A DNA stretch of 64,000 nucleotides. It comes from Methylobacter marinus A45 (lineage in GTDB: Bacteria > Pseudomonadota > Gammaproteobacteria > Methylococcales > Methylomonadaceae). This document shows, piece by piece, positions 1-64,000 of the stretch; within the stretch, counting starts at the first letter, position 1, and each line of letters starts with the position of its first letter. The stretch is from positions 564,465-628,464 of the forward strand of contig NZ_KB912877.1 of NCBI RefSeq assembly GCF_000383855.1. Direction: 5' to 3'. The position numbers were made by a program, and so were the translations under genes. The notes under the pieces are model-generated. The model made no database searches and was not told the origin of the DNA. It was given only the letters and a program-made list of their open reading frames with translations.

Positions 1-391
1 ACAAATCTTCGGTTCCTGTCGCCTGCAGAGCCCGCTCCAGCCCGGCGCGGCTTTTTCCGGTGGCCACGGCCAGTTGAAAGCCCATCCGTTTCAACTGCAC
101 CAGCATCTCGTAAACGCCTGCAAATAAATCATCGCGGCCGATCTGTCTGGTGAAAAACGCCTGACTGTAGCAGGCCATTAATTGATTGCGGGTTTGCTCA
201 TCGGTTCCCGGAAACAGGGTCTGTATTGCATTTTTAATGCTTAAGCCAATCACATCCCTTGCCGCTTGCCGTTCCGGAATAGTGCAATTACAACGCTCCG
301 CGGCCTTTTGCAGACAATTGACGATCCAATCAATGGAATCGACCAAAGTGCCATCCCAGTCAAATATAATCAAATCAAACCTGTTCTTCAT
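1..391 (-). CDS. HAD-family hydrolase (phosphoglycolate phosphatase-like), 3' end outside window
   Basis: Reading leftward from the ATG at 391 the protein opens with a HAD motif I of the form DWDGTLVDS, in which the first Asp would be the phospho-acceptor. A helical cap region follows, then a motif II-like stretch ending AVATGKSR. About 130 residues are present and the frame is open to the window edge, so the C-terminal motifs III/IV are not visible. The start lies inside the end of rluC (17 nt overlap), which implies co-transcription. In Pseudomonas-type genomes a HAD phosphatase likewise follows rluC. The substrate cannot be told from sequence; a small phosphorylated metabolite or nucleotide is likely. 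Confidence 0.85.
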   Translation of the reverse strand, partial: MKNRFDLIIFDWDGTLVDSIDWIVNCLQKAAERCNCTIPERQAARDVIGLSIKNAIQTLFPGTDEQTRNQLMACYSQAFFTRQIGRDDLFAGVYEMLVQLKRMGFQLAVATGKSRAGLERALQATGTEDL

Positions 392-1331
392 GGCTTAACA
401 ATTCCTCCAGATTTTGCGGCAGAGGAGCAAAAATTTTGAGCAATTCACCACTGACCGGATGCTGGAATTTCAACTTTTGCGCATGAAGAAACAGACGCTT
501 ATAGCCCCTGCCTTTAAATGCCTTGTTCACCTCATCCAGGCCATAACGCTCGTCACCGACAATAGGATGTCCCAACCAGACGGCATGAACCCGTATCTGA
601 TGAGTACGCCCCGTTTTCGGCGAGGCCTCAACCAATGTCGCATTTCGGAATAATTTCAGACGTTTGAAAACCGTTTCGGCCTGCTTGCCGGACTGACTGA
701 CGACTACCATGCGTTCGCCGCCTTTGTTGACATTTTTTTGCAAAGGCGCCGTAACCACGGCCTGTTTTTTGGCCCATTGGCCAGCCAATAACGCCACATA
801 GGTTTTATGAACCTTATCATCACGAAAAAGTTCATGTAACTTACGCAAAGCACTACGTTTTTTCGCTATCAACAGGCAGCCGGAAGTATCCCTGTCCAGT
901 CGATGCACCAACTCCAGAAAATGAGCCTCCGGCCTGATCTGCCTGAGACCTTCGATAATCCCCGAATTAACGCCGCTGCCACCATGAACGGCAAAGCCCG
1001 AGGGCTTGTTCAAGATTAGGAAGGCATCGTCTTCAAACAAGATATTTTTTTGCAAGGCATCCTTCAGATTCTGCCCGACAAACATTTCCTCGGCCTTTTC
1101 CGCGACCCGAACCGGCGGAATCCTGATGATATCGCCAGCTTCCAGGCGATACTTAACGTCCACGCGCCCTTTATTGACCCTGACTTCACCTTTACGAACA
1201 ATCCGATAAATGCGGCTTTTAGGCACTCCTTTCAAGCGGGCAATTAAAAAATTATCCAATCGTTGATCGCTATTTTCTTCTGTAATTTCGACAAATTGAA
1301 CTTTTGGCGCGCTTTGTTCTTCAGTATTCAT
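375..1331 (-). CDS. rluC: 23S rRNA pseudouridine(955/2504/2580) synthase RluC
   Basis: 318 aa. An N-terminal S4 RNA-binding domain (about residues 22-75, with SRIYRIVRKGEVRVN) is followed by a RluA-family pseudouridine synthase domain. The family motif HRLDRDTSG is at about 143-151, with catalytic Asp near residue 146. The downstream TGRTHQIRVH and GHPIVGDERYG signatures are present. RluC isomerises three uridines in the peptidyl-transferase region of 23S rRNA. The gene is divergent from rne, as in Escherichia coli, which supports RluC over the paralogue RluD. It overlaps the downstream HAD gene by 17 nt. Confidence 0.93.
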   Translation of the reverse strand: MNTEEQSAPKVQFVEITEENSDQRLDNFLIARLKGVPKSRIYRIVRKGEVRVNKGRVDVKYRLEAGDIIRIPPVRVAEKAEEMFVGQNLKDALQKNILFEDDAFLILNKPSGFAVHGGSGVNSGIIEGLRQIRPEAHFLELVHRLDRDTSGCLLIAKKRSALRKLHELFRDDKVHKTYVALLAGQWAKKQAVVTAPLQKNVNKGGERMVVVSQSGKQAETVFKRLKLFRNATLVEASPKTGRTHQIRVHAVWLGHPIVGDERYGLDEVNKAFKGRGYKRLFLHAQKLKFQHPVSGELLKIFAPLPQNLEELLSHEEQV

Positions 1332-1842
1332 GATATAGATGATACCAGCATCTCGTTATGATTGATTCTTTAAATTGATGTAGAACGATAAGGTTGCTAT
1401 ATTAAGCAAGTTTTAATATAAAAAACATACTTTTGCCAGGCGTATTTTTCAAAATGCAACTAAGCCGGCAACCCAAACTGAAGATTAAACAGCCGTTTAC
1501 AATGCTGAGTCTTCGAATAAGATTTTCGGGTAGCGTTCGACCCATGACGAACGATTTATAACTCCTGTTTAAGACAGAATTTACAGCAAGACTGAAAAAA
1601 AGAATATTTGTTTGCTTAGTAGTTGTCCGTGCCAATTATCGTTGCCTTCACATCTTGAAGGTCAAGATACCAGTAGCAACGCCCAGATAACGGAAAACAA
1701 AACCGTAAAAAAACAAGTTTGACGCGTTATTGGCAGAATGATCACTCTAGTTTGACTTTACAAACCTACTTAGCGCTATGACCCGAACCCAGTCTGATCA
1801 GTAAAATCTGATAATGGAGCAGGAAACCACAAGGATAATTGA
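1332..1842. promoter_or_regulatory. Divergent rluC/rne promoter region and likely long rne leader
   Basis: 511 bp without a convincing gene; the only leftward open stretch (1402-1635) has low-complexity, non-homologous-looking sequence. In E. coli the rne mRNA has a long 5' leader through which RNase E autoregulates its own message, and the length here allows the same. The ribosome binding site of rne is AAGGA at 1831-1835, 7 bases before the ATG. No leader hairpin could be assigned by homology. Confidence 0.4.
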
Positions 1843-4116
1843 ATGAAAAGAATGCTTATCAATGCCACGCAGGCAGAAGAACTGCGAGTTGCTTTGGTAG
1901 ACGGTCAAAAACTCTATGATTTTGACATAGAAGTTCCTTCTAAAGAACAAAAAAAGTCCAATATTTACAAAGGTATCATTACTCGAGTAGAACCCAGCCT
2001 CGAAGCAGTATTTGTTAATTACGGCGCTGAAAAACACGGCTTTTTACCCTTTAAGGAAATTTCTCCCGCCTACCGCCAACCCCGCGACGGCGCGGAAACC
2101 GAAGGTCGCCGCCCAGCCATTAAAGACTTGATTAAAGAAGGCCAGGAAATTCTGGTTCAGATTGAAAAAGAAGAACGCGGCAATAAAGGCGCCGCCCTGA
2201 CAACCTATATCAGTCTGGCCGGCACCTATCTGGTACTGATGCCCAATAATCCGAAAGCCGGCGGCATTTCGCGCCGCATTGAAGGCGATACCCGCAGCGA
2301 ACTGCGCGAAGTCATGGCGGCGCTGGACATTCCGGACGGCATGGGCCTGATCGTACGTACGGCCGGGTGCGGCAAAAATGCCGAAGAGCTGCAATGGGAT
2401 CTAAATTACCTGTTGCAGTTATGGGAGGCCATAGAACGTACTTCCGGCGAACAAACGGCGCCGTTTCTGGTATTCCAGGAAAGCAATGTCATCATTCGCG
2501 CATTGCGTGATCATTTGCGCGGCAATATTGACGAGATCCTGATAGACAACGAATCCTCGTTCAAGCTGGTGCAGAAGTTCCTGAAACAGGTCATGCCGCA
2601 CTTTTTGCCGAAAGCGAAACTGTATCAGGACTCTGTCCCCTTATTCAGCCGCTATCAGATCGAATCGCAGATCGAAATGGCCTACGGCCGCGAAGTACCT
2701 TTACCTTCCGGGGGCTCGCTGGTAATCGACCATACCGAAGCCCTGACCTCTATCGATATCAACTCGGCGCGCGCCACCAAAGGCAGCGATATTGAAGAAA
2801 CCGCGCTCAACACCAACCTCGAGGCGGCTGATGAAATTGCCCGCCAGCTCAGATTGCGCGACCTGGGCGGTCTGTTCGTCATCGACTTCATCGACATGAT
2901 GTCGAATAAAAATCAGAGATTAGTAGAAAACCGTCTGCGCGATGCGCTGAAAATTGATCGTGCGCGGATTCAGACCAGCCGTATCTCGCGCTTTGGCCTG
3001 TTGGAAATGTCCCGGCAGAGAATGCGCCCATCTCTGGGCGATTCCACGCAACTGCCCTGCCCCCGCTGTAAAGGCCAAGGCACTATCCGCAATGTGGAAT
3101 CGGTAGCGCTGTCCGTGCTGCGTATTCTTGAAGAAGAAGCCATGAAAAAAGGCACGGAAAAAGTCATCGCTCACCTGCCGATCGAGTGCGCCACATTTCT
3201 GCTGAACGAAAAACGCCATGCCATTGAGCAAGTTGAATCGAGACTGAAAGTCGGCATTGTGATTCTGCCCAGCAAACACCTGGAAACACCGGCTTATGAC
3301 ATCGAGCGGATCAAGGAAAAAGATGCCCCCGAAGAAAAACCCAGCTATCAGCAAATAAAAGAAGAAGAAATCACGATTCCGGAATTTGCCCAACAATTGA
3401 AGCCAAAGGTTGAGCGGGCGGCGATTAAAGAATTCCTGCCGGACTCACCCGCTCCGATGCAAAACAAAAATTCGTCCGCCAGCCTGATCAAGCGCTTCTG
3501 GTATAAACTGATTGGTCCAGGCATAGAACCCGAGAAAAAAGAAACCTCAACGGCAGCCCCTGAAAAAACTAGAGGTTCCGACGAAGCCCAGCCAAGTAGA
3601 AGCCGTGACGCCAGGCGCGCGCCCCGTCCCACCCGGAATGGGCGCGCTGGACAAGGCAGAAACGGCAAGCGCGGTCCCGATACCGCACCGCCCTCGGTTG
3701 AGACAAAAATTGAACCGGTTAACAGTGAGTCTGTCGCCGAACCGGAAATCGCAGACCAGCCCGTTGAGGCCACTACGCCGGTTATGGAACAGCAACCGCA
3801 AAAGCCATCCAATGGCAGAAGCAGGAGAGGCCCTAATCGCAGAAGGCCGCGCAATCCTAACTACAAACGACCTGAATCCAATGGCAATGGCGACGCCAGT
3901 GCCTCTTCAGACGAGATGCCTAAAGAAGCCAAAAGCGAGTCGCGGCCTTATGATCATGACTTTGCCGAGAGAAACGAGAAAGCAGAGCGTCCCGAATCTC
4001 AAACGCATAATGCTGAAAATCCCGCTAAACCGGTTTCAGAGACTCCGAAACCGGCCGCTGAACCGGCGGCAAAACCGGCCAAACCCGTAACGCAAGAGTC
4101 CGGAACCGACTCTTAA
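1843..4116 (+). CDS. rne: Ribonuclease E
   Basis: 757 aa. The catalytic half is nearly collinear with E. coli RNase E and starts [10 protein letters not shown]. It has an S1 domain (about 36-125), 5'-sensor and DNase I-like regions. Catalytic metal-binding Asp residues are at about 305 (SIDINSAR) and 348 (VIDFIDMM), and the zinc-link motif CPRCKGQG at 406-413 holds the tetramer together. The C-terminal part after about residue 520 is low complexity, rich in Arg, Pro and Glu, and shorter than in E. coli (1061 aa). The degradosome scaffold is therefore reduced, though Arg-rich RNA-binding patches remain. It makes the first cuts in mRNA decay and matures rRNA and tRNA. RNase G is excluded by length and the disordered tail. 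Confidence 0.97.
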
Positions 4117-4136
4117 TTCATTCCAGCAATATTACG

Positions 4137-4172
4137 CTGCCGTGGAGCTTAAACATTGAAGCTCCACGGCAG
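4137..4172. terminator. Bidirectional terminator hairpin between rne and dnaE
   Basis: Perfect 14-bp stem (4137-4150 with 4159-4172) around an 8-nt loop, placed exactly between the convergent ends of rne and dnaE. No long T-run follows on either strand, so it may act with Rho or mainly as a 3'-end stabiliser. Confidence 0.75.
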
Positions 4173-4175
4173 ATA

Positions 4176-7100
4176 CTATCTGTATTTCACCTCTACCGCG
4201 CTAGCGCATTGCAACCGCTTCAGGCGCAAAAGCAGTTCATCCGTTGCCTGCACGCGCCATTCGTCACCGAGGCGCAACGTCGACTGAGCATAACGTGATC
4301 TATAATTGATCAGCACCGGACAGGCGCCGCCCTTGAAAGGCGTCAATACCTCTCCTAAGCTTCGGATGAAGACGCCATCATTTTCCTCTGCCTGCCATGT
4401 TAGCTGAATCCCTCTGGCGAAGGCATCCCTGGCCTGATCCATGCTGTAAAGTTTTTCTACTGTCAGGCGCAATGTTCCCAGATAATCATCAATCGCCAAC
4501 GGGCCTTCGGCAACCAGCAGCGTATCGCGCGCAAAAATATCGCGGTATTTTTCGTAAATATCATTAAACGCGGCAATTTCGAGCCGGCCGGATCTGTCGT
4601 CAAGCGTCGCAAAGCCCATCATTTTCCCCTGCTTGGTCTGACGGGTTCTGATTTCCACGACCAACCCGGCGACACGCGCCTCCATCTTGCCTCTCATGCC
4701 TCGCTGGGAACCGGAACGTTCGACTTTCTCAACCAGACTGGCTATTTTCCCATGCGTGAACTCCCTCAATTCCGACTCATACTGATCAATCGGATGCCCT
4801 GTCAGGAACAGACCCAGGGTTAATTTTTCCGCAGCCAGCCGATCCTTTTCGGACCATGGCTCGACAGTGGTGGAATAAGCTTCGGTTTCCTCGACATTAT
4901 CCTCGGCATTGACCATCAAACCGAATAGATCATTCTGACCCGTTTGCGCCATTTTGCCGTGCTGCTCGGCCACTCTTAAAGCCGTGGACAGTTCTGCCAG
5001 ATGGCCGGCCCGGTTATCGTCGAACTCATCGAACGCCCCGGCGCGAATCAGCGCTTCCAGCACGCGCCGATTGACTTTTCTTAAATCGACGCGCTTGCAT
5101 AGATCATACAGGCCGGTAAACGGGCCGTTTTCGTCCCGTTCCTTCAGCATATCGTCAATGGCCGCCTGGCCGACGCCCTTGATGGCGCCGATACCGTAGA
5201 CGATGTGCCCCTTGTCGTTGACGGTAAAACGGAAATTGGACACGTTGATGTTAGGCGGACAGATGGTCAGCTTCATCTGCCGGCATTCTTCGATCAGCAC
5301 CACCACCTTGTCGGTATTGTCCATATCCGAGGACAATACCGCCGCCATGAAAGCAGCCGGGTAATGCGCTTTCAGCCAGGCCGTCTGATACGCCACCAGC
5401 GCATAGGCGGCCGAGTGCGATTTGTTGAAACCGTAACCGGCGAATTTTTCCATCAAATCGAAGATATAGGTTGCGATACTTTCGTCGATCTGGTTAGCGA
5501 CGGCGCCCTGCGTGAACACTTCGCGCTGCTTGGCCATCTCTTCGGGCTTTTTCTTACCCATCGCGCGCCGCAGCATATCGGCGCCGCCCAGAGTGTATTG
5601 CGCCATTTCCCGCGCAATCTGCATCACCTGCTCCTGATACAGGATAACGCCGTTGGTCGGCTTCAGGATCGGTATCAGCAAGGGATGCGCGTATTCGGCC
5701 TTGGCTCCGTGCTTGACGTTGATGTAATCGTCCACCATGCCCGATTCCAGAGGTCCCGGCCTAAACAGCGCCACCAGCGCGATAATGTCGTCGAAACAGT
5801 CCGGCTTGAGCTTCTTGATCAGCTCTTTCATACCTCGGGATTCGAGCTGGAACACGGCCGTCGTCTGGGCATTTTTCAACAACTCGTAGGATGCCGAATC
5901 ATCCCTCGGAATGGTCGTGATATCGACCAACGGTTCGCCGGCCTGCTGTTTCTTCTGATTAATCGTCTGCAGCGCCCAGTCGATAATCGTCAGCGTGCGC
6001 AACCCCAGAAAGTCGAACTTAACCAGACCAACCGCTTCCACGTCATCCTTGTCAAACTGCGTGACCAGATTGCCGCCGCCCTGCTCGCAATACAGCGGCG
6101 TAAAATCGGTCAGCTTGGTCGGCGAGATCACCACGCCGCCCGCGTGCTTGCCCGCGTTTCTGGATGTTCCTTCCAGGGCGCGCGCCATGTCGATCAGCGT
6201 TTTGACTTCTTCTTCTGTGTCGTACAACTGCTTCAGGTCGGGGCTGTCTTTCAGCGCCTTTTCCAGCGTCATGCCGATCTCGAATGGGATCAGCTTGGCC
6301 AACCGGTCGACGAAGCCGTAGGAAAAGCCCAGCACGCGCCCGACATCGCGGATAACCGCCTTGGCCGCCATCGAACCGTAGGTAATGATCTGCGCGACGT
6401 GATCGCGGCCGTAATGACGCGCCACGTAATCGATCACCTCATCGCGCCGGTCCATGCAGAAATCGACGTCGAAGTCGGGCATGGAGATACGTTCCGGATT
6501 CAAGAAACGCTCGAACAGCAGATCGAACTCAATGGGATCGAGGTCGGTGATTTTAAGCGCGTACGCCACCAATGAGCCGGCCCCCGATCCACGACCCGGC
6601 CCGACCGGAATCTGATTGTTTTTCGCCCACTGGATAAAATCGGCAACGATCATGAAATAGCCAGGGAACCCCATCTGGACGATCACCTTCAGCTCAATGT
6701 CCAGGCGGTCGTAATAGACCTGGCGGTTTTCCTCATCCGTGCCCTTGCCGACGGCCGGGTATTGCACCAGGCGTTCCTCCAATCCCTTCTTGGCTGAATC
6801 GATCAGATGATCGCCCAGCGATACGCCGGCCGGTACCGGAAAATCGGGCAAAAAGTTCTTGCCCAGCGTCAGCTGCAAATTGCAGCGCTTGGCGATTTCG
6901 ACCGTGTTTTCCAGCGCCTCGGGAATATCGGCAAACAGCGCCTGCATTTCCTCACTGCTGCGCAGGTATTGCTGATCGGTATAATCCCGAGGCCGGCGGG
7001 CATCATCGAGCACGCGCCCCTGGTTGATGCAGACCCTGACTTCATGTGCCTCGAAATCCTCCGGGTGTATGAATCTGACGTCATTGGTCGCCACGACCGG

Positions 7101-7679
7101 CAGATCGGCGGCCAGAGCCAGCTCGACGGCCGCGGCGATGTAACGCTCCTCATCGGGCTTGCCGACGCGCTGCAATTCCAGATAAAAGCACTGGTCGAAC
7201 AACGCTCTCCACTGCTCGGCCAAGCGTCTGGCCAGATCCTTGTTTTCCGCCAGCAAGGCCTTGCCGATGTCGCCGCTCATGGCTCCCGACAAGGCAATCA
7301 AGCCGGCATGATTGGCTTCTATCCACTCCTGTCTCAGCATCGGCACGCCCTGGTGCTGCCCTTCCTGATAGGCTTTGGAAATGAGTTCGGTCAACGTGAT
7401 GTAGCCTGCGTGATTGTTGACCAGCAAGGTCAGCCGGTAAGGCGTGGCAGGCTCTTCCGGATTGAATATCAGTACGTCCGAACCTGCAATCGGTTTGATT
7501 CCCTGCCCCAGCGCCGCCTTATAAAATTTGACCAGCGAGAACAGATTGGTGTGTTCGGTCACAGCGGCGGCCGGCATGTTCAATTCGGCCAGACGCTTGA
7601 CCAATGGCTTGATTTTGACGATGCCGTCAACCAGGGAAAATTCGGTATGGAGCCTTAAATGAACAAATGCAGGTTGCAT
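4176..7679 (-). CDS. dnaE: DNA polymerase III subunit alpha
   Basis: 1167 aa, against 1160 in E. coli. An N-terminal PHP domain starts with HLRLHTEFSLVDG (7-19). The palm motif MPDFDVDF (400-407) carries two catalytic Asp residues at about 403 and 405, and a third Asp lies in VKFDFLG near 557. The fingers have GRGSGAGSLVAY, followed by helix-hairpin-helix, an OB fold (GFATLDDRSGRLEIAAF) and a C-terminal tau-binding region. It is the replicative polymerase subunit. The gene is monocistronic here. Its upstream region contains the duplicated DnaA-box modules at 7929-8510, so its expression could respond to DnaA (inference). Confidence 0.97.
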   Translation of the reverse strand: MQPAFVHLRLHTEFSLVDGIVKIKPLVKRLAELNMPAAAVTEHTNLFSLVKFYKAALGQGIKPIAGSDVLIFNPEEPATPYRLTLLVNNHAGYITLTELISKAYQEGQHQGVPMLRQEWIEANHAGLIALSGAMSGDIGKALLAENKDLARRLAEQWRALFDQCFYLELQRVGKPDEERYIAAAVELALAADLPVVATNDVRFIHPEDFEAHEVRVCINQGRVLDDARRPRDYTDQQYLRSSEEMQALFADIPEALENTVEIAKRCNLQLTLGKNFLPDFPVPAGVSLGDHLIDSAKKGLEERLVQYPAVGKGTDEENRQVYYDRLDIELKVIVQMGFPGYFMIVADFIQWAKNNQIPVGPGRGSGAGSLVAYALKITDLDPIEFDLLFERFLNPERISMPDFDVDFCMDRRDEVIDYVARHYGRDHVAQIITYGSMAAKAVIRDVGRVLGFSYGFVDRLAKLIPFEIGMTLEKALKDSPDLKQLYDTEEEVKTLIDMARALEGTSRNAGKHAGGVVISPTKLTDFTPLYCEQGGGNLVTQFDKDDVEAVGLVKFDFLGLRTLTIIDWALQTINQKKQQAGEPLVDITTIPRDDSASYELLKNAQTTAVFQLESRGMKELIKKLKPDCFDDIIALVALFRPGPLESGMVDDYINVKHGAKAEYAHPLLIPILKPTNGVILYQEQVMQIAREMAQYTLGGADMLRRAMGKKKPEEMAKQREVFTQGAVANQIDESIATYIFDLMEKFAGYGFNKSHSAAYALVAYQTAWLKAHYPAAFMAAVLSSDMDNTDKVVVLIEECRQMKLTICPPNINVSNFRFTVNDKGHIVYGIGAIKGVGQAAIDDMLKERDENGPFTGLYDLCKRVDLRKVNRRVLEALIRAGAFDEFDDNRAGHLAELSTALRVAEQHGKMAQTGQNDLFGLMVNAEDNVEETEAYSTTVEPWSEKDRLAAEKLTLGLFLTGHPIDQYESELREFTHGKIASLVEKVERSGSQRGMRGKMEARVAGLVVEIRTRQTKQGKMMGFATLDDRSGRLEIAAFNDIYEKYRDIFARDTLLVAEGPLAIDDYLGTLRLTVEKLYSMDQARDAFARGIQLTWQAEENDGVFIRSLGEVLTPFKGGACPVLINYRSRYAQSTLRLGDEWRVQATDELLLRLKRLQCASAVEVKYR

Positions 7680-7850
7680 GGATGGTTTTGTCAGAATCAG
7701 GTGTAAGTAGAAAGTATGTCAAAGCCGTAAAGCGAGGCTAGACAGACAAAAATCTTGAACAGCAGAACATCATTTTTTGTTACCACGAAATGCGCGAAGT
7801 TGTTTAGCTGACTTAAAGCCGGCGGCAGGCATGCCTTTTTGCAGCCGGGT

Positions 7851-7856
7851 ATTATA
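7851..7856 (-). promoter_or_regulatory. Candidate -10 element for dnaE
   Basis: On the minus strand this reads TATAAT within GTGTATAATAC, about 170 nt upstream of the dnaE ATG. No strong TTGACA-like -35 is seen at the expected spacing, so this is only a candidate. Confidence 0.35.
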
Positions 7857-7928
7857 CACTTTCGGGCCTATGGAAGCCTTCAGTTTCAGCAACAACCGGA
7901 CAAAATAGCCGCACCGAGCATACTGCAG

Positions 7929-8153
7929 AGTTATTCACAAAACCTGTGGATAACTCTGTGGATTGATTGTTTTATTTGTCGCTTAATTACCGTTTTTATT
8001 ACAGTTTTGTTAAATTGTATAAAAATAAAACAATGCGGTAATCTTATTTTTATCAATGACTTACAGATCAATTCCCCATATGCTGGCGCCTAGACAGGCA
8101 CGCGCTAAGTCATTGATTCAGCCTGTGGGCAACTGATATTGACTCAAAACCAT
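7929..8153. repeat. DnaA-box/AT-rich module, copy 1
   Basis: First of two direct repeats. It contains TTATTCACA (7931-7939) and TGTGGATAA (7945-7953, the reverse complement of TTATCCACA), both exact fits to the DnaA-box consensus. Two weaker matches follow: TGTGGATTG (7957-7965) and TGTGGGCAA (8124-8132). Between them is an AT-rich tract (about 7964-8053) dominated by T and A runs. The layout of boxes next to an AT-rich tract resembles a bacterial origin or a DnaA-titration site. It lies between hrpA's 3' end and dnaE's 5' end. Confidence 0.6.
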
Positions 8154-8283
8154 GCTGATGCTGATCAAGCGGTGCTCTGTATAAAGTGAATTCGGTTTTA
8201 TTACAGCGTCTCAGGTAAGATGGGCGGATGCGGCCTTTCCTGGGCGAAACTCCGTCAGTCAACATCCGGTCGACCGCTTTTCC

Positions 8284-8510
8284 AGTTATTCACAAAACCT
8301 GTGGATAACTCTGTGGATTGATTGTTTTATTTGTCGCTTAATTACCGTTTTTATTACAGTTTTGTTAAATTGTACAAAAATAAAACAATCCGCTAATTTT
8401 ATTGTTATCAATAACTTACAGGCCAATTCCAAACATGTTGAAATCTAGATAAGCGCAAGCTCTAAGTCATTGATTCAGCCTGTGGGCAACTAATGTTGAG
8501 TCCAAACCAT
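8284..8510. repeat. DnaA-box/AT-rich module, copy 2
   Basis: Second copy, offset 355-357 bp from the first. The first ~110 bp are nearly identical and the rest is diverged, with the final ~40 bp conserved again. DnaA boxes are at 8286-8294 (TTATTCACA) and 8300-8308 (TGTGGATAA), with weaker ones at 8312-8320 and 8481-8489. Conservation concentrated on the boxes and AT-rich tract, with the middle drifting, suggests the boxes are under selection. Confidence 0.6.
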
Positions 8511-8528
8511 TTTCATCATCGGCCGGTT

Positions 8529-11500
8529 TTACCCTCGTTCATCCCAAGCTTTGTCCATACGTTTTGCTGAAACGGGATAAGCCGTCTTGAGCTGCTGCGC
8601 AAACAGCGAAACCCTGAATTCTTCCAGCATCCAGCGGTAATTATCCTGCTCCGGAATGACGGGTTCTTTCTTGGCTTTCTTCTCGACGTCTTTCCAGTAA
8701 CGCGTCCAGTAGCGGCTGATCTCCTGCAGCTTTTGCGCACTGTTATCGCGTTTATCGATGCGATAGAGGATTGCCTTTAGATAGCGGGGCATGGCTTTAA
8801 GCTGCTGGAACGGCGTATGACGTACAAAGCCCGCATAAATCATAAACCTCAATTGCTCATTGATATCCTGAACCATCGGATCATTGGCGTTGAAGCGTTT
8901 TAGCTGTGCTTTGACAGCACCGTACAACTCCATGATCTCCATAACGATTTTGCCGGCCTCATTGGCAATTCCAACCAACTCGCCCTTGTGCTGTGTTAAG
9001 CTTTGCTCGAAAGCCTGCTGTGCGCGTATCGTCCTGCCTTCGACAAATGCCGTGTACAGGATCAGATAGAGCATATCGTCTTTATAGGAAGCCGCCGCCT
9101 CTGCCTCTACGATCGGATGCTTGGGCAACTGGTTATAAGTTAACTCCGCAGCCGCGGACTTGGGCAGGTTTTTGACGACATAAGTGCACTCCTTGCGCAG
9201 ATAAAGCTGGAACAGGCGCATGAGCCCTGCCTGGTGCTGGCGCGCGGCTTTTGACTCGGTATCGAAAATGCGTACGCCGACGGCATCGCCTTCATCGACA
9301 ATGGCCGGATAGCCGACAAATGCCTGCCCTTTCTGCATGAATTGCCAGGTCTCGGGCAGATCGTCGAATGCCCATTGTATGCAGCCGGTATAATTCAGTT
9401 CGTCGGCGGCCAGCTGATCGAAGCTTTCGCCGGCCGTCTGCGTGTACTTGCCTTGCAATTTTTTCAGATCGCGGCCGTAGTCGAGCAGTTTGCCTTCCTC
9501 ATCGATGACTCTGAAATTCATTTTCAGGTGCTCGGGCAACATGTCCGAATTCCAGGCATTGAGCGGTATCGCTTCGCCAGTCAGCTTTCTGAGCCGGGTA
9601 CTCAGCCACTCATACAGCGAGCCTTTAAAATCGGGCTCGATTTCCAGGCACTGCTTGACGGTTTCCGGCACCGGCACGAAATGTTTTCTCAGGTTTTTAG
9701 GCAGCGATTTGATCAATGCGACCAGTTTTTCTTCCAGCATGCCCGGCACCAGCCAGTCGAACGGCGCTTGCGAGACCTGATTCAGCTGATGCACGGGAAT
9801 GACGGCCGTGACGCCGTCTTCGTCATGACCCGGCTCAAACCGGTATTGCAGCGCGATCGTCAGGTTGCCCACTTTTTTGCTGTCGGGAAAATCCCACTCG
9901 CTGACCTGATTGTCCTGCCCGCGGGTCAGGTCCTCCCGGGTCAGAAACAGGATTTTCGGATTCTCCCGTTCGACGGTTTTACGCCATTGATCGAGCGCGA
10001 TGCCGCTGACGATATCGGGCGGCAGCTTCTTGTCGTAGAACTGATACAGCCATTCTTCATCCTCGATCAGATCGACGCGGCGGCCTTTATGCTGGATGTA
10101 ACCGACCTCTTCGAGCAGTTTCTGGTTGGCGACAAAGAACGGCGCATTGCTATGGTAATCCTGGTCGACCAATGCCGAGCGGATAAAGATCTCGCGCGCG
10201 GCCTTGGGGTCGACGCGCTCGTACGGCACTTTGCGGCCGGCCTGCAAGGTCAGGCCGAACAACAGGGTACGCTCATAGACGGCGCTGCGCCCGGCTTTCT
10301 TTTCCCAGTGCGGATCGTAATAGTTACGCTTGATCAGATGCTCGGCGCACTGTTCTATCCATTCCGGCTCGATTTTGGCGACATTGCGCGCGTAGACCTT
10401 GCTGGTTTCGACCTGCTCGGCCGCCATGATCCACTTCGGCCTGGCTTTATGCAGGCCCGAGCCCGGAAAAATGAAGAACTTGAGACCTCTGGCGCCCAGA
10501 TATTCGTATTGCTCGTGGCGGAAACCGATATTCGACAACAGTCCCGGCAATAACGCGCGATGAATTTCCTCATAGCTGGCTTCGACCATATTCGGCTTCA
10601 TTTTCAGTTCGCCCTTGATCACCTGCATGATCTGCGCATGGATGTCGTACCATTCGCGCATGCGGATATAGGACAGGAAGTTCTCGGTGCAGTATTTGCG
10701 CAATTTATTATTGGACAAATGCTTCTTCTGCTCTTCGAAGGTATTCCAGATATTCAGGATCGTCAGAAAGTCCGAATCCTCCTTGCGAAAGGCCGCGTGC
10801 TTGGCTTCGGCCTGATGCATTTTATCGGCCGGCTTTTCGCGCGGGTCCTGAATGCTGAGGGCCGACACGATAATGGCCACTTCGGTCAGACAATGCTGCT
10901 TTTCGGCCGCGATCAGCATGCGCGCCAGTTTCGGGTCGGTCGGGAATTTGGCCAGTTGCCTGCCGATCTCGGTCAGCTTGCCCTGCTTGTCGAGCGCGTT
11001 GACTTCATGCAGCGCATTCTTGCCGTCGCGGATCATTTTGTCTTCAGGCGGCTCGACGAACGGGAATTTCTCGATATCGCCCAGATTCAGCGACGTCATC
11101 TGCAGAATGACCGACGACAGGTTTGTGCGCATGATTTCCGGCTCAGTGAACAGGGGCCGAGCCAGATAATCGTCCTTCGAGTACAGCCGGATACAGATAC
11201 CCTCGGCGACACGGCCGCAACGGCCCGCGCGCTGGTTGGCGCTGGCCTGCGAGACTTTCTCTATCGGCAGGCGCTGGATCTTGCTGCGGTGGCTGTAACG
11301 GCTGATGCGGGCATGGCCGGTGTCGATCACAGAGCGGATACCCGGCACGGTCAGCGACGTTTCGGCGACATTGGTCGCCAGCACGATGCGGATCTTGCCG
11401 CCTTTGGGCTTGAACACGCGCTCCTGTTCGCTGACGCTGAGCTTCGAATACAGCGGCAGGATTTCATACTGGGTCGGATGATGCTTTTTCAGTGAATCGG

Positions 11501-12419
11501 CCGTCTCGCGGATTTCGCGCTCGCCGCTCAGGAAGATCAGGATATCGCCGCGGATATCGCGCTGCAGTTCATCGACGGCATCGAGGATGGCCTGCTGCAG
11601 ATCGTCGCTGGTTTCATCATCCTCTTCCCGCTGCTCGATCGGGCGGTAGCGAATCTCGACCGGATAGGTACGCCCCGATACTTCGATGATCGGCGCATTG
11701 TTGAAATGGTTGGCGAAACGCTGCGGATCGATCGTGGCCGAGGTAATGACCAGTTTCAGATCGGGGCGCTTGGGCAGCAGCCATTTCATGTAGCCCAACA
11801 GGAAATCGATGTTCAGGCTGCGCTCGTGCGCTTCGTCGATGATGATCGTATCGTATTGAGTCAGGTAGGGATCGTTTTGCGATTCGGCCAGCAAAATACC
11901 GTCGGTCATGAGTTTGACCAATGACTCGGCATGGCTCTTGTCGTTGAAGCGGACCTTGTAGCCAACGGATTTGCCGATCGGCTCGCCCAGCTCTTCGGCG
12001 ATCCGGTCGGCGACGGTGCGCGCGGCGATGCGCCGGGGCTGCGTGTGGCCGATAAAGCCGGAAGCGCCGCGCCCGATCGACAGGCAGATCTTCGGCAATT
12101 GCGTGGTCTTGCCCGAGCCGGTTTCGCCGCAGACGATCACAACCTGATTGGCTTTGATCAACTCGGCGATATCGTCTTTCTTACCCGTGACCGGCAGATC
12201 GGGAAAATTGATCGCCGGAATACTGGCCAGTCGCTTGTTGCTCAGGGCTATTGATCTGTCAATACGGTTTTTCAGCGCACTAACGGGTTCAAGCGGGTCC
12301 TTGCCTTTCTGGCAGTCACTGCGCAACCGGTCCAGTTGCCGCTTGAATCCATGCCTGTCCTGGCTCAGGCACTGAGGTAATCGGGAGATGAGTTGTTTAA
12401 TCAGATCGAGAGTGGACAT
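8529..12419 (-). CDS. hrpA: ATP-dependent RNA helicase HrpA
   Basis: About 1296 aa from the ATG at 12419 (a TTG three codons upstream is possible); E. coli HrpA has 1300. This is a DEAH-box helicase with Walker A GETGSGKTTQ (about 98-107), DEAH (about 195-200), motif III SATID, motif VI QRAGRCGR, winged-helix and OB-fold regions, and the long HrpA-specific C-terminus (DUF3418) that ends near 8529. HrpA is involved in rescue of stalled or collided ribosomes and mRNA processing. A TATAAT-like hexamer on the minus strand at 12446-12451 may be its -10 element. Confidence 0.95.
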   Translation of the reverse strand: MSTLDLIKQLISRLPQCLSQDRHGFKRQLDRLRSDCQKGKDPLEPVSALKNRIDRSIALSNKRLASIPAINFPDLPVTGKKDDIAELIKANQVVIVCGETGSGKTTQLPKICLSIGRGASGFIGHTQPRRIAARTVADRIAEELGEPIGKSVGYKVRFNDKSHAESLVKLMTDGILLAESQNDPYLTQYDTIIIDEAHERSLNIDFLLGYMKWLLPKRPDLKLVITSATIDPQRFANHFNNAPIIEVSGRTYPVEIRYRPIEQREEDDETSDDLQQAILDAVDELQRDIRGDILIFLSGEREIRETADSLKKHHPTQYEILPLYSKLSVSEQERVFKPKGGKIRIVLATNVAETSLTVPGIRSVIDTGHARISRYSHRSKIQRLPIEKVSQASANQRAGRCGRVAEGICIRLYSKDDYLARPLFTEPEIMRTNLSSVILQMTSLNLGDIEKFPFVEPPEDKMIRDGKNALHEVNALDKQGKLTEIGRQLAKFPTDPKLARMLIAAEKQHCLTEVAIIVSALSIQDPREKPADKMHQAEAKHAAFRKEDSDFLTILNIWNTFEEQKKHLSNNKLRKYCTENFLSYIRMREWYDIHAQIMQVIKGELKMKPNMVEASYEEIHRALLPGLLSNIGFRHEQYEYLGARGLKFFIFPGSGLHKARPKWIMAAEQVETSKVYARNVAKIEPEWIEQCAEHLIKRNYYDPHWEKKAGRSAVYERTLLFGLTLQAGRKVPYERVDPKAAREIFIRSALVDQDYHSNAPFFVANQKLLEEVGYIQHKGRRVDLIEDEEWLYQFYDKKLPPDIVSGIALDQWRKTVERENPKILFLTREDLTRGQDNQVSEWDFPDSKKVGNLTIALQYRFEPGHDEDGVTAVIPVHQLNQVSQAPFDWLVPGMLEEKLVALIKSLPKNLRKHFVPVPETVKQCLEIEPDFKGSLYEWLSTRLRKLTGEAIPLNAWNSDMLPEHLKMNFRVIDEEGKLLDYGRDLKKLQGKYTQTAGESFDQLAADELNYTGCIQWAFDDLPETWQFMQKGQAFVGYPAIVDEGDAVGVRIFDTESKAARQHQAGLMRLFQLYLRKECTYVVKNLPKSAAAELTYNQLPKHPIVEAEAAASYKDDMLYLILYTAFVEGRTIRAQQAFEQSLTQHKGELVGIANEAGKIVMEIMELYGAVKAQLKRFNANDPMVQDINEQLRFMIYAGFVRHTPFQQLKAMPRYLKAILYRIDKRDNSAQKLQEISRYWTRYWKDVEKKAKKEPVIPEQDNYRWMLEEFRVSLFAQQLKTAYPVSAKRMDKAWDERG

Positions 12420-12536
12420 CCAGAGCAATCAAGGCAAATAAAGCTATTATATGATATCTGCCGTGTTTTGAATTTCAACAACAAACAGAACGCGGCCCGG
12501 GGCGGCCGCAAGCATTGGCAAAACAGAAACAAGGAC

Positions 12537-12809
12537 TTAACTTTTCTTGCAGACCGTATTGTAGATCTTGAAGGACAGTATCGAGGCGGCCAGCAGCAGC
12601 GTTATCGCGTTAGCGAATATGATAGCCGAGTCGGCAATATAAACGCCGTAGATGAGCCAGCACAGCACGCCTAACGTAAAGATACTGTACATGCTCAAAG
12701 ACAGCGACTCCGTGTCTCTGGTTCTTATCGTCAAAATGGCCTGCGGCAAAAATGAAGCCGTAGTCAGTGTTGCAGCAATATAGCCAATAATTTCAGGCAT
12801 CACTATCAT
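12537..12809 (-). CDS. SemiSWEET-family small transporter
   Basis: 90 aa with three predicted membrane helices. The PQ-loop is seen as TASFLPQAILTIRTRDTESLS in the first helix-loop, typical of bacterial SemiSWEETs, which dimerise to form a sugar channel. Length and helix count match the family. Start could be Met1 or Met4 (MPEIIGY). It stands alone between hrpA and a phosphoesterase, so its substrate is unknown; sugar is the family default. Confidence 0.8.
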   Translation of the reverse strand: MIVMPEIIGYIAATLTTASFLPQAILTIRTRDTESLSLSMYSIFTLGVLCWLIYGVYIADSAIIFANAITLLLAASILSFKIYNTVCKKS

Positions 12810-12908
12810 CGATGTGGTTCTCTAATTGATGTCAGGTTCTCTATAAATTTCTGGCGCGCCGTATTTGGCAATGCGTGACCGGATAACAGCCCACTCTATC
12901 GGGCGGTT

Positions 12909-13637
12909 TTAAATAACCACGGTCCTGTTCAAATCAAAATCCGGCACCGTTTTTTTTCCGGCATAACCTCTGGGGTTACATAATATTCTGGCGTCGGCTA
13001 TTCGATAATCCGACGTACTGTGAACGTGCCCATGAATCCAGGCGGCAATCTCGTATTCATACAATAAGGGCTTTAAGTCATTGCAATAAGCCAGTTTTCT
13101 CACGGCATTCGGTGAATCATTCCAACTCCATTGGGACGGCGCATGATGCGTTATGATAACGGTTTTGCCTGAAAACGGCTTGGCTAATTCGCGCTCCAGC
13201 CAGGTTCTGGACTTTTGATGCAATTGCGTAAAAACGGTGCTGTCAAATGGTTTTTCAGTAAACCTGATTTTCCTGAAATCGTTGAGCGTTTCGCCTAAAA
13301 GCCCTGCTTTTTCCTCACCTTCGACAAACAGATCGGTCCACATTGTACAGCCTAAAAAACGCACGCCCTGAAATAAAAGCCGGTTATTCTCGAGAAACTG
13401 CACGTTGCTGCCCTGGCATTGCTCTTTAAGCATTTGCAGCGTTTCCTGATGATCATGACCATAAAATTCATGATTACCGGCAATGTAAATCACCGGTTTT
13501 TTGAAGGATTTCAGCCATTCCAGGCCTTGCGTATAAACTCCGATATCCCCCGCGGCAATGATAATATCGGCATCATTAACCGGCGCTCGTAATGCCCCGA
13601 ATTCCAAATGTATATCAGAAAAATAATTTATCCTCAC
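12909..13637 (-). CDS. Metallophosphoesterase (calcineurin-like)
   Basis: 242 aa. Metal-binding motifs are in order: SDIHLE (D and H near 8-10), AGDIGVY, GNHEFYGHD (about 55-63), THHAP and GHVHS (about 198-202). This is the full calcineurin-like dimetal set. Family members act on nucleotides, phosphoproteins or RNA ends; the substrate cannot be chosen from sequence. It is divergent from ispG with an 86-bp gap. Confidence 0.85.
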   Translation of the reverse strand: MRINYFSDIHLEFGALRAPVNDADIIIAAGDIGVYTQGLEWLKSFKKPVIYIAGNHEFYGHDHQETLQMLKEQCQGSNVQFLENNRLLFQGVRFLGCTMWTDLFVEGEEKAGLLGETLNDFRKIRFTEKPFDSTVFTQLHQKSRTWLERELAKPFSGKTVIITHHAPSQWSWNDSPNAVRKLAYCNDLKPLLYEYEIAAWIHGHVHSTSDYRIADARILCNPRGYAGKKTVPDFDLNRTVVI

Positions 13638-13675
13638 GATTTAATCTGCTCAATATCCTGTATAAGAGTATAATT

Positions 13676-13701
13676 TACGGTTATTCTTTCAGATAACCGT
13701 A
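13676..13701. promoter_or_regulatory. Inverted repeat in the ispG upstream region
   Basis: A 9-bp perfect inverted repeat, TACGGTTAT / ATAACCGTA, separated by 8 nt, sits 22 bp before the ispG start. It may be an operator or a leader hairpin that affects ispG translation; no known regulator is recognised. Confidence 0.4.
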
Positions 13702-13723
13702 ACCTTTTCCATAAAGATTTTAT

Positions 13724-14941
13724 ATGTCTATTAGCCCTAGAAAAATCACCAAGCAAGTTTTAATCGGCAATGTTAAAGTCGGCGGCGGCGCGCCTATTGT
13801 GGTTCAATCGATGACCAATACCGATACGGCCGATGTTTCCTCTACCGTTAATCAAATTATCGAACTGGCCACGGCGGGTTCCGAACTGGTCCGCATTACG
13901 GTTAATTCAGAAGAAGCGGCTAAAGCCGTCGCTGAAATTCGCAATCAACTGGACCGGAAAGGCTGTGACGTACCGCTTATCGGGGATTTCCATTTCAACG
14001 GCCACAAATTACTGGAAAAGTACCCGGACTGCGCTGAAGCATTAAGCAAATACCGCATCAATCCCGGCAACGTCGGCCGCGGAAAAAGCCGCGACCCGCA
14101 ATTCCAGCAAATGATCGAGTTTGCCTGCCGCTACAACAAACCGGTCCGCATCGGCGTCAACGGCGGCAGTCTCGACCAATCGGTCCTTACCCGCTTGCTG
14201 GATGAAAACAGAAACAAACCGAATCCGGAAGAATTGCCGGCCATCACTCGCGAAGCGATCATCATCTCGGCACTGGAAAGCGCGGCCAAGGCCGAAGAAC
14301 TCGGCCTTGGCAAAGACAAAATCATCCTGTCCTGTAAAATCAGCAATGTGCAGGAATTGATCAGCATCTATCAGGAACTGTCCAAACGCTGCGATTACGC
14401 CCTGCATCTGGGCCTGACCGAAGCCGGCATGGGCTCGAAAGGCATCGTCTCTTCGTCCGCCGCGTTATCGGTGCTGATGCAGCAGGGTATCGGCGATACC
14501 ATTCGCATCTCCCTGACACCTGAGCCCGGCTCGGCAAGAACCCAGGAAGTCATTGTCGCCCAGGAGATCCTGCAGACGATGGGCTTTCGCTCGTTTACGC
14601 CGCTGGTCATTTCCTGCCCCGGCTGCGGCCGCACCACCAGCGATTATTTTCAGAAGCTGGCGCTGGAAATTCAAACCTACCTGCGGGAAAGCATGCCGGT
14701 CTGGCGCAATCAATACCCGGGCGTTGAAACCATGGAAGTCGCGGTCATGGGCTGCGTGGTCAACGGTCCCGGCGAAAGCAAGAACGCCAATATCGGCATC
14801 AGCCTGCCCGGCACCGGCGAATCACCGGTAGCGCCTGTTTATGAGGACGGCGTAAAGACAGTCACCCTGAAAGGCGACCGGATTGCTGAAGAATTTCAGG
14901 AAATAGTGCAACGTTACATCGAATCGCATTACAGCGCCTGA
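13724..14941 (+). CDS. ispG: 4-hydroxy-3-methylbut-2-enyl diphosphate synthase (flavodoxin)
   Basis: 405 aa. TIM-barrel protein starting with the family-typical [26 protein letters not shown]-type N-terminus. The C-terminal [4Fe-4S] domain has CPGCGRT (about 304-310) and CVVNGPGE (about 345), giving three cluster cysteines and the conserved Glu. It catalyses the reductive ring opening of methylerythritol cyclodiphosphate in the MEP isoprenoid pathway. The gene is single here rather than next to hisS as in many gammaproteobacteria. Confidence 0.96.
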
Positions 14942-14952
14942 GACGCGTCGTT

Positions 14953-14981
14953 CACCGGCTGAATAATAGGTTCAGCCGGTG
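14953..14981. terminator. Hairpin between convergent ispG and nnrS
   Basis: Perfect 11-bp stem CACCGGCTGAA (14953-14963) with TTCAGCCGGTG (14971-14981) and a 7-nt loop, starting 12 nt after the ispG stop. The following T-run is weak (TCATT). It could serve both genes. Confidence 0.65.
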
Positions 14982-14988
14982 TCATTAA

Positions 14989-16173
14989 TCAACCTTCCTG
15001 ACCGTCGATCCGGGCCGTAGTCAGGATCGGTGCGTAAACGAATACGAACAGCGAAAACGCCGCCAGCCAGGCTAGCGTCGATGCGTACACCAGGATGCCG
15101 TACCAATCCGGCAATGCTATCGGCAATAAAACCCTGAACAAGGCCGCCAGATTGATTAGCACAAATCCGATCGCCATGGCATTGGAAACGCGAAGCGCCC
15201 GGCCGGTATGACCTAGCGATACCCGCGCCATCATACCCAACGTCAATACCCCGATGCCACCGACGGTAAAGGCGTGCAAGGCCAAAGTCGGCGCAACCAG
15301 CCCGTAAGCGGAAAACGCCATCAGCACAAAGCCTAAAATAATCCAGCCATAACCTATATAAAGCACCCACAATAACGGCACATACCAGATGCGCCGCACG
15401 TACCAGCCCGATACCCTGGCAATGTTGATAACCGCGGCCAGCACTGCTGTCGATGCCAATACCGCGCCCGAAATATTAAACAACTGCAAGCCGAATACCA
15501 GCGCCGCCATCCCAATCGACAGCGCATCCATTACCGGATTTCTTAAAGCCAACGTTCCCGGCAAGCCGCGCTCCGTGAAAAAAGGAAAAACGCGGCCGGC
15601 AATAACCAGAATCATGATAATGATAGTCGCGACGACTATCTGAATACCCAGCCATGCACTGCCGCTCATCAGACCAAGAACCTCCGCATGCATCAAGCCG
15701 TTACCCAGCGTCAACAGCAGCAAAAGCCCGATAAAAATCAGGTTCCTGTATTGCCCGACCTGCAAGATCGGCTTGCTGACCTGGTACGCGAGAGCCGGCA
15801 GAAAGGAAAAATCGATCAAGGCAATTAACGCATCCGGCAACAGGCCGGCATAAAACGGCACGATGCGCCCGTATAGCCACAACAGACACAAGCCGGCCAA
15901 TTGGTCGCCGGTCGATGTCGGCCGGCCTGTCCAGTTTCTGACGGCCGTCAATAAAAACCCGGCAATCACGGCGACGGAATAACCGAGCAGCATTTCATGC
16001 GCATGCCAATAAGTGTTAGCAAAATAATTATCCAGCGTTAATTCGCCTTTGAAAATGGCATTCCAGAGCACGATCAGAAGCAGCGCCGATAAACCGGCCA
16101 AGCCGAAGAAAGCCCTAAATCCCAAGGCAAACAGGGGATAATCGAAGATAGCAGGTGATTTCATGTTGATCAA
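14989..16173 (-). CDS. nnrS: NnrS family membrane protein
   Basis: 394 aa with about 12 hydrophobic segments. The N-terminus has the NnrS pattern FRAFFGLAG and a WHAHEMLLGYSVAVIAGFLLTAVRNW block; the His residues are thought to bind haem and metal. NnrS proteins are haem- and copper-containing membrane proteins that protect against nitric oxide-derived iron complexes. The start codon overlaps the upstream DUF455 gene stop by 4 nt (translational coupling). No nitric oxide reductase or NnrR regulator gene is visible nearby. Confidence 0.9.
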   Translation of the reverse strand: MINMKSPAIFDYPLFALGFRAFFGLAGLSALLLIVLWNAIFKGELTLDNYFANTYWHAHEMLLGYSVAVIAGFLLTAVRNWTGRPTSTGDQLAGLCLLWLYGRIVPFYAGLLPDALIALIDFSFLPALAYQVSKPILQVGQYRNLIFIGLLLLLTLGNGLMHAEVLGLMSGSAWLGIQIVVATIIIMILVIAGRVFPFFTERGLPGTLALRNPVMDALSIGMAALVFGLQLFNISGAVLASTAVLAAVINIARVSGWYVRRIWYVPLLWVLYIGYGWIILGFVLMAFSAYGLVAPTLALHAFTVGGIGVLTLGMMARVSLGHTGRALRVSNAMAIGFVLINLAALFRVLLPIALPDWYGILVYASTLAWLAAFSLFVFVYAPILTTARIDGQEG

Positions 16174-16964
16174 TTTTCCAACCAGTCCAGTTCAGCATTC
16201 GAGAAACCCGCAATTATACGCATTTCTCGGTTAAATGGGCCTTTTGGTTTGCCACCTTTATAGTATTGGCCGATTAATTCCCGATATTTCGCCTCGGGTT
16301 CAAAGCCCTGTTGCCGGCAGACAAACTTGAACCAGTAAGAACCCAACCGCACATGCCCCACTTCATCAGTTAGAATCCGCGTTAAAATCGCCACGCTGTT
16401 GTCATCCCCCATTTTATTGAACTTTTCGATGATGGCCGGGGTGACATCCAAGCCGCGCGCTTCCATGCAGCGAGGGACCATGGCCAGTCTGGCCAGTAAA
16501 TTATCGGCCGTATCCGTGGCATGCTCCCATAGGCCGCTATGCGCCGGCAGATCGCCGTAATCGATGCGCATGTCCCGGAGATGAGCCCGAATCAACGCGA
16601 AGTGTTGCGCCTCCTCATCGGCAACGCGCAGCCAGTCCTGATAGAATTGTTCCGGCAAGCCACGGAAACGATAAAGCATATCCCAGGCCAGATAAATAGC
16701 GACGAATTCGACATGCGCGATGGCATGAAAAAAAGCCATAATGCCATCGGCATTAGTCAATTTTCGTTGTGGCATATTGCGTGGCGCCAGCAAACGCGGC
16801 CGTTCCGGAAATTTTACATTGGCTATAGGCAACACCGGCCGGTCCGGGCTGACACTTAATCGTCCTGCTTGTAATAATTGCCAGGCTTCATGCGTAAGCA
16901 TTAACTTTTCGTCAATATTGGTCCGATGCAAGCATGCTTCGGCAAACTCAAATATGTTTCTCAT
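16170..16964 (-). CDS. DUF455 family ferritin-like protein
   Basis: 264 aa. It matches the DUF455 pattern: HVEFVAIYLAWDML, then RVADEEAQHFALIRAHL, and TDEVGHVRLGSYWF. These supply the spaced Glu/His ligands of a ferritin-like diiron site (E, E-x-x-H, E-x-x-H). Its function is unknown; a diiron oxidase or tRNA-hydroxylase-like activity (compare MiaE) has been supposed for the fold. It is translationally coupled to nnrS downstream, which ties it loosely to nitrosative or iron chemistry. Its 5' end is 17 bp from the divergent VanZ-like gene. Confidence 0.85.
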   Translation of the reverse strand: MRNIFEFAEACLHRTNIDEKLMLTHEAWQLLQAGRLSVSPDRPVLPIANVKFPERPRLLAPRNMPQRKLTNADGIMAFFHAIAHVEFVAIYLAWDMLYRFRGLPEQFYQDWLRVADEEAQHFALIRAHLRDMRIDYGDLPAHSGLWEHATDTADNLLARLAMVPRCMEARGLDVTPAIIEKFNKMGDDNSVAILTRILTDEVGHVRLGSYWFKFVCRQQGFEPEAKYRELIGQYYKGGKPKGPFNREMRIIAGFSNAELDWLEN

Positions 16965-16981
16965 TAAATGGCAGCGAAAGA

Positions 16982-17338
16982 ATGATTAAAATTTTAGATT
17001 TCACTTTGTTGGTAGCGTATTGCCTGCTTATTTACTGGCTGTCCGATCGCCCCTCTCTGCACACGCCCCAGTGGTTTGCCCATCAGGATAAGCTCCATCA
17101 TGCCGTCGCCTATTTCGTCATGTCCCTGCTGGCATGGCGCAGCCTCAGACACTGGGTCGGGCACCCTATTATACTGGCTGTTCTGGTAGTTGCCTTCTGC
17201 AGTTTGTACGGCCTACACGACGAGTGGCATCAGTCTTTTGTCAAAGGTCGAACGTCGGACATCGTGGACTGGATCGCCGATACCACTGGCGCGGCCATGG
17301 CTATATTTTTACTCTATAAACTACGCATACTGACATGA
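16982..17338 (+). CDS. VanZ-like membrane protein
   Basis: 118 aa starting MIKILDFTLLVAYCLLIYWLS; an upstream in-frame start would run into the divergent gene, so the ATG at 16982 is preferred. Four hydrophobic segments and the VanZ-like motifs HQDKLHHAVAYFVMSLLAW and LHDEWHQSFVKGRTSDIVDW are present. VanZ-family proteins occur widely; except for teicoplanin resistance by VanZ itself, their roles are unclear. Confidence 0.82.
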   Translation: MIKILDFTLLVAYCLLIYWLSDRPSLHTPQWFAHQDKLHHAVAYFVMSLLAWRSLRHWVGHPIILAVLVVAFCSLYGLHDEWHQSFVKGRTSDIVDWIADTTGAAMAIFLLYKLRILT

Positions 17339-17380
17339 GTTCGGCTAAAATATTGATTTTTTATCCACGTTTATATTTCC

Positions 17381-17980
17381 ATGTCTAAAAACATTCGCAT
17401 TGAAAGATGTAGCGGCAAAGCCCTGGAACGCTATATTCCCGAACTGGCCCGGTTAAGAATTGAAGTGTTTCGGGATTTCCCCTATTTGTATGACGGTACT
17501 TACGAATATGAAGAAAAGTACCTGCAGACTTATATCAACTGCCCGGAGAGCGTCATCGTGATCGCATTTGACGGCGATAAAGTGGTCGGTGCATCTACCG
17601 CGATTCCGATGAAATACGAAACGGATGAACTTAAAAAACCGTTTATCGAGCATGGCTACAATCTGGACGAAGTGTTCTATTGCAGTGAATCAGTGCTGAA
17701 CAAGAATTATCGCGGCCTCGGCATCGGCGTGCGCTTTTTCGAGGAAAGGGAGGCGCATGCACGGGAACTCGGCGGCTTCAAGCATATCTGTTTTTGCTGC
17801 GTGGAACGGCCGGCCGACCATCCTCGCCGTCCGGCCGATCATGTGCCGCTTGATAAATTCTGGAACAAACGCGGCTATGTCAAACATCCAGAATTAACGA
17901 CGACCTACAGCTGGAAGGATCTGGACGACGTCGAAGAAACCCCTAAACCGATGACATTCTGGCTGAAACATGAAAGTTAA
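17381..17980 (+). CDS. GNAT family N-acetyltransferase
   Basis: 199 aa. The acetyl-CoA binding loop is represented by NYRGLGIGVRFFEEREAHAREL (about 107-128), the Q/RxxGxG/A signature of GNAT enzymes, preceded by a beta-strand with GDKVVGASTAIPM. The last 11 nt overlap the nitrilase-family gene. The pairing suggests the two act on one small metabolite, such as acetylation and amide hydrolysis (inference). The substrate is unknown. Confidence 0.82.
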   Translation: MSKNIRIERCSGKALERYIPELARLRIEVFRDFPYLYDGTYEYEEKYLQTYINCPESVIVIAFDGDKVVGASTAIPMKYETDELKKPFIEHGYNLDEVFYCSESVLNKNYRGLGIGVRFFEEREAHARELGGFKHICFCCVERPADHPRRPADHVPLDKFWNKRGYVKHPELTTTYSWKDLDDVEETPKPMTFWLKHES

Positions 17981-18833
17981 GATCGCTACCGCCCAATACG
18001 ACATCAGTTTTCTGGAGAACTGGCGGAATTATCAAGCCAAGATTGAGCGCTGGGTGGCCGAAGCCGCCGGGCAAGGCGCGAAGATTCTGCTCTTCCCCGA
18101 GTATGGCAGCATGGAACTGGCATCGCTGTTTTCAAAGGAGATCTACTCATCGCTCAACAAGCAATTGGCATCCATGCAATCCTTGCTGGACGATTATATC
18201 GGCCTGTTTCGGACATTGGCCCAAAAGCATGGCTGCTATATCCAGTCCGGTACTTTTCCGGTGAGAATCGAATCCGGCGCTTATCGCAACCGGGCTTATC
18301 TGTTCATGCCCGACGGCCGGTTCGATTACCAGGACAAATTGATGATGACTCGCTTCGAAAACGAGCAATGGTTGATCAATAGCGGCGAAGAGCTAAAGTG
18401 TTTCGATACCGAATACGGAAAAATCGCGATCAATGTCTGTTATGACAGCGAATTTCCGATGCTGGCGCGCAAACAGGTCGAAGCCGGAGCCAATCTGATA
18501 CTGGTGCCCAGCTGCACGGACACGCTTGCCGGCTACCATCGAGTCAAAATCGGCTGCCAGGCAAGAGCCCTGGAAAATCAGTGCTATGTCGTGCAATCCC
18601 CGACAGTAGGCGAGGCGCCCTGGTCCGAGGCGGTCGATGTCAATATCGGCGCGGCGGCAGTTTATACTCCCGTGGACCGTGGTTTCCCTGATAATGGCAT
18701 TCTGGCCATCGGTAAACTCAACAAACCCCAATGGGTCATGGCTGATATTTCTCTCAATGCCTGCGAGACCGTCCGGCAACAAGGTCAAGTCTTTAATTAC
18801 CGGGACTGGCCATCGCAAAAAGCATTCAGCTGA
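17970..18833 (+). CDS. Carbon-nitrogen hydrolase (nitrilase superfamily)
   Basis: 287 aa. The catalytic triad can be read as Glu44 (LLFPEYG), Lys123 (QDKLMMTRFE) and Cys157 (INVCYDSEFP). These fit the Glu-Lys-Cys nitrilase superfamily; the CYDSEFP context is that of amidases rather than true nitrilases. The start ATG lies inside the GNAT gene. The stop abuts the rpoS stop on the other strand with no gap, so transcription of the two converges. Confidence 0.88.
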   Translation: MKVKIATAQYDISFLENWRNYQAKIERWVAEAAGQGAKILLFPEYGSMELASLFSKEIYSSLNKQLASMQSLLDDYIGLFRTLAQKHGCYIQSGTFPVRIESGAYRNRAYLFMPDGRFDYQDKLMMTRFENEQWLINSGEELKCFDTEYGKIAINVCYDSEFPMLARKQVEAGANLILVPSCTDTLAGYHRVKIGCQARALENQCYVVQSPTVGEAPWSEAVDVNIGAAAVYTPVDRGFPDNGILAIGKLNKPQWVMADISLNACETVRQQGQVFNYRDWPSQKAFS

Positions 18834-19796
18834 TTAAAAAATCGCTTCGAAAGAATAGCCGTTTAATTCCAGGATTTCTTTCAGCCTTTTCAAGGAATCC
18901 ATTTGAATTTGTCTGACCCGCTCCCGTGTCACGCCCAGCTCTTGAGCGACCTGCTCAAGAGTTGCGTTTTCATAGCCGCAAAGGCCGTACCGGCGACAGA
19001 TCACCTCACGCTGCTTTTCGGGCAGTTGGAACACCCAATGGGCAATATTCTGCTTGATGCCGTCTTCCTGTAATTTTTCGGTCGGCGACAGGCTTTCGGC
19101 ATCTGAAATCGATTCCACCAAAGGTTTATCGAAATCCTTACCGTAGGGCATGTCCACCGAAGTCACCCGCTCATTGAGTTTGAGCATTTTTTTAACCAGA
19201 CTGACCGGCTTGTCGAGGTGCTCGGCAATATCCTCGGCTCTCGGTTCATGATCCATCACCTGAGTCAAATGATGCTGTGCCTTGAGGTAAACATTCATTT
19301 CCTTAACGATATGAATCGGCAAGCGGATCGTGCGAGTCTGATTCATGATGGCCCGCTCGATGGTCTGCCGGATCCACCAGGTGGCGTATGTTGAGAATCT
19401 GAAGCCTCTGTCAGGATCAAATTTCTCAACGGCTCGGATTAGCCCCAGATTACCTTCCTCTATCAAGTCCAGTAACGGCAAACCTCTATTCAGATAGCGA
19501 CGGGAGATTTTGACCACAAGGCGCAAATTGCTTTCGATCATGATATTGCGAGCTTGTTCATCCCCCCGCAACGCTTTCTTTCCATAGTATTTTTCTTGAT
19601 CCGCGGTCAGTAATTGCGATTTACCCAGTTCATTCAAATAGAATCGCGTCGCATCGAAACTATTATCATTATGAGCCTCCATGGAAATGGATTCTTCATT
19701 CCCCATGACCTCGTCAAGCACTGGATCTGCCTCCAGCTCGTCTTCAAATGCTATACAGATTTCGTCGTCCAATACATCACACATTTCTTCCTGCAT
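18834..19796 (-). CDS. rpoS: RNA polymerase sigma factor RpoS
   Basis: 320 aa from the ATG at 19796, which has a strong AAGGGGGG ribosome site about 5 nt upstream; an in-frame start at 19838 would lack one. Sigma-70 regions are in order: 1.2 ([11 protein letters not shown]), 2 ([44 protein letters not shown]), 3 ([13 protein letters not shown]) and 4 with helix-turn-helix [20 protein letters not shown]. The short acidic N-terminus and position behind nlpD identify RpoS rather than RpoD. It is the stationary-phase and general stress sigma factor; in other gammaproteobacteria its main promoter lies inside nlpD. Confidence 0.95.
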
Positions 19797-19837
19797 ATAC
19801 CCCCCTTTTTGGCTAGTCGACCTAAGCCGAAGTACCA

Positions 19838-20653
19838 TTATTTTTTTGGTAAATAATTTAATGGATTTACGGATTTTCCATTTTTTCTTATTTCAAAATG
19901 CAGCGAAGCTTGCTCGGCTCCGGTTTTTCCGACATAGGCGATAGCCTGGCCTTTTTTTATGGCTTGTCCTTCCGAAACCAGCAAACGGCTATTATTGGCA
20001 TAAGCACTTAAGTACATTTCATTGTGCTTGATAATCAGTAGATTACCATAGCCAATCAGGCCCTTTCCGCTATACACAACTTTTCCAGCTTCGGCAGCAC
20101 TGACTTTCTGTCCTGTTTTTCCATTGATATCAATTCCTTTGTTACCCGACTGAGTAAAGTTCCTTATGATCCTTCCCTCAATCGGCCACTGCCAGTTCAA
20201 CTTTAACACTATTTTCTTATCGTTTGAAAAAATAGGCTTTTTTTGTGAACTACGTCCTGTTTTTTTGACAGGTTTCTTATTCGACACCTTTTCAACCGGC
20301 ACCTTATCTACCTGATCGGAATTGAATAGCTTTAGTTTTTGGCCAACCAGTATGGTATAGGGCGGCACCAAGTAATTCCAGCGCGCCAGACGCTGATAGC
20401 CATGGCCGGAACGCAAGCCGATCGAATACAGCGTATCGCCCTTTTGTACCACATAGTAATTTGTGCCGGCGGGGATGGATTTTACCTTAGCTTTCGCCTC
20501 GGCCTTGCTTGCCGCGGACTTGGTCTGGTTTTCAGAAGAATCGATACCATGGGATTTAACCGGCGCAAAATTTTCATATTCCGAACAGGCGCTCAATAAA
20601 GACACCAGCATCAGTTTTACGATATGAATCGGCCGGGTACGACGGGAATGCAT
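19838..20653 (-). CDS. nlpD: NlpD-like lipoprotein, LysM and degenerate LytM domains
   Basis: 271 aa. The signal peptide ends in a lipobox-like LLSAC (about residue 22). The LysM domain (about 64-110) is [19 protein letters not shown]. The C-terminal M23/LytM domain (about 155-265) lacks the first metal-binding His of HxxxD (NKGIDI here), while the distal LHFEIRKNG is kept. It is thus probably non-catalytic, as is E. coli NlpD, which activates the amidase AmiC at the division site. The conserved nlpD-rpoS order supports the name. 41 bp separate it from the rpoS start. Confidence 0.92.
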
Positions 20654-20656
20654 GCG

Positions 20657-21151
20657 TTATCGGGCCAGCAAAATCTTTTTTGCCTGGTTTATTTTCGCCG
20701 CCAGGTAATCGGAACCGCCCCGATCGGGGTGCAGTTTCTGCATCAATTTGCGGTGAGCGGCGATGATTTCCTGCTTGGAGGCCCCCATTTTCAGGCCCAG
20801 CACTTCATAGGCCTCCTCAATCGACATTCTCCCGGGAGCGCTTGAAGGCCGCTGGCGTTGCGATGTGCCTTGCCTGGCGGCATTAAACTCGGCCCATAGC
20901 CTGTGCAGTTGAGGGGCATAATGCAGCAGCACCGGCATCAACCTGAACATGAAGGCAATGGCGACGCCTAACAACGCAAAAAGCCAGGTTAAACGACCGG
21001 TCGCGCCTAAATAAAGCAAGAACATGCCGATAACGCCGAGAGCGGAAAGCTTAATGTAACGGGCTACTTGGGCGGGCGGCGTTTTTAAAAACTTACGCAG
21101 GACAAAAAATGAAATAATGATCAGCAATAAAACCAGATAAATTCGAATCAA
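20657..21151 (-). CDS. Membrane-anchored J-domain protein
   Basis: 164 aa. Two N-terminal membrane helices (about 3-20 and 35-75) are followed by a short linker and a C-terminal J domain (about 108-164). The J domain carries AYEVLGLKMGASKQEIIAAHRKLMQKLHPDRGGSD, including the HPD tripeptide that stimulates DnaK ATPase. The layout resembles TIM14-like or DjlA-related co-chaperones. It is probably a DnaK recruiter at the inner membrane. The gap to nlpD is 3 nt, so it is likely co-transcribed with nlpD and rpoS. Confidence 0.85.
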   Translation of the reverse strand: MIRIYLVLLLIIISFFVLRKFLKTPPAQVARYIKLSALGVIGMFLLYLGATGRLTWLFALLGVAIAFMFRLMPVLLHYAPQLHRLWAEFNAARQGTSQRQRPSSAPGRMSIEEAYEVLGLKMGASKQEIIAAHRKLMQKLHPDRGGSDYLAAKINQAKKILLAR

Positions 21152-21260
21152 TGTTATCTCCGGGATTTATATCCGTTATCAAACCGCTATTTCTTAGTGG
21201 TTAAATGAATAATACCTTAGAATAGGCCTTCTCACGATAACAGCCTGACTATTTGATTTC

Positions 21261-21788
21261 ATGCAGAATGCCAAAATTCCAATTCTAGGTTTCGCCGCTT
21301 TTAGCGGCACCGGCAAAACAACGTTACTGGCGCAATTGATCCCGATCCTTAAATTGCATGGCCTGCGCATAGGTTTAATCAAACACAGCCATCATAATTT
21401 TGAAATAGACAAACCGGGCAAGGACAGCTTCCGCTTGCGGGCAGCCGGCGCTTCGCCGGTCATGCTGATATCAAAGTCCCGACGCGCCATCATTACCGAA
21501 ATCACGCCCGAGCAAGAACCACGGCTCGATGATCAGCTGAAAATATTTGATCAGTCCGGACTGGATCTCATTCTGGTTGAGGGCTTTAAGGCCGAAGCCT
21601 TTCCCAAAATTGAATTGCACCGCCCCGCGCTCAACAAACCGCTGCTTTATCCCGATGATCCGCACATCATCGCCATAGCCTCGGATTGCGCCCTGGAGAC
21701 GCCGCCGCATCTGGCCCGGCTCGATATCAACCAGCCTGAAATGATTGCCGAGTTTATCCTGAACCAAGTCATGAGGAAAACCCCATGA
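21261..21788 (+). CDS. mobB: Molybdopterin-guanine dinucleotide biosynthesis adapter MobB
   Basis: 175 aa. P-loop FSGTGKTTLLAQLIP (about 15-29) and LIKHSHHNFEIDKPGKDSFRLRAAGA, the MobB signature, followed by DLILVEGFK. MobB is a GTP-binding protein that assists MobA in forming molybdopterin-guanine dinucleotide. The stop overlaps the moeA start (ATGA, 4 nt), so the two are translationally coupled. Confidence 0.93.
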   Translation: MQNAKIPILGFAAFSGTGKTTLLAQLIPILKLHGLRIGLIKHSHHNFEIDKPGKDSFRLRAAGASPVMLISKSRRAIITEITPEQEPRLDDQLKIFDQSGLDLILVEGFKAEAFPKIELHRPALNKPLLYPDDPHIIAIASDCALETPPHLARLDINQPEMIAEFILNQVMRKTP

Positions 21789-23038
21789 TTGACCCCTGCA
21801 GCGAAGACGCAACCTCTGTCCTCTCGCTCGAGGAAGCCCAGGCCAGAATTAAAGCCGCCCTGCTGCCTGTCGCCGGCACTGAAATAGTGGCGTTGAAAAG
21901 TGCCTTGGGCCGCGTGCTGGCGCAACCGGTATATTCTCCGGTCAATATACCGCATGATCGAAACGCTGCCATGGATGGCTACGCCCTGGCCGCCAGGGAT
22001 ATCGTGCCGGATCAGGCTTTTTCTCTGAATCTGGCGGGCACATCCTGGGCCGGAAGACCATTCCAGGGAAAGATGCAACCGGGCCAATGCATCCGGATCT
22101 TCACCGGCGCGATATTGCCGGAGCGAGCTGATACTGTCATTATGCAAGAGCACGTGCAAGCCGACGGACAAACCGTTCATTTTCCGGCACATGTACGTCC
22201 TTATCGGCATGTCCGTGAAATCGGCGAAGACATGCAGCAAGGTGCCTGCCTGATTTCGCCCCCCAAAAAACTGACTGCCGCGGATCTGGGATTGCTGGCC
22301 TCCGCCGGTATTCATGAGATTACCGTCAGGCGGCGCTTAAACATTGTTTTCTTTTCTACCGGCGATGAACTGGCGGCCATAGGACAGACGCTGAAACCCG
22401 GCAAAATATATGACAGCAACCGCTATATACTGAATGGCTTGTTGAGCGGTCCGGGCTATGGCATAACGGATAAAGGCGTGATAGCCGATGACCGTGACAA
22501 GCTGGAAAACAGCCTGATCGAGGCCGCCGAAAACCACGATGTCATCATTACCACAGGCGGCGCTTCGGTAGGCGAAGCCGATTTCATCAAAGATATATTG
22601 ACAAGCCGCGGCCAGGTCAATTTCTGGAAAATTGCCATGAAGCCCGGAAAACCGCTGATATTCGGTACAATCGGCCACTGTTATGTATTCGGCCTGCCCG
22701 GCAACCCGGTCTCCGTCATCGCGACCTTTGACCAGCTAGTCAAGCCGGCACTTCAACAGTTGACCGGCGAACCTGTTGCAAAACCTTTGCGGTTAACGGC
22801 TATCTGCACCAGTCCGTTGAAAAAAACGCCAGGCAGGCAGGAGTTCCAGCGCGGCATACTGACGCAAAACGACAACGGGGAATTGTTTGTAAGCTCATCG
22901 GGCAAACAGGGCTCGCATCTGCTCGGATCAATCAGCCGGGCCAACTGCTATATCGTATTACCAGCCGACTGCACGGGCGTGGAAGCCGGCGCGCCAGTGG
23001 TCGTCGAACCGTTCAGTCTATTGCTACAGGACCGTTAA
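21785..23038 (+). CDS. moeA: Molybdopterin molybdenumtransferase MoeA
   Basis: 417 aa. Visible motifs include NAAMDGYALAA near the N-terminus, VFFSTGDEL, GKIYDSNRYIL, TTGGASVGEADF (about 258-269) and VFGLPGNPVS, and the C-terminal domain IV is present. It inserts molybdate into adenylated molybdopterin. It is coupled to mobB; no molybdoenzyme structural gene is visible in this window. It ends 4 nt inside the convergent rhodanese gene, with no room for a terminator. Confidence 0.95.
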   Translation: MIDPCSEDATSVLSLEEAQARIKAALLPVAGTEIVALKSALGRVLAQPVYSPVNIPHDRNAAMDGYALAARDIVPDQAFSLNLAGTSWAGRPFQGKMQPGQCIRIFTGAILPERADTVIMQEHVQADGQTVHFPAHVRPYRHVREIGEDMQQGACLISPPKKLTAADLGLLASAGIHEITVRRRLNIVFFSTGDELAAIGQTLKPGKIYDSNRYILNGLLSGPGYGITDKGVIADDRDKLENSLIEAAENHDVIITTGGASVGEADFIKDILTSRGQVNFWKIAMKPGKPLIFGTIGHCYVFGLPGNPVSVIATFDQLVKPALQQLTGEPVAKPLRLTAICTSPLKKTPGRQEFQRGILTQNDNGELFVSSSGKQGSHLLGSISRANCYIVLPADCTGVEAGAPVVVEPFSLLLQDR

Positions 23039-23358
23039 TAGCGAGGCACCGAGCTGTCGCACTCGCGGGACCAGGCATCGATACCGCCTGTCAAATTGGA
23101 AATTTTTTCAAAGCCGCAATGGACCAGATAATTTGCGGCCTGCTGACTGCGCACACCGTGATGGCAAATCACAACAATATTTTGCTGCGGGTCTAACTCA
23201 CCGATTCTTTGAGGAATTTGATTGAGCGGTATTAACACGCTCTTATCGATACGGGCATATTGAAATTCATTCGGCTCTCTGACATCCAGCAAAAATAAAG
23301 CCTCTTCATTTTGAATTTTATTGTTCAATTCTGTCGCTGAAATTTGTTTGACTGACAT
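23035..23358 (-). CDS. Rhodanese-like sulfurtransferase
   Basis: 107 aa, single rhodanese domain. LLDVREPNEFQYARI (about 23-37) and the active-site loop ICHHGVRS with Cys65, then GGIDAWS. Single-domain rhodaneses carry persulfide sulfur; the physiological acceptor is not known. It is 2 nt downstream of the aminotransferase gene and likely in its operon. Confidence 0.88.
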   Translation of the reverse strand: MSVKQISATELNNKIQNEEALFLLDVREPNEFQYARIDKSVLIPLNQIPQRIGELDPQQNIVVICHHGVRSQQAANYLVHCGFEKISNLTGGIDAWSRECDSSVPRY

Positions 23359-23360
23359 TG

Positions 23361-24527
23361 TTAACCTTTATTGATAAATCTTTCTAAACGCTGCATGGCG
23401 ATAGCCATTCTATCTATGGAAGTCGTATAAGCAAAACGAATGTAATGATTTGATTCATATTCGCCAAAATCCTTGCCCGGTGTGACTGCCACGCCTTCGG
23501 CCTCCAGAAAATCCAGCGCGAATTGATAGCTGTCATCGGTAAATTTCGCACAATTGGCATACACATAAAAAGCCCCTTCCGGCTTGCTCGGGATATCAAA
23601 ACCTATTTGCAATAGCGTGTCGTAAAGAAAATCGCGCCGGGCGGCAAACTCCGCCCGCCTGAGTTCAAGTTCGTCAAGCGTACGTTCGTCAAAAGCGGCC
23701 AGTGCGGCATATTGAGAATGCGTGGGAGTGGAAATAAAAATATTCTGCGCCAGTTTCTCCGTGGCTTCAACAAACTCATCAGGTACAACCATCCACCCGA
23801 CCCGCCAGCCGGTCATACCAAAGTATTTGGAAAAACTGTTGATGACGAACACATCATCGTTGAATACCAGAGCCGTCGGCGCTCTGCTGCCATAAACCAG
23901 GCCATGATAAATTTCATCGGAGTAAAAACACCCGCCCAGCTGACCAACGGTTTGAATGGCTGAGTTCAATACCGCCGGGTCGATAACCGTGCCGGTTGGA
24001 TTGGATGGCGAGGCAATCAACGCGCCCTTGGTCGCTTCCGTCCAGTTCTCTCTTATCAATTCAGCGGTTAGCTGATAACGGGTGGTCGAATCCACGGGCA
24101 CGGCTCGGGTTTTGCCCTCAAACACCTTGACGAAATTACGGTTACAGGGATAACAAGGATCAGCCATCAGCAGTTCTTCGCCCGGATTCAAACTGGTGCC
24201 CAGCGCCAGTAGAAAAGCACCGGAAGCGCCGGGCGTGATAAAAATTCGCTCTGGCGCTACGGATACCCCGTAACGCAGCCGGTAAAAATCGGCTATTCTT
24301 TCGCGTAATTCAGGCAGGCCCGCTGCCGGCGTATACTTAATCTCCCCGGTCTGAATGTGTTTGACAGCAGCTTCAATGATAGTCCGCGGCGTAGTAAAAT
24401 CGGGTTCGCCAATTTCCATATGAATGATATCCCTGCCTTCGCCTTCCATTTGCCTGGCGCGCCGCAACAATTCCATGACATAAAACGGAGAAATAGTCTG
24501 AATCCGCGCTGCCAGCCTTTTGCCCAT
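23361..24527 (-). CDS. Pyridoxal-phosphate-dependent aminotransferase (class I/II)
   Basis: About 388 aa from the ATG at 24527 (GTG at 24539 is an alternative; GGTGG lies 9 nt before the ATG). Fold type I aminotransferase: GEPDF near the N-terminus, ASPSNPTGTV, YSDEIYHGL, the PLP-lysine loop NSFSKYFGMTGWRVGW and FRFAYTTS-like Arg (HYIRFAYTTS). It resembles bacterial aspartate/alanine-type aminotransferases; the precise amino donor is not evident. Confidence 0.88.
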   Translation of the reverse strand: MGKRLAARIQTISPFYVMELLRRARQMEGEGRDIIHMEIGEPDFTTPRTIIEAAVKHIQTGEIKYTPAAGLPELRERIADFYRLRYGVSVAPERIFITPGASGAFLLALGTSLNPGEELLMADPCYPCNRNFVKVFEGKTRAVPVDSTTRYQLTAELIRENWTEATKGALIASPSNPTGTVIDPAVLNSAIQTVGQLGGCFYSDEIYHGLVYGSRAPTALVFNDDVFVINSFSKYFGMTGWRVGWMVVPDEFVEATEKLAQNIFISTPTHSQYAALAAFDERTLDELELRRAEFAARRDFLYDTLLQIGFDIPSKPEGAFYVYANCAKFTDDSYQFALDFLEAEGVAVTPGKDFGEYESNHYIRFAYTTSIDRMAIAMQRLERFINKG

Positions 24528-24639
24528 AATCTTAACCACCCGTTAAAATGTTTAATATTGCTGATAATCCTTGCCATCTTATTATGATTCTGCTAAAAAT
24601 GCGCAGTTTTTTATTTATCTTGTCTTTAGGAGTTAACGG

Positions 24640-25074
24640 ATGACCGATAGTTCTAAAACTGATGCATCACCTTTCAGTTTTACGCCTTACAAAGAAAAAG
24701 AAGGCGAGGAGTACATGAATGAGGCTCAATTAAAACATTTTGAGACCATTCTAAGAAACTGGAAAGCTGAATTAATGCAGGAAGTGGATCGTACCGTACA
24801 TCACATGCAAGACGATGCAGCTAATTTCCCTGATCCTAATGACCGGGCCACCCAGGAGTCGGAATTCAGTCTGGAATTAAGAACCCGCGACCGCGAACGG
24901 AAACTGATCAAGAAAATTGATGAATCCCTGAAAGATATTGAATCAGGTGATTACGGTTATTGCGAATCGTGCGGCATCGAAATCGGCGTACGCCGCTTGG
25001 AAGCCAGGCCGACGGCTACCCTGTGCATAGACTGCAAAACCCTGGACGAAATTCGGGAAAAACAGATGGGGTGA
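24640..25074 (+). CDS. dksA: RNA polymerase-binding transcription factor DksA
   Basis: 144 aa. A coiled-coil hairpin with acidic tip ([15 protein letters not shown]) is followed by a C4 zinc finger, CESC...CIDC (about 115-136). It binds the RNA polymerase secondary channel and acts with ppGpp to repress rRNA and activate amino-acid promoters. RBS TTAGGAG is 6 nt upstream. Its stop overlaps the gluQRS start, an arrangement conserved in many gammaproteobacteria. Confidence 0.96.
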
Positions 25075-25979
25075 GCCTGTCTCAGGACAAACAACCCTAT
25101 ATCGGCCGGTTTGCGCCTTCACCTACCGGCCCCCTTCATTTTGGATCTCTATATACGGCCCTGGCCGGTTTTCTTCAAGCCCGCTCGCAACAGGGAAAAT
25201 GGCTGTTGCGCATCGACGATCTCGACACGCCGCGAAATGCCCAGGGTTCGATAGACCATATCCTGAAAACGCTGGAGATTTTCGGCCTGCATTGGGATGA
25301 CACCGTTTACTATCAAAGCCAGCACCTCGACGTTTACAAAGATACGCTCCATGAGCTGATGGAAAACCGGCTTGTTTACGCCTGCACCTGCAGCCGAAAA
25401 ACGCTGGCCGAAGCCAATCCGGCCCAGACGCGGCCCGATATTTATCCCGGCATCTGCCGGGATAAAATGCCTCCGCCGCGCACACCGCATTCCTTGCGCA
25501 TCAAAACCGACAATCGCATCATTTCGTTTCAGGATGAGTTGCAAGGCCTGATCTCGCAAAACCTGGCCGATCAGCATGGCGATTTCATCCTGAAAAGAAA
25601 AGACGGCATTATCGCCTACCAGTTTGCTGTCGTGATTGACGATTGCAGGCAATACATCAATCACATCGTACGCGGCTTTGATCTGCTCGACTCGACGCCC
25701 AAGCAAATCTATCTGCAACAGCAGTTGGGACTGCCCTCCCTTCAATACATGCATGTACCGATCATTATCGATACCCAGGGCTATAAACTCAGCAAGCAAA
25801 CCCTGGCTCAAGCAGTTGATTTAAAGGCTCCGCACAAACTGATTTTTGAGCTGTTGACTTTACTAAAGCAACAGCCCCCGGACGAGCTTAAGGGCGTCGA
25901 AGCCATCGAACTTCTTGACTGGGCCATAGCGCATTGGGACCCAACCCCTCTGGAGAAATTACGTGCAATCAGCCGATGA
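25071..25979 (+). CDS. gluQ: Glutamyl-Q tRNA(Asp) synthetase
   Basis: 302 aa from GTG at 25071, which overlaps the dksA TGA (GTGA); the frame is open farther upstream inside dksA but homology begins here. Class I HIGH-like motif [13 protein letters not shown], a zinc site beginning CTCSRK with a later Cys (YPGICRD), and a KMSKS-like KLSKQTL. It is a truncated GluRS without the anticodon-binding domain, attaching glutamate to queuosine of tRNA-Asp. Position behind dksA supports GluQRS. Confidence 0.95.
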
Positions 25980-26044
25980 ATTAATTAAGGTACTTCATTC
26001 CCCACACACCAGTCGCCACTCGTTTGCCGGATAAGGATTAAAAC

Positions 26045-27982
26045 ATGACAGACGTTAAAATTTACGACATAAAACCGGAAATCGCCGCTCGCGCCCATAT
26101 CTCCGCCGAAACGTACAAAACGCTTTATCAACGCTCTATTGATGACCCCGAAGCCTTCTGGGCCGAGCAGGCAGAGCTGTTTCTGGACTGGAATCAGCGC
26201 TGGGATAAGGTCATGGAATGCAATTATCTTAAAGGCTATATACGCTGGTTCGAAGGTGGAAAGCTCAACGTCAGCGTCAACTGCCTGGACCGCCACCTGC
26301 CGACGCGCGGAGATCAGACAGCCATTATCTGGGAAGGCGACGATCCGGCTCAGGATAAAAAAATCACTTACCGCGAGCTTCATGAGCAGGTCTGTAAATT
26401 TGCCAATGTTTTAAAAGCGCAAGGCGTCAAGAAAGGTGACCGCATCTGCATTTATCTACCCATGATCGCCGAGGCGGCCACCGTCATGCTGGCTTGTACG
26501 CGCATCGGCGCCGTGCATTCGATCGTGTTCGGCGGTTTTTCCGCCGATGCGTTGCGAGACCGCATACTCGATGCGGATTGCCAATACCTGGTCTGCGCCG
26601 ACGAAGGCAACCGCGGCGGCAAGGCCACACCTCTGAAAGTCAATGTCGATAACGCAGCCGCGCATTGCCCCGGGCTTAAAAAAGTCATCGTCATCAAGAA
26701 TACCGGCGCCGCCATAGACTGGCATGAACACCGCGACCTCTGGTATCACGAAGCCATGGCCGAGGCGTCACCCGAATGCCCGGCCGAATCCATGGACGCG
26801 GAAGATCCGCTGTTCATCCTGTACACCTCAGGCTCCACCGGCAAGCCTAAAGGCGTTCTGCATACGACCGGCGGTTACCTGCTGTATGCGGCCATGACCC
26901 ACAAATATGTTTTCGATTACCAGGACGGCGATATTTACTGGTGCACGGCCGACATAGGCTGGGTAACCGGCCACTCCTACAGCATATACGGCCCTTTATG
27001 CAATGGCGCCACGACGCTGCTGTTCGAAGGCGTGCCGACGTATCCGGAAGCCGACCGCTTCTGGCGCGTCGTCGACAAGCATCAGGTCAGTATCTTCTAT
27101 ACCGCGCCGACCGCTATCCGCGCCCTGATGGCGCAGGGCGACGATTTTGTCACACGCACCGACCGCGGCAGCCTCAGAATTCTCGGCAGCGTCGGCGAAC
27201 CGATCAATCCGGAAGCCTGGGAATGGTTCTATCACGTGGTCGGCAATGGCCGGTGCCCAATCATGGATACCTGGTGGCAAACCGAAACCGGGGGCATCAT
27301 GATCACACCCCTGCCCGGCGCCATCGCACTAAAACCGGGCTCCGCCACTTTGCCGTTTTTCGGCGTCAAGCCCGAGATTCTGGATAATGAAGGCCGCCTG
27401 CAGGAAGGCGTCTCCGAAGGCATTCTGGTCATCAGCCGCTCATGGCCCGGCCAGGCCCGGACGATTTACGGCGATCATCAACGTTTTATCGATACCTATT
27501 TTAAAAATTATCCCGGCTATTACTTTGCCGGCGACGGCGCTCGCCGCGACCAGGACGGCTATTACTGGATTACCGGCCGCGTCGACGACGTCATCAATGT
27601 CTCCGGTCACCGGATGGGCACGGCGGAAATCGAAAGCGCGCTGGTGCTGCACGAAGACGTCGCCGAAGCGGCCGTGGTCGGTTATCCGCACGATATCAAG
27701 GGCCAGGGCATTTATGCTTATGTGACGTTAAATGTCGGCGTGGAACCAACGGAAGAACTCAGACAGGAACTGATCGAATTGGTCAGACAGGAAATCGGCG
27801 CCATTGCCCATCCTGATGTGATTCAATGGGCGCCGGGACTGCCGAAAACGCGTTCGGGCAAGATCATGCGCCGCATTTTACGCAAAGTGGCCTCTAACGA
27901 CATCAGCAGCCTGGGCGATACGTCAACGCTGGCCGACCCCTCCGTCGTTACCGACATTATCGATCATCGGGCCAATAAATAA
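26045..27982 (+). CDS. acs: Acetyl-CoA synthetase
   Basis: 645 aa, the usual Acs length. Adenylate-forming enzyme with P-loop [11 protein letters not shown] (about 263-273), [28 protein letters not shown], and the C-terminal acetylation site lysine in [12 protein letters not shown] (about 600-611). It converts acetate, CoA and ATP to acetyl-CoA and AMP. The conserved Lys implies control by protein acetylation in related bacteria. Monocistronic, 65 bp after gluQ. Confidence 0.96.
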
Positions 27983-28042
27983 GACCGGCACCGATGGAAA
28001 ACACACGAGCCATTAGCAGAAACGCATGTTGCAGCGAAGTGT

Positions 28043-28783
28043 TTATTGTTCAAACAACGGAATGGTCACGACTTGCATGTCCTTTCCGAACATGACGCCC
28101 AGGCGCAATGCCTTGGCCGACCGGGCTTCATCGCGGCCCGGAAAAAACAAATAACCGTAGGCCAGCTCGCCGGGCGATACGCGTTCGGTCCGCAGGGAAT
28201 AGCGTGCCAGATCATTGAGAATTTGCTGGCCGTATTCGTCATGCGTAGTGGCTCCGCCGTACAACGCGCCGGCCGCGGCTCCTGCCATGGCGCCCTTGCC
28301 GGTCGTATCGCCGATATTGCTGCCGCTAATGATGCCGATTGCCAGTCCTGCCAGCGCGCCGGCCGCGCCCATCAAGACCGACGGTCTTATAGTACCCTTC
28401 AAGGTTTCGCCAAACTCTACATCCTCGCTAACCCGCCGGTAGGCCTGATCGATCGTCAACAACGGCCATGCCTGGCCCAGATTATCGATCAGAAAAGTTT
28501 GCTGCGGTTGTAAATTGACTTCTTCCCTGCTTTGGTTATCGATGACCAGACGGACGGGCAGCAAGCCCATCCCTCTGACGTCATACCCGAATACCGATTT
28601 AGCCTTTTTTTCATCGACATAGGAGGTTGCCGCAATCCTGGCGCCTCTGATATTGATATGGCCGACGGAAGCCGATGGCAAGAGCACAGGCGATACTCGT
28701 TCTTTATACGTGCTGCAGCCGGCCAGCAAACAGCCGGCCAATAACGCCAAAAGTCCGTAATTCCGAATTCCACGATAAGCCAT
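28043..28783 (-). CDS. Lipoprotein with glycine-zipper segment, function unknown
   Basis: 246 aa. Signal peptide with lipobox LLAGC (Cys about 23). A central Gly/Ala-rich stretch, GAAGALAGLAIGIISGSNIGDTTG, forms a glycine-zipper-like hydrophobic segment of the type seen in small outer-membrane lipoproteins. No enzymatic motif is seen. It sits between acs (convergent) and the flippase gene with no clear operon partner. Confidence 0.75.
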   Translation of the reverse strand: MAYRGIRNYGLLALLAGCLLAGCSTYKERVSPVLLPSASVGHINIRGARIAATSYVDEKKAKSVFGYDVRGMGLLPVRLVIDNQSREEVNLQPQQTFLIDNLGQAWPLLTIDQAYRRVSEDVEFGETLKGTIRPSVLMGAAGALAGLAIGIISGSNIGDTTGKGAMAGAAAGALYGGATTHDEYGQQILNDLARYSLRTERVSPGELAYGYLFFPGRDEARSAKALRLGVMFGKDMQVVTIPLFEQ

Positions 28784-28860
28784 GCCATCCCCTTCTTGCC
28801 AACAAACCGCAAACCAGCCGTTTACAATTTACGACACCGCTTTTGGTCGGAGGTTCTATT

Positions 28861-30336
28861 TCAAGCAGGCCTGACCGCTATCCGGCGCCCTTCAAAAAGC
28901 ACGACGCTTAAAATATAAACCAGCATCAATCCTATGCCGGACAGCCATGCCGGCTGACCGGCATTGACCGGCAACCGGTCATGCGCCAGATACAGGGCAA
29001 TGCCGAGGCCGGCATAGCCGATCACGCGCTTGACATCATAAGCCACCGGATAATATTTCCTGCCCAACAGATAAGAGATAACGACCATCATGCCATAACA
29101 GGCCAGAGTCGCCCATGCCGACCCCACATAACCCAGAGTCGGAATCCACCAGACGTTAAGCACGACCGTCAAGGCCGCGCCGGCAAACGAGACAAAAGCC
29201 CCCATCACGGTGCGATCAGTCAACTTGTACCAGATCGACAGATTGACATAAATGCCCAGGCACAGATTGGCCAGCAACAGAATCGGCACGACATCGAGCC
29301 CGGCGCGAAACTCCTCGCCGATAAAATATTTAAAGAAATCGATAAACAGCGTCACCATCAGAAAAATGAACACGCAGAAAATCACAAAAAACTTGAGCAC
29401 ATCGGCATAGACCTTGCGCGCATCCTTATTGTCCGCATAGGCGAAGAAAAACGGTTCGGCAGCATAACGGAAAGCCTGAATGAACAATGACATCAGAACA
29501 GAGAGCTTGTAGCAGGCGCTGTAAATGCCGAGCATTTTCAAATTAGTGACTTCGTCATAGGGCAGCAGGTATTTGAGCAGGGCGCGATCAAGCATTTCAT
29601 TGACAATACCGGCGAAGCCAATCACGACCATCGGCAGCGAATAGCGCAGCATGCGCTTAAACAATTGCCAATCGAAGCCCCAGGCCAGTCCTTTCAGCTG
29701 CGGCGTCAACAGTAAAAACTTAAACAGGCTGGCCAGTAAATTGGCAATGAAGATATATCCTATGCCGACAGCCGGATCGTAAACCCGCCCTATCCAGGAT
29801 TCGGGATTCTGTTCGAGCGCCTTGGGGCAATAAACGATGAAAAACAGGCTTAGCAAGATCGTTATCATGATCTCGATCACCTTGATGCTGGCGAAACGCA
29901 GCGCCTTGTTCTCGGCCCGCAATCGGGCGAACGGAATAGCCGTCATCGCATCCAGCGTCAGTATAGTCGCAAACCACAGCACGTACTCCGGATGATCGGC
30001 ATAATGCAGTGCCGCCGACAGCGGAGCATTGAGCCACCGAATCAGCAGAAAAAAGCCCAGATTGACCAGGACGACAAAAATCAGCGCCGTTGAATAAGCC
30101 ACATCGCGGCCGGGCGATTCCTTGTCGCGGAAACGAAAAAAGCCTGTTTCGAACCCGAACAGCAACAGCACGGAAAAAAATCCCGCATAGGCGTAAAACT
30201 CCGACACCACACCATATTCCGCCGCCGAAAAATAATAGGTGTACAGCGGCACCAGCAAATAGTTGAGAAAGCGCCCGAAAATACTGCTCAAGCCATAGAT
30301 TGCGGTTTGGGATGCCAGTTTTCTTATAATGCCCAT
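28861..30336 (-). CDS. Polysaccharide flippase (Wzx/MOP superfamily)
   Basis: 491 aa with about 12-14 hydrophobic helices spread over the whole length. The N-terminus, SQTIYGLSSIFGRFLNYLLVPLYTYYFS, is typical of oligosaccharide flippases of the MATE/MOP superfamily (RfbX/Wzx-like). It would move lipid-linked repeat units across the inner membrane. It is 8 kb away from the exopolysaccharide locus, so whether it serves that pathway is unknown. A 164-bp repeat element lies immediately upstream. Confidence 0.85.
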   Translation of the reverse strand: MGIIRKLASQTAIYGLSSIFGRFLNYLLVPLYTYYFSAAEYGVVSEFYAYAGFFSVLLLFGFETGFFRFRDKESPGRDVAYSTALIFVVLVNLGFFLLIRWLNAPLSAALHYADHPEYVLWFATILTLDAMTAIPFARLRAENKALRFASIKVIEIMITILLSLFFIVYCPKALEQNPESWIGRVYDPAVGIGYIFIANLLASLFKFLLLTPQLKGLAWGFDWQLFKRMLRYSLPMVVIGFAGIVNEMLDRALLKYLLPYDEVTNLKMLGIYSACYKLSVLMSLFIQAFRYAAEPFFFAYADNKDARKVYADVLKFFVIFCVFIFLMVTLFIDFFKYFIGEEFRAGLDVVPILLLANLCLGIYVNLSIWYKLTDRTVMGAFVSFAGAALTVVLNVWWIPTLGYVGSAWATLACYGMMVVISYLLGRKYYPVAYDVKRVIGYAGLGIALYLAHDRLPVNAGQPAWLSGIGLMLVYILSVVLFEGRRIAVRPA

Positions 30337-30402
30337 TTGATCCTGTTGATCGATTAAAGAAATATTCGCAGGGAACGCGAGCCGACTGAGCCGCTCCGGA
30401 AT

Positions 30403-30566
30403 CTAAGGAACGGGAATGAAATAAGACCCGCAAATGAGGCAGGATTTCTGTTCATATTCAAGGCGCGCAAACAGGCGCATGGCAAGCCATGTAACTGTTT
30501 GCGCAACGCCGAAGAGGGACGGAAAGACAAGTCATTTGCGGGAATTATAAAATTCACGTTCCTAAG
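30403..30566. repeat. MITE-like element, family A, copy 1
   Basis: 164 bp with inverted ends (CTAAGGAACGGGAAT at the left; the right end reads CTTAGGAACGTGAAT when complemented). A central hairpin is formed by GCGCAAACAG and CTGTTTGCGC, with an inner stem CATGGC/GCCATG. The second copy at 47040-47202 is about 90% identical. No coding capacity. It is probably a small non-autonomous transposable element or a REP-like repeat. Confidence 0.75.
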
Positions 30567-30782
30567 ATGCCAACGCGGTTGCGGTTAGCCAGCTCGGCAT
30601 TATATAACCGATAGGATGCCGGTGAGATTTTTTATGGTTTACTGTGCCGGGCAATCAGAAAAAATGAAAGTGCCTGTCAATGCCTGATTTTGATGAGGTC
30701 CGGCGGTAAAAGGCAAAAAAGAGAAAACTGAATTGATGTGTCGTTTGAAGCGATTGTTGTTTGCGTATAGGTTTTGACGAGG

Positions 30783-31013
30783 CTAATCCTCTTTTTCGAC
30801 CCACTCATCGCCGCGCTTTTCGTATTTGTTTTTGACGGCCGCCCAAGCCACTTTATGGGCAACGGTCTCCCGGTCATCATCACCGTAACGGTCCTCGGGA
30901 TCCTTATACTCGTCCCAAGCATTGTTATAGGCCGCCAGATAGATCTCCTGGCCATGCGTGGGCAAATGATTCCTGACATTGTCCGGCAAATCACTTAAAC
31001 GCTTGTAAGGCAT
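30783..31013 (-). CDS. chaB: ChaB family protein
   Basis: 76 aa from the ATG at 31013, which has GGAGGAGAAC directly before it. MPYKRLSDLPDNVRNHLP and HKVAWAAVKNKYEKRGDEWV match ChaB, a small protein once called a cation-transport regulator whose real role is uncertain. Related genes often occur among general-stress genes. It lies 49 bp downstream of a coiled-coil protein in the same direction. Confidence 0.85.
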   Translation of the reverse strand: MPYKRLSDLPDNVRNHLPTHGQEIYLAAYNNAWDEYKDPEDRYGDDDRETVAHKVAWAAVKNKYEKRGDEWVEKED

Positions 31014-31062
31014 GTTCTCCTCCCGAATCAAGAATTCGATGATAAATTCCGGCCACCGCTCC

Positions 31063-31350
31063 TTATTTAAACCTGGTCGTCGCCAGATTTACCGATTCGC
31101 CCAGACTATTCGAAGCGGCTTCGACATCAGCCTTTAAATTTTCCCAGGCTTCATCGCCGGCCTGCCGGAGCTCCTCCAGCTTGCTCCATGCGCTCTGCTG
31201 CTTTTGCCGTAACTCATCAATGTGCTTGTCATATTCAGCTTTGACATCGGCTTCGGCCTGATCCGCCCTGACTTTCAGCTGATCAATCGCGGCATTCCAT
31301 TCATCCAGCTGTGTTTGCAATTTATGCACGTAGACTTCCCGCTGCTTCAT
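31063..31350 (-). CDS. Small coiled-coil protein
   Basis: 95 aa, nearly all charged helix: heptad-like Leu/Ala spacing from residue 8 to 75, with many Glu, Lys and Gln, and no signal or membrane segment. It resembles short coiled-coil stress proteins (sll1863-type) found in proteobacteria and cyanobacteria; that relation is by pattern only. It may be co-transcribed with chaB. Confidence 0.65.
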   Translation of the reverse strand: MKQREVYVHKLQTQLDEWNAAIDQLKVRADQAEADVKAEYDKHIDELRQKQQSAWSKLEELRQAGDEAWENLKADVEAASNSLGESVNLATTRFK

Positions 31351-31488
31351 GTTGGTCTCCTGCCATGGGTTAATCAGGATTTAGCAATAACCGTCGTCAA
31401 ACCGTTGTCTCTAATCCATGACAAAATGACTTACGCCCGACCCGAGAAGTTCCTTGGAAGCCATTGGCCGTTTTCTGGTTTCGGACAT

Positions 31489-31514
31489 AAAAAAAGGGCC
31501 AGGTCCGGCCCTTT
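31489..31514 (-). terminator. Rho-independent terminator of the cyd operon
   Basis: On the minus strand an 8-bp stem AAAGGGCC/GGCCCTTT with a 6-nt loop is followed by a run of Ts (coordinates 31489-31492 continue the stem's T side). It begins 8 nt after the cydX stop. Confidence 0.85.
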
Positions 31515-31522
31515 ATATTCGG

Positions 31523-31666
31523 TTACGCATCGTTTTTATGCGGCGTGTCGCAAGTCGGATCAATACCCTGGTTATCGATATCGCAGTTCGATTCCAGCCA
31601 CATGGCATTAATGATGGCGAAAGTGGCCGCGAAACCGACGCCCAGTATCCAGGTGAAGTACCACAT
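31523..31666 (-). CDS. cydX: Cytochrome bd oxidase small subunit CydX
   Basis: 47 aa, MWYFTWILGVGFAATFAII-NAMW at the N-terminus. The CydX family is recognised by MWYFxWILGxxxA and the following NAMW. Single membrane helix; the C-terminal tail (about 20 residues, acidic, with two Cys) is longer than in E. coli CydX (37 aa). CydX stabilises the haems of the bd oxidase. Ribosome site GGGAG precedes the ATG; 13 bp separate it from cydB. Confidence 0.92.
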   Translation of the reverse strand: MWYFTWILGVGFAATFAIINAMWLESNCDIDNQGIDPTCDTPHKNDA

Positions 31667-31679
31667 TTGTATCTCCCAA

Positions 31680-32819
31680 TTAATAAAGTGTGTGTGAATC
31701 TTTCAGCACGCCGGCTTCAGTGACGCTGCCCCAAATCACCTTGTAAACCCAACGCGTATAAAGCAGCACAATCGGCAAAAACACCACGGTAATCCAGAAC
31801 CCCAGCAATAATGTGGCATGGCTGGCGCTGGCATCCCATAAGGTCAGGCTGGAACGCGGATCCGTGGTAGAAATCAGCAGAAACGGGAACAGTCCAAACC
31901 CCACCGTCAACAATACGCCGGCGATGCCGAGGCTGCTCATCAGAAAAGCTCCGGCCGTGGATCGCCCTTTGCCCAGCAGCCAGGCCAGGACCAGTCCAGC
32001 AAACCCCAGCATGGGCGCCAGCAGCATCCAGGGTTCGGCAAGAAAATGACTCAGCCAGCCGGCGCCGGCCGCGACAACGGTCTTGTTGAGCGGATTTGAA
32101 GCCGCGGACGTGCCCGCCATGTGCGTAATTTCAGGACGGTCGACTGCCGTCAACATCCATGACATCGCCATTGCCAGGCTGACCAGCAGCAATGGGCCGA
32201 GCACGGCCACGGCCGTTCTGGCACGGTTATGGATGACACCTTCCGTGCGCCATTTCAGAAACAGCGCGCCATGAAATGTCGTGGCCAGCAAGCCGACCAC
32301 TCCGCATAGCAAGGCGAACGGACTTAACAAGTCCCAGAACGAGCCGTCGTAAAAAGCGCGCAAATCCTGATCGAGGTGGAACGGCAGACCCAGCAGCAAA
32401 TTGCCGATCAAAACGCCCAACAGCACCGGCGGCAGCGTTCCGCCGATAAACAGCCCCCAATCCCAGGCGTTGCGCCAGACCGGATTCTCGATTTTGCCGC
32501 GATAATCAAAGCCTGCCGGCCTGAAGAACAAGGAAAACAATACCAGCAGCATCGCAACATACAGCCCCGAGAACAGCGTCGCATACACGGCGGGCCAGAT
32601 CGCGAAGATAGCCCCGCCCAGCAGCACCAGCCAAACCTGATTGCCTTCCCAGGTGGCGCCTACCGTATTAATGATAACGCGGCGCTCGACATCGCTCTTG
32701 CCCAGCAGCGGCAGTAACGTACAAACGCCGAAATCGAAGCCTTCGGTCAGCGCAAAGGCGATGGCGACGACACCGATAAACAGCCACCAGATCAGGCGGA
32801 TGGTTTCATAATCGAACAT
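31680..32819 (-). CDS. cydB: Cytochrome bd ubiquinol oxidase subunit II
   Basis: 379 aa, about nine membrane helices. Starts MFDYETIRLIWWLFIGVVAIAFALTEGFDFGV, the CydB signature, with VNTVGATWEGNQVWLVLLGGAIFAIWP near 50. It pairs with CydA to form the high-affinity quinol:oxygen oxidoreductase. 36 bp downstream of cydA. Confidence 0.96.
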   Translation of the reverse strand: MFDYETIRLIWWLFIGVVAIAFALTEGFDFGVCTLLPLLGKSDVERRVIINTVGATWEGNQVWLVLLGGAIFAIWPAVYATLFSGLYVAMLLVLFSLFFRPAGFDYRGKIENPVWRNAWDWGLFIGGTLPPVLLGVLIGNLLLGLPFHLDQDLRAFYDGSFWDLLSPFALLCGVVGLLATTFHGALFLKWRTEGVIHNRARTAVAVLGPLLLVSLAMAMSWMLTAVDRPEITHMAGTSAASNPLNKTVVAAGAGWLSHFLAEPWMLLAPMLGFAGLVLAWLLGKGRSTAGAFLMSSLGIAGVLLTVGFGLFPFLLISTTDPRSSLTLWDASASHATLLLGFWITVVFLPIVLLYTRWVYKVIWGSVTEAGVLKDSHTLY

Positions 32820-32855
32820 AATGTGACCCTTATTGAATGATTGAAGCTTGTCGTA

Positions 32856-34421
32856 CTAGTGGGCCTGGCCGGCTTGCAGTTCATGGTAATACCGTCCGGT
32901 ATGAAGACTGCTGGGGCCCAGGCGCACATACTTGAACATCAGGTATAGCTCGATAACCAATAGCACCGTGTAAAACAACGCGAAGCCGCCTATGCTGAAC
33001 CAGAGCTGCTCGCTACTGAGACTGGAAACGCTCATATGGGTCGGCAAAATGCCGGAAATGGTCCATGGCTGACGGCCGTATTCAGCGACAAACCAGCCCG
33101 TTTCCGCGGCGATCCAGGGCAATGGGATGCCCCAAACCGCCATCCGCATCAACCAGGGTTTCTGGTCGGCATTGCGCACGGCGCAGTGGTAAAAGGCGAT
33201 GGCAAAAATAAACAGCATGGTAAATCCGCAGGCCACCATGATGCGGAACGACCAAAACAGCAACGCCACCTTCGGAATCGTGTCATTGGCCGCTTTTTGA
33301 ATCATCTCCGCATCGGCATCCACGACTCGGTCGGTATATTTCTTCAGCAGCAATCCATAGCCCAGGTCATTTTTATACGCATCAAAGCGCTGGCGGGTCT
33401 GCTCGCTGCTGTCGCCGCTGCGCAGTTTTTGCAGCTCGGCGTAAGCCACCATGCCGCGCTTGATGCGTTCGGCGCTCTCATTACGCAAATCTTTCAAGCC
33501 TTTCACATCTTCATCGACTGAACGGGTCGCTATCAACCCCAGCAGATAAGGCACTTTGATCGCGAAATCGGTTTTTTCATTATCCTGATCGGGAAAACCG
33601 AATACCGTAAAACTGGCTGGCGCCGGCGTGGTTTCCCACTCCGCTTCGATTGCCGCCAGCTTGATCTTTTGCGTTTCGCCGGAGGTATAGCCGCTTTCGT
33701 CGCCGAGCACGATCACCGACAGGACCGAAGCCAGTCCGAACGCTGACGCGATCGAAAACGACCGGCGGGCAAAGCCGATATCGCGCTTGTTCAATAAGTA
33801 CCAGGAGCTGATGCCCAACACGAACATCGAGCCGGTCACATAGCCCGCGGCGACGGTGTGAACAAACTTGACCTGGGCGACCGGATTGAAAAACACATCG
33901 GCAAAACTGGTCATTTCCATGCGCAGGGTTTCATAATTGAATTCAGCCCCCACGGGGTGCTGCATCCAGCCGTTGGCGATCAGAATCCATAACGCCGACA
34001 GGCTGGTGCCTACCGCCAGCAGCCAGGTCACGACCAAATGCTGCACCTTGGTGAGTTTGTCCCAGCCGAAAAAAAACAGCCCTACGAACGTTGATTCCAG
34101 GAAAAACGCCATCCACCCTTCACTTGCCAGCAGCGGACCGAAAATATCACCAACGTAATGCGAATAATAGGCCCAATTGGTGCCGAATTGGAATTCCAGC
34201 GTCAAACCGGTGGTCACGCCCATGGCAAAGTTGATGCCGAACAGCTTGCCCCAGAATTTGGTCATGTCCTTGTAGACCTCGCGACCGGTCATGACATAGA
34301 CCGATTCCATAATACCGAGGATAAATGTCATGCCCAGGGTTAGCGGCACGAACAGAAAGTGGTAAAGCGCCGTCAGACCGAATTGCATTCTCGACAGCAT
34401 GACAACATCTTCACCGAACAT
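32856..34421 (-). CDS. cydA: Cytochrome bd ubiquinol oxidase subunit I
   Basis: 521 aa from the ATG at 34421, which is preceded by AAGGAG; a start 27 codons earlier lies inside cydP and is not supported. MLSRMQFGLTALYHFLFVPLT carries the haem b595 His (about residue 21). Methionine and histidine ligands of haem b558 are in the region of MFVLGISSWYLL and MQHPVG. The Q-loop contains GWFVAEYGRQPW. The length matches the long-Q-loop E. coli type. It catalyses quinol oxidation and oxygen reduction without proton pumping. Confidence 0.96.
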   Translation of the reverse strand: MFGEDVVMLSRMQFGLTALYHFLFVPLTLGMTFILGIMESVYVMTGREVYKDMTKFWGKLFGINFAMGVTTGLTLEFQFGTNWAYYSHYVGDIFGPLLASEGWMAFFLESTFVGLFFFGWDKLTKVQHLVVTWLLAVGTSLSALWILIANGWMQHPVGAEFNYETLRMEMTSFADVFFNPVAQVKFVHTVAAGYVTGSMFVLGISSWYLLNKRDIGFARRSFSIASAFGLASVLSVIVLGDESGYTSGETQKIKLAAIEAEWETTPAPASFTVFGFPDQDNEKTDFAIKVPYLLGLIATRSVDEDVKGLKDLRNESAERIKRGMVAYAELQKLRSGDSSEQTRQRFDAYKNDLGYGLLLKKYTDRVVDADAEMIQKAANDTIPKVALLFWSFRIMVACGFTMLFIFAIAFYHCAVRNADQKPWLMRMAVWGIPLPWIAAETGWFVAEYGRQPWTISGILPTHMSVSSLSSEQLWFSIGGFALFYTVLLVIELYLMFKYVRLGPSSLHTGRYYHELQAGQAH

Positions 34422-34659
34422 GGCTGGACTCCTTATAAGATTGAGATGAAAGACCGGAGGTGATTGCCGCGTGTTTGGCGGGCAACGCAAAGTGCTGCGC
34501 AATATCGGGTTTTGCCGGCGCCGGTTGGCCTTCCCAGCGAAAAATCAGGAACCAAAGCCCCGTCAACAAAATGATTTTGATCAATAACGCAATGCCGATT
34601 TCCCATCGCAGCAATCCGGGATGCGGCAGAATCCGATTTATCTTGGCTGAGTTTGCCAT
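34411..34659 (-). CDS. cydP: Putative cytochrome bd small subunit CydP
   Basis: 82 aa. A single membrane helix (about 20-42, LLIKIILLTGLWFLIF) after a short hydrophilic N-terminus, RWEIG, fits the CydP-type subunit found before cydA in several proteobacteria. The stop overlaps the cydA start by 11 nt. RBS GGGGAG is 7 nt upstream. Identification rests mainly on position, size and topology. Confidence 0.7.
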   Translation of the reverse strand: MANSAKINRILPHPGLLRWEIGIALLIKIILLTGLWFLIFRWEGQPAPAKPDIAQHFALPAKHAAITSGLSSQSYKESSHVR

Positions 34660-35557
34660 TGAGGCTCCCCTAAATTAACCATTAAAGCAGAATACGGGAC
34701 TTTATCAATCCTTAACCGATTCGCCGATTAGTGTTGAAAGCGAGGTTAAAAGCCCCAAGATTGCCTGGCAACAGACCCGGCTCTCTTTTTCATAGTATAT
34801 TAGCATTTTATTATTTTCTAAAATATATTTTCCAACCGCTTTATGCGATAGTCTTTTTTTGCGTCATTTATGGAGATTGAAGAAAAAAGCCGGTGAGTAC
34901 CGGTTTGATAATAAAACGCACAATGCCTTTACCAGTAATGACTCTGCCGAGGATTGAACTGAAGCTGGGGATTAGAAACTTGTCCGGGTTTTATAAAGAT
35001 AGCGGCGGATGCACTTTTTCATCTCAGCGATATCGGTTCGCCTATAACGGCAAGCGTTCCCCAGAGCAGCAGGTAGCTCGATAGAGATGTATAAGGAAAA
35101 GCTAAAGATGGTCCCGTTTCGGGGCGGCCCGTCAGGATTAATTGGCACGCCAGCCTGGCCGGCATTTCGCCCAGGTAAAAAGCCTTAGTAATGGGCATGG
35201 AATAAATCAGGGAATTGTAGGTGCGAATGAATTCGCACCTACACCGGAAATTCGTCCGCGCACTTGAGGAAGTTATTTTATGCGCGTTCTTTAGGCAATC
35301 GCCAGCATACTAAGACCAAATATAAACAGAAGCAGCCATGACTGCCGTTTTCGGGCCAGTTGCCATAAAAGCATGGCGTTGAACGAGTCATGGCAATCCT
35401 TGACTACTTTACCCTGCCTCTATTAAAAGACTATTAATTTATTGCATACAAATAAGAAACAATTAATATAATTTTTGCGCTATTGTTACCTATAAAAGTC
35501 TAACGTATATTTAAGCTGCAATTTAAGCAACCTTTTTACTTGATTGAGGATTTACAC
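34660..35557. other. Gene-poor region between cydP and a small membrane protein gene
   Basis: 898 bp. It contains the cyd promoter region at its left, a GTGCGAAT palindrome at 35217-35242, and near the right a TATAAT-like hexamer (35467-35472) that could drive the small gene at 35558. No convincing protein (the open stretch at 34893-35084 has no recognisable features), tRNA or riboswitch was found. Confidence 0.5.
35217..35242. repeat. REP-like palindrome, family B core
   Basis: Perfect 12-bp inverted repeat GTAGGTGCGAAT / ATTCGCACCTAC with a 2-nt loop. The same palindrome forms the core of the elements at 58810-58930 and 60237-60345. Here it lacks their flanking sequence. Confidence 0.7.
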
Positions 35558-35731
35558 ATGAGTGACTTTTATAAAGATATTTTGACTGGCGTGGTATTTG
35601 TTACCGGCCTGCTGGGTTTTGTTTCAGGAGAATTTATCATCTCGTCCACCCTGTTCGCGGCGGCAGCCATTGCCAGCAACGTCAACCTGAACCGTAAACG
35701 GGCCCATGCAGGACACATGCAATGCGAATGA
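35558..35731 (+). CDS. Small membrane protein, unknown function
   Basis: 57 aa from the ATG at 35558 (RBS TGAGGA upstream). Mostly hydrophobic: a first segment LTGVVFVTGLLGFVSG and a second ISSTLFAAAAIASN, ending in a His/Lys/Arg-rich tail. A clear Rho-independent terminator follows at 35785-35816, which supports a real transcription unit. No family was recognised. Confidence 0.6.
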   Translation: MSDFYKDILTGVVFVTGLLGFVSGEFIISSTLFAAAAIASNVNLNRKRAHAGHMQCE

Positions 35732-35784
35732 CCATCTTGCCTGATATGCTGCCCGGATCAATTTTTCATGTAGCAACTTAATGA

Positions 35785-35816
35785 CTTCCAAGGCTTCACG
35801 GCCTTGGAAGTTTTTT
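35785..35816 (+). terminator. Rho-independent terminator
   Basis: 10-bp stem CTTCCAAGGC/GCCTTGGAAG with a 6-nt loop, followed by TTTTTT (35811-35816). Ends the transcript of the small membrane protein gene. Confidence 0.9.
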
Positions 35817-35984
35817 GTTTATAGGCTCTCCTTTTCCACAACACCTCATCCTTTCAGCATTTCCATCCGTTCTCCGGCACGGCTCAGCGCCACCTTTTCA
35901 TTATCATCAAACGCCCTGACAAAAGCAGGCATCTCGTGATGTCGATAAAATAACTCGACCACTGCATAATGCCTCCGGCCTCGG

Positions 35985-36776
35985 TCAATGCTTGTCAACC
36001 ATTTCAGTCCTTAAGACATCAAACGCGTCAAACGCAATATTCAAGCTGAGCTTCAGGTTGAAAATACAGGCGATGACAGTACTGGTGAAAATACAGATCA
36101 TGATGGCGATCTGGTATTTCACGGCTATCCAGGGATCGCTACCGCCCAAAATCTGGCCGGTCATCATGCCGGGCAGTGATACCAGTCCCATGGTAGCCAT
36201 ACTGGCAATGGCCGGGTTGATTGCCGCTTTGATCGCGGCGCGATAGTAAGGGCGCACCGCCTCCCAACGAGTCGCTCCCAGCATCAGGAAGGTCTCATAT
36301 TCCAGCTGGTTTTTTCGCAGGGCGTAATAAAACCGTTCCAAGGCGATAACGTTTCCTTGCAGACAGTTGCCGAGAATCATGCCGGCCAAAGGCACAATAT
36401 ACCGGGCATCGTAATAATGCTCCGGCTGAATGACCAGAACCACCAGATAGGCGGTGGAAAATATTATGCTGGAGGCCACAGCCATAAAGGTAGCGAGAAA
36501 AAAATAACGGGCTTTAAGCCCTGCCCGGCGCAGAATGCTCCAATCAGCGACCAGCAGCATCAGCAATATCCATAACCCATTCAGCCAGGGATTGTTAAGG
36601 TCGAACAGCGCTTTCAGATAGATGCCAACCAGCACCAACTGGATACTCATGCGCAGGATGCCGATACCGATATCGCGGCTCAAACGCAGGCCCGTCAGCC
36701 AGAGCAGCAGCCAGGGTAACAAACAGAGTCCATACAGCATCGCCATCCGGGGTAGCGCGATATCGAGTGTTTCCAT
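35985..36776 (-). CDS. fetB: FetB-type ABC transporter permease
   Basis: 263 aa with about six to seven hydrophobic segments. It matches the UPF0014/FetB family: RMSIQLVLVGIYLKALF, VPLAGMILGNCLQGNVIALERFYYAL, and SMATMGLVSLPGMMTGQILGGSDPWIAVKYQIAIM. The E. coli FetAB system exports iron and protects against oxidative stress; the substrate here is inferred. The partner ATPase gene lies 31 bp upstream. Confidence 0.88.
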   Translation of the reverse strand: METLDIALPRMAMLYGLCLLPWLLLWLTGLRLSRDIGIGILRMSIQLVLVGIYLKALFDLNNPWLNGLWILLMLLVADWSILRRAGLKARYFFLATFMAVASSIIFSTAYLVVLVIQPEHYYDARYIVPLAGMILGNCLQGNVIALERFYYALRKNQLEYETFLMLGATRWEAVRPYYRAAIKAAINPAIASMATMGLVSLPGMMTGQILGGSDPWIAVKYQIAIMICIFTSTVIACIFNLKLSLNIAFDAFDVLRTEMVDKH

Positions 36777-36807
36777 TGCCTTTTGCCTGTAACGAATCTA
36801 AAAGTTG

Positions 36808-37497
36808 CTATACACCGGTATCCTGCATATTGGACACTTTACCGGACCGCCCGCTACGTTTTGTCAGACGCCCTTCTTCAAGCTCAAAAACGAGATCACA
36901 CCGCGCCATCCAATCGGGGTCGTGGGCTACTGACAAAACCGTCAGACTGGAATCGGAGAAAACATCGAACACGGCTTGTTTGCTTGCCGTATCCAGCGCA
37001 CTGGTAACCTCGTCCAGCAGATAGAGATTTTTGCCCAGCAGCAGGCTGCGTGCCAAGGCAATTCGCTGTTTTTCCCCGCCGGAAATACGGCTGCTTTCCT
37101 GATGCAGAATATCCGCCGGCAAGTGCAAGCGCCGCAATACCTCAATGATCTGATCTTCCCGGGGCTTATGGCTCTGATGCGCTTTGAACCCAAAGGGCAA
37201 TAGCAGAGCTTCCCGCACGCTTTCAGCCCCCAGTATCGGCTCTTGCCCGACATAAGCGGTATGGTTTCGGATAGTCAAAATCGAAGCGGGGTCAAGAGGT
37301 TCCCCCTGAAAGTAAACCATGCCCCCGCTTAATGGATGCAGGCCTAGCAAAGTCCTTAGCACACTGCTCTTACCGGAACCGGACTTGCCGCATAGCACGG
37401 CTTTCTCGCCGGCGAAAAGATCAAAACTGACATCGGACAGCAACATTTTTTCATGGACGCTGACCGATACCTGGTCGAATCGGATAATAGGGGACAT
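36808..37497 (-). CDS. fetA: FetA-type ABC transporter ATP-binding protein
   Basis: 229 aa. Walker A GKSGSGKSSVLRTL (about 37-50), signature SGGEKQRIALARSL (about 138-151), Walker B LYLLDEVTSALD, and switch His in SVAHD. The downstream gene is a FetB-type permease, so together they form an iron-exporter-like pair. Confidence 0.88.
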   Translation of the reverse strand: MSPIIRFDQVSVSVHEKMLLSDVSFDLFAGEKAVLCGKSGSGKSSVLRTLLGLHPLSGGMVYFQGEPLDPASILTIRNHTAYVGQEPILGAESVREALLLPFGFKAHQSHKPREDQIIEVLRRLHLPADILHQESSRISGGEKQRIALARSLLLGKNLYLLDEVTSALDTASKQAVFDVFSDSSLTVLSVAHDPDWMARCDLVFELEEGRLTKRSGRSGKVSNMQDTGV

Positions 37498-37946
37498 TGC
37501 GTGATTTTTCTGAATTTGGATTTGCCCGGCAAAGTAAGGGATTAAGTCTGTCGGTAATCAACACTGATCAAATTTGCAGGCATCTCTGTATGGATTCGTA
37601 TCGGTTTAGCCTAGCATGAAATCGCTATCCCTGTTAATCATCAACGATTAAAAACGGAATAATCAGTGAAAATTGGCAAAGAGTGTAATTAATGCGTCTT
37701 CACAGCCGCAAGCGTGCCCGCTGGCAGTAAGATGGGATTAAGCGAAGCGTAGATAAACTATAGCGTGCAAACCAATACGGCGGTACTTCTCTCAAATAAA
37801 TTGGTAAAGCCCTGGCGCGACAGGATAGCGTCTGATCGTTTTTGGTCGGCCGGTTTAGATAAAGTTGTGGGCCAGTGCCAAAGCCAATATACTCATCGAC
37901 CGGCATCCCTGTATTATTTGTCTTAATGAAGCCCAATCCCGTCGTT
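37498..37946. other. Non-coding region upstream of the rhodanese lipoprotein
   Basis: 449 bp between fetA's start and the lipoprotein gene; both flanking genes diverge, so two promoters should lie here. A short leftward open stretch (37700-37969) overlaps the lipoprotein start and shows no family signature. No other structure stood out. Confidence 0.4.
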
Positions 37947-38324
37947 ATGAAAAAATACCATCTCATCATCGCTTTTATTATTCTCGTTTCCGGCTGTACA
38001 TTTCAAAAGCCGGACTATGTGAAAGTTGTAACCCCGGCGGAGTTAAACCGGATCATGCAGCAGCAGGACATATTTCTTGTTGATGTTCACACCCCCAAAC
38101 AGCGGCATATAAAAGGAACCGACCTGTTTATTCCTTACGACGAAGTAGAGAAATACAAAGACCTGCTGCCCAAAGATAAAAATACCGCTATCTACCTCTA
38201 TTGCGAAGGCGGTCCCATGGGCAATGCGGCGGCCCAGTCTTTATATAAACTGGGTTACCATGACTTGACCAATCTTGAAGGCGGCGCAAACGCCTGGAGA
38301 AAAGCCGGACTTGATTTTGAATGA
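37947..38324 (+). CDS. Rhodanese-like lipoprotein
   Basis: 125 aa from the ATG at 37947, because the lipoprotein signal MKKYHLIIAFIILVSGC begins there (lipobox LVSGC, Cys17). A rhodanese domain follows with FLVDVHTPKQRHIKG and the active-site loop YCEGGPMG (Cys86), ending LEGGANAWRKAG. It is likely periplasmic-facing and lipid-anchored. Function unknown; the periplasmic location is unusual compared with cytosolic rhodaneses. Confidence 0.82.
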   Translation: MKKYHLIIAFIILVSGCTFQKPDYVKVVTPAELNRIMQQQDIFLVDVHTPKQRHIKGTDLFIPYDEVEKYKDLLPKDKNTAIYLYCEGGPMGNAAAQSLYKLGYHDLTNLEGGANAWRKAGLDFE

Positions 38325-38405
38325 TTACCGTTACCAGGTCTTCATTGGTCCTTCAGAACAACCCGACAGATTGGCTTTGATAAGAAGCTTACCCTGTTAG
38401 GGTTA

Positions 38406-38426
38406 TGTGCCTGATCTTCAGGCACA
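38406..38426. terminator. Hairpin after the rhodanese lipoprotein gene
   Basis: Perfect 9-bp stem TGTGCCTGA/TCAGGCACA with a 3-nt loop, located between the convergent ends of the lipoprotein and beta-barrel genes. No T-run follows, so its role as a terminator is tentative. Confidence 0.4.
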
Positions 38427-38550
38427 CCAACTTAAACTGGCATGAACACTGGGCTATCACAGAGTCATTGTGCAGGCGATTAATCCTGCAAATTCCGCAA
38501 AATGCCTGCATTGACGCCCGGCAAGCAAACGAAGCTGATTTTCAGTACCG

Positions 38551-39852
38551 CTAACGCGAATGCCGGATTCCATCCCAGGAATAATTCAGAAAAACCGTCA
38601 CGGCGTTAGAATCACTCGTTCCCACAAATAAGTTCCGCGCCTGAAGGTCCGACTGAAAATCCTGATTGTCCTGCTGAAAATCCTGCCAACTGTAAATGTA
38701 GCTGCCTTTGAGCCGCCAGTTTTTCGCGAACTCCCAGGCAATACCCGCGGCTACGGAAAAATAACTGCGATCAAATTGACCGGTCAGATCTCCACTCGGC
38801 TGGCCTTCGATCGATTCACTACGGGTAAAATTACTCGTGAAATCCAGCACAAGATGCCGGGTTAAATGGTACGAATAATTAGCGAAGATTGAGTTGGTTT
38901 GCAGCGTTTGGCCGATGGCGCTTGGGTTAACAGCATTGGAGAAACCGGCGGAGAATTGGCTCAGCCGATCATCATAGCTTAAAGTGATGTTGGCAGCACT
39001 TCCCAAGGACAATGAAGGACTCTGCCCAGACGGAACGTCAGCCGAGTTGCTTCTGGTTTCATCAATCCATATCGGCCCTCCAGCGGCACTCACTGTCCAG
39101 CTGCGATTGATTGTATAATTCGCGCCCAGTTGAAAGCCAAACAGGTTTTGAGCCGAGGCGTCCACCCCCCCGGTATATCGGATGTGAGAAAAATAAAATT
39201 TTCCATTTAAAGAAAGACGTCGACTCCATTCATGATTCCCACCCAGATTGACGGTATAGGTCTCATTGCCACTGAAATTCAAGAAATCATTACTAACACT
39301 TGCATCGATACCGTCAAGTGGAATGCTGTAACTTGTCCTGGAATACGAAGCATCCAGGATCAATTGATCACGAGGAGTCCACTGCCAGACCCATGAAGGT
39401 GCCAGCTGATAGTTATCAGTCTGGCTGTTGGGTAAAAGCAGTCCTGTATCCAGGATTTGTTGGGCATAGGTACAACTAACGGCGTACTCGCCTTTTAAAC
39501 TGAAAACACTGCGTTTGGTCCGATAATCGCTGTTCAGTCTTAGATTGTATTTATCACAATCCCAAAGCGAATCATCATAGCGACGAATGTCCCCTTGGCC
39601 TTCGAAAGCGATATCCAATACCCTGGTTTTTCGGCTGGCTTGTAAGGTTGGCGTCAAAACGTATCCGACAACAGAATCATTACGAACAGGATTCATCGAA
39701 ATGTTGTCATTGTATTCCACCTGTTGGTTCAAGGAACCTTTCAGCATCCATTCGACTGCTGCCGCGTCCTTCCCGAAACCAATGCAGGCCATAACAACTA
39801 ATATGATTTTCCGGCCGCGACACATGTTTTTTGAAAAAAACTCAAGGCACAA
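38551..39852 (-). CDS. Outer-membrane beta-barrel protein of the exopolysaccharide/exosortase locus
   Basis: 433 aa. Signal peptide (about 1-32), then a mature protein with alternating hydrophobic/polar beta-strands and repeated short turns, ending in a strand with C-terminal pattern NAVTVFLNYSWDG. Proteins of this type (EpsL/WbfB-like, and the outer-membrane proteins associated with PEP-CTERM loci) occur beside exopolysaccharide genes. Presumed role: outer-membrane part of export or anchoring. The start overlaps the Wza-like gene end by 11 nt, so the two are coupled. Confidence 0.75.
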   Translation of the reverse strand: MCLEFFSKNMCRGRKIILVVMACIGFGKDAAAVEWMLKGSLNQQVEYNDNISMNPVRNDSVVGYVLTPTLQASRKTRVLDIAFEGQGDIRRYDDSLWDCDKYNLRLNSDYRTKRSVFSLKGEYAVSCTYAQQILDTGLLLPNSQTDNYQLAPSWVWQWTPRDQLILDASYSRTSYSIPLDGIDASVSNDFLNFSGNETYTVNLGGNHEWSRRLSLNGKFYFSHIRYTGGVDASAQNLFGFQLGANYTINRSWTVSAAGGPIWIDETRSNSADVPSGQSPSLSLGSAANITLSYDDRLSQFSAGFSNAVNPSAIGQTLQTNSIFANYSYHLTRHLVLDFTSNFTRSESIEGQPSGDLTGQFDRSYFSVAAGIAWEFAKNWRLKGSYIYSWQDFQQDNQDFQSDLQARNLFVGTSDSNAVTVFLNYSWDGIRHSR

Positions 39853-40441
39853 CGATAGTGTCGCCGCTTTGCAACAATATATTCGATTCTATATTCTCAC
39901 CATCCTCAACTTCACCGTACTTGAAAGGCAAGGATTTGAGCCGACCGTCTGCTTCACGCCTCAGGACCAGTATGCTGTTTTTTTCAGCGAACTCCGTTAA
40001 ACCGCCGGCCATGCCCAAAGCTTGCATCACATCCGTAGGTCTTGCCATCACAAACGCCCCCGGATGGGCAACCTCGCCAGTGACATAAATCATATTGCCG
40101 TCCGCGGCAAGCAGCCTGACGTTTACTTCAGAGTCAGGAATATACTGACTAAGACGCTTTCGCAGCAAGCTGGCCAGATCCTCGGTCGTTTTGCCGGCGG
40201 CGGCCACGTGTCCGATCAGGGGAAAAGAGATGGTGCCATCCGGCAGCACCACAACATCCTGTTTTAGCTTATCCTCTTCCCAAACGGTAATTTCCAGTTT
40301 ATCGCCTGGATTGAGGTGGTAAATCGCGTTTGCCAGGGCAAAAGGCTGAGCTGACAACCAAAGTAAGCAGCCGAGGAACAGCACTAAATGACGGCCTTTA
40401 AAATACGGGAGTGTCAATCTCTTCAAGATGAATGTATTCAT
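39842..40441 (-). CDS. Polysaccharide export protein (Wza/GumB-like)
   Basis: 199 aa. Signal peptide (about 1-39; no lipobox Cys seen, the cleavage region being ALANAIYH), then the poly-export domain (YHLNPGDKLEITVWEEDKLKQDVVVLPDGTISFPLIG), followed by one SLBB domain (YVTGEVAHPGAFVM). It is much shorter than E. coli Wza (379 aa), as is normal for GumB/EpsD-type auxiliary export proteins. It probably forms the periplasmic/outer-membrane channel for the polysaccharide made by the locus. Confidence 0.9.
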   Translation of the reverse strand: MNTFILKRLTLPYFKGRHLVLFLGCLLWLSAQPFALANAIYHLNPGDKLEITVWEEDKLKQDVVVLPDGTISFPLIGHVAAAGKTTEDLASLLRKRLSQYIPDSEVNVRLLAADGNMIYVTGEVAHPGAFVMARPTDVMQALGMAGGLTEFAEKNSILVLRREADGRLKSLPFKYGEVEDGENIESNILLQSGDTIVVP

Positions 40442-40734
40442 TCGCTAGTTATCCGGAACCGTCGCGTTAATTCATTAATATATTCACCAACAAGCTGAAT
40501 ATGCAAGATGTCGATTTCTACTGATTCAAGATGAAAAAAAATCGATGCTGCAAGCCCGCATCCTAAAGAACGCTATCGAGGGGCGGCATCGCTGGCTTTG
40601 GTTGTGGAACGGAGCAAATTTCTCAACATGATTTTTAATCACGGCCTTATTCTTATCATAGATTTATTCTTATTGAAAGAAGGCCGTAAAACAGGACTTA
40701 TACTTATTAACTAACTATCACCTTGCATCCTTGG

Positions 40735-42426
40735 TCATGACCATAAAGACCATCGCGCCTGCGCCAAAACCCAAATAGCAATCAATGCGTTAGTCGTCAT
40801 ATGCGCAATGACGGCATCGGCCAGCCGCCCTTGGCGGTAAAGAGCCAGGGCATATCCCATTCCCGCTAAAGTCCCCGCAATCCAGCGTTCATGCAATAGC
40901 CCGAACAATATAGATGAAAGTATGAACGAAAACCATGAGAACCGCCCGAGTGGTACATTTTCGAAATCTTTCGAAATCAACTTGCGGATCAAGTAACCGC
41001 GGAAGGCCAGTTCCTCGGCCAGAGGCACGATGATGACCGACCCGAATACACGGAACAGCAGCCAGACCGCTGCCATCTCATCGGCAAGTGCCGCCAAACC
41101 TTGTGATAACGCCGTCTTGCTGCTGTCGACATTTGGCTCCAGCAGCATCCAGATCATGAACACCGCGCCCCCGATGGCCGGAGCCTGCCAGGTCCACCGC
41201 CAACCCAGGCCATTATAAGCCTTGCGGAAATACCAAAGCATGCCAGCGACAGCCACAATACGCATGGGATAGAGGACGTCAAAGCCGCTGGAGGAAGCCG
41301 AGGTCATCATCGTGGCTGCCATCATAACCAATAAAGGCACGAGCAAGGCGGCGGCGAGAGATTTACCGGTTGTAGCAACCGGCAAGTCTGGCCCGGCAAC
41401 GGCAAAAAACCGCATCTTATTCGACAGGGCAATTACGCTTAGCGCAATTACGGTAAACGCTATCCAGCCGGCTTGCGCATGAAAGCCTTGCAAGGCTATT
41501 TCGGGCGACATGGACGTGCCGATCGCGATCAAAAGGGCGATGCGCACGGCGTTGGCTAACCAAATCACGGTTATACCGAGCGGAAAAAGCCAGAAGGAAT
41601 GCGGAAAACGTAATTCTTTACGAAACAGCCAAAGATAAACGGCAAGAAATATAGTGATCAGGGAAATACCTTCGATACCCGAACAAAAATGCGTGATTTC
41701 AACCTGGAAAACAGACGTGCCTAACAGGAATTCTTCTGGCTGGTAGACAAGGTCGGAATATACCCAGCCAAGCATGGAATAGACGAGCTGCAAAGTAGGC
41801 ACGGCCAGGAAATTCCAAAAATTTTCCTGACCCAACAGAGAGGTGTCGTAACGGCTAAGGGTCGCTACGAGTATCCAGGCGCCTAATCCTAACAAGCAGC
41901 CCATGAATAATGCCGCATATTCCTGGCGAATCAATCGCAACCAGAAATATCCTGGGGCTAAAGCCAAGAGCCATGACAACAATTTTGTGCCGGCCAGCAC
42001 AATCCAGCTGATAAACCAGGGCCCCGAAAGACGCGAGGGATTGAGGGGGTCTTCAAATATGAGCTCCGTGGCAAACGCGAATACGGCGAAAGCGAGTACG
42101 TGAACCGCCAACCAAACCAACCAGTGGTATTCTTTTGACTGTTCACGTGCCTTGACAAGAATAGCCTTAAGCCGCGGACTGAGCATCAGGAGACAAGCGC
42201 AGGCAACCCAAAGGCCCGCATGCCAAATCCCTTTCGAAGAATGAAACAGCTTCGCTGACCAATCGGCATCCTCTGCCAGGAAACGCGGTGCCTCATAGCG
42301 GGCTGTTATCGCCACGAGCTCAAATGCCATGAGTTCTAACAGCAATAGCCAGCGAACCGCTAACTGCTTTGCGGCAGCGGACCTGATTTGAAGCGGCGGA
42401 CCGGCGAAATTACACCACATATTCAA
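40735..42426 (-). CDS. xrtE: Exosortase E/CPBP protease fusion (VPEID-CTERM system)
   Basis: 563 aa, about 14-16 membrane helices. The first two-thirds is an exosortase: catalytic Cys248 in THFCSGIEGIS, Arg295 in LANAVRIALLI and His316 in GFHAQAG, the three-residue exosortase set. The C-terminal third (about 355-563) is a CPBP/CAAX-type intramembrane protease with the EExxxR motif EELAFRGYL (Glu471, Glu472, Arg476) and a second motif in FILSSILFGLLHE. A fused exosortase plus CPBP domain is the described exosortase E/protease type that pairs with VPEID-CTERM proteins. The matching substrate is the adjacent gene at 42505-42903. Start TTG at 42426 or ATG at 42420. Confidence 0.88.
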   Translation of the reverse strand: MNMWCNFAGPPLQIRSAAAKQLAVRWLLLLELMAFELVAITARYEAPRFLAEDADWSAKLFHSSKGIWHAGLWVACACLLMLSPRLKAILVKAREQSKEYHWLVWLAVHVLAFAVFAFATELIFEDPLNPSRLSGPWFISWIVLAGTKLLSWLLALAPGYFWLRLIRQEYAALFMGCLLGLGAWILVATLSRYDTSLLGQENFWNFLAVPTLQLVYSMLGWVYSDLVYQPEEFLLGTSVFQVEITHFCSGIEGISLITIFLAVYLWLFRKELRFPHSFWLFPLGITVIWLANAVRIALLIAIGTSMSPEIALQGFHAQAGWIAFTVIALSVIALSNKMRFFAVAGPDLPVATTGKSLAAALLVPLLVMMAATMMTSASSSGFDVLYPMRIVAVAGMLWYFRKAYNGLGWRWTWQAPAIGGAVFMIWMLLEPNVDSSKTALSQGLAALADEMAAVWLLFRVFGSVIIVPLAEELAFRGYLIRKLISKDFENVPLGRFSWFSFILSSILFGLLHERWIAGTLAGMGYALALYRQGRLADAVIAHMTTNALIAIWVLAQARWSLWS

Positions 42427-42504
42427 GCATTATCCGCTCAACAAAGAAAACCGAATCAGAAAACAGTGTTCTGCTCCGGTTTTAATGGTCAACGCCAGGG
42501 AATG

Positions 42505-42903
42505 CTAAGAGCGTCGAGACCGGGACCTTTCGCCTGCCAGCAGTAAAGCGCCTACCAGCAGAGCTATCGCACTGGTTCCAGATGCGGCATCAATTTCGGG
42601 AACGACATCACGAACTCCACCCGGTACAGGTCCGGAACCCACACCTGACCGGTCAGGATCAATTTGCGATAATTGATAACGCCAAACAGCCAACTGCTCC
42701 CTCCAGGCAGCCAGTTGCTCCCTCCAGGCGTCTAGCTGATCTAGCCATGACTGTATAGGTATTGTTTGAGATACCTGGCGTGATGTTGATTGAGAGGATG
42801 AAATCGACGTATTCCGGCTGTTTTCGTTATCTTCTGCCCAAGCATTGCCTGCGGCCAGGAACATAACCATTACACCCGCCAATATCAGTTGCTGAATATT
42901 CAT
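42505..42903 (-). CDS. VPEID-CTERM surface protein, substrate of XrtE
   Basis: 132 aa. Signal peptide 1-23 (ends GNAWA). Low-complexity Ser/Thr/Gln segment 28-48, then four heptads of form x-x-W-x-x-Q-L (51-78) that look like an amphipathic helix. A Gly/Pro/Val-rich stretch follows, then the sorting signal: VPEID at 101-105, membrane helix 110-123 and basic tail. The signal is the tripartite VPEID-CTERM pattern. Expected fate: cleavage near VPEID by the neighbouring exosortase and release or transfer at the cell surface. Strong RBS AAGGAGG 4 nt before the ATG; transcribed into xrtE 78 bp downstream. Confidence 0.9.
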   Translation of the reverse strand: MNIQQLILAGVMVMFLAAGNAWAEDNENSRNTSISSSQSTSRQVSQTIPIQSWLDQLDAWREQLAAWREQLAVWRYQLSQIDPDRSGVGSGPVPGGVRDVVPEIDAASGTSAIALLVGALLLAGERSRSRRS

Positions 42904-43741
42904 TGGTCCTCCTTACGCGTCCTCTTCGTTTACAGATAAAAGCCTAACCACTAAACGCAATTTAACGCCATGGTGGTTAGCTTTCGCCTATCATAATCCT
43001 GTGTTTTTTAGATAAATTCTTCTGATTATCGTTCACACACTGCCTGCATTTATTTTCACTATCCAAAAAACACTAATCGCGCGGCTTAGCCGCTGTTTCC
43101 CGCAGATGACCTGAAGGTCAATTTTTTCATTCCAGCAGTCCTGATTGGAATTGCATTCCATGGCCCGTACCAAGGGAATTGACTGCCAGAACGCCTGTTT
43201 AGGATCCACTGCTTAAGTCCAACCATAATCGCTTGATTAATCCTTACTCAATCTAAGTAATTTTACGTAGTTAAGACGTTTTTAATTAATGCGCCTTACC
43301 ATGGCTGTGCTTTAGTTTTACGGGGGAATACGTACTTCAAGGTCTTTTTAATTTATTCAGTACTTTTAACAAACGGTTTTTACATGCTGGGTTCACTGGA
43401 GATCGTGGTCAGTTGAGATTGAGTGCGTAAACTTTTTATCAATCCCAGCTAGCTATTGTATTGCGCCATAAGAAGAAAAGAATTTTGCCCAATTATCTTG
43501 CTGTTTAATGCAAATGCCTATTAGCACGAATACTTATGATGTGTCTGATGCTCATTAAATTGACAGGCGCTTTTGAATAGCTCACCGGAAATTGTGCTAT
43601 TTCAATTTTTCACCTCAATCTCCAAACGCAAAACAATACTAGCCCACCTTCTGTTTGATGAACTTCATCACAACCTGTTGCAAAGTCATCTACTAATCTT
43701 AAGCCCAATTCCTACAATATAAGAGGGCCATAAAAATTATT
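42904..43741. promoter_or_regulatory. Large divergent promoter region of the exosortase and secreted-protein genes
   Basis: 838 bp with no coding sequence. It separates the leftward VPEID operon from the rightward FN3-LamG gene. A short perfect palindrome TGACCTGAAGGTCA followed by ATTTTTT lies at 43117-43137. The region is AT-rich towards the right end, and the RBS-like GAGGG of the FN3-LamG gene is about 15 nt before its ATG. No sigma-54 consensus was found. Confidence 0.45.
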
Positions 43742-45337
43742 ATGAACAACTATTTTACAAATACTTCCTTGAGCGGATTGTGCAGGCGCTTTGGGTCGAT
43801 CGGGCTTGCCCTGTTCTCATTCAGTGGCCATTCATTCGCAGGAAGCACAAACCTCGCCTGGGACGCCAGCACTTCGCCCGATATCGGCGGTTATATAGTG
43901 TCTTACGGTCAAAGCAGCGGCCATTACGACTCAAGCATCGATGTCGGTAACAAAAACACCCTCACGGTATCGGGACTGCAAGAGGGTACTCAATATTTTT
44001 TCGGAGTGAAGGCCTACGATTCGGCCCGATCCACCGAAAGCGGCTATTCCAATGAAGTCAGTATGACGGTGCCGGTCACCACAACGACCGGCGGAACCGA
44101 CAATGAAAATGAAGACGGAACCGGCGGAGGAACAGATGGAAGAACCGACGGAGGAACTGGCGTTGGAACGGGCGGCACTACCGAAAGCCCCGGCGGGTCT
44201 ACTGGCGAAAATGCCGGTACAGATTCCGGCAATGACGGCTTGGTGGCAGCCTATGGATTTGAGGAAACCAATGGCAAAACTGTTGTCGATGCCTCGGGCA
44301 ATGGCAACCACGGCACTATCAAGGAGGCCGTCAGAATCTTCAGCGGCCGGTATGGGAAAGCCCTGAAGTTTGATGGCGTAAACGATTGGGTCACTATCGA
44401 AAACAGCGCATCGCTGGCACTTTCAACCGGCATGACCCTCGAAGCATGGGTATACCCGCAATCGCTGACAATTGGCGGAAAAACGGTATTCTTTAAAGAA
44501 ATAGCTGGCGGTAGCGATGATTACAGCCTCTATGCCAATGAAGATGCCAATCTGCCTGTTTCTTATATCAATAATGGAGATTACCGTATTATCTCCGGCC
44601 CCAACCAGTTGCCGGCGAATCAGTGGACGCATCTTGTGGCGACCTACGACGGCCAATATCAACGGCTTTATGTGAACGGCGCCGAAGTGGCCCAGCAGGA
44701 ACAAAAAGGCCTGATTCGCCAATCCGGCGGCGTGTTACGCATCGGTGGAAACAGCATCTGGGGCGAGTACTTCAAAGGCTATATTGATGAGATGCGGATC
44801 TATAATCGAGCCTTGACCGCAACGGAAATCAATAGCAACAAAACAACCGCAATCAGCGTTTCCAATCCGCCTCAGTTTGTCATGGGCGACCGGAATGAAG
44901 AACCTTGGGTCGAAAACAGACCGCAAGGCGTTGCACAAGCTTACCAAACGGTACCCGAGAAGGCCGGCATGGTAACGGATGTACAGGTCTATCTGGATGC
45001 CAGCACAACCGCGACACAGTTGGCTGCCGGTATTTATTCCGATAATAATGGCCATCCCGGAAAGCTTATCGGCAGAGGTACATTGAAAACGCTTAAACCT
45101 GATGCATGGAACTCGGTATCCATTGCCAGCGCCTCTGTTACCGCGAACCAGCCTTATTGGATTGCGATACTGGGGCTGAATGGAGAAATCGGATTTCTGA
45201 ACCAAGTGGGTTCAGGAACAGGCGTGATAGAGCAGAGTTCCGGCCGCAGTCTGAGAGACTTGCCCGGCACATGGACTGGTTCGGGCGATGGCTATAAAGC
45301 CAATGCGTCGATGTCGGTCTATGGGAATGGCTATTGA
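43742..45337 (+). CDS. Secreted FN3-LamG protein
   Basis: 531 aa. Signal peptide ends about residue 33 (GHSFAG). A fibronectin type III domain (about 35-110, starting TNLAWDASTSPDIGGYIVSYG) is followed by a Gly/Thr/Glu-rich linker (about 115-165). A LamG/concanavalin-like domain follows (about 168-375), with GLVAAYGFEETNGKTVVDASGNGNHGT and DEMRIYNRALTATEI. A further beta-rich domain reaches the C-terminus. It has no C-terminal sorting signal. It probably binds carbohydrate at the cell surface, in the matrix built by the surrounding locus (inference). Confidence 0.82.
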   Translation: MNNYFTNTSLSGLCRRFGSIGLALFSFSGHSFAGSTNLAWDASTSPDIGGYIVSYGQSSGHYDSSIDVGNKNTLTVSGLQEGTQYFFGVKAYDSARSTESGYSNEVSMTVPVTTTTGGTDNENEDGTGGGTDGRTDGGTGVGTGGTTESPGGSTGENAGTDSGNDGLVAAYGFEETNGKTVVDASGNGNHGTIKEAVRIFSGRYGKALKFDGVNDWVTIENSASLALSTGMTLEAWVYPQSLTIGGKTVFFKEIAGGSDDYSLYANEDANLPVSYINNGDYRIISGPNQLPANQWTHLVATYDGQYQRLYVNGAEVAQQEQKGLIRQSGGVLRIGGNSIWGEYFKGYIDEMRIYNRALTATEINSNKTTAISVSNPPQFVMGDRNEEPWVENRPQGVAQAYQTVPEKAGMVTDVQVYLDASTTATQLAAGIYSDNNGHPGKLIGRGTLKTLKPDAWNSVSIASASVTANQPYWIAILGLNGEIGFLNQVGSGTGVIEQSSGRSLRDLPGTWTGSGDGYKANASMSVYGNGY

Positions 45338-45772
45338 CTGAATCACTGACGGCTTAAGTGGCATAATGATGGAGCGTGCATCGCCCGGTGCGATGTCCGT
45401 TCCGTCTGCCGCCCGAAGTCGGGTGCATGCCGGTTTAACGTTTAGCATGAAGAAGTCAGCATTCTCTGTCTCAGCATCATTGACACGCACATCGAGATGA
45501 ACCCAATGAATACGCGGATAACCATTTGCGCTTGCCATTTCCAAGACCACTTAACCGGTAATGGAGCTGATTTTTATCGCTTTATCGGTCCGGATTCACT
45601 AAAAGCCAAAGGCTAATAATCAAGGAAAGCGCGATGATCCTGCATTATCAACTCCCTAACTTTCAATCAACTACCGACGTGATCATGAATAGCGCATTAT
45701 TGCCGTTTCATGATCAACCGTTGTAAGTAATAAACAAACGAGCTCGTGCAACAAAGAGCCAGGAAAAATTCT
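45338..45772. other. Non-coding spacer between FN3-LamG and first beta-helix gene
   Basis: 435 bp without a supported gene. A weak inverted repeat around CATCGC/GCGATG is near 45378-45398. It likely contains a promoter for the beta-helix gene; no clear consensus element was seen. Confidence 0.35.
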
Positions 45773-47035
45773 GTGAATATGTCAATCTTTCGAATCCGCT
45801 GCCTTACTGTATTAGCAATAGGTATGGCAGGTGTAACCAATCAATCATGGGCGGCAACTGTCAGTGCCGAAAGTTGCTCGCAAACCCATGTATCCAGTGC
45901 AATTTCATCGGCGACTGCCGGCGACACGGTGCAAGTACCCGCCGGTTCGTGCTCATGGTCCGGTTTGTCGATCAGCAAGGCAATCCATCTTAAAGGGGCT
46001 GGCGTTGGCCAGACAAAAATCACATTGACCGGCAACAATACAATTACCAAACAGGCCGCGGGGACTATCCGTGTTTCCGGATTCAGCTTTTCAAAAAGCG
46101 GCGGCGGCAATGGGAGCAAGGGCTGGACGATCGGCGGTTCATGGCAAAATACTGAACCCGTGGTCATCCAGGACAATGCCTTTACGATAAGCAACTCCGG
46201 TTTGTTCAGCCTGAATGTGGCCGGCGGGGTCATTATCGCCGGAAACTCATTTACCGGCGAGCAGGATGATTCTTTTATTCAGCCCAAAGACTCCCAGGAT
46301 TCCGGAAATTCGTGGGGCACGGCCGATACCATGGGGAGTAAGGATACGACAGGAAAGCGGAATCACTATATCGAAAACAATACTTTTTATGGCGGCGCAA
46401 ACCAAGGCATTGATTGCGATGATTCCACTCGCTGCGTTTATAGATACAACACCCTGACGTATTCATCGTTTAACAGCCACGGGTTGGCAACATCTTCTCA
46501 AGGCGTCAGGCATTTCGAGGTTTATAACAATACCTGGAAACATGACGGCGGCACCAGCCAGATCGCCAATCAGAACTGGGCTGTCTGGATTCGCGGCGGG
46601 ACCGGCGTTATTTTTAATAATCAGATAGCAAATCTTGCCGGGTCTTACTGGGGCAATAAAGCAGAGCTTCACTTCTCTATTCGCGGAGCGGAAGATGCCA
46701 GGCCGCAAGGCAGTTGCGAGAATGTAAAATATCCGGTTCCACGGCAGCTTGGCCAGAACTATGATGGAAGCAAGTATTTTACCGACCCTATTTATATATG
46801 GGGTAATACGGGAACGGTAGCAATTCAGGACGGATGGAGATGGGGAAACCCTTGCGGACACAACTGGGAGACCTATTTCAAGTGGGGACGCGATGCCGTC
46901 AATGGCTCGAGCAAGCCCGGCTACACTCCTTACACCTACCCTCATCCGTTGACCCAAACAACGGGCTCGACAACGGGGCCAACAACGGGACCGACGAACG
47001 AAATGCAACCTCCGTCCAATCTGCGCATCCAATAA
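45773..47035 (+). CDS. Secreted right-handed parallel beta-helix protein
   Basis: About 420 aa from GTG at 45773 (ATG at 45779 is equally possible; AGGAAA lies 6-7 nt before the GTG). Signal peptide ends near NQSWA. The body has repeated short strands and turns ending in Asn/Gly, as in parallel beta-helix proteins (pectate-lyase fold), with VIIAGNSF, NHYIENNTFYGG and FEVYNNTWKHDGG. Such folds bind or cleave acidic polysaccharides. A Thr/Gly/Pro repeat linker and a terminal PPSNLRIQ motif end the protein. Catalytic residues could not be assigned. Confidence 0.75.
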   Translation: MNMSIFRIRCLTVLAIGMAGVTNQSWAATVSAESCSQTHVSSAISSATAGDTVQVPAGSCSWSGLSISKAIHLKGAGVGQTKITLTGNNTITKQAAGTIRVSGFSFSKSGGGNGSKGWTIGGSWQNTEPVVIQDNAFTISNSGLFSLNVAGGVIIAGNSFTGEQDDSFIQPKDSQDSGNSWGTADTMGSKDTTGKRNHYIENNTFYGGANQGIDCDDSTRCVYRYNTLTYSSFNSHGLATSSQGVRHFEVYNNTWKHDGGTSQIANQNWAVWIRGGTGVIFNNQIANLAGSYWGNKAELHFSIRGAEDARPQGSCENVKYPVPRQLGQNYDGSKYFTDPIYIWGNTGTVAIQDGWRWGNPCGHNWETYFKWGRDAVNGSSKPGYTPYTYPHPLTQTTGSTTGPTTGPTNEMQPPSNLRIQ

Positions 47036-47039
47036 GCGT

Positions 47040-47202
47040 TTAGGAACGGGAATGAAATAAAACCCGCGATTGAGGCAGGATTTCTGTTCCTGTTCAAGGC
47101 GCGCAAACAGGCGCATAGCAAGCTATGTAACTGTTTGCGCAACGCTGAAGAGGGACAGAAAGACAAGTCAACTGCGGGAGTTATAAAATTCACGTTCCTT
47201 AG
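47040..47202. repeat. MITE-like element, family A, copy 2
   Basis: About 163 bp, about 90% identical to 30403-30566 and in the same orientation. Inverted ends and central hairpin are conserved. The inner stem here reads CATAGC/GCTATG where copy 1 has CATGGC/GCCATG, so both sides of one base pair changed together. It begins 5 nt after the stop of the beta-helix gene. Confidence 0.75.
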
Positions 47203-47437
47203 GATTTGGCCGTCAATCAGTTCCTGTTTAAACACAGGTTGTGCCGCCTGGAGCGCCTGCTCCTGGCCGGCACAACCTATGCCAGGCCCTCATTTCAGGA
47301 AGCCGCTCTAGCCAGATCCTTATAAATTCCAGCCTTTAGGAGCCAGGAAAGCCGGCGGCTTCCCTGGCCCGGATTTCTGTACCTGCCGGGCTTAGCCGAT
47401 TCAGCGCGTTACGCCCTGAATTGGAGGGATCGACAAA

Positions 47438-48916
47438 ATGACCGCATCCAAAACCTTACTGGCATTCATACTGTTAACCTATGATCCAGCCGCCAATGCC
47501 GCTGTTTACTATATTGATCAGACAGGCGGAAACGACGGCAATAGCGGCACCAGCCCAAGCAGTCCCTGGAAGCATTCTCCGGGAATGGCGGCATACACCG
47601 GATCAGGCCAGTTAAAAGCGGGCGATACTGTCTACTTTGACAGGGACGACAACTGGACGGTTACCGGCAGTCCCCAGGGACTTTTTCTGGCAGGCGGCGT
47701 CAGTTATATCGGCGACCAATGGGAAGCCGATTCCGGGACGACCGGATACAGGGCAAAAATAACGGCGGGCCATGATTTCAACGATAATGGCGTTATCAGA
47801 TTTAGAGATCATCCCACTATTCAGACTCTCTTCAAGGGATTTGAAGTGGATGTGAATAACATGTCCGCGAATGGTATCGACATCAATCATGGTTTTTGGA
47901 GCTTGATGAACGGAGCAACAAAGAAGGTTGAAAACGTCGAAGTCCATCATGTTTTCACTGAGCAGTCGAAAGGAGAATATAAATATGGCATCGCGATGAG
48001 TAATTTCGGCGGCAGCGGCGGCATTCTCGAGAATGTCGAAATCATCAATTGCTCGGTTCATGACATCGGCAGAGACGCCATCGTCCTATATCCTAACGAC
48101 GATCCGAATTCAAGAATAGGAAACATTACCGTCCGGGGATGTAACGTATATAACACCGGACTAGACCGGGATTATGCCGCGGGAAATGGAGGCCATGGAT
48201 TCGTCATCAAGGGCTGGGTCTATAACTCGACGATAGAGAACAACTATGTCCACAATGTGAACTCGTCGGCCATATTTGTCAGCGGACCTGAAAATAATGG
48301 CAAACAGCGTGGCGCTGATAATGTTACCGTCAAAAACAATATTCTTACGACCCCGTCCAATAACGGCATTGTCCGACTCTACAAAAATGGCGCCAAGCAG
48401 CTGAAATTTCATGGCAATATCCTATACGACAACAACACCAGCGGCGCCTTCAATTTAAGCGAAAATGCCGGAACCCTCGACCTCCTCGTCTACAACAACA
48501 CGTTCGTCAATACCTTCATCGATCTGGGCAGACATTCGTCAACAGTGAACACCTTCGAGTTCAGGAATAACATTGTGCAATATGCCGGCAACCCGCTACG
48601 GAATGCTAGCGCCATACAGAGCCGGTCGAACAACTTACTGGTCAGCGCCGACCCCGGCTTTAAGGATACGAGCAAAAAACCCACCGGCTTCATCGGCGAT
48701 TACGGGACAGATCTTCGCCCCAACACCGATGGCTTGTCATTGAATGCCGGAAGCAGCGCGATAGACGGAGGAACAGCCCTTGCCGGCGCCTTCGCTGACA
48801 GCATCAATAGCATTCCACGCCCGCAAGGGGCGGCCTGGGATATAGGGGCTTATGAATACGGTTCCGCCGGGGCAATGCCGATGGCTCCGCCACCGAATCT
48901 TCGAATTATTCCCTAA
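47438..48916 (+). CDS. Secreted right-handed parallel beta-helix protein
   Basis: 492 aa. Signal peptide ends near ANA (about residue 22); RBS GGAGGG is 9 nt upstream. The N-terminal YYIDQTGGNDGNSGTSPSSPWK is the start typical of exported right-handed beta-helix proteins. Repeats of NxxVxxN strands follow (EIINCSVHDIGRDAIVL, TVRGCNVYNTG, STIENNYVHNVNSSAIFV). The C-terminal domain has INSIPRPQGAAWDIGAYEYG, characteristic of DUF-type beta-helix proteins, and ends PPPNLRIIP. Likely polysaccharide-binding or -modifying; activity unproven. It is paralogous in style, not in close sequence, to the previous gene. Confidence 0.78.
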   Translation: MTASKTLLAFILLTYDPAANAAVYYIDQTGGNDGNSGTSPSSPWKHSPGMAAYTGSGQLKAGDTVYFDRDDNWTVTGSPQGLFLAGGVSYIGDQWEADSGTTGYRAKITAGHDFNDNGVIRFRDHPTIQTLFKGFEVDVNNMSANGIDINHGFWSLMNGATKKVENVEVHHVFTEQSKGEYKYGIAMSNFGGSGGILENVEIINCSVHDIGRDAIVLYPNDDPNSRIGNITVRGCNVYNTGLDRDYAAGNGGHGFVIKGWVYNSTIENNYVHNVNSSAIFVSGPENNGKQRGADNVTVKNNILTTPSNNGIVRLYKNGAKQLKFHGNILYDNNTSGAFNLSENAGTLDLLVYNNTFVNTFIDLGRHSSTVNTFEFRNNIVQYAGNPLRNASAIQSRSNNLLVSADPGFKDTSKKPTGFIGDYGTDLRPNTDGLSLNAGSSAIDGGTALAGAFADSINSIPRPQGAAWDIGAYEYGSAGAMPMAPPPNLRIIP

Positions 48917-49050
48917 CCGATTTAATGTCATCCAGCCAATAGGCACCCATCAGAGACAGCGGGTAGGCTGGGTTGGAGCTTTGCGGAAACCCGGCACAAG
49001 AGGCTAACCTCCCCGCTTGCCAGACAAATCAAATAGCCTACCGCTCTTTG

Positions 49051-50430
49051 TCACGACGTTTTTTTATAGCGGAATTGACTGTAGCGGAATCGTCTCTGAT
49101 GCTGAACGACTTGCTCGGTACGCGTTTGCAGCGGCCTTGGGTACTCAATGGCGATTATATGGAAAACCGTCCAGACAATGGAAACGCCTTTAAAAGTGGC
49201 TTCGGTATAGTTATAGAAAATAATGGCAAACAAAAAGGCGAGCCGCAGGCGGGCAAAGTCGAAATCACTCAACAGATCGATACGGATCTTGCGGAAAGTC
49301 GATATGAGCAGTCCGACCAATAGAAACACCCCGATGATTCCCGTGTTCAGGTACGTTTCAATATAGCCGTTATGCGCCTGATTTGGCTGCCACCACCATT
49401 TCGCCCAGAGAATATCGAGTCGCTCACCCAACCAGAAGCTTTCAAACCCCTCGCCGAACAGGGGATGACTAGCCAGGGCCAGGCAATCCTCCCAAACCTC
49501 GGTCCGGTCGGTCAACGTCGGATTCTTCCCTAGCAACTTCACGACAGTATCATACACATCGAAGGTAAACTCAGCCCAGACAGCCACGAGGCCCGCGACA
49601 ACCACATAGGTTCCAATAAATCGCTTGTTGATGATCGGCATGCCTATCATACTGATCGTGGCCGCCCCGATCAGGAGGGTGACGAGAGAAGTTGAACTTT
49701 GGGCCATGTGCAACAGCCATCCGATTATGCAGAGAAACCCGGTGCTGAGAAGGAGTTCCTCTCGCCTGATACGGGAATCCTCAATGCGTCGCGCCGTTAA
49801 CAAATTCCACAAGAAGAACAAGCCAAATAACATGCACCCTAAGCCGAGTTCGCTCTTGGTAAGCATGGCCCCGTTGTTGGTGGCCCCGCCCACCCAGGCG
49901 TCAAAGCCTCTGCCGTACTGAGGGTAATATTTGATGAGCAGAACCGAGAGCGGCATGATGATATAAGCGCATCGCTTCATAACCGTCCTGAAAGCATTAA
50001 CAGGATCGGGATCGGAGAGAATGATCAAGGCCATCACCGGATGGCCGAGGATTTTGATATAGCGCTTGAAGGCGACAAACGGAAAATCAGACCATGCGAT
50101 GGCAAGAAAACTATAAATAAAAAATGCCGCCAACCAGGGATTGTTTCGCAGGATATCGCCGACGACCACACGCCGGAGAGCGAGGATGCGAATGCCCGCC
50201 ATGATCAGTATTGAAAAATAGAGCGCATCGACAGGACTTCCTTCGGCCATGCTGACGCTTTGCCCTGACCCGAGGTTGATCCACTGAGAGACGAACCGCG
50301 TTGTCGTAATCGTCATCCATGACACCGGCAGCCACAATGCCGCACTGACTTCGCCCTGCCTGTGAAAATCCCGGCGAAAGAGAACGAAAATGAATGAGAC
50401 TGTCAATAAAGTGGCTAAGGATGGCGGCAT
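49051..50430 (-). CDS. O-antigen ligase/Wzy-like polysaccharide polymerase
   Basis: 459 aa, about ten to twelve hydrophobic helices with a large periplasmic-type loop (about 330-400, AEFTFDVYDTVVKLLGKNPTLTDRTEVW, and a GEGFESFWLG segment). The pattern TDRTEVWEDC...PLFGEGF...HNGYIETYLNTGIIG is the WaaL/Wzy (O-antigen_lig) domain signature. It would polymerise lipid-linked repeat units or ligate glycan. It is the last gene of the leftward exopolysaccharide series. Confidence 0.85.
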   Translation of the reverse strand: MPPSLATLLTVSFIFVLFRRDFHRQGEVSAALWLPVSWMTITTTRFVSQWINLGSGQSVSMAEGSPVDALYFSILIMAGIRILALRRVVVGDILRNNPWLAAFFIYSFLAIAWSDFPFVAFKRYIKILGHPVMALIILSDPDPVNAFRTVMKRCAYIIMPLSVLLIKYYPQYGRGFDAWVGGATNNGAMLTKSELGLGCMLFGLFFLWNLLTARRIEDSRIRREELLLSTGFLCIIGWLLHMAQSSTSLVTLLIGAATISMIGMPIINKRFIGTYVVVAGLVAVWAEFTFDVYDTVVKLLGKNPTLTDRTEVWEDCLALASHPLFGEGFESFWLGERLDILWAKWWWQPNQAHNGYIETYLNTGIIGVFLLVGLLISTFRKIRIDLLSDFDFARLRLAFLFAIIFYNYTEATFKGVSIVWTVFHIIAIEYPRPLQTRTEQVVQHQRRFRYSQFRYKKTS

Positions 50431-50494
50431 AATCTATGAATATGAAGTTCAATAATCCCAATGCAAAGGCGTCCGGTTTTTTCAATTGCCCCTG

Positions 50495-52318
50495 TCAGCG
50501 GCTGTTCCGGAAGGCTCCGAAGAACCCCGAATCAGAAGGCGCTCGGTCGCTTCCAGCGTCAGTATGGCATGAATCTCCCTGATGTAGTTTTTTCGCCCCG
50601 CCGCTATGGTCCGCGGCAATCGATGCCAGGAATTGAGCATTCCAATAGGGCGACTGCCGCGTCTGTGCAGCGTTTAACACCTCACCGATATAGGCGGCCA
50701 ACTCTCGCCTGAACCAGCTTCTGTAAGGCAGAAACTTATGCAGCCCGAGCAGCCCGAATTTCGAAAGAGCCCCAATGAGCGGGTCCAATGGTGAGAGAGT
50801 ATGCGGCAGCCCTTCCTTGTGCAGATAATCGAGTTTGAAGGTAAATTCGGAAAAAAGCCGCCTTGCCATGAAAGAAGGACCGCGGCCGCCCCATATTACC
50901 CCCCGATCAGTGGGGATTCCGCCAAGCGCCGGGTTGTTCTCATGCACGAAGCGCAAGGCGGACCGGGGAGACAGGCGGGCGCTTGCCGGCGCTCGAAACG
51001 CGAGCGCGACGACTTCGTTATCAAGATAAGGAGTGCGAAAAGTCATTTGAGACCTGCCGGCGGCAAGCGTGCCGAACAGGTTCCAGGGGATTTCCTGAAA
51101 AGCCGCAAAGGCGACCGGATGCGCTTTTTGCTTATCAAACACGCGCTGCACGGATGACTCAATGAGTCGGTTAAAGTCCGCATCGATCAGTGCCGCCGGA
51201 AAATTGGCCGGTTTGAACGTCGACATGCTTCTGAGAATTTCGCTGCCGAAATTTCCGGTCAGGCGAATCGGAGACAGCGCCCGGCCCTGTTCATTGAAGT
51301 AGATTTCGTGAGCCGTCAAAGCGCCGGCACAGCCGTCCGTCACGAACACCGTCCGGTCGACATGGCGCCCGAAGTCGGTTAAAAAATCCGTGCCGATGCG
51401 CAGAACGCGGTGTTCGAGACCGCAAACCTGAGCCACGCGGGCCGCCAGCCGAACATCCAGCGTGTCTTCCGTTAAGCCTGAAAACGTGTAACAGGTCGGC
51501 TTGAACGCATTCCCGTGGATGCCGGCCATGATCATTCGGGTATCCAGCCCGCCGGTGAGCGATATGCCGGTCAGGGAATCCGAGGACACGTATTGAGGCA
51601 GTATCCGGGCGAAGGTCTCCAAAAACGCCCGTTCGAAAGCCTCCTCAGTTAAAGCCGCTTGCGATTCCCATTGTTCGGGGCGGAAATATTGCTCTTTACG
51701 ATTGCCGGTATGTTTGCCAAAAGTCCAAACGGAACCGCCGGGCAGAAAGCGCAGATCGCTAAACAACGTTCGTCCGGCGAGGGTGCAGCCAAACGTCAGG
51801 AACTGTGCCACCCCTTCATCGTCGAAGGCCCGCAGCGCAGGCACAACCCGCAGCAGCGCCTTCGCCTCGCTGGCGAAAAAAACCGTGCCGTCACCGTCTT
51901 CATAAACGTATATCCGTTCGATGCCGTAACGATCATTGAAAAGCAAGGCACGCTTCTGTTGACGGTCTATCAGCAAACCGCTGAAAAGCCCGTTGAGCTG
52001 CTCGACAAAGCGCTCACCCTCGGCCTCATACCGGCGCGGCAACCGATCCACATCGGCCCCGGCCCGCGTGTCCGGAGAGGGAAAGAAGCACTCGCCGGAA
52101 AACAGCAGGGTTACAGCGTCGCGATCACCGTGCGCGGACTGACGGGCAGCGAAGGAACCGTCATGCGCCACCCAGCCGCCATAGACGCCGATTTCCGGCG
52201 CGAAGCAGGTCCCCGATGCGTAAAACGGCTCATATTTCATGCTTTTGATCATCGCGTCCACAAGGCGCTGACACTCCTCGGCGGGTCGACGACTGACTAT
52301 TCCGGCTATTCCAGGCAT
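50495..52318 (-). CDS. Asparagine synthase-related protein lacking the glutaminase cysteine
   Basis: 607 aa. N-terminal amidotransferase-like domain starts MPGIAGI: the catalytic Cys2 of class II glutaminases is replaced by Pro. RBS GGGGAATACA precedes this Met, so the start is secure. The C-terminal synthetase domain keeps a PP-loop, SLTGGLDTRM, instead of SGGLDS. Without Cys2 it cannot use glutamine but could use ammonia or have been recruited for another ATP-dependent modification. Homologues of this type are common in exopolysaccharide loci. 64 bp upstream of the ligase gene; function in glycan amidation is inferred. Confidence 0.85.
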   Translation of the reverse strand: MPGIAGIVSRRPAEECQRLVDAMIKSMKYEPFYASGTCFAPEIGVYGGWVAHDGSFAARQSAHGDRDAVTLLFSGECFFPSPDTRAGADVDRLPRRYEAEGERFVEQLNGLFSGLLIDRQQKRALLFNDRYGIERIYVYEDGDGTVFFASEAKALLRVVPALRAFDDEGVAQFLTFGCTLAGRTLFSDLRFLPGGSVWTFGKHTGNRKEQYFRPEQWESQAALTEEAFERAFLETFARILPQYVSSDSLTGISLTGGLDTRMIMAGIHGNAFKPTCYTFSGLTEDTLDVRLAARVAQVCGLEHRVLRIGTDFLTDFGRHVDRTVFVTDGCAGALTAHEIYFNEQGRALSPIRLTGNFGSEILRSMSTFKPANFPAALIDADFNRLIESSVQRVFDKQKAHPVAFAAFQEIPWNLFGTLAAGRSQMTFRTPYLDNEVVALAFRAPASARLSPRSALRFVHENNPALGGIPTDRGVIWGGRGPSFMARRLFSEFTFKLDYLHKEGLPHTLSPLDPLIGALSKFGLLGLHKFLPYRSWFRRELAAYIGEVLNAAQTRQSPYWNAQFLASIAADHSGGAKKLHQGDSCHTDAGSDRAPSDSGFFGAFRNSR

Positions 52319-52398
52319 TGTATTCCCCGTGCTTGTTTAATTAAAAAACCAAAGGTTGGGTCCGCGAAGCCGGCCGGATACAAAATCGCGCAGCCTGC

Positions 52399-53352
52399 TC
52401 ATTTCTGGCGCAATCCGTTCCATATTCCTCTGAGCTGCTTGAGCGGTTTTTTGACGGATTGCGGCAACATCGCCCGCCATCCGCGATGCGCGCCGCACTT
52501 CAACACGAACTCACCCTTCCAGGTCAACGGAATGTAGTAGCGAGGCATGCTCACTTTTTGAAAACCGCAGCGCCGCTTGAATTCGGCGAGCGAATCATCA
52601 CTCCAGAAAACATAGATCAAATAATCCAGCTTTCGCGCCGCGCATACTTCCACGGCTTTGGCAATCAGAGCGTTATTGGGTGATTTGTCGCGATGCTTGA
52701 GGCTGGAGATGATTTGCCCCGTGAGGCCGAACCGGCCGGCATCGCCCAGCATCATGAACCCGATCATTTCACCTTGATAATAGGCGCCGATCATGTGTTC
52801 CCGGAACAGGTAGCGGGAAAACTGGCGCTTGACCGTTTCGAAGTCCTTGCCGTAATGCCAGAATTTCCGGCCTTGACGGATCGGCGCTTCGTTAAAGATA
52901 GCGGTCATGCCATGCACGAAGTCGTCGTCATACACTGTTTCCCTGACCACCACGCCATCCTTTTCGGCTTTTCTGATCTGACTGCGCACTCGCGACTTGA
53001 TTTGATGGCTCCACCAGTGGTCATAAGTCGTAATCGGGATCACGGCCAAATCTTCCGATTCCTGATAATAGGCGTACCTGGGCTCGACATCCGGCATCCG
53101 TTGCCAAAAAGTGAAAAGATCGGGTTTGAAGCCGGGATTTTCCTGTAACGCCCTGGCCACTGCTTGCGGCTCGTCAATATCCTCATACCACTCATCCTCG
53201 AGACGGACGACAGTGAGCAGGCCTCGCTCGATCGAAAACGTCTGCTTGCCGATTTTAATGTGCTCAGTCTGAGCGGGTCTGCCGTTTATCAGCGTCTCTT
53301 TGGTGAAAATCCGGCTTGCGGACGGCAGGGATGCGGCCATGTTTTTTGACAT
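52399..53352 (-). CDS. FemAB/GNAT-like acyltransferase
   Basis: 317 aa. RBS GGAGGATTGA precedes the ATG. The C-terminal half (about 150-270) resembles a GNAT fold with an RSQIRKAEKDGVVVRE segment like that of FemAB-type enzymes, a GAYYQGEMIGFMMLG strand and SPNNALIAKAVEVCAARKLDYLIYVFW. FemAB-like proteins often accompany exosortase-linked polysaccharide loci, where they may attach amino acids or acyl groups to sugars. No substrate can be named. Confidence 0.65.
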   Translation of the reverse strand: MSKNMAASLPSASRIFTKETLINGRPAQTEHIKIGKQTFSIERGLLTVVRLEDEWYEDIDEPQAVARALQENPGFKPDLFTFWQRMPDVEPRYAYYQESEDLAVIPITTYDHWWSHQIKSRVRSQIRKAEKDGVVVRETVYDDDFVHGMTAIFNEAPIRQGRKFWHYGKDFETVKRQFSRYLFREHMIGAYYQGEMIGFMMLGDAGRFGLTGQIISSLKHRDKSPNNALIAKAVEVCAARKLDYLIYVFWSDDSLAEFKRRCGFQKVSMPRYYIPLTWKGEFVLKCGAHRGWRAMLPQSVKKPLKQLRGIWNGLRQK

Positions 53353-53401
53353 TCAATCCTCCTGTTAAACCGTGAAAAACGCAGCCCTGGCTGCGCACCG
53401 A

Positions 53402-54289
53402 TCACCTGCCGCGCAGGTTCAAGGGCGCCGAGAGAAGCTGCCGAAGTCTGCCGAGCTGCTCTTGTCGATGGAATTTCATGAGTTCCTCGGAAACCGGTCT
53501 TTCAAAGCGGGTCAGCCAACACCAGAAATAGCCGCACAGCAACGCCATGCCGCCGACCAGGTAGGGTTTCTTAAGAGTTTGAAAAGCCCCCCGAAAGAGT
53601 TCCCAAAGCGGATGACCGCCGAGGAAATAATCTTTTTTCCCGTAATTAAAGCGGGACATAAGCTCGTTGCTGCCGGCTGTTCCCATTTTTCGATGGTGAT
53701 GGAAGACCCGGTCCGCGAAGGAGTAAGTCATCCACCCCTTCATGCGCGCCGTCGTTACCGCCACCCAATCGATACCGCCGCCTTTTATCGGCACGTAGCC
53801 GCCGATATCCTCGAAACAGGCCCTGCGGAAAAGCTGACACTGCCCGTTGACATGATGAACATTGATATAGCTGTCCGCATAGGAATGAAAACCGCCTTCG
53901 ATGTAATGGGTTCCGGCGACGCCCAGGTTGGGCATCTCCTCAAACTTCCCCAGGAGATAGGCGAAGAAGTCATTGTCGAAGGAAATGTCCGCATCAATGT
54001 TGCCGATGACATCGAATGACAGGTCTTTGACCCGTTCATAGCCGGCATTGAACGCCTGCACTTTGGCGGCGAAGTTGCGCTCCTTCCGCTCCGGAAGCCT
54101 GACCAGTTCCAGCCATTTTCTGCCGTCCAGGTATTTTTTGACGATCTCATCCGTAGCGTCCGTGGAACCGTCGCTCACGATCACCCAGCGCTTGGGCGGC
54201 ACCGTCTGCTGAATGACGGATTGGATTGTCTTTTCGATAAAAGCGGCTTCGTTGTGGGCCGGTGTAATCAATACATATTCAATCGTCAT
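53402..54289 (-). CDS. Family 2 glycosyltransferase
   Basis: 295 aa. GT-A fold with ITPAHNEAAFIEKTIQSVIQQT (6-27), VSDGSTDATDEI, and the DXD-like IGNIDADISFDNDFF (Mg/UDP-binding). A C-terminal hydrophobic segment (PYLVGGMALLCGYFWCWL) suggests membrane association. It transfers a sugar from a nucleotide-activated donor to the growing repeat unit; the donor is unknown. Confidence 0.88.
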   Translation of the reverse strand: MTIEYVLITPAHNEAAFIEKTIQSVIQQTVPPKRWVIVSDGSTDATDEIVKKYLDGRKWLELVRLPERKERNFAAKVQAFNAGYERVKDLSFDVIGNIDADISFDNDFFAYLLGKFEEMPNLGVAGTHYIEGGFHSYADSYINVHHVNGQCQLFRRACFEDIGGYVPIKGGGIDWVAVTTARMKGWMTYSFADRVFHHHRKMGTAGSNELMSRFNYGKKDYFLGGHPLWELFRGAFQTLKKPYLVGGMALLCGYFWCWLTRFERPVSEELMKFHRQEQLGRLRQLLSAPLNLRGR

Positions 54290-54364
54290 AAATGTTGCCT
54301 CCTGTTCCAGTATCGTCGGCTTTGCCGCACGGCCCTTTATGCCGCGAACATGACAGTCCGCCGT

Positions 54365-56233
54365 TTAATTCGCGCGCAGCCATTCCTCGAAAACCACCAG
54401 GCTGAACAGCATCTTGTGATTGTCTGACCTGCCCGAGCGGTGATCGTCCAGAAGACGGTGTACGGCTTGCGGGCTCAAAAACTGAAACATCCGCGAACTG
54501 TCGTCCAGCAAATGACCTTCCATATTATGGCTGAGAGAATGATGGAACCACTCGTCAACGACATTCACAGCAAAGCCCCGCTTCTTCCTTTTCAGGATCG
54601 CATGCGGCAGAAAACCTTCGCTGACCTTGCGGTGCAGCCACTTTCTCTGGCCATGCCGGACTTTGAAGACGGCAGGCAGCCGCTCGGCGTACTCGACGAT
54701 CTCCCGGTCGAGAAAAGGCACGCGCACTTCAAGGCCGTGCGCCATGGACAGTTTGTCCGCGTACATGAGCAGTTCATCGGGCAGGGATGATCTGACCTCC
54801 AGAACCTGGAAGCCGCCGAGTTCATCGAGACCCTCCATTTCCGGCTCCAGATCTTTCCAGAACCCGCGGATACTGTCCCCTGCCCTGTCGGGAAGCACGC
54901 CCTCTCTGAACAGGCTGTCAACGGTGCTGCCCGGCATGATCGAGAATACCTGCCGATACCGTTGCATTCGATCTTCAATGCCTAATGAATAAACGCCCCT
55001 CTTGAGGGTTTCATTCCGCGGCAGATGCGTGATGCTCGCGGCCATGCTTTTTCTCAACCAGCTTGGGAAACCTCTCCAATAGCCGCCATAGTGAACGCCG
55101 AGGTGACGCTTATAGCCGCCGAACAGTTCATCCGGCCCCTGCCCCATGAGCGCAACCTTGACGTCCTGACGCGCGCGCTCGCAGACGAAATACATGGGTA
55201 CGATGGAGGATGCGGCGACGGGCTCCTCGAGGATGGAAACGATCCTGGAGAGCGACTGTTCGAAACTCGCCCTGCCAAGCTCTACCGATATATTCCTGGC
55301 GGAAAAGAGCTGCGCCGTCTCCGCGGCATCGGTCAGTTCATCGTCTTTATAGGCGGATTTTCCGTAACCGACGGTATAGGTAGGCCAGGCATCGCCATAG
55401 AGGCACATCAAGCCCAGCAGCAGTCCCGAATCCATACCGCCGCTCAACAGGAGGCCCAAGGGCACGTCACTGATGAGGTGCCGCTTTAGCGCCCGCTTGT
55501 AGATATCGAGCAGTTCCTCTTTCGCTTCCGCATCCGATTTCGCCGGCGAAAAATGCCGCGGCCTGGTTTGATACCAGCGCTCAACGCGCCATGATTGATT
55601 CTCGAAGATCGCCATCGTGCCCGGCGCAAGCTTGCGGATTCCCTTGTAAAGCGTCATCGGCGAAGGCGTGTAACGATACCGAAGGAAGAGGTTCAGGGCC
55701 GTCATGTCCACGTCAGGCCGTTCCGGCAATGCGGCGAGGATGGCTCTAAGCTCCGATCCGAACAGGACGGTTGCGGCATCGACGCGGTAGTACACGAGCT
55801 TGATGCCCATGGCGTCGCGGGAGAGAATCAGCCGCTTGCGCCGGTCATCCCAGATGGCAAGGCCGAACATGCCGTTGAGATGATTGAAGACATCGGTACC
55901 CCACTGTTTGTAGCCATGTATGATCACTTCCGTATCGCAGCGTGTGCGAAAGATGTGGCCAACCCCCTGCAATTCACGGCGCAGTTCGGGGAAATTATAG
56001 ATTTCGCCGTTGAACACCACCCAGACCGATTCATCCTGGTCGGACATGGGCTGATGCCCGCCTTCAAGGTCGATAATCGACAGGCGCCTGAAACCCAGGC
56101 CCAGCGGACCGGAAAACAGATACCCCTCGTCGTCCGGCCCTCTGGGCGTCAGGGTTCTGGCCATGTCCTTGATCCTGGCCGGCATGACCGGTTGCTGATC
56201 GATGAAATTATATTGACCGCAGATACCGCACAT
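54365..56233 (-). CDS. asnB: Asparagine synthase (glutamine-hydrolysing)
   Basis: 622 aa from the ATG at 56233, giving MCGICGQYNF with the catalytic Cys2; the frame is open 29 codons upstream but this start is the conserved one. Glutaminase domain (2-210) with RGPDDEGY and NGEIYNFPELR. Synthetase domain has the intact PP-loop LLSGGMDSGLLL (about 260-270). It uses glutamine nitrogen to amidate a carboxylate. In this setting the likely acceptor is a sugar or glycan carboxyl rather than free aspartate, as proposed for other exosortase-linked clusters (inference). Confidence 0.88.
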   Translation of the reverse strand: MCGICGQYNFIDQQPVMPARIKDMARTLTPRGPDDEGYLFSGPLGLGFRRLSIIDLEGGHQPMSDQDESVWVVFNGEIYNFPELRRELQGVGHIFRTRCDTEVIIHGYKQWGTDVFNHLNGMFGLAIWDDRRKRLILSRDAMGIKLVYYRVDAATVLFGSELRAILAALPERPDVDMTALNLFLRYRYTPSPMTLYKGIRKLAPGTMAIFENQSWRVERWYQTRPRHFSPAKSDAEAKEELLDIYKRALKRHLISDVPLGLLLSGGMDSGLLLGLMCLYGDAWPTYTVGYGKSAYKDDELTDAAETAQLFSARNISVELGRASFEQSLSRIVSILEEPVAASSIVPMYFVCERARQDVKVALMGQGPDELFGGYKRHLGVHYGGYWRGFPSWLRKSMAASITHLPRNETLKRGVYSLGIEDRMQRYRQVFSIMPGSTVDSLFREGVLPDRAGDSIRGFWKDLEPEMEGLDELGGFQVLEVRSSLPDELLMYADKLSMAHGLEVRVPFLDREIVEYAERLPAVFKVRHGQRKWLHRKVSEGFLPHAILKRKKRGFAVNVVDEWFHHSLSHNMEGHLLDDSSRMFQFLSPQAVHRLLDDHRSGRSDNHKMLFSLVVFEEWLRAN

Positions 56234-56320
56234 ATCAGGAAATCCACAGATGCCATGAGTCGGAATGCAGCATACGCGCCGGCGGAACGCGGCAAACTGC
56301 CCAACCCTTATAAAAATCAA

Positions 56321-57541
56321 TCATGCCGCCCGCTCTCCTTCCTTCAGGGAATAAAGCAGAAAACAGAGACTCCTGAATAACTGAGATTGCGCCCAGCGGT
56401 GCATGGGGACATCGTCCCAGCCGAGCAGCAGTCGCCTCGACCGGAAGGAACCGTCGGGCTTTTGCCAATTATCCAGCAAGTCATTCACGGCAGCCTGCAC
56501 ACGATCGTCGAGTTCAGCGGATTGGCCTTTCAGCAGAACGCCCAGGTTTATGCACTCGGCGTAGTCATAAAGCTCCTGGCGATACACCGTCAATCGCGGC
56601 GCGCGCGAGAATGGTTTTGGCAATCCGTTTTGGTCGAACAGGTGGCGCACGTAGTAATCCGTACCCGCCTTGATCGCCTTGCGGCAGCCTTCGTGGCTGG
56701 TCAATTGTTCGATCTTGGCCAGAGCCTTGAGCACGAAACAGGTGTGGAAGTGATCGACGAAATCCCTGACCCCGTCGACGGAGTAATACCAGGAGCCGTC
56801 GGGCTGCTGTGCTTCAAGAACGAAGTTAAGATTGCGCTCGGCAATGCGCCGATAGTCATCGCGCCCGAATTGCAGCGCCGCGCTGATGAGCAAAAAAGCC
56901 CGGTAAGCGCTGGCGTTGATTACTCCGCCTTCCGAATCGAACGGGTTATAACCCGCCGTGGCAACGTCCACGGAGATTTCCCTGTCCGTTATGTCGTTGG
57001 CCGCATGCTCCGCCGCGGAATACATGGTCTCAAGCCACCGGTCCTCGCCATCTATCTCATGCACGTAAGAGAAAGCTTCGTACACATACGGGGTCGTTGT
57101 GATCAGCGGCGTGCCGGTCGCCATCACGCCGGTCCTTGTGACCCAATCGAAGGGGTATCCCCAGCCAAAATGGCTGAATCCCGGAGACCTTGTCTGTTCG
57201 AGTACATGTAAAAAATGGACCGCACGATCATAGTATGCTTGCTGCCCTGTCAACCGTGCCAGCAATGCGAAGCCCATGGCGTAGTGGGCATCGGCAATGG
57301 GAAAGCGCTGTTTTTTCCAAAAAAACCGCCGTGCCGACGGAATAAAGGCCTCACAGAAAATAATCGGCGCCACAGCCAGGGTCCCTAGCGCCGGTTTGCG
57401 GTAGTACAGCGCTTTCGCTCCGCCGCCGACGGGGCCTGCGAAGAAACTCTGGTGATCATGCGAGGTCTCCCCGTAATCATCGAGCCAGTCCATGAAACGG
57501 TGAAGGGCTGAATGAATGGTATCGATTGACTGACTCTTCAT
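56321..57541 (-). CDS. Alpha/alpha-toroid protein of the polysaccharide locus (VpsJ-like)
   Basis: 406 aa, no signal peptide. Tandem helical hairpins with repeated aromatic/Trp-rich segments: ALLARLTGQQAYYDRAVHFLHVLEQ, LEAQQPDGSWYYSVDGVRDFVDHFHTCFVLKAL and LLDNWQKPDGSFRSRRLLLGWDDVPMHRWAQSQ. The QxPDGSW-type motifs resemble terpenoid-cyclase/prenyltransferase and glycosidase alpha-toroids. VpsJ-like proteins of this fold occur in Vibrio polysaccharide loci. No catalytic residues were identified. Confidence 0.6.
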   Translation of the reverse strand: MKSQSIDTIHSALHRFMDWLDDYGETSHDHQSFFAGPVGGGAKALYYRKPALGTLAVAPIIFCEAFIPSARRFFWKKQRFPIADAHYAMGFALLARLTGQQAYYDRAVHFLHVLEQTRSPGFSHFGWGYPFDWVTRTGVMATGTPLITTTPYVYEAFSYVHEIDGEDRWLETMYSAAEHAANDITDREISVDVATAGYNPFDSEGGVINASAYRAFLLISAALQFGRDDYRRIAERNLNFVLEAQQPDGSWYYSVDGVRDFVDHFHTCFVLKALAKIEQLTSHEGCRKAIKAGTDYYVRHLFDQNGLPKPFSRAPRLTVYRQELYDYAECINLGVLLKGQSAELDDRVQAAVNDLLDNWQKPDGSFRSRRLLLGWDDVPMHRWAQSQLFRSLCFLLYSLKEGERAA

Positions 57542-57726
57542 GCGTTGCCTGCGTCTGCTTCTGCAATAGTTTTCATGAGAAGGAAGCTTGTATTTGCCGC
57601 CAGATGCACTGGCTCAGCGTAACGAGAGTTCATGAGCGCAATCGACCCGCCAAAGGGCCTTGCGCATAAAGCCGGGTACCAGTACCCCTCCACGCAAGAT
57701 GCGAGATTCGGTGGAAACCTGGCGGG

Positions 57727-58491
57727 TCAAACATAGCAGACAGGCACTATATCCGGATGTTTTTCGCCCTGCATCGAAGGCCGCAAAGGACATTCCTCCG
57801 TTGGCCATTGGCTTCTATCCTCATAAATAAATAATTGGTGTATAGCCGGTAGTGAATAGGAATAAACTTTCTCCACCCTGGAGAAATAAGGCTCGAATCG
57901 GTCGAAGTAGTCGTATCCGGGCGCGCGTATATGATAGAACTCTTTTGGATTGGCCTCAGGATACTCAACCGTTGTTTCTGCAACTAACGGCAGGGGCAGA
58001 ATGGCTATACCGTTCGGTTTCAGAATTCTCCTTATTTCCGAGATGGCCTTCTTGTCATTCGGGATATGTTCCAGGACATGCGAGGCAAAGACGAAATCAT
58101 AGGCTGCATCCTCAAACGGGAGCGCTTGCAGATCAACGTTGAAATCCACATCTTCCATATCCAGATCCGCCGTATGATATTGGCCGAAGCGTTCAGCAAA
58201 AAAGTGCCTGAAGAAAGCCTCCGGGGCAAAATGCAGTATCTTTAGCTCTTCTGCATGCAAGTCGAGTAAAAGCCTGTTTAGTACCAGGTATTGCAGTCTG
58301 TGCCGTTCCAAGGCATCGCAATTAGGGCATTTCGCATGCTTTCTCATGCCTGTCGCAGGCTTGACATCCATAAACGGGCCATAATATTTACAGACCGGGC
58401 ACTCAAATTTTTCTTTATTTGAATTTCTGAGCCGAAAAACAGGAAGACTTACCCGATTAACCAACTTACGGATATCGCTCCTAAGCGCCAT
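57727..58491 (-). CDS. SAM-dependent methyltransferase with N-terminal zinc ribbon
   Basis: 254 aa from the ATG at 58491, with GGAG six nt upstream. Four-Cys zinc-ribbon-like segment (CPVCKYYGPF...CPNCDALERHR, about 30-62). A class I methyltransferase domain follows: ILHFAPEAF (motif I-like), ADLDMEDVDFNVDLQALPFEDAAYDFVFASHVLEHIPNDKKAISEIRRILKPNG. It probably methylates a sugar or cell-surface component, as it lies among glycosyltransferases. A short overlapping reading frame at its 3' end was rejected. Confidence 0.82.
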   Translation of the reverse strand: MALRSDIRKLVNRVSLPVFRLRNSNKEKFECPVCKYYGPFMDVKPATGMRKHAKCPNCDALERHRLQYLVLNRLLLDLHAEELKILHFAPEAFFRHFFAERFGQYHTADLDMEDVDFNVDLQALPFEDAAYDFVFASHVLEHIPNDKKAISEIRRILKPNGIAILPLPLVAETTVEYPEANPKEFYHIRAPGYDYFDRFEPYFSRVEKVYSYSLPAIHQLFIYEDRSQWPTEECPLRPSMQGEKHPDIVPVCYV

Positions 58492-58809
58492 AAATGTCTC
58501 CAAATATCTGCATTCGAACGATGCATGGTTGAGCCAAACTCGGTTTTAAAGATCTGATAAGCGGGGCACGCCAACTTCACTTACATCGCCGTCCTGTTTT
58601 TTCACTGGACTTTTAAAGGGGGGAACCATTCAAAAAGACCCACAGTTAGGTCGACGTTCTATCTCAAGGTGTTTTTGGCGTTTCAAGCGCCTGAGATATC
58701 CGTTTACCCTGTTAATGCATCGCTTGCATTCTTCATCCTTGTCGAATCAAATGACAGCATTTGAAATTTCAGGAATCTTTCGTCCCCTTCATCTTTAGCG
58801 CCCGGCACT

Positions 58810-58930
58810 CTAGTACTCAGTCAGCCTTGTTCTGACGAGTAAAATTTGCAGAGCATTCATAGCTTGCGGATAGTGCGAATGAATTCGCACCTACAATTTA
58901 CCCGTCATAATTAAATTGACTGACTACTAG
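58810..58930. repeat. MITE-like element, family B, left copy
   Basis: About 120 bp with imperfect inverted ends (CTAGTACTCAGTCA; the other end is TGACTGACTACTAG). The core is the GTGCGAAT/ATTCGCAC palindrome (58873-58890). An inverted copy lies at 60237-60345; the two share a stretch starting TCAGCCTTGTTCTGACGAG, about 76 nt. Together they bracket the orphan fragment and the glycosyltransferase gene. Confidence 0.65.
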
Positions 58931-58959
58931 CTGCCCGCCTTAATCGCCCCGCATTTTGT

Positions 58960-59169
58960 GTGCTTGAGAGGTTATTGTCTCCAGTTTTACCCCAACATAA
59001 AAGTTGGTACAAACACCTAAGCAATATTACTAATGATCTGTTGATGGCTTATCCAATCAAGTGGACAGGCGATAGATTGATAAAACAACTCAACCAAACA
59101 GAGACGATGCGTCAAAAACGTGGCGTGTTTAACGCCGGCTTAGCATTGTACAAGCGTTCTATCGAATAG
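58960..59169 (+). pseudogene. Orphan 69-codon fragment, possible gene remnant
   Basis: Rightward open frame (starts GTG) that is the only plus-strand candidate gene in this leftward locus. It begins just after the family B repeat and ends 9 nt before the convergent glycosyltransferase stop. Hydrophilic, with PQHKSWYKHLSNITNDLL and ETMRQKRGVFNAGLALYKRS. No domain is recognised. It may be the C-terminal remnant of a gene cut by the repeat, or noise. Confidence 0.3.
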
Positions 59170-59178
59170 CTCCGGAAA

Positions 59179-60216
59179 TTAACTGAAGAGGGGCAAACTC
59201 CCTAATTTCTCGGCATATCTAAACCATGAATTATCGCCCAAAAAAAACGTCAGCTTGTCGTTGCAAATGCCGCTTGCGTTATGTAGTTCATCATCCAATA
59301 TTGCAACTAAATCATCGAAATCATTGAAAGTCCTTATCAGGCCTTCTTTTTCGAGATCGGCAAATGCTCCTACATCCGGTCCAATGACCCGGGCCCCGAA
59401 TCCAAGCGAATCCATTAGCGCGCCTGAACTCAAAACGCTGGACTTGGCATAAGTAAAAAGAACAAGCCTTGACTGGCCGATTAAAGACTGCAAGGCTTCA
59501 TTGTCCGTCCATTCATCCTTGATAACTATATTCTGATTGGAGCAGCCGAGTAATAGATCCAGTAGTTTTTCTGAGGCCACTTTACCGGTTATCAAGATTT
59601 CGTATTTATTTTGATAATTGTTCCTGTAAAGATATTCAAGAAATTCGACTATGCCTTTATAGGGGGTTATTGTCCCCCAGATCAACAGATCGAATTTTTT
59701 CTGACTGTCTCGCTGGCTTATTCTGTTTTTTACCGGGTGCGGCAAGTAGATGATTCTTTCCCGGCTGCCGGGCACCATGCTTTCCGCGTATCGGACGCCT
59801 TCATTCGAATGGGTAAGTATCCCGTCCGCTCTGCGCAGCAAAGTTCGGAATATTATTTTTTTCAGCAAAAAATGCTCATTGGAGTGAGAAAGCTTATTGT
59901 GCATCGTCCAGATCACTTTAATTTTCAATGAGCTCGAAATGTGCAGAAAAAAGAGCAGAAAGATTGCCTGAGCCAATCCGGCTTTTTTGTCCGGAACATC
60001 TTCAATCCAATTAAAAAAAACATAATCGATCTGGAATAAATATTTGAGCATGCCGAAGATGCCAGATGCCGACGGATTGTCCTTATTGACAAAATTGAAC
60101 TGCGTTCCCATGGCTTCAACAAAGTCGTCAAGATAAGGGTTATGTGTGGCAACCTTTTCGGCTCTGGCGCTGATGGGATAGATATAGGCGTTTTTCACGT
60201 TGTTATTACCATACAT
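59179..60216 (-). CDS. GT4-type glycosyltransferase (AT-rich, repeat-flanked)
   Basis: 345 aa. GT-B fold hints: N-terminal NAYIYPISARAEKVATHNPYLDDFVEAMG, a KVIWTMHNKLSHSNEHF segment, then the donor-site region with WGTITPYKGIVEFLEYLY and a late GxD loop (FGARVIGPDVGAFADL). The protein is richer in Asn, Ile, Lys and Phe than its neighbours, matching a lower GC content by eye. Start codon is uncertain: ATG at 60216 or a GTG at about 60198. The gene lies between inverted family B repeats, consistent with acquisition as a unit. Confidence 0.72.
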   Translation of the reverse strand: MYGNNNVKNAYIYPISARAEKVATHNPYLDDFVEAMGTQFNFVNKDNPSASGIFGMLKYLFQIDYVFFNWIEDVPDKKAGLAQAIFLLFFLHISSSLKIKVIWTMHNKLSHSNEHFLLKKIIFRTLLRRADGILTHSNEGVRYAESMVPGSRERIIYLPHPVKNRISQRDSQKKFDLLIWGTITPYKGIVEFLEYLYRNNYQNKYEILITGKVASEKLLDLLLGCSNQNIVIKDEWTDNEALQSLIGQSRLVLFTYAKSSVLSSGALMDSLGFGARVIGPDVGAFADLEKEGLIRTFNDFDDLVAILDDELHNASGICNDKLTFFLGDNSWFRYAEKLGSLPLFS

Positions 60217-60236
60217 TTCATATACATACCTACATT

Positions 60237-60345
60237 GTCAGCCAGTTTAATCATGAAGGTTAATTTGTAGGTGCGAATTTATTCGCACTATTTGCACACT
60301 TTGAATAAGTTGCAGATTTTTACTCGTCAGAACAAGGCTGAGAGG
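60237..60345. repeat. MITE-like element, family B, right (inverted) copy
   Basis: Inverted relative to 58810-58930. Matches run from GTCAGCCAG (60237) through the GTAGGTGCGAAT / ATTCGCAC palindrome (60267-60288) to ACTCGTCAGAACAAGGCTGA (60322-60341). The arms share roughly 80-90% identity. Confidence 0.65.
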
Positions 60346-60377
60346 CATGAACTGACATTAACGGCCTGGCAATGCCA

Positions 60378-61202
60378 TCAACCGCTGGTCATGGTGTTAT
60401 GTTCCAGGGACCTGCTCCCGCCGAGCCCGCGGGCGTATGCTATGGCCCGTTTTTCATTCCGTCCCGCCCAAAAATTGATCAGGCGTTTTCCCAAGAAGCC
60501 ATGTTGAGTACGCCAGCTGCCGCCTCCCAAATGGATTCCATATTTTCCAAACAGATTCCAACAATTTTTTTTGTCGCAAACATTATCCGGAAAAAGCACT
60601 TCTACCTGGCTGGCGGCATCAGGGTATTCTGCCAGCGTCCTGGATACCAATCCCGGCCCGGTTGTGTAGATAACAAACAATTCTTGCCGGAGCAGGCGCG
60701 GAAGGGAATGCGTCATGGCTTCGCTCCATTTCCTGTCATGTTGCGCTCTCACGCAATTTTCAATGATCGCCCGCAGAAAAGGGTGCCCTGCCGCCGCTCC
60801 AAACCCATAGTTGCCGACTTCCCAGTCCATCCCATACTCGTTGCGTAAAAAGTCGCTCCAGGTCAGCCGTTCGAAAGGAAATACGCAACCAAAATCCAAT
60901 AGCTCTGACAGGTTAAACGCGAGGAAGACGTCCAGATCGAAGTAAAAGCCGCCATAACGATAAATAATTAAGTACCTGAGAAAATCGTACCGTTGGATAG
61001 GATACCGGAACGACTCAAATACGCCTCGATATTCAGGGAATTGTTCATTGATAAAGCTCTCGATGCGATCATCATCAAAAAGCAAGTACTCGAATTCAGG
61101 ATTGAGCAGTCTCACATTGGCAGCAGAGGCCTTCGCTAACAACGGCAAATCGGGACTTCCACCCCATATCTGAATGATTCGTTTCGGTATTTTTGAGTTC
61201 AT
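60378..61202 (-). CDS. DXD-type glycosyltransferase (sugar-transferase family)
   Basis: 274 aa. IPKRIIQIWGGSPDLP at the N-terminus and YRYGGFYFDLDVFLAFNLSELL with DLD at about 89-91 match the Gly_transf_sug/OCH1-like family, which binds the nucleotide-sugar metal through DXD. No membrane segment. Such enzymes add single sugars, often in capsule and O-antigen loci. Acceptor unknown. Confidence 0.82.
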   Translation of the reverse strand: MNSKIPKRIIQIWGGSPDLPLLAKASAANVRLLNPEFEYLLFDDDRIESFINEQFPEYRGVFESFRYPIQRYDFLRYLIIYRYGGFYFDLDVFLAFNLSELLDFGCVFPFERLTWSDFLRNEYGMDWEVGNYGFGAAAGHPFLRAIIENCVRAQHDRKWSEAMTHSLPRLLRQELFVIYTTGPGLVSRTLAEYPDAASQVEVLFPDNVCDKKNCWNLFGKYGIHLGGGSWRTQHGFLGKRLINFWAGRNEKRAIAYARGLGGSRSLEHNTMTSG

Positions 61203-61268
61203 AAATTATATTTTTCAAATAAACGGGCACGTTCCTTGATGCCTTCCAGTTTGATTAATCGAAAAATG

Positions 61269-62339
61269 TCAACGCCGGCGCAACAATGGCTTGAGCGGGC
61301 GTGTCAATATGATCGGCCGGATGCCGGCCGCGCGACCGGCGCTCGCAATGCTCCTCGCGAACCGTCCTTGCCTCCAGTATAGCCGTGCTTCCAGCAGGCG
61401 AAGGTCGGCAATTATCCGCTTCTCCGCCTGTTTCCAGTCACAATGCCTTAACATTTCATTCAGCACATCGAAAGCGCGGGCGTACTCGCCATTGTCGTAT
61501 AGCGTGCCGATACTCCACAGGTATCTCCGGGCGAGGGCGGCCTGCTGCGCGGCCTCGCTCACACCAAGCCCGGCCAGCACCGCCGGGGTAATTTCCTCAA
61601 CCGAACTTAATGGATCGGGGAGTCCTTTTTTCCTGAGCGCCGCGGCCGCCTGGGCGGCAAGGGTGCTAAAAGCCATCTGCCTGACCTTGCCAACCGTGAC
61701 CTGGTAAAGATGGAGCCGGTACTTCAGCAGCACTGCGTCAAGATTGGCCAATTGGGAATGATCCGCGATTCTCAACCACAATTCGTAGTCTTCAGCGCCG
61801 AAAAAAGCTTTTCGGTAACCACCGGTTAAAGCAAGGATGTCTTTTCGCATAAGAATGGTGGGATGCCAAAACGCGCAATATTCAAGGAAGGCCCGTCTGA
61901 GTTCGTGATCCGCAACCGGATTGCCGGAAATCCTCAAGGAGTTGCCTATTGTGTCGATTATTTCGACGGCACCGCCCAGAATCCCGACCTCTGGATGTTT
62001 TTCCATGAACTCCACCTGCCACATCAGGCGGTTTCCAATAGCGATGTCATCGGCATCCATCCGTGCAATATACTTGCCCCGTGCGAGCTCGCAACCGTAG
62101 TTTAAAGACGCCACTAAGCCCTTGTTCTCCTGGCGGTAAACGCGTACCCGCGCATCCTGCTTATGGTAGCTGTCAAGTATAGAGGCAGTGGAGTCGGTGG
62201 AACCGTCGTCAATGATGATGAACTCGAACTCCTGAAAGCTTTGGTCGAGAATACTCTCGACAGCTTCGCTCAAGAAGCGCTCGCCATTGTAGACAGGCAT
62301 CACGACTGAGACCCGTGGAGTCATCATCGAGTTATTCAC
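61269..62339 (-). CDS. Family 2 glycosyltransferase
   Basis: 356 aa. VSVVMPVYNGERFLSEAVESIL (9-30), IDDGSTDST, and YIARMDADDIAIGNR (DXD) give a clear GT2 domain, with GAEDYELWLRIADHS the catalytic-base-like EDxEL. A C-terminal helical extension of about 110 residues is present. An ATG 15 nt downstream of the first is also possible. Likely a sugar transferase of the repeat unit. Confidence 0.88.
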   Translation of the reverse strand: MNNSMMTPRVSVVMPVYNGERFLSEAVESILDQSFQEFEFIIIDDGSTDSTASILDSYHKQDARVRVYRQENKGLVASLNYGCELARGKYIARMDADDIAIGNRLMWQVEFMEKHPEVGILGGAVEIIDTIGNSLRISGNPVADHELRRAFLEYCAFWHPTILMRKDILALTGGYRKAFFGAEDYELWLRIADHSQLANLDAVLLKYRLHLYQVTVGKVRQMAFSTLAAQAAAALRKKGLPDPLSSVEEITPAVLAGLGVSEAAQQAALARRYLWSIGTLYDNGEYARAFDVLNEMLRHCDWKQAEKRIIADLRLLEARLYWRQGRFARSIASAGRAAGIRPIILTRPLKPLLRRR

Positions 62340-62523
62340 TCAATTACGTTCCATTAGCCGCCGCTAAACACTGCTTATCCCGATATGGCGGTTGCAACCC
62401 GATTGTGTTTATGGAAACCATGCTCTGCCTCCGGGGAAACATTGTTAAAAACACGCTAGCCACGTTGTCATACCTATGAGAACGGCTAATCCTGCGACTC
62501 ATAATCAGGGCGCCCGAAGCCGG

Positions 62524-63399
62524 TTAAAAATATCTGGACTTTGAAGTCGGCTTGACAAAATGACAGCCAATCAGACGAAAACACAGTACAAGATGGAATA
62601 ATCTTAACCTTAACCATGGCCGGGGCTCGGGCTGTTTAAAGATACATAAAGCGAGCTTTGCAATATTATGACAGCCAAGCAAATCCCTGTTCGTATAATA
62701 AGCTATGCTCACATATTCATTGAGCCGCTTTCTCAGCGAGCCTTTTCTAGGGTTGTTATATAGTGCTCCAGAACCTGAAATGCGGGCAACTGCCTTTTTT
62801 TCACTGAAAAACAGCCACTTTGCCCATTCCTGATCTTCCGCCGTGAATACCTCGGGCTTAAATCCCCGTTTCCGCAAGAGCGGAACCTTGATGATCGAGC
62901 AGGTGTTCGAAAGTCCGCAAAATCCATCGAAATTACTTTCATCAATCAGCTCATACCTTAAGACACCGAAATCTTCTCCTTGATTATAGGTATCAAAATA
63001 TACCGCCCCTATATTTTCATTCAAACGCAGCAAGTCAAGAGCGAACTCGATCGAATTATCCACCCCTAGCGCGGTATGAGAACTGATAATCAACACATAC
63101 GCCGTGGAAACGTAACTGATGCCCTGGTTCAGGGCTTCGGCGTAATTGAACTCAGCCCCGACAAAATTATGGATCACGGAATCAGCCGGCAACAAATCAA
63201 GCGTGCCGTCAGTCGAACCTGAATCGACAAAGATATATTCGCTAGGCGCCAGTGTTTGGCGCTGCAATGAATCTAAAGTAATAGCCAGGGTTTTTTCAGA
63301 ATTAAAGGTCCTGATAACAGTAGAATATTTTATACCGCCCATACCCGCTAACCCGTTCTCGATTAAGTCAATTGCAAGGTGAAAGACAAAGCCAGGCAT
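62524..63399 (-). CDS. Family 2 glycosyltransferase, tandem copy 1
   Basis: 291 aa (or 272 from Met20, MGGIKYSTVIRTFN, which is the more typical GT2 start). YSTVIRTFNSEKTLAITLDSL and VDSGSTDGTLDLL (DxD-like) begin the GT-A fold, with TAEDQEWAKWLFF the catalytic EDxEW. Relatively AT-rich. A second copy, ~89% identical in protein, starts 59 bp upstream (63458-64000). Confidence 0.82.
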   Translation of the reverse strand: MPGFVFHLAIDLIENGLAGMGGIKYSTVIRTFNSEKTLAITLDSLQRQTLAPSEYIFVDSGSTDGTLDLLPADSVIHNFVGAEFNYAEALNQGISYVSTAYVLIISSHTALGVDNSIEFALDLLRLNENIGAVYFDTYNQGEDFGVLRYELIDESNFDGFCGLSNTCSIIKVPLLRKRGFKPEVFTAEDQEWAKWLFFSEKKAVARISGSGALYNNPRKGSLRKRLNEYVSIAYYTNRDLLGCHNIAKLALCIFKQPEPRPWLRLRLFHLVLCFRLIGCHFVKPTSKSRYF

Positions 63400-63457
63400 G
63401 TCGCCAGAATGATTCCAAAATCGATATGACTAAAAACCGTGCTGTTTCGCACATCAG

Positions 63458-64000
63458 CTAAAAATATCTGGATTTCGGAGTTGGCTTGACGAAATGACAG
63501 GCAATCAGACGAAAGCAAAGTACAAGATTGAATAGCCTTAGCCTTAGTCTTGGCCGGGGACCGGGCTGTCTAAGGACACCTAAAGCGAGCTTTGCAATAT
63601 TATGAAAACCAAGCAAATCCCTATTCGTATAATAAGCTACGCTCACATATTCATTGAGCCGTTTTCTCAGCGAGTCCTTTCTAGGATTGTGATTTAGCGC
63701 TCCGGACCCTAAAATCCGGGCAACTGCCTTTTTTTCGCTGAAAAACAGCCACTTTGCCCATTCCTGATCTTCCGCCGTGAATACCTCGGGCCTGAATCCT
63801 CGTTTCCGCAACAGCGGAACCTTGATGATCGAGCAGGTGTTCGAAAGCCCGCAAAATCCATCGAAATTGCTTTCATCTATCAGCTCATACCTTAAGGCGC
63901 CAAGATCCTCTTGATTATAGGTATCAAAATATGCCGCTCCTATATTTTCATTCAAACGCAGCAAGTCAAGCGCGAACTCGATCGAATTATCCACCCCTAG
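63458..64000 (-). CDS. Family 2 glycosyltransferase, tandem copy 2 (5' end outside window)
   Basis: The frame is open to the right window edge, giving 180 C-terminal residues including TAEDQEWAKWLFF. It aligns to copy 1 at 62524-63072 with an offset of about 934 bp and about 20 differences, including one residue absent (GED versus ED). The N-terminal catalytic half lies outside the window, so whether this copy is intact is unknown. Confidence 0.82.
   Translation of the reverse strand, partial: LGVDNSIEFALDLLRLNENIGAAYFDTYNQEDLGALRYELIDESNFDGFCGLSNTCSIIKVPLLRKRGFRPEVFTAEDQEWAKWLFFSEKKAVARILGSGALNHNPRKDSLRKRLNEYVSVAYYTNRDLLGFHNIAKLALGVLRQPGPRPRLRLRLFNLVLCFRLIACHFVKPTPKSRYF

Follow-up and report, generated by a model that had tools for sequence, protein, structure and literature searches.

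The window, by which we mean the whole 64,000-nucleotide stretch of Methylobacter marinus A45 contig NZ_KB912877.1 that was analysed, carries an exosortase E gene beside the gene for a VPEID-CTERM precursor, a further case of a known, catalogued and little-studied pairing. We consider it reasonably probable that the two form a complete exosortase E/VPEID-CTERM cassette, that its mechanism comprises two cuts with transfer of the new C-terminus, and that here it serves to tether exopolysaccharide or the cell surface. The features of the pair are:

40735..42426, minus strand: XrtE, an exosortase E/CPBP protease fusion of 563 aa (TIGR04162, TIGR03008, AlphaFold2 model)
41683..41685, minus strand: Cys248, presumed exosortase nucleophile, invariant in 60/60 enzymes
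41542..41544, minus strand: Arg295 of the exosortase triad, invariant in 60/60
41479..41481, minus strand: His316 of the exosortase triad, invariant in 60/60
40738..41373, minus strand: CPBP (Rce1-like) glutamate intramembrane protease half, residues 352-563 (PF02517)
41011..41016, minus strand: Glu471-Glu472 of the EExxxR motif, invariant in 60/60
42505..42903, minus strand: VPEID-CTERM precursor of 132 aa, presumed substrate (TIGR04161)
42835..42903, minus strand: precursor signal peptide, residues 1-23 (MNIQ...NAWA), with AAGGAGG in front (rough rule and eye)
42511..42603, minus strand: VPEID motif, membrane helix and basic tail (TIGR04161 match, residues 101-131)

The first-pass annotation had described a 563-aa fusion with Cys248, Arg295, His316 and an EELAFR motif, preceded by a gene whose product ends in VPEID, a membrane helix and a basic tail. 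The residues are at those places, and both proteins pass the cut-offs of their families. XrtE scores 240.6 bits against TIGR04162 (exosortase E; curated cut-off 150; model positions 47-515 of 516), 161.9 bits against TIGR03008 (curated cut-off 81.05) and 57.5 bits against the exosortase/archaeosortase signature TIGR04178 (cut-off 23), and its CPBP half scores 56.3 bits against PF02517 (gathering score 22.4). PF09721 (Exosortase_EpsH) stays below its gathering score (20.5 against 25.7 bits) where the more specific exosortase models pass, and the myxosortase models NF040914 (25.8 bits, cut-off 100) and NF033192 (MrtJ; 28.3 bits, cut-off 75) remain below theirs. The start codon of XrtE is TTG, with an ATG two codons further in. 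Judged from its sequence, XrtE is an intact two-in-one membrane enzyme with both active sites complete.

The triad and the EELAFR residues (E471, E472 and R476) do not vary among 23 aligned enzymes from genomes of the same family. In an alignment of 60 enzymes from several phyla the same holds for R476, F508, H512, H542 and N546 of the CPBP half (EExxxR, FxxxH and HxxxN motifs). Both catalytic sets are thus invariant in 60/60, and therefore selection maintains both halves. A natural split of the two halves is one possibility at locus L189, on a draft contig of genome G165, where they lie in different frames exactly at the domain junction; partial enzyme copies in G136 and G086 sit at contig ends. 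Loop-charge analysis gives the Cys248 loop a net charge of -2.77 per sequence, from which the loop may be read as periplasmic, and a few loops break strict alternation in their charges. By residue counting, E471 and H542/N546 would fall in the cytosolic half of the membrane.

The AlphaFold2 model of XrtE has a pLDDT of 90.5 and a pTM of 0.83 (pLDDT 94.1 in the protease half). Among the structures listed, those ranking first for the protease half are SpdC (6u0o; Z 7.6, 133 aligned residues, 4.1 A) and Rce1 (4cad; Z 6.6, 174 aligned residues, 5.5 A), both below the Z of a clear match, and the third-ranked structure has a Z of 4.8. With Foldseek, neither the whole model nor the protease half found a match at E ≤0.001, and a search of solved structures by sequence gave none at E 1 with the XrtE protein or two profiles.

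The precursor gene adjoins the XrtE gene on its upstream side with a gap of 78 bp. Its product scores 56.6 bits against TIGR04161 (cut-off 33) and ends in VPEID, a hydrophobic helix and RSRSRRS; 78 residues lie between signal peptide and motif. From the motif on, 27-28 of 31 residues are identical in three same-genus orthologues, and 16/23 and 15/23 residues of the signal peptide are identical in two. Conservation is lowest in the body, most of which the same-genus orthologues lose while they keep the tail.

Enzyme and VPEID-CTERM tail co-occur. Of the 237 genomes of the methane-oxidising family, 26 carry the tail and all 26 have enzyme sequence (23 over the cut-off, three fragmentary or split); the tail is absent from all 208 family genomes that lack any match to the enzyme. 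The published tail model is narrow, with 11/237 genomes over its cut-off and 17 at E 0.01; a broader model reaches 26, a sensitivity that is flattered because this model includes tails from some of the genomes searched. A sample of 398 genomes from across the phylum is a fairer test of sensitivity, yet just four of them have the enzyme over the cut-off; the tail is present in 4/4 of these and in 1/394 of the remainder, there as a partial match without the motif (at most 3 and at most 20 first-look candidates were scored per genome). The loci compared number 105, among them the window itself and some contigs in duplicate, once named and once unnamed. At named enzyme loci a recognisable tail is present in 63/80, no more than 500 bp from the enzyme gene in 62/63 and on the same strand in 61/63. 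A search of the DNA around the enzyme revealed no recognisable tail at the other 17/80. At least six of these loci (L087, L098, L099, L112, L117 and L137) have more than 9 kb of DNA on both sides, so contig ends are not the explanation there.

The earlier proposal of a dedicated one-substrate pairing stands for this genome and does not extend to a rule. Comparing C-terminal tails genome-wide, as had been suggested, leaves the precursor as the sole convincing match by two models. The tail model made in this analysis finds one place in the 5.0-Mb genome at E 9.6e-14, far from chance given that the next best has E 0.44, and the published model finds one real match, the remainder having E of at least 2.15. 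Many further substrates in the genome can be rejected, as the published and broader models each find one real match. Among tail-bearing genomes, 16/26 have one tail and 10/26 have 2-8. The same genome also has three other exosortase-family genes and six PEP-CTERM matches.

Downstream of XrtE lie two further genes:

39842..40441, minus strand: Wza-like polysaccharide export protein (PF02563, 85.3 bits)
38551..39852, minus strand: BBP2_2 outer-membrane beta-barrel-like protein (PF10082, 37.6 bits, over the gathering score)

The two overlap by 11 bp. Their scores against TIGR03027 (122.7 bits, cut-off 180) and TIGR03016 (38.7 bits, cut-off 90.85), respectively, suggest that they are related to these families and lie outside both. 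Wza-like, Wzy-like and glycosyltransferase-like genes give the window an exopolysaccharide setting. Linkage to Wza-like and beta-barrel genes, to which attention had been drawn, holds in the window and in 8/16 related loci having the enzyme, but a polysaccharide operon is rejected as the general setting beyond close relatives. No such theme appears among 76 neighbours in other groups, hand-chosen from the 148 nearest at 38 named loci (usually one per side, very long ones dropped): glycosyltransferase family 2 occurs in two, an epimerase in two and a sugar transferase in one. Fatty-acid hydroxylase, in 7/76, is the sole family in more than two neighbours among the 25 families listed of 111.

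The precursors vary greatly in size. By a rough rule for starts and signal-peptide cuts, which uses a hydropathy scale and cleavage preferences and is off by a few residues in some cases, 43/104 precursors have at most 10 residues between signal peptide and motif; at L095 and L123 there are 3-4 exported residues by eye against 9-10 by the rule. The rule leaves about 4 exported residues in Aquisphaera insulae (L088) and about 15 in Noviherbaspirillum soli (L131), and the L123 precursor has 51 aa. Independently of the signal-peptide rule, 24/109 distinct proteins have at most 30 residues ahead of the motif in the longest frame. Precursors of 51-60 aa with 3-10 exported residues occur in loci titled Acidobacteria, Alphaproteobacteria, Gammaproteobacteria and Planctomycetes, some with 2-4 tandem paralogues bearing different short peptides. 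One pair of precursors has 42 aa and no predicted signal peptide, and at L071 the missing signal peptide may reflect a wrong start. Frames below 100 aa make up 24/52 of the tail-bearing frames against 1/65 PEP-CTERM frames, the latter being PF07589 matches in 14 of 23 enzyme-bearing genomes searched. PF07589 detects 22% of PEP-CTERM instances according to PMC1569441, and this yardstick of length therefore rests on the better-matching proteins. In the tail helix, Leu is found at motif position +13 in 101/109 and Ala at +10 in 85/109; P-E was required in the seeds and for the motif position, and its invariance is by construction. We infer that the tail is the recognised part and that the exported body serves as a spacer whose length ranges from a few to several hundred residues.

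The window pair resembles the catalogued exosortase E/VPEID-CTERM system (TIGR04162, TIGR04161) in cut-offs, adjacency and fusion architecture, and no departure was found. Among the literature matches listed, which cover the literature in part, no title or abstract opening names this system. With XrtA/PEP-CTERM (PMC1569441) the window system shares the tripartite tail, the exosortase triad and, in this clade, the polysaccharide setting; it differs in having VPEID instead of PEP, a fused protease and often minimal bodies. The tail-bearing genomes of the family have 1-8 VPEID tails each, whereas PMC1569441 gives a median of eight PEP-CTERM proteins. Myxosortase/MYXO-CTERM and MrtJ/JDVT-CTERM (PMC11980579) likewise combine a CPBP protease with a C-terminal tag, and MrtJ with its single neighbouring target forms a two-gene cassette, as in the window. 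The same study reports that a CPBP protease can by itself do C-terminal sorting and that myxosortase, a CPBP protein, acts at a motif after the exported domain (PMC11980579). Myxosortase and MrtJ are without the exosortase half found in XrtE, and the MYXO-CTERM tag has an invariant Cys, unlike the VPEID tail. Archaeosortase A/PGF-CTERM has a Cys enzyme related to XrtE; the outcome described in PMC7157517 is a lipid at the new C-terminus, with attack by an amino-lipid as the authors' hypothesis. Archaeosortase A is archaeal, unlike XrtE. Its substrates are large, and we know of no protease fused to it.

The mechanism that we infer, from the two cuts and the acceptor to the tethering, runs as follows. 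The precursor would be exported by Sec and lose its N-terminus to signal peptidase, while the VPEID tail would hold what is left, N-out/C-in, in the inner membrane. With its Cys/Arg/His site facing the periplasm, the exosortase half would cut at or near Pro-Glu through a Cys acyl-enzyme, and an amine-bearing lipid or glycan of the envelope would accept the new C-terminus. The role of the CPBP half would be to cut the membrane-embedded leftover a second time or to prime the substrate, and a single polypeptide could thus complete the whole reaction. A second cleavage by this half, suggested in the first-pass annotation, is plausible; by analogy with the motif position in myxosortase, it could make the first cut instead. 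In this clade the exported body (78 residues here) is a low-complexity stretch made beside polysaccharide-export genes, and for that reason its most likely role here is to tether exopolysaccharide or the outer surface. This account is favoured by the family scores, the invariant sites, the co-occurrence and adjacency of the two genes, the loop charge at Cys248 and the retention of the tail where the body is lost, with archaeosortase A and the CPBP sorting enzymes as precedents. Weighing against it are the 17/80 named loci with no recognisable tail, the loops that break charge alternation and the restriction of the polysaccharide linkage to close relatives.

Other readings were weighed against this one. 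In ordinary surface-protein sorting an adhesin-like substrate would be presented on the cell or within the polysaccharide, a role that has been suggested for PEP-CTERM proteins. The exopolysaccharide setting of the window agrees with this, as does the altered adhesion to polysaccharide of a Nostoc cyanoexosortase knockout, reported in PMC12188702. Two family genomes have 7 and 8 tails, and 14 of these 15 are on frames of 174-384 aa. Against it stand the short tail-bearing frames (24/52 below 100 aa, against 1/65 for PEP-CTERM), the at most 10 residues kept by 43/104 precursors under the rough rule, and the body being the part in which the window precursor and same-genus orthologues agree least; we regard it as possible and lean against it. 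Surface anchoring of proteins, folded ones included, as had been put forward, is unlikely as the family-wide job if, as the rough rule has it, many partners retain only 3-10 exported residues. Those small precursors, from several groups and partly in tandem, would suit an enzyme that makes a peptide or lipopeptide, in which a very short exported peptide, its C-terminus possibly joined to a lipid, is the product and the rest of the precursor a delivery device. Two genomes differ in the 42-aa precursor at 14 synonymous and 2 non-synonymous positions, and purifying selection keeps this precursor; a fatty-acid-hydroxylase gene is near the cassette in 10/80 loci (about 0.5 expected), L083 and L084 among them. 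The short peptides differ between genera, however, and paralogue pairs of 6, 7 and 26 codons show synonymous and non-synonymous codons of 1 and 0, 1 and 1, and 4 and 9, counts too few and mixed for a selection test. Furthermore, the window precursor has a 78-residue body, about 125 kb separates the cassette from the nearest fatty-acid hydroxylase listed for that genome, and no receptor or exporter family recurs beside the cassette in the loci scanned, except sensor kinases in a few. We judge this reading unlikely. Its broader form starts from the many precursors that consist of hardly more than a signal peptide and a sorting tag: exosortase E would fundamentally produce ribosomal (lipo)peptides by clipping a few exported residues and coupling them to an amine of the envelope, with a lipid as the probable partner, while the protease disposes of the tag and larger bodies, as in the window, are elaborations. 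This seems to us quite unlikely.

Two readings concern what is left of the substrate or what the enzyme halves do. After processing the helix, or an uncut mini-protein, might itself be functional, for example as a regulator of the export machinery whose level the enzyme sets. The helix is conserved like the motif (Leu +13, Ala +10) and little else is left in body-less precursors, but a recognition signal for the enzyme predicts equal conservation of the helix, and we find this improbable. Only one half might work, the CPBP half serving as a scaffold in the manner of SpdC, which partners SagB without proteolysis, or else the exosortase half being the scaffold. SpdC does head the structure comparison of the CPBP half, whereas the invariance of both active sites in 60/60 is unlike a scaffold under relaxed constraint, which makes this highly improbable.

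For the two-cut reading with transfer, the family offers favourable material. We know of no determination of the moiety that bacterial exosortases add to the proteins they process. Peptides from the tag region never came to light in a 2025 study of a single bacterial exosortase (PMC12188702). Natural substrates of 42-60 residues are of a size that suits both chemical synthesis and intact-mass analysis, and with two separately inactivatable sites in the enzyme one can read out directly which acceptor is used and how the halves share the work. Partner proteins in other phyla, often scarcely more than a tag, could ease testing of exosortase E chemistry, for example by mass spectrometry.

Both genes are as the first-pass annotation had described them, each scoring above the cut-off of its published model. 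The enzyme/tail pair is already catalogued in NCBIfam, so the instance in the window belongs to a known system.

40735-42426, minus strand: exosortase E/protease, VPEID-CTERM system, 563 aa (TIGR04162 240.6 bits, cut-off 150; TIGR03008 161.9, cut-off 81.05; PF02517 above its gathering score)
42505-42903, minus strand: VPEID-CTERM precursor, 132 aa, 78 bp upstream of the enzyme gene on the same strand (TIGR04161 56.6 bits, cut-off 33)

Enzyme and tail genes are neighbors in most loci. Every ORF of 105 enzyme loci (80 named and 25 others, the window included and some contigs present twice) was compared with a tail model, which matched 115 ORFs, or 109 distinct proteins, in 84 of the loci. The named loci divide into 63 with a tail and 17 in whose examined DNA none was found. 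Of these 63, 62 have their closest tail ORF no more than 500 bp from the enzyme gene and 61 have it on the enzyme's strand, in 53 of the 61 upstream, as in the window.

The two also occur together across genomes. The enzyme scores above cut-off in 23 of 237 same-family genomes and more weakly in 6 others. With a broader tail model, made from 44 tails in this analysis, 26 genomes have tails: these 23 and three of the weak-match genomes, in which the enzyme match is a 66-aa frame (G057), lies at a contig end (G086) or has its halves in different frames (G165). No tail was found by this model in the other three (G013, G026 and G050) or in the 208 genomes where the enzyme had no match at all. Sixteen of the 26 carry one tail, five carry two, one three, two four, one seven and one eight. 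In the split enzyme of G165 (locus L189, contig C161) the frame changes at the domain junction, which reflects either a draft-contig frameshift or a natural split. A sample of 398 genomes from across the phylum was scored for up to 3 enzyme and 20 tail candidates per genome, and absences hold among these. The enzyme exceeds the cut-off in 4, all with a tail, and 36 genomes with only weaker enzyme matches have no tail. The remaining 358 gave one tail match, in G520, which is partial: it covers positions 11-32, lacks the motif and lies in an 800-aa frame. The enzyme and tail counts of this sample come from two draws that look alike by genome handles.

The claim of a single local substrate was borne out by a tail comparison over the window's genome (4.99 Mb, 96.67% complete). 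One match exceeds the cut-off of the published model, and the broader model likewise yields a single convincing one (E 9.6e-14), followed by a match at 0.44. Three other exosortase-family genes are present in this genome: XrtD (577.7 bits, cut-off 400), a general exosortase (TIGR02602 125.8, cut-off 105.55; its XrtA score of 141.4 is below 208) and XrtK (63 bits, cut-off 55). The genome also has six PEP-CTERM matches; the window pairing is therefore dedicated, and not for want of other tags. At L008 (1120-3175, near 2.088 Mb of contig C1) the exosortase K gene adjoins a VWA protein that ends in an MPEPEFYW...KRLRKGQ tail. The protein is related to marine sortase targets, with a score under the cut-off for that family; the two are perhaps another single-target pair in this genome.

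The window precursor consists of a 23-residue signal peptide (rough rule), 78 low-complexity residues and the PEID motif with a V before it, followed by a hydrophobic helix and RSRSRRS. Its 78-residue body has a WREQLAAWREQ-type repeat, with two 21-bp DNA copies. From the motif on, 27-28 of 31 residues are kept in three same-genus orthologues. In two of these, scored apart, the signal peptide keeps 16/23 and 15/23 residues and the body 19/66 and 15/67 aligned residues; in the third pair the body count takes in most of the signal peptide. In the same comparison Wza is 80-81% identical and the enzyme 66-71%. By its sequence, the body appears to be a spacer. Body and tail evolve alike in the closest orthologue pair, G024 and G025, so the looseness of the body is visible only at larger distance.

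Elsewhere the bodies are often minimal. A rough rule for start codon and signal-peptide cut left 107 precursors, of which 104 have a predicted signal peptide; in these the median length from cut to motif is 13 residues, with 10 or fewer in 43 of the 104. For the named loci alone the latter count is 40 of 80 precursors, spread over 25 of 58 loci. Independently of the rule, in 24 of the 109 proteins the longest frame has no more than 30 residues ahead of the motif, roughly what a signal peptide takes up; one short precursor is MNRLLSLSLLALAVTFTAGATSVPEIDPASSVNAIALVGGALLVLRNARRK (L123, 51 aa). The smallest presumed exosortase substrates in the analysis are two 42-aa VPEFD-tailed proteins with AAGGAG ribosome sites and no predicted signal peptide:

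L096, 9720-9848: 42-aa VPEFD-tailed protein
L127, 71-199: 42-aa VPEFD-tailed protein

Between the two there are 14 synonymous and 2 non-synonymous changes (dN/dS about 0.03), the pattern of a real, selected protein. Tails of the same-family genomes are on frames with a median of 105 aa, 24 of 52 under 100, whereas for 65 PEP-CTERM matches, from 14 of the 23 genomes with the enzyme, the median frame is 254 aa and one is under 100. The contrast is not universal: G178 and G182, with 7 and 8 tails, have 14 of 15 on 174-384-aa frames. Four loci (L083, L105, L124 and L139) contain arrays of 3-4 tail proteins each, in which the tags are very similar and the short exported peptides, of about 5-26 residues, differ.

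The window's enzyme was aligned with 59 from the 80 named loci, whose titles cover Methylococcaceae, other Gamma-, Beta- and Alphaproteobacteria, Acidobacteria, Planctomycetes, Myxococcales and others. C248, R295, H316, E471, E472, R476, F508, H512, H542 and N546 are invariant in all 60. The AlphaFold2 model has a pLDDT of 90.5 and a pTM of 0.83. Loop charge, averaged over the 60 sequences, switches between positive and negative through most of the protein. It places the Cys248 loop (net charge -2.77) on the outside, and R295 and H316 close to where their helices reach the outer face. Helix 201-220 departs from the alternation, with negative loops on both sides, and is therefore read as lying at the outer surface; the short loops 483-498 (-0.32) and 512-515 (+0.22) also depart, with weak opposite sign. 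Residue counting gives E471/E472 and H542/N546 a candidate depth towards the cytosolic half. For the protease half modelled alone (pLDDT 94.1), the two top-ranked structures are of CPBP-type proteins, SpdC (Z 7.6, 133 aligned, 4.1 Å) and Rce1 (Z 6.6, 174 aligned, 5.5 Å), the next row having 4.8. Such Z values would not suffice alone; they agree with the Pfam match and the motifs. One exosortase E, at L141, is on a contig titled Klebsiella pneumoniae MAG, which we suspect to be a misassigned bin.

The proposed link to exopolysaccharide holds in the window and in part of its relatives. Downstream of the enzyme, after a 293 bp gap, are a Wza-like export protein and then a beta-barrel-like protein. 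The window also has Wzy-like, glycosyltransferase-like and asparagine-synthase-like genes at 49051-63994. Seventeen related loci were searched, L193 being without an enzyme match; in 8 of the 16 others enzyme, Wza and beta barrel stand together in the window's order, and in eight they do not. Several of the former have, between enzyme and Wza, a gene of 398 aa that was judged by eye to be oxidoreductase-like; it is absent in the window. The 76 neighbors examined from 38 named loci outside Methylococcaceae show no general polysaccharide theme. Anchoring of the protein likewise fits the window, but given the small bodies it is unlikely to be the common role of the whole family.

Other neighbors were recorded as well. 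Opposite the cassette (43742-48916, plus strand) are three secreted-looking proteins. FN3 and LamG domains are found in one of them and a choice-of-anchor Q domain in another; the third matches no family. Relatives also have the LamG protein close to the cassette, with an identity of about 52-69%. At 62524-63994 (minus strand) two glycosyltransferase-like frames lie side by side and closely resemble each other, the second being close to the end of the window; they are probably a recent tandem duplication. Histidine-kinase genes lie 13-83 bp from exosortase E in three loci, identified by Pfam in L100 (11469-12728) and L127 (2071-3489; enzyme's strand, MASE1 domain) and by clustering in L139 (8152-9351).

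Among the 25 families listed (of 111) for those 76 neighbors, only the PF04116 fatty-acid hydroxylase occurs more than twice (7/76). By clustering, 10 of the 80 named loci have 11 such proteins; eight were checked and all are PF04116.

L081, 11876-12733: fatty-acid hydroxylase
L083, 11184-11975: fatty-acid hydroxylase
L084, 11441-12265: fatty-acid hydroxylase
L100, 8142-8999: fatty-acid hydroxylase
L105, 7523-8386: fatty-acid hydroxylase
L112, 15975-16913: fatty-acid hydroxylase, further off (4.9 kb away)
L124, 6068-6964: fatty-acid hydroxylase
L138, 11649-12503: fatty-acid hydroxylase
L139, 3427-4311 and 4923-5756: fatty-acid hydroxylases
L143, 7864-8853: fatty-acid hydroxylase

About 0.5 would be expected in the 1.23 Mb of locus DNA (168 matches in 120 genomes; 0.41 per Mb over the 113 with listed sizes). 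The ten loci span several phyla and are not all independent, five being Alphaproteobacteria with similar gene order. In L083 and L084 the gene is 22-26 bp behind the enzyme gene. The hydroxylase is a possible lipid-modifying partner of the cassette. The literature searched yielded no description of this linkage, of the minimal size of many substrates or of tail breadth beyond TIGR04161.

Related systems offer analogies for the mechanism. Archaeosortase A is reported to attach a lipid, with archaetidylethanolamine proposed by the authors as the attacking amine (PMC7157517); the CPBP protease myxosortase is reported to cleave a C-terminal tag (PMC11980579), and cyanoexosortase B to be involved in adhesion to polysaccharide (PMC12188702). 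The most likely course is that the precursor would be exported by Sec, the exosortase half would cut and transfer at the Pro-Glu motif, and the protease half would make a second, intramembrane cut. Taken together, the sequence comparisons suggest that the tail is what the enzyme needs, that both active sites are needed somewhere, and that the exported part may be free in sequence and length.
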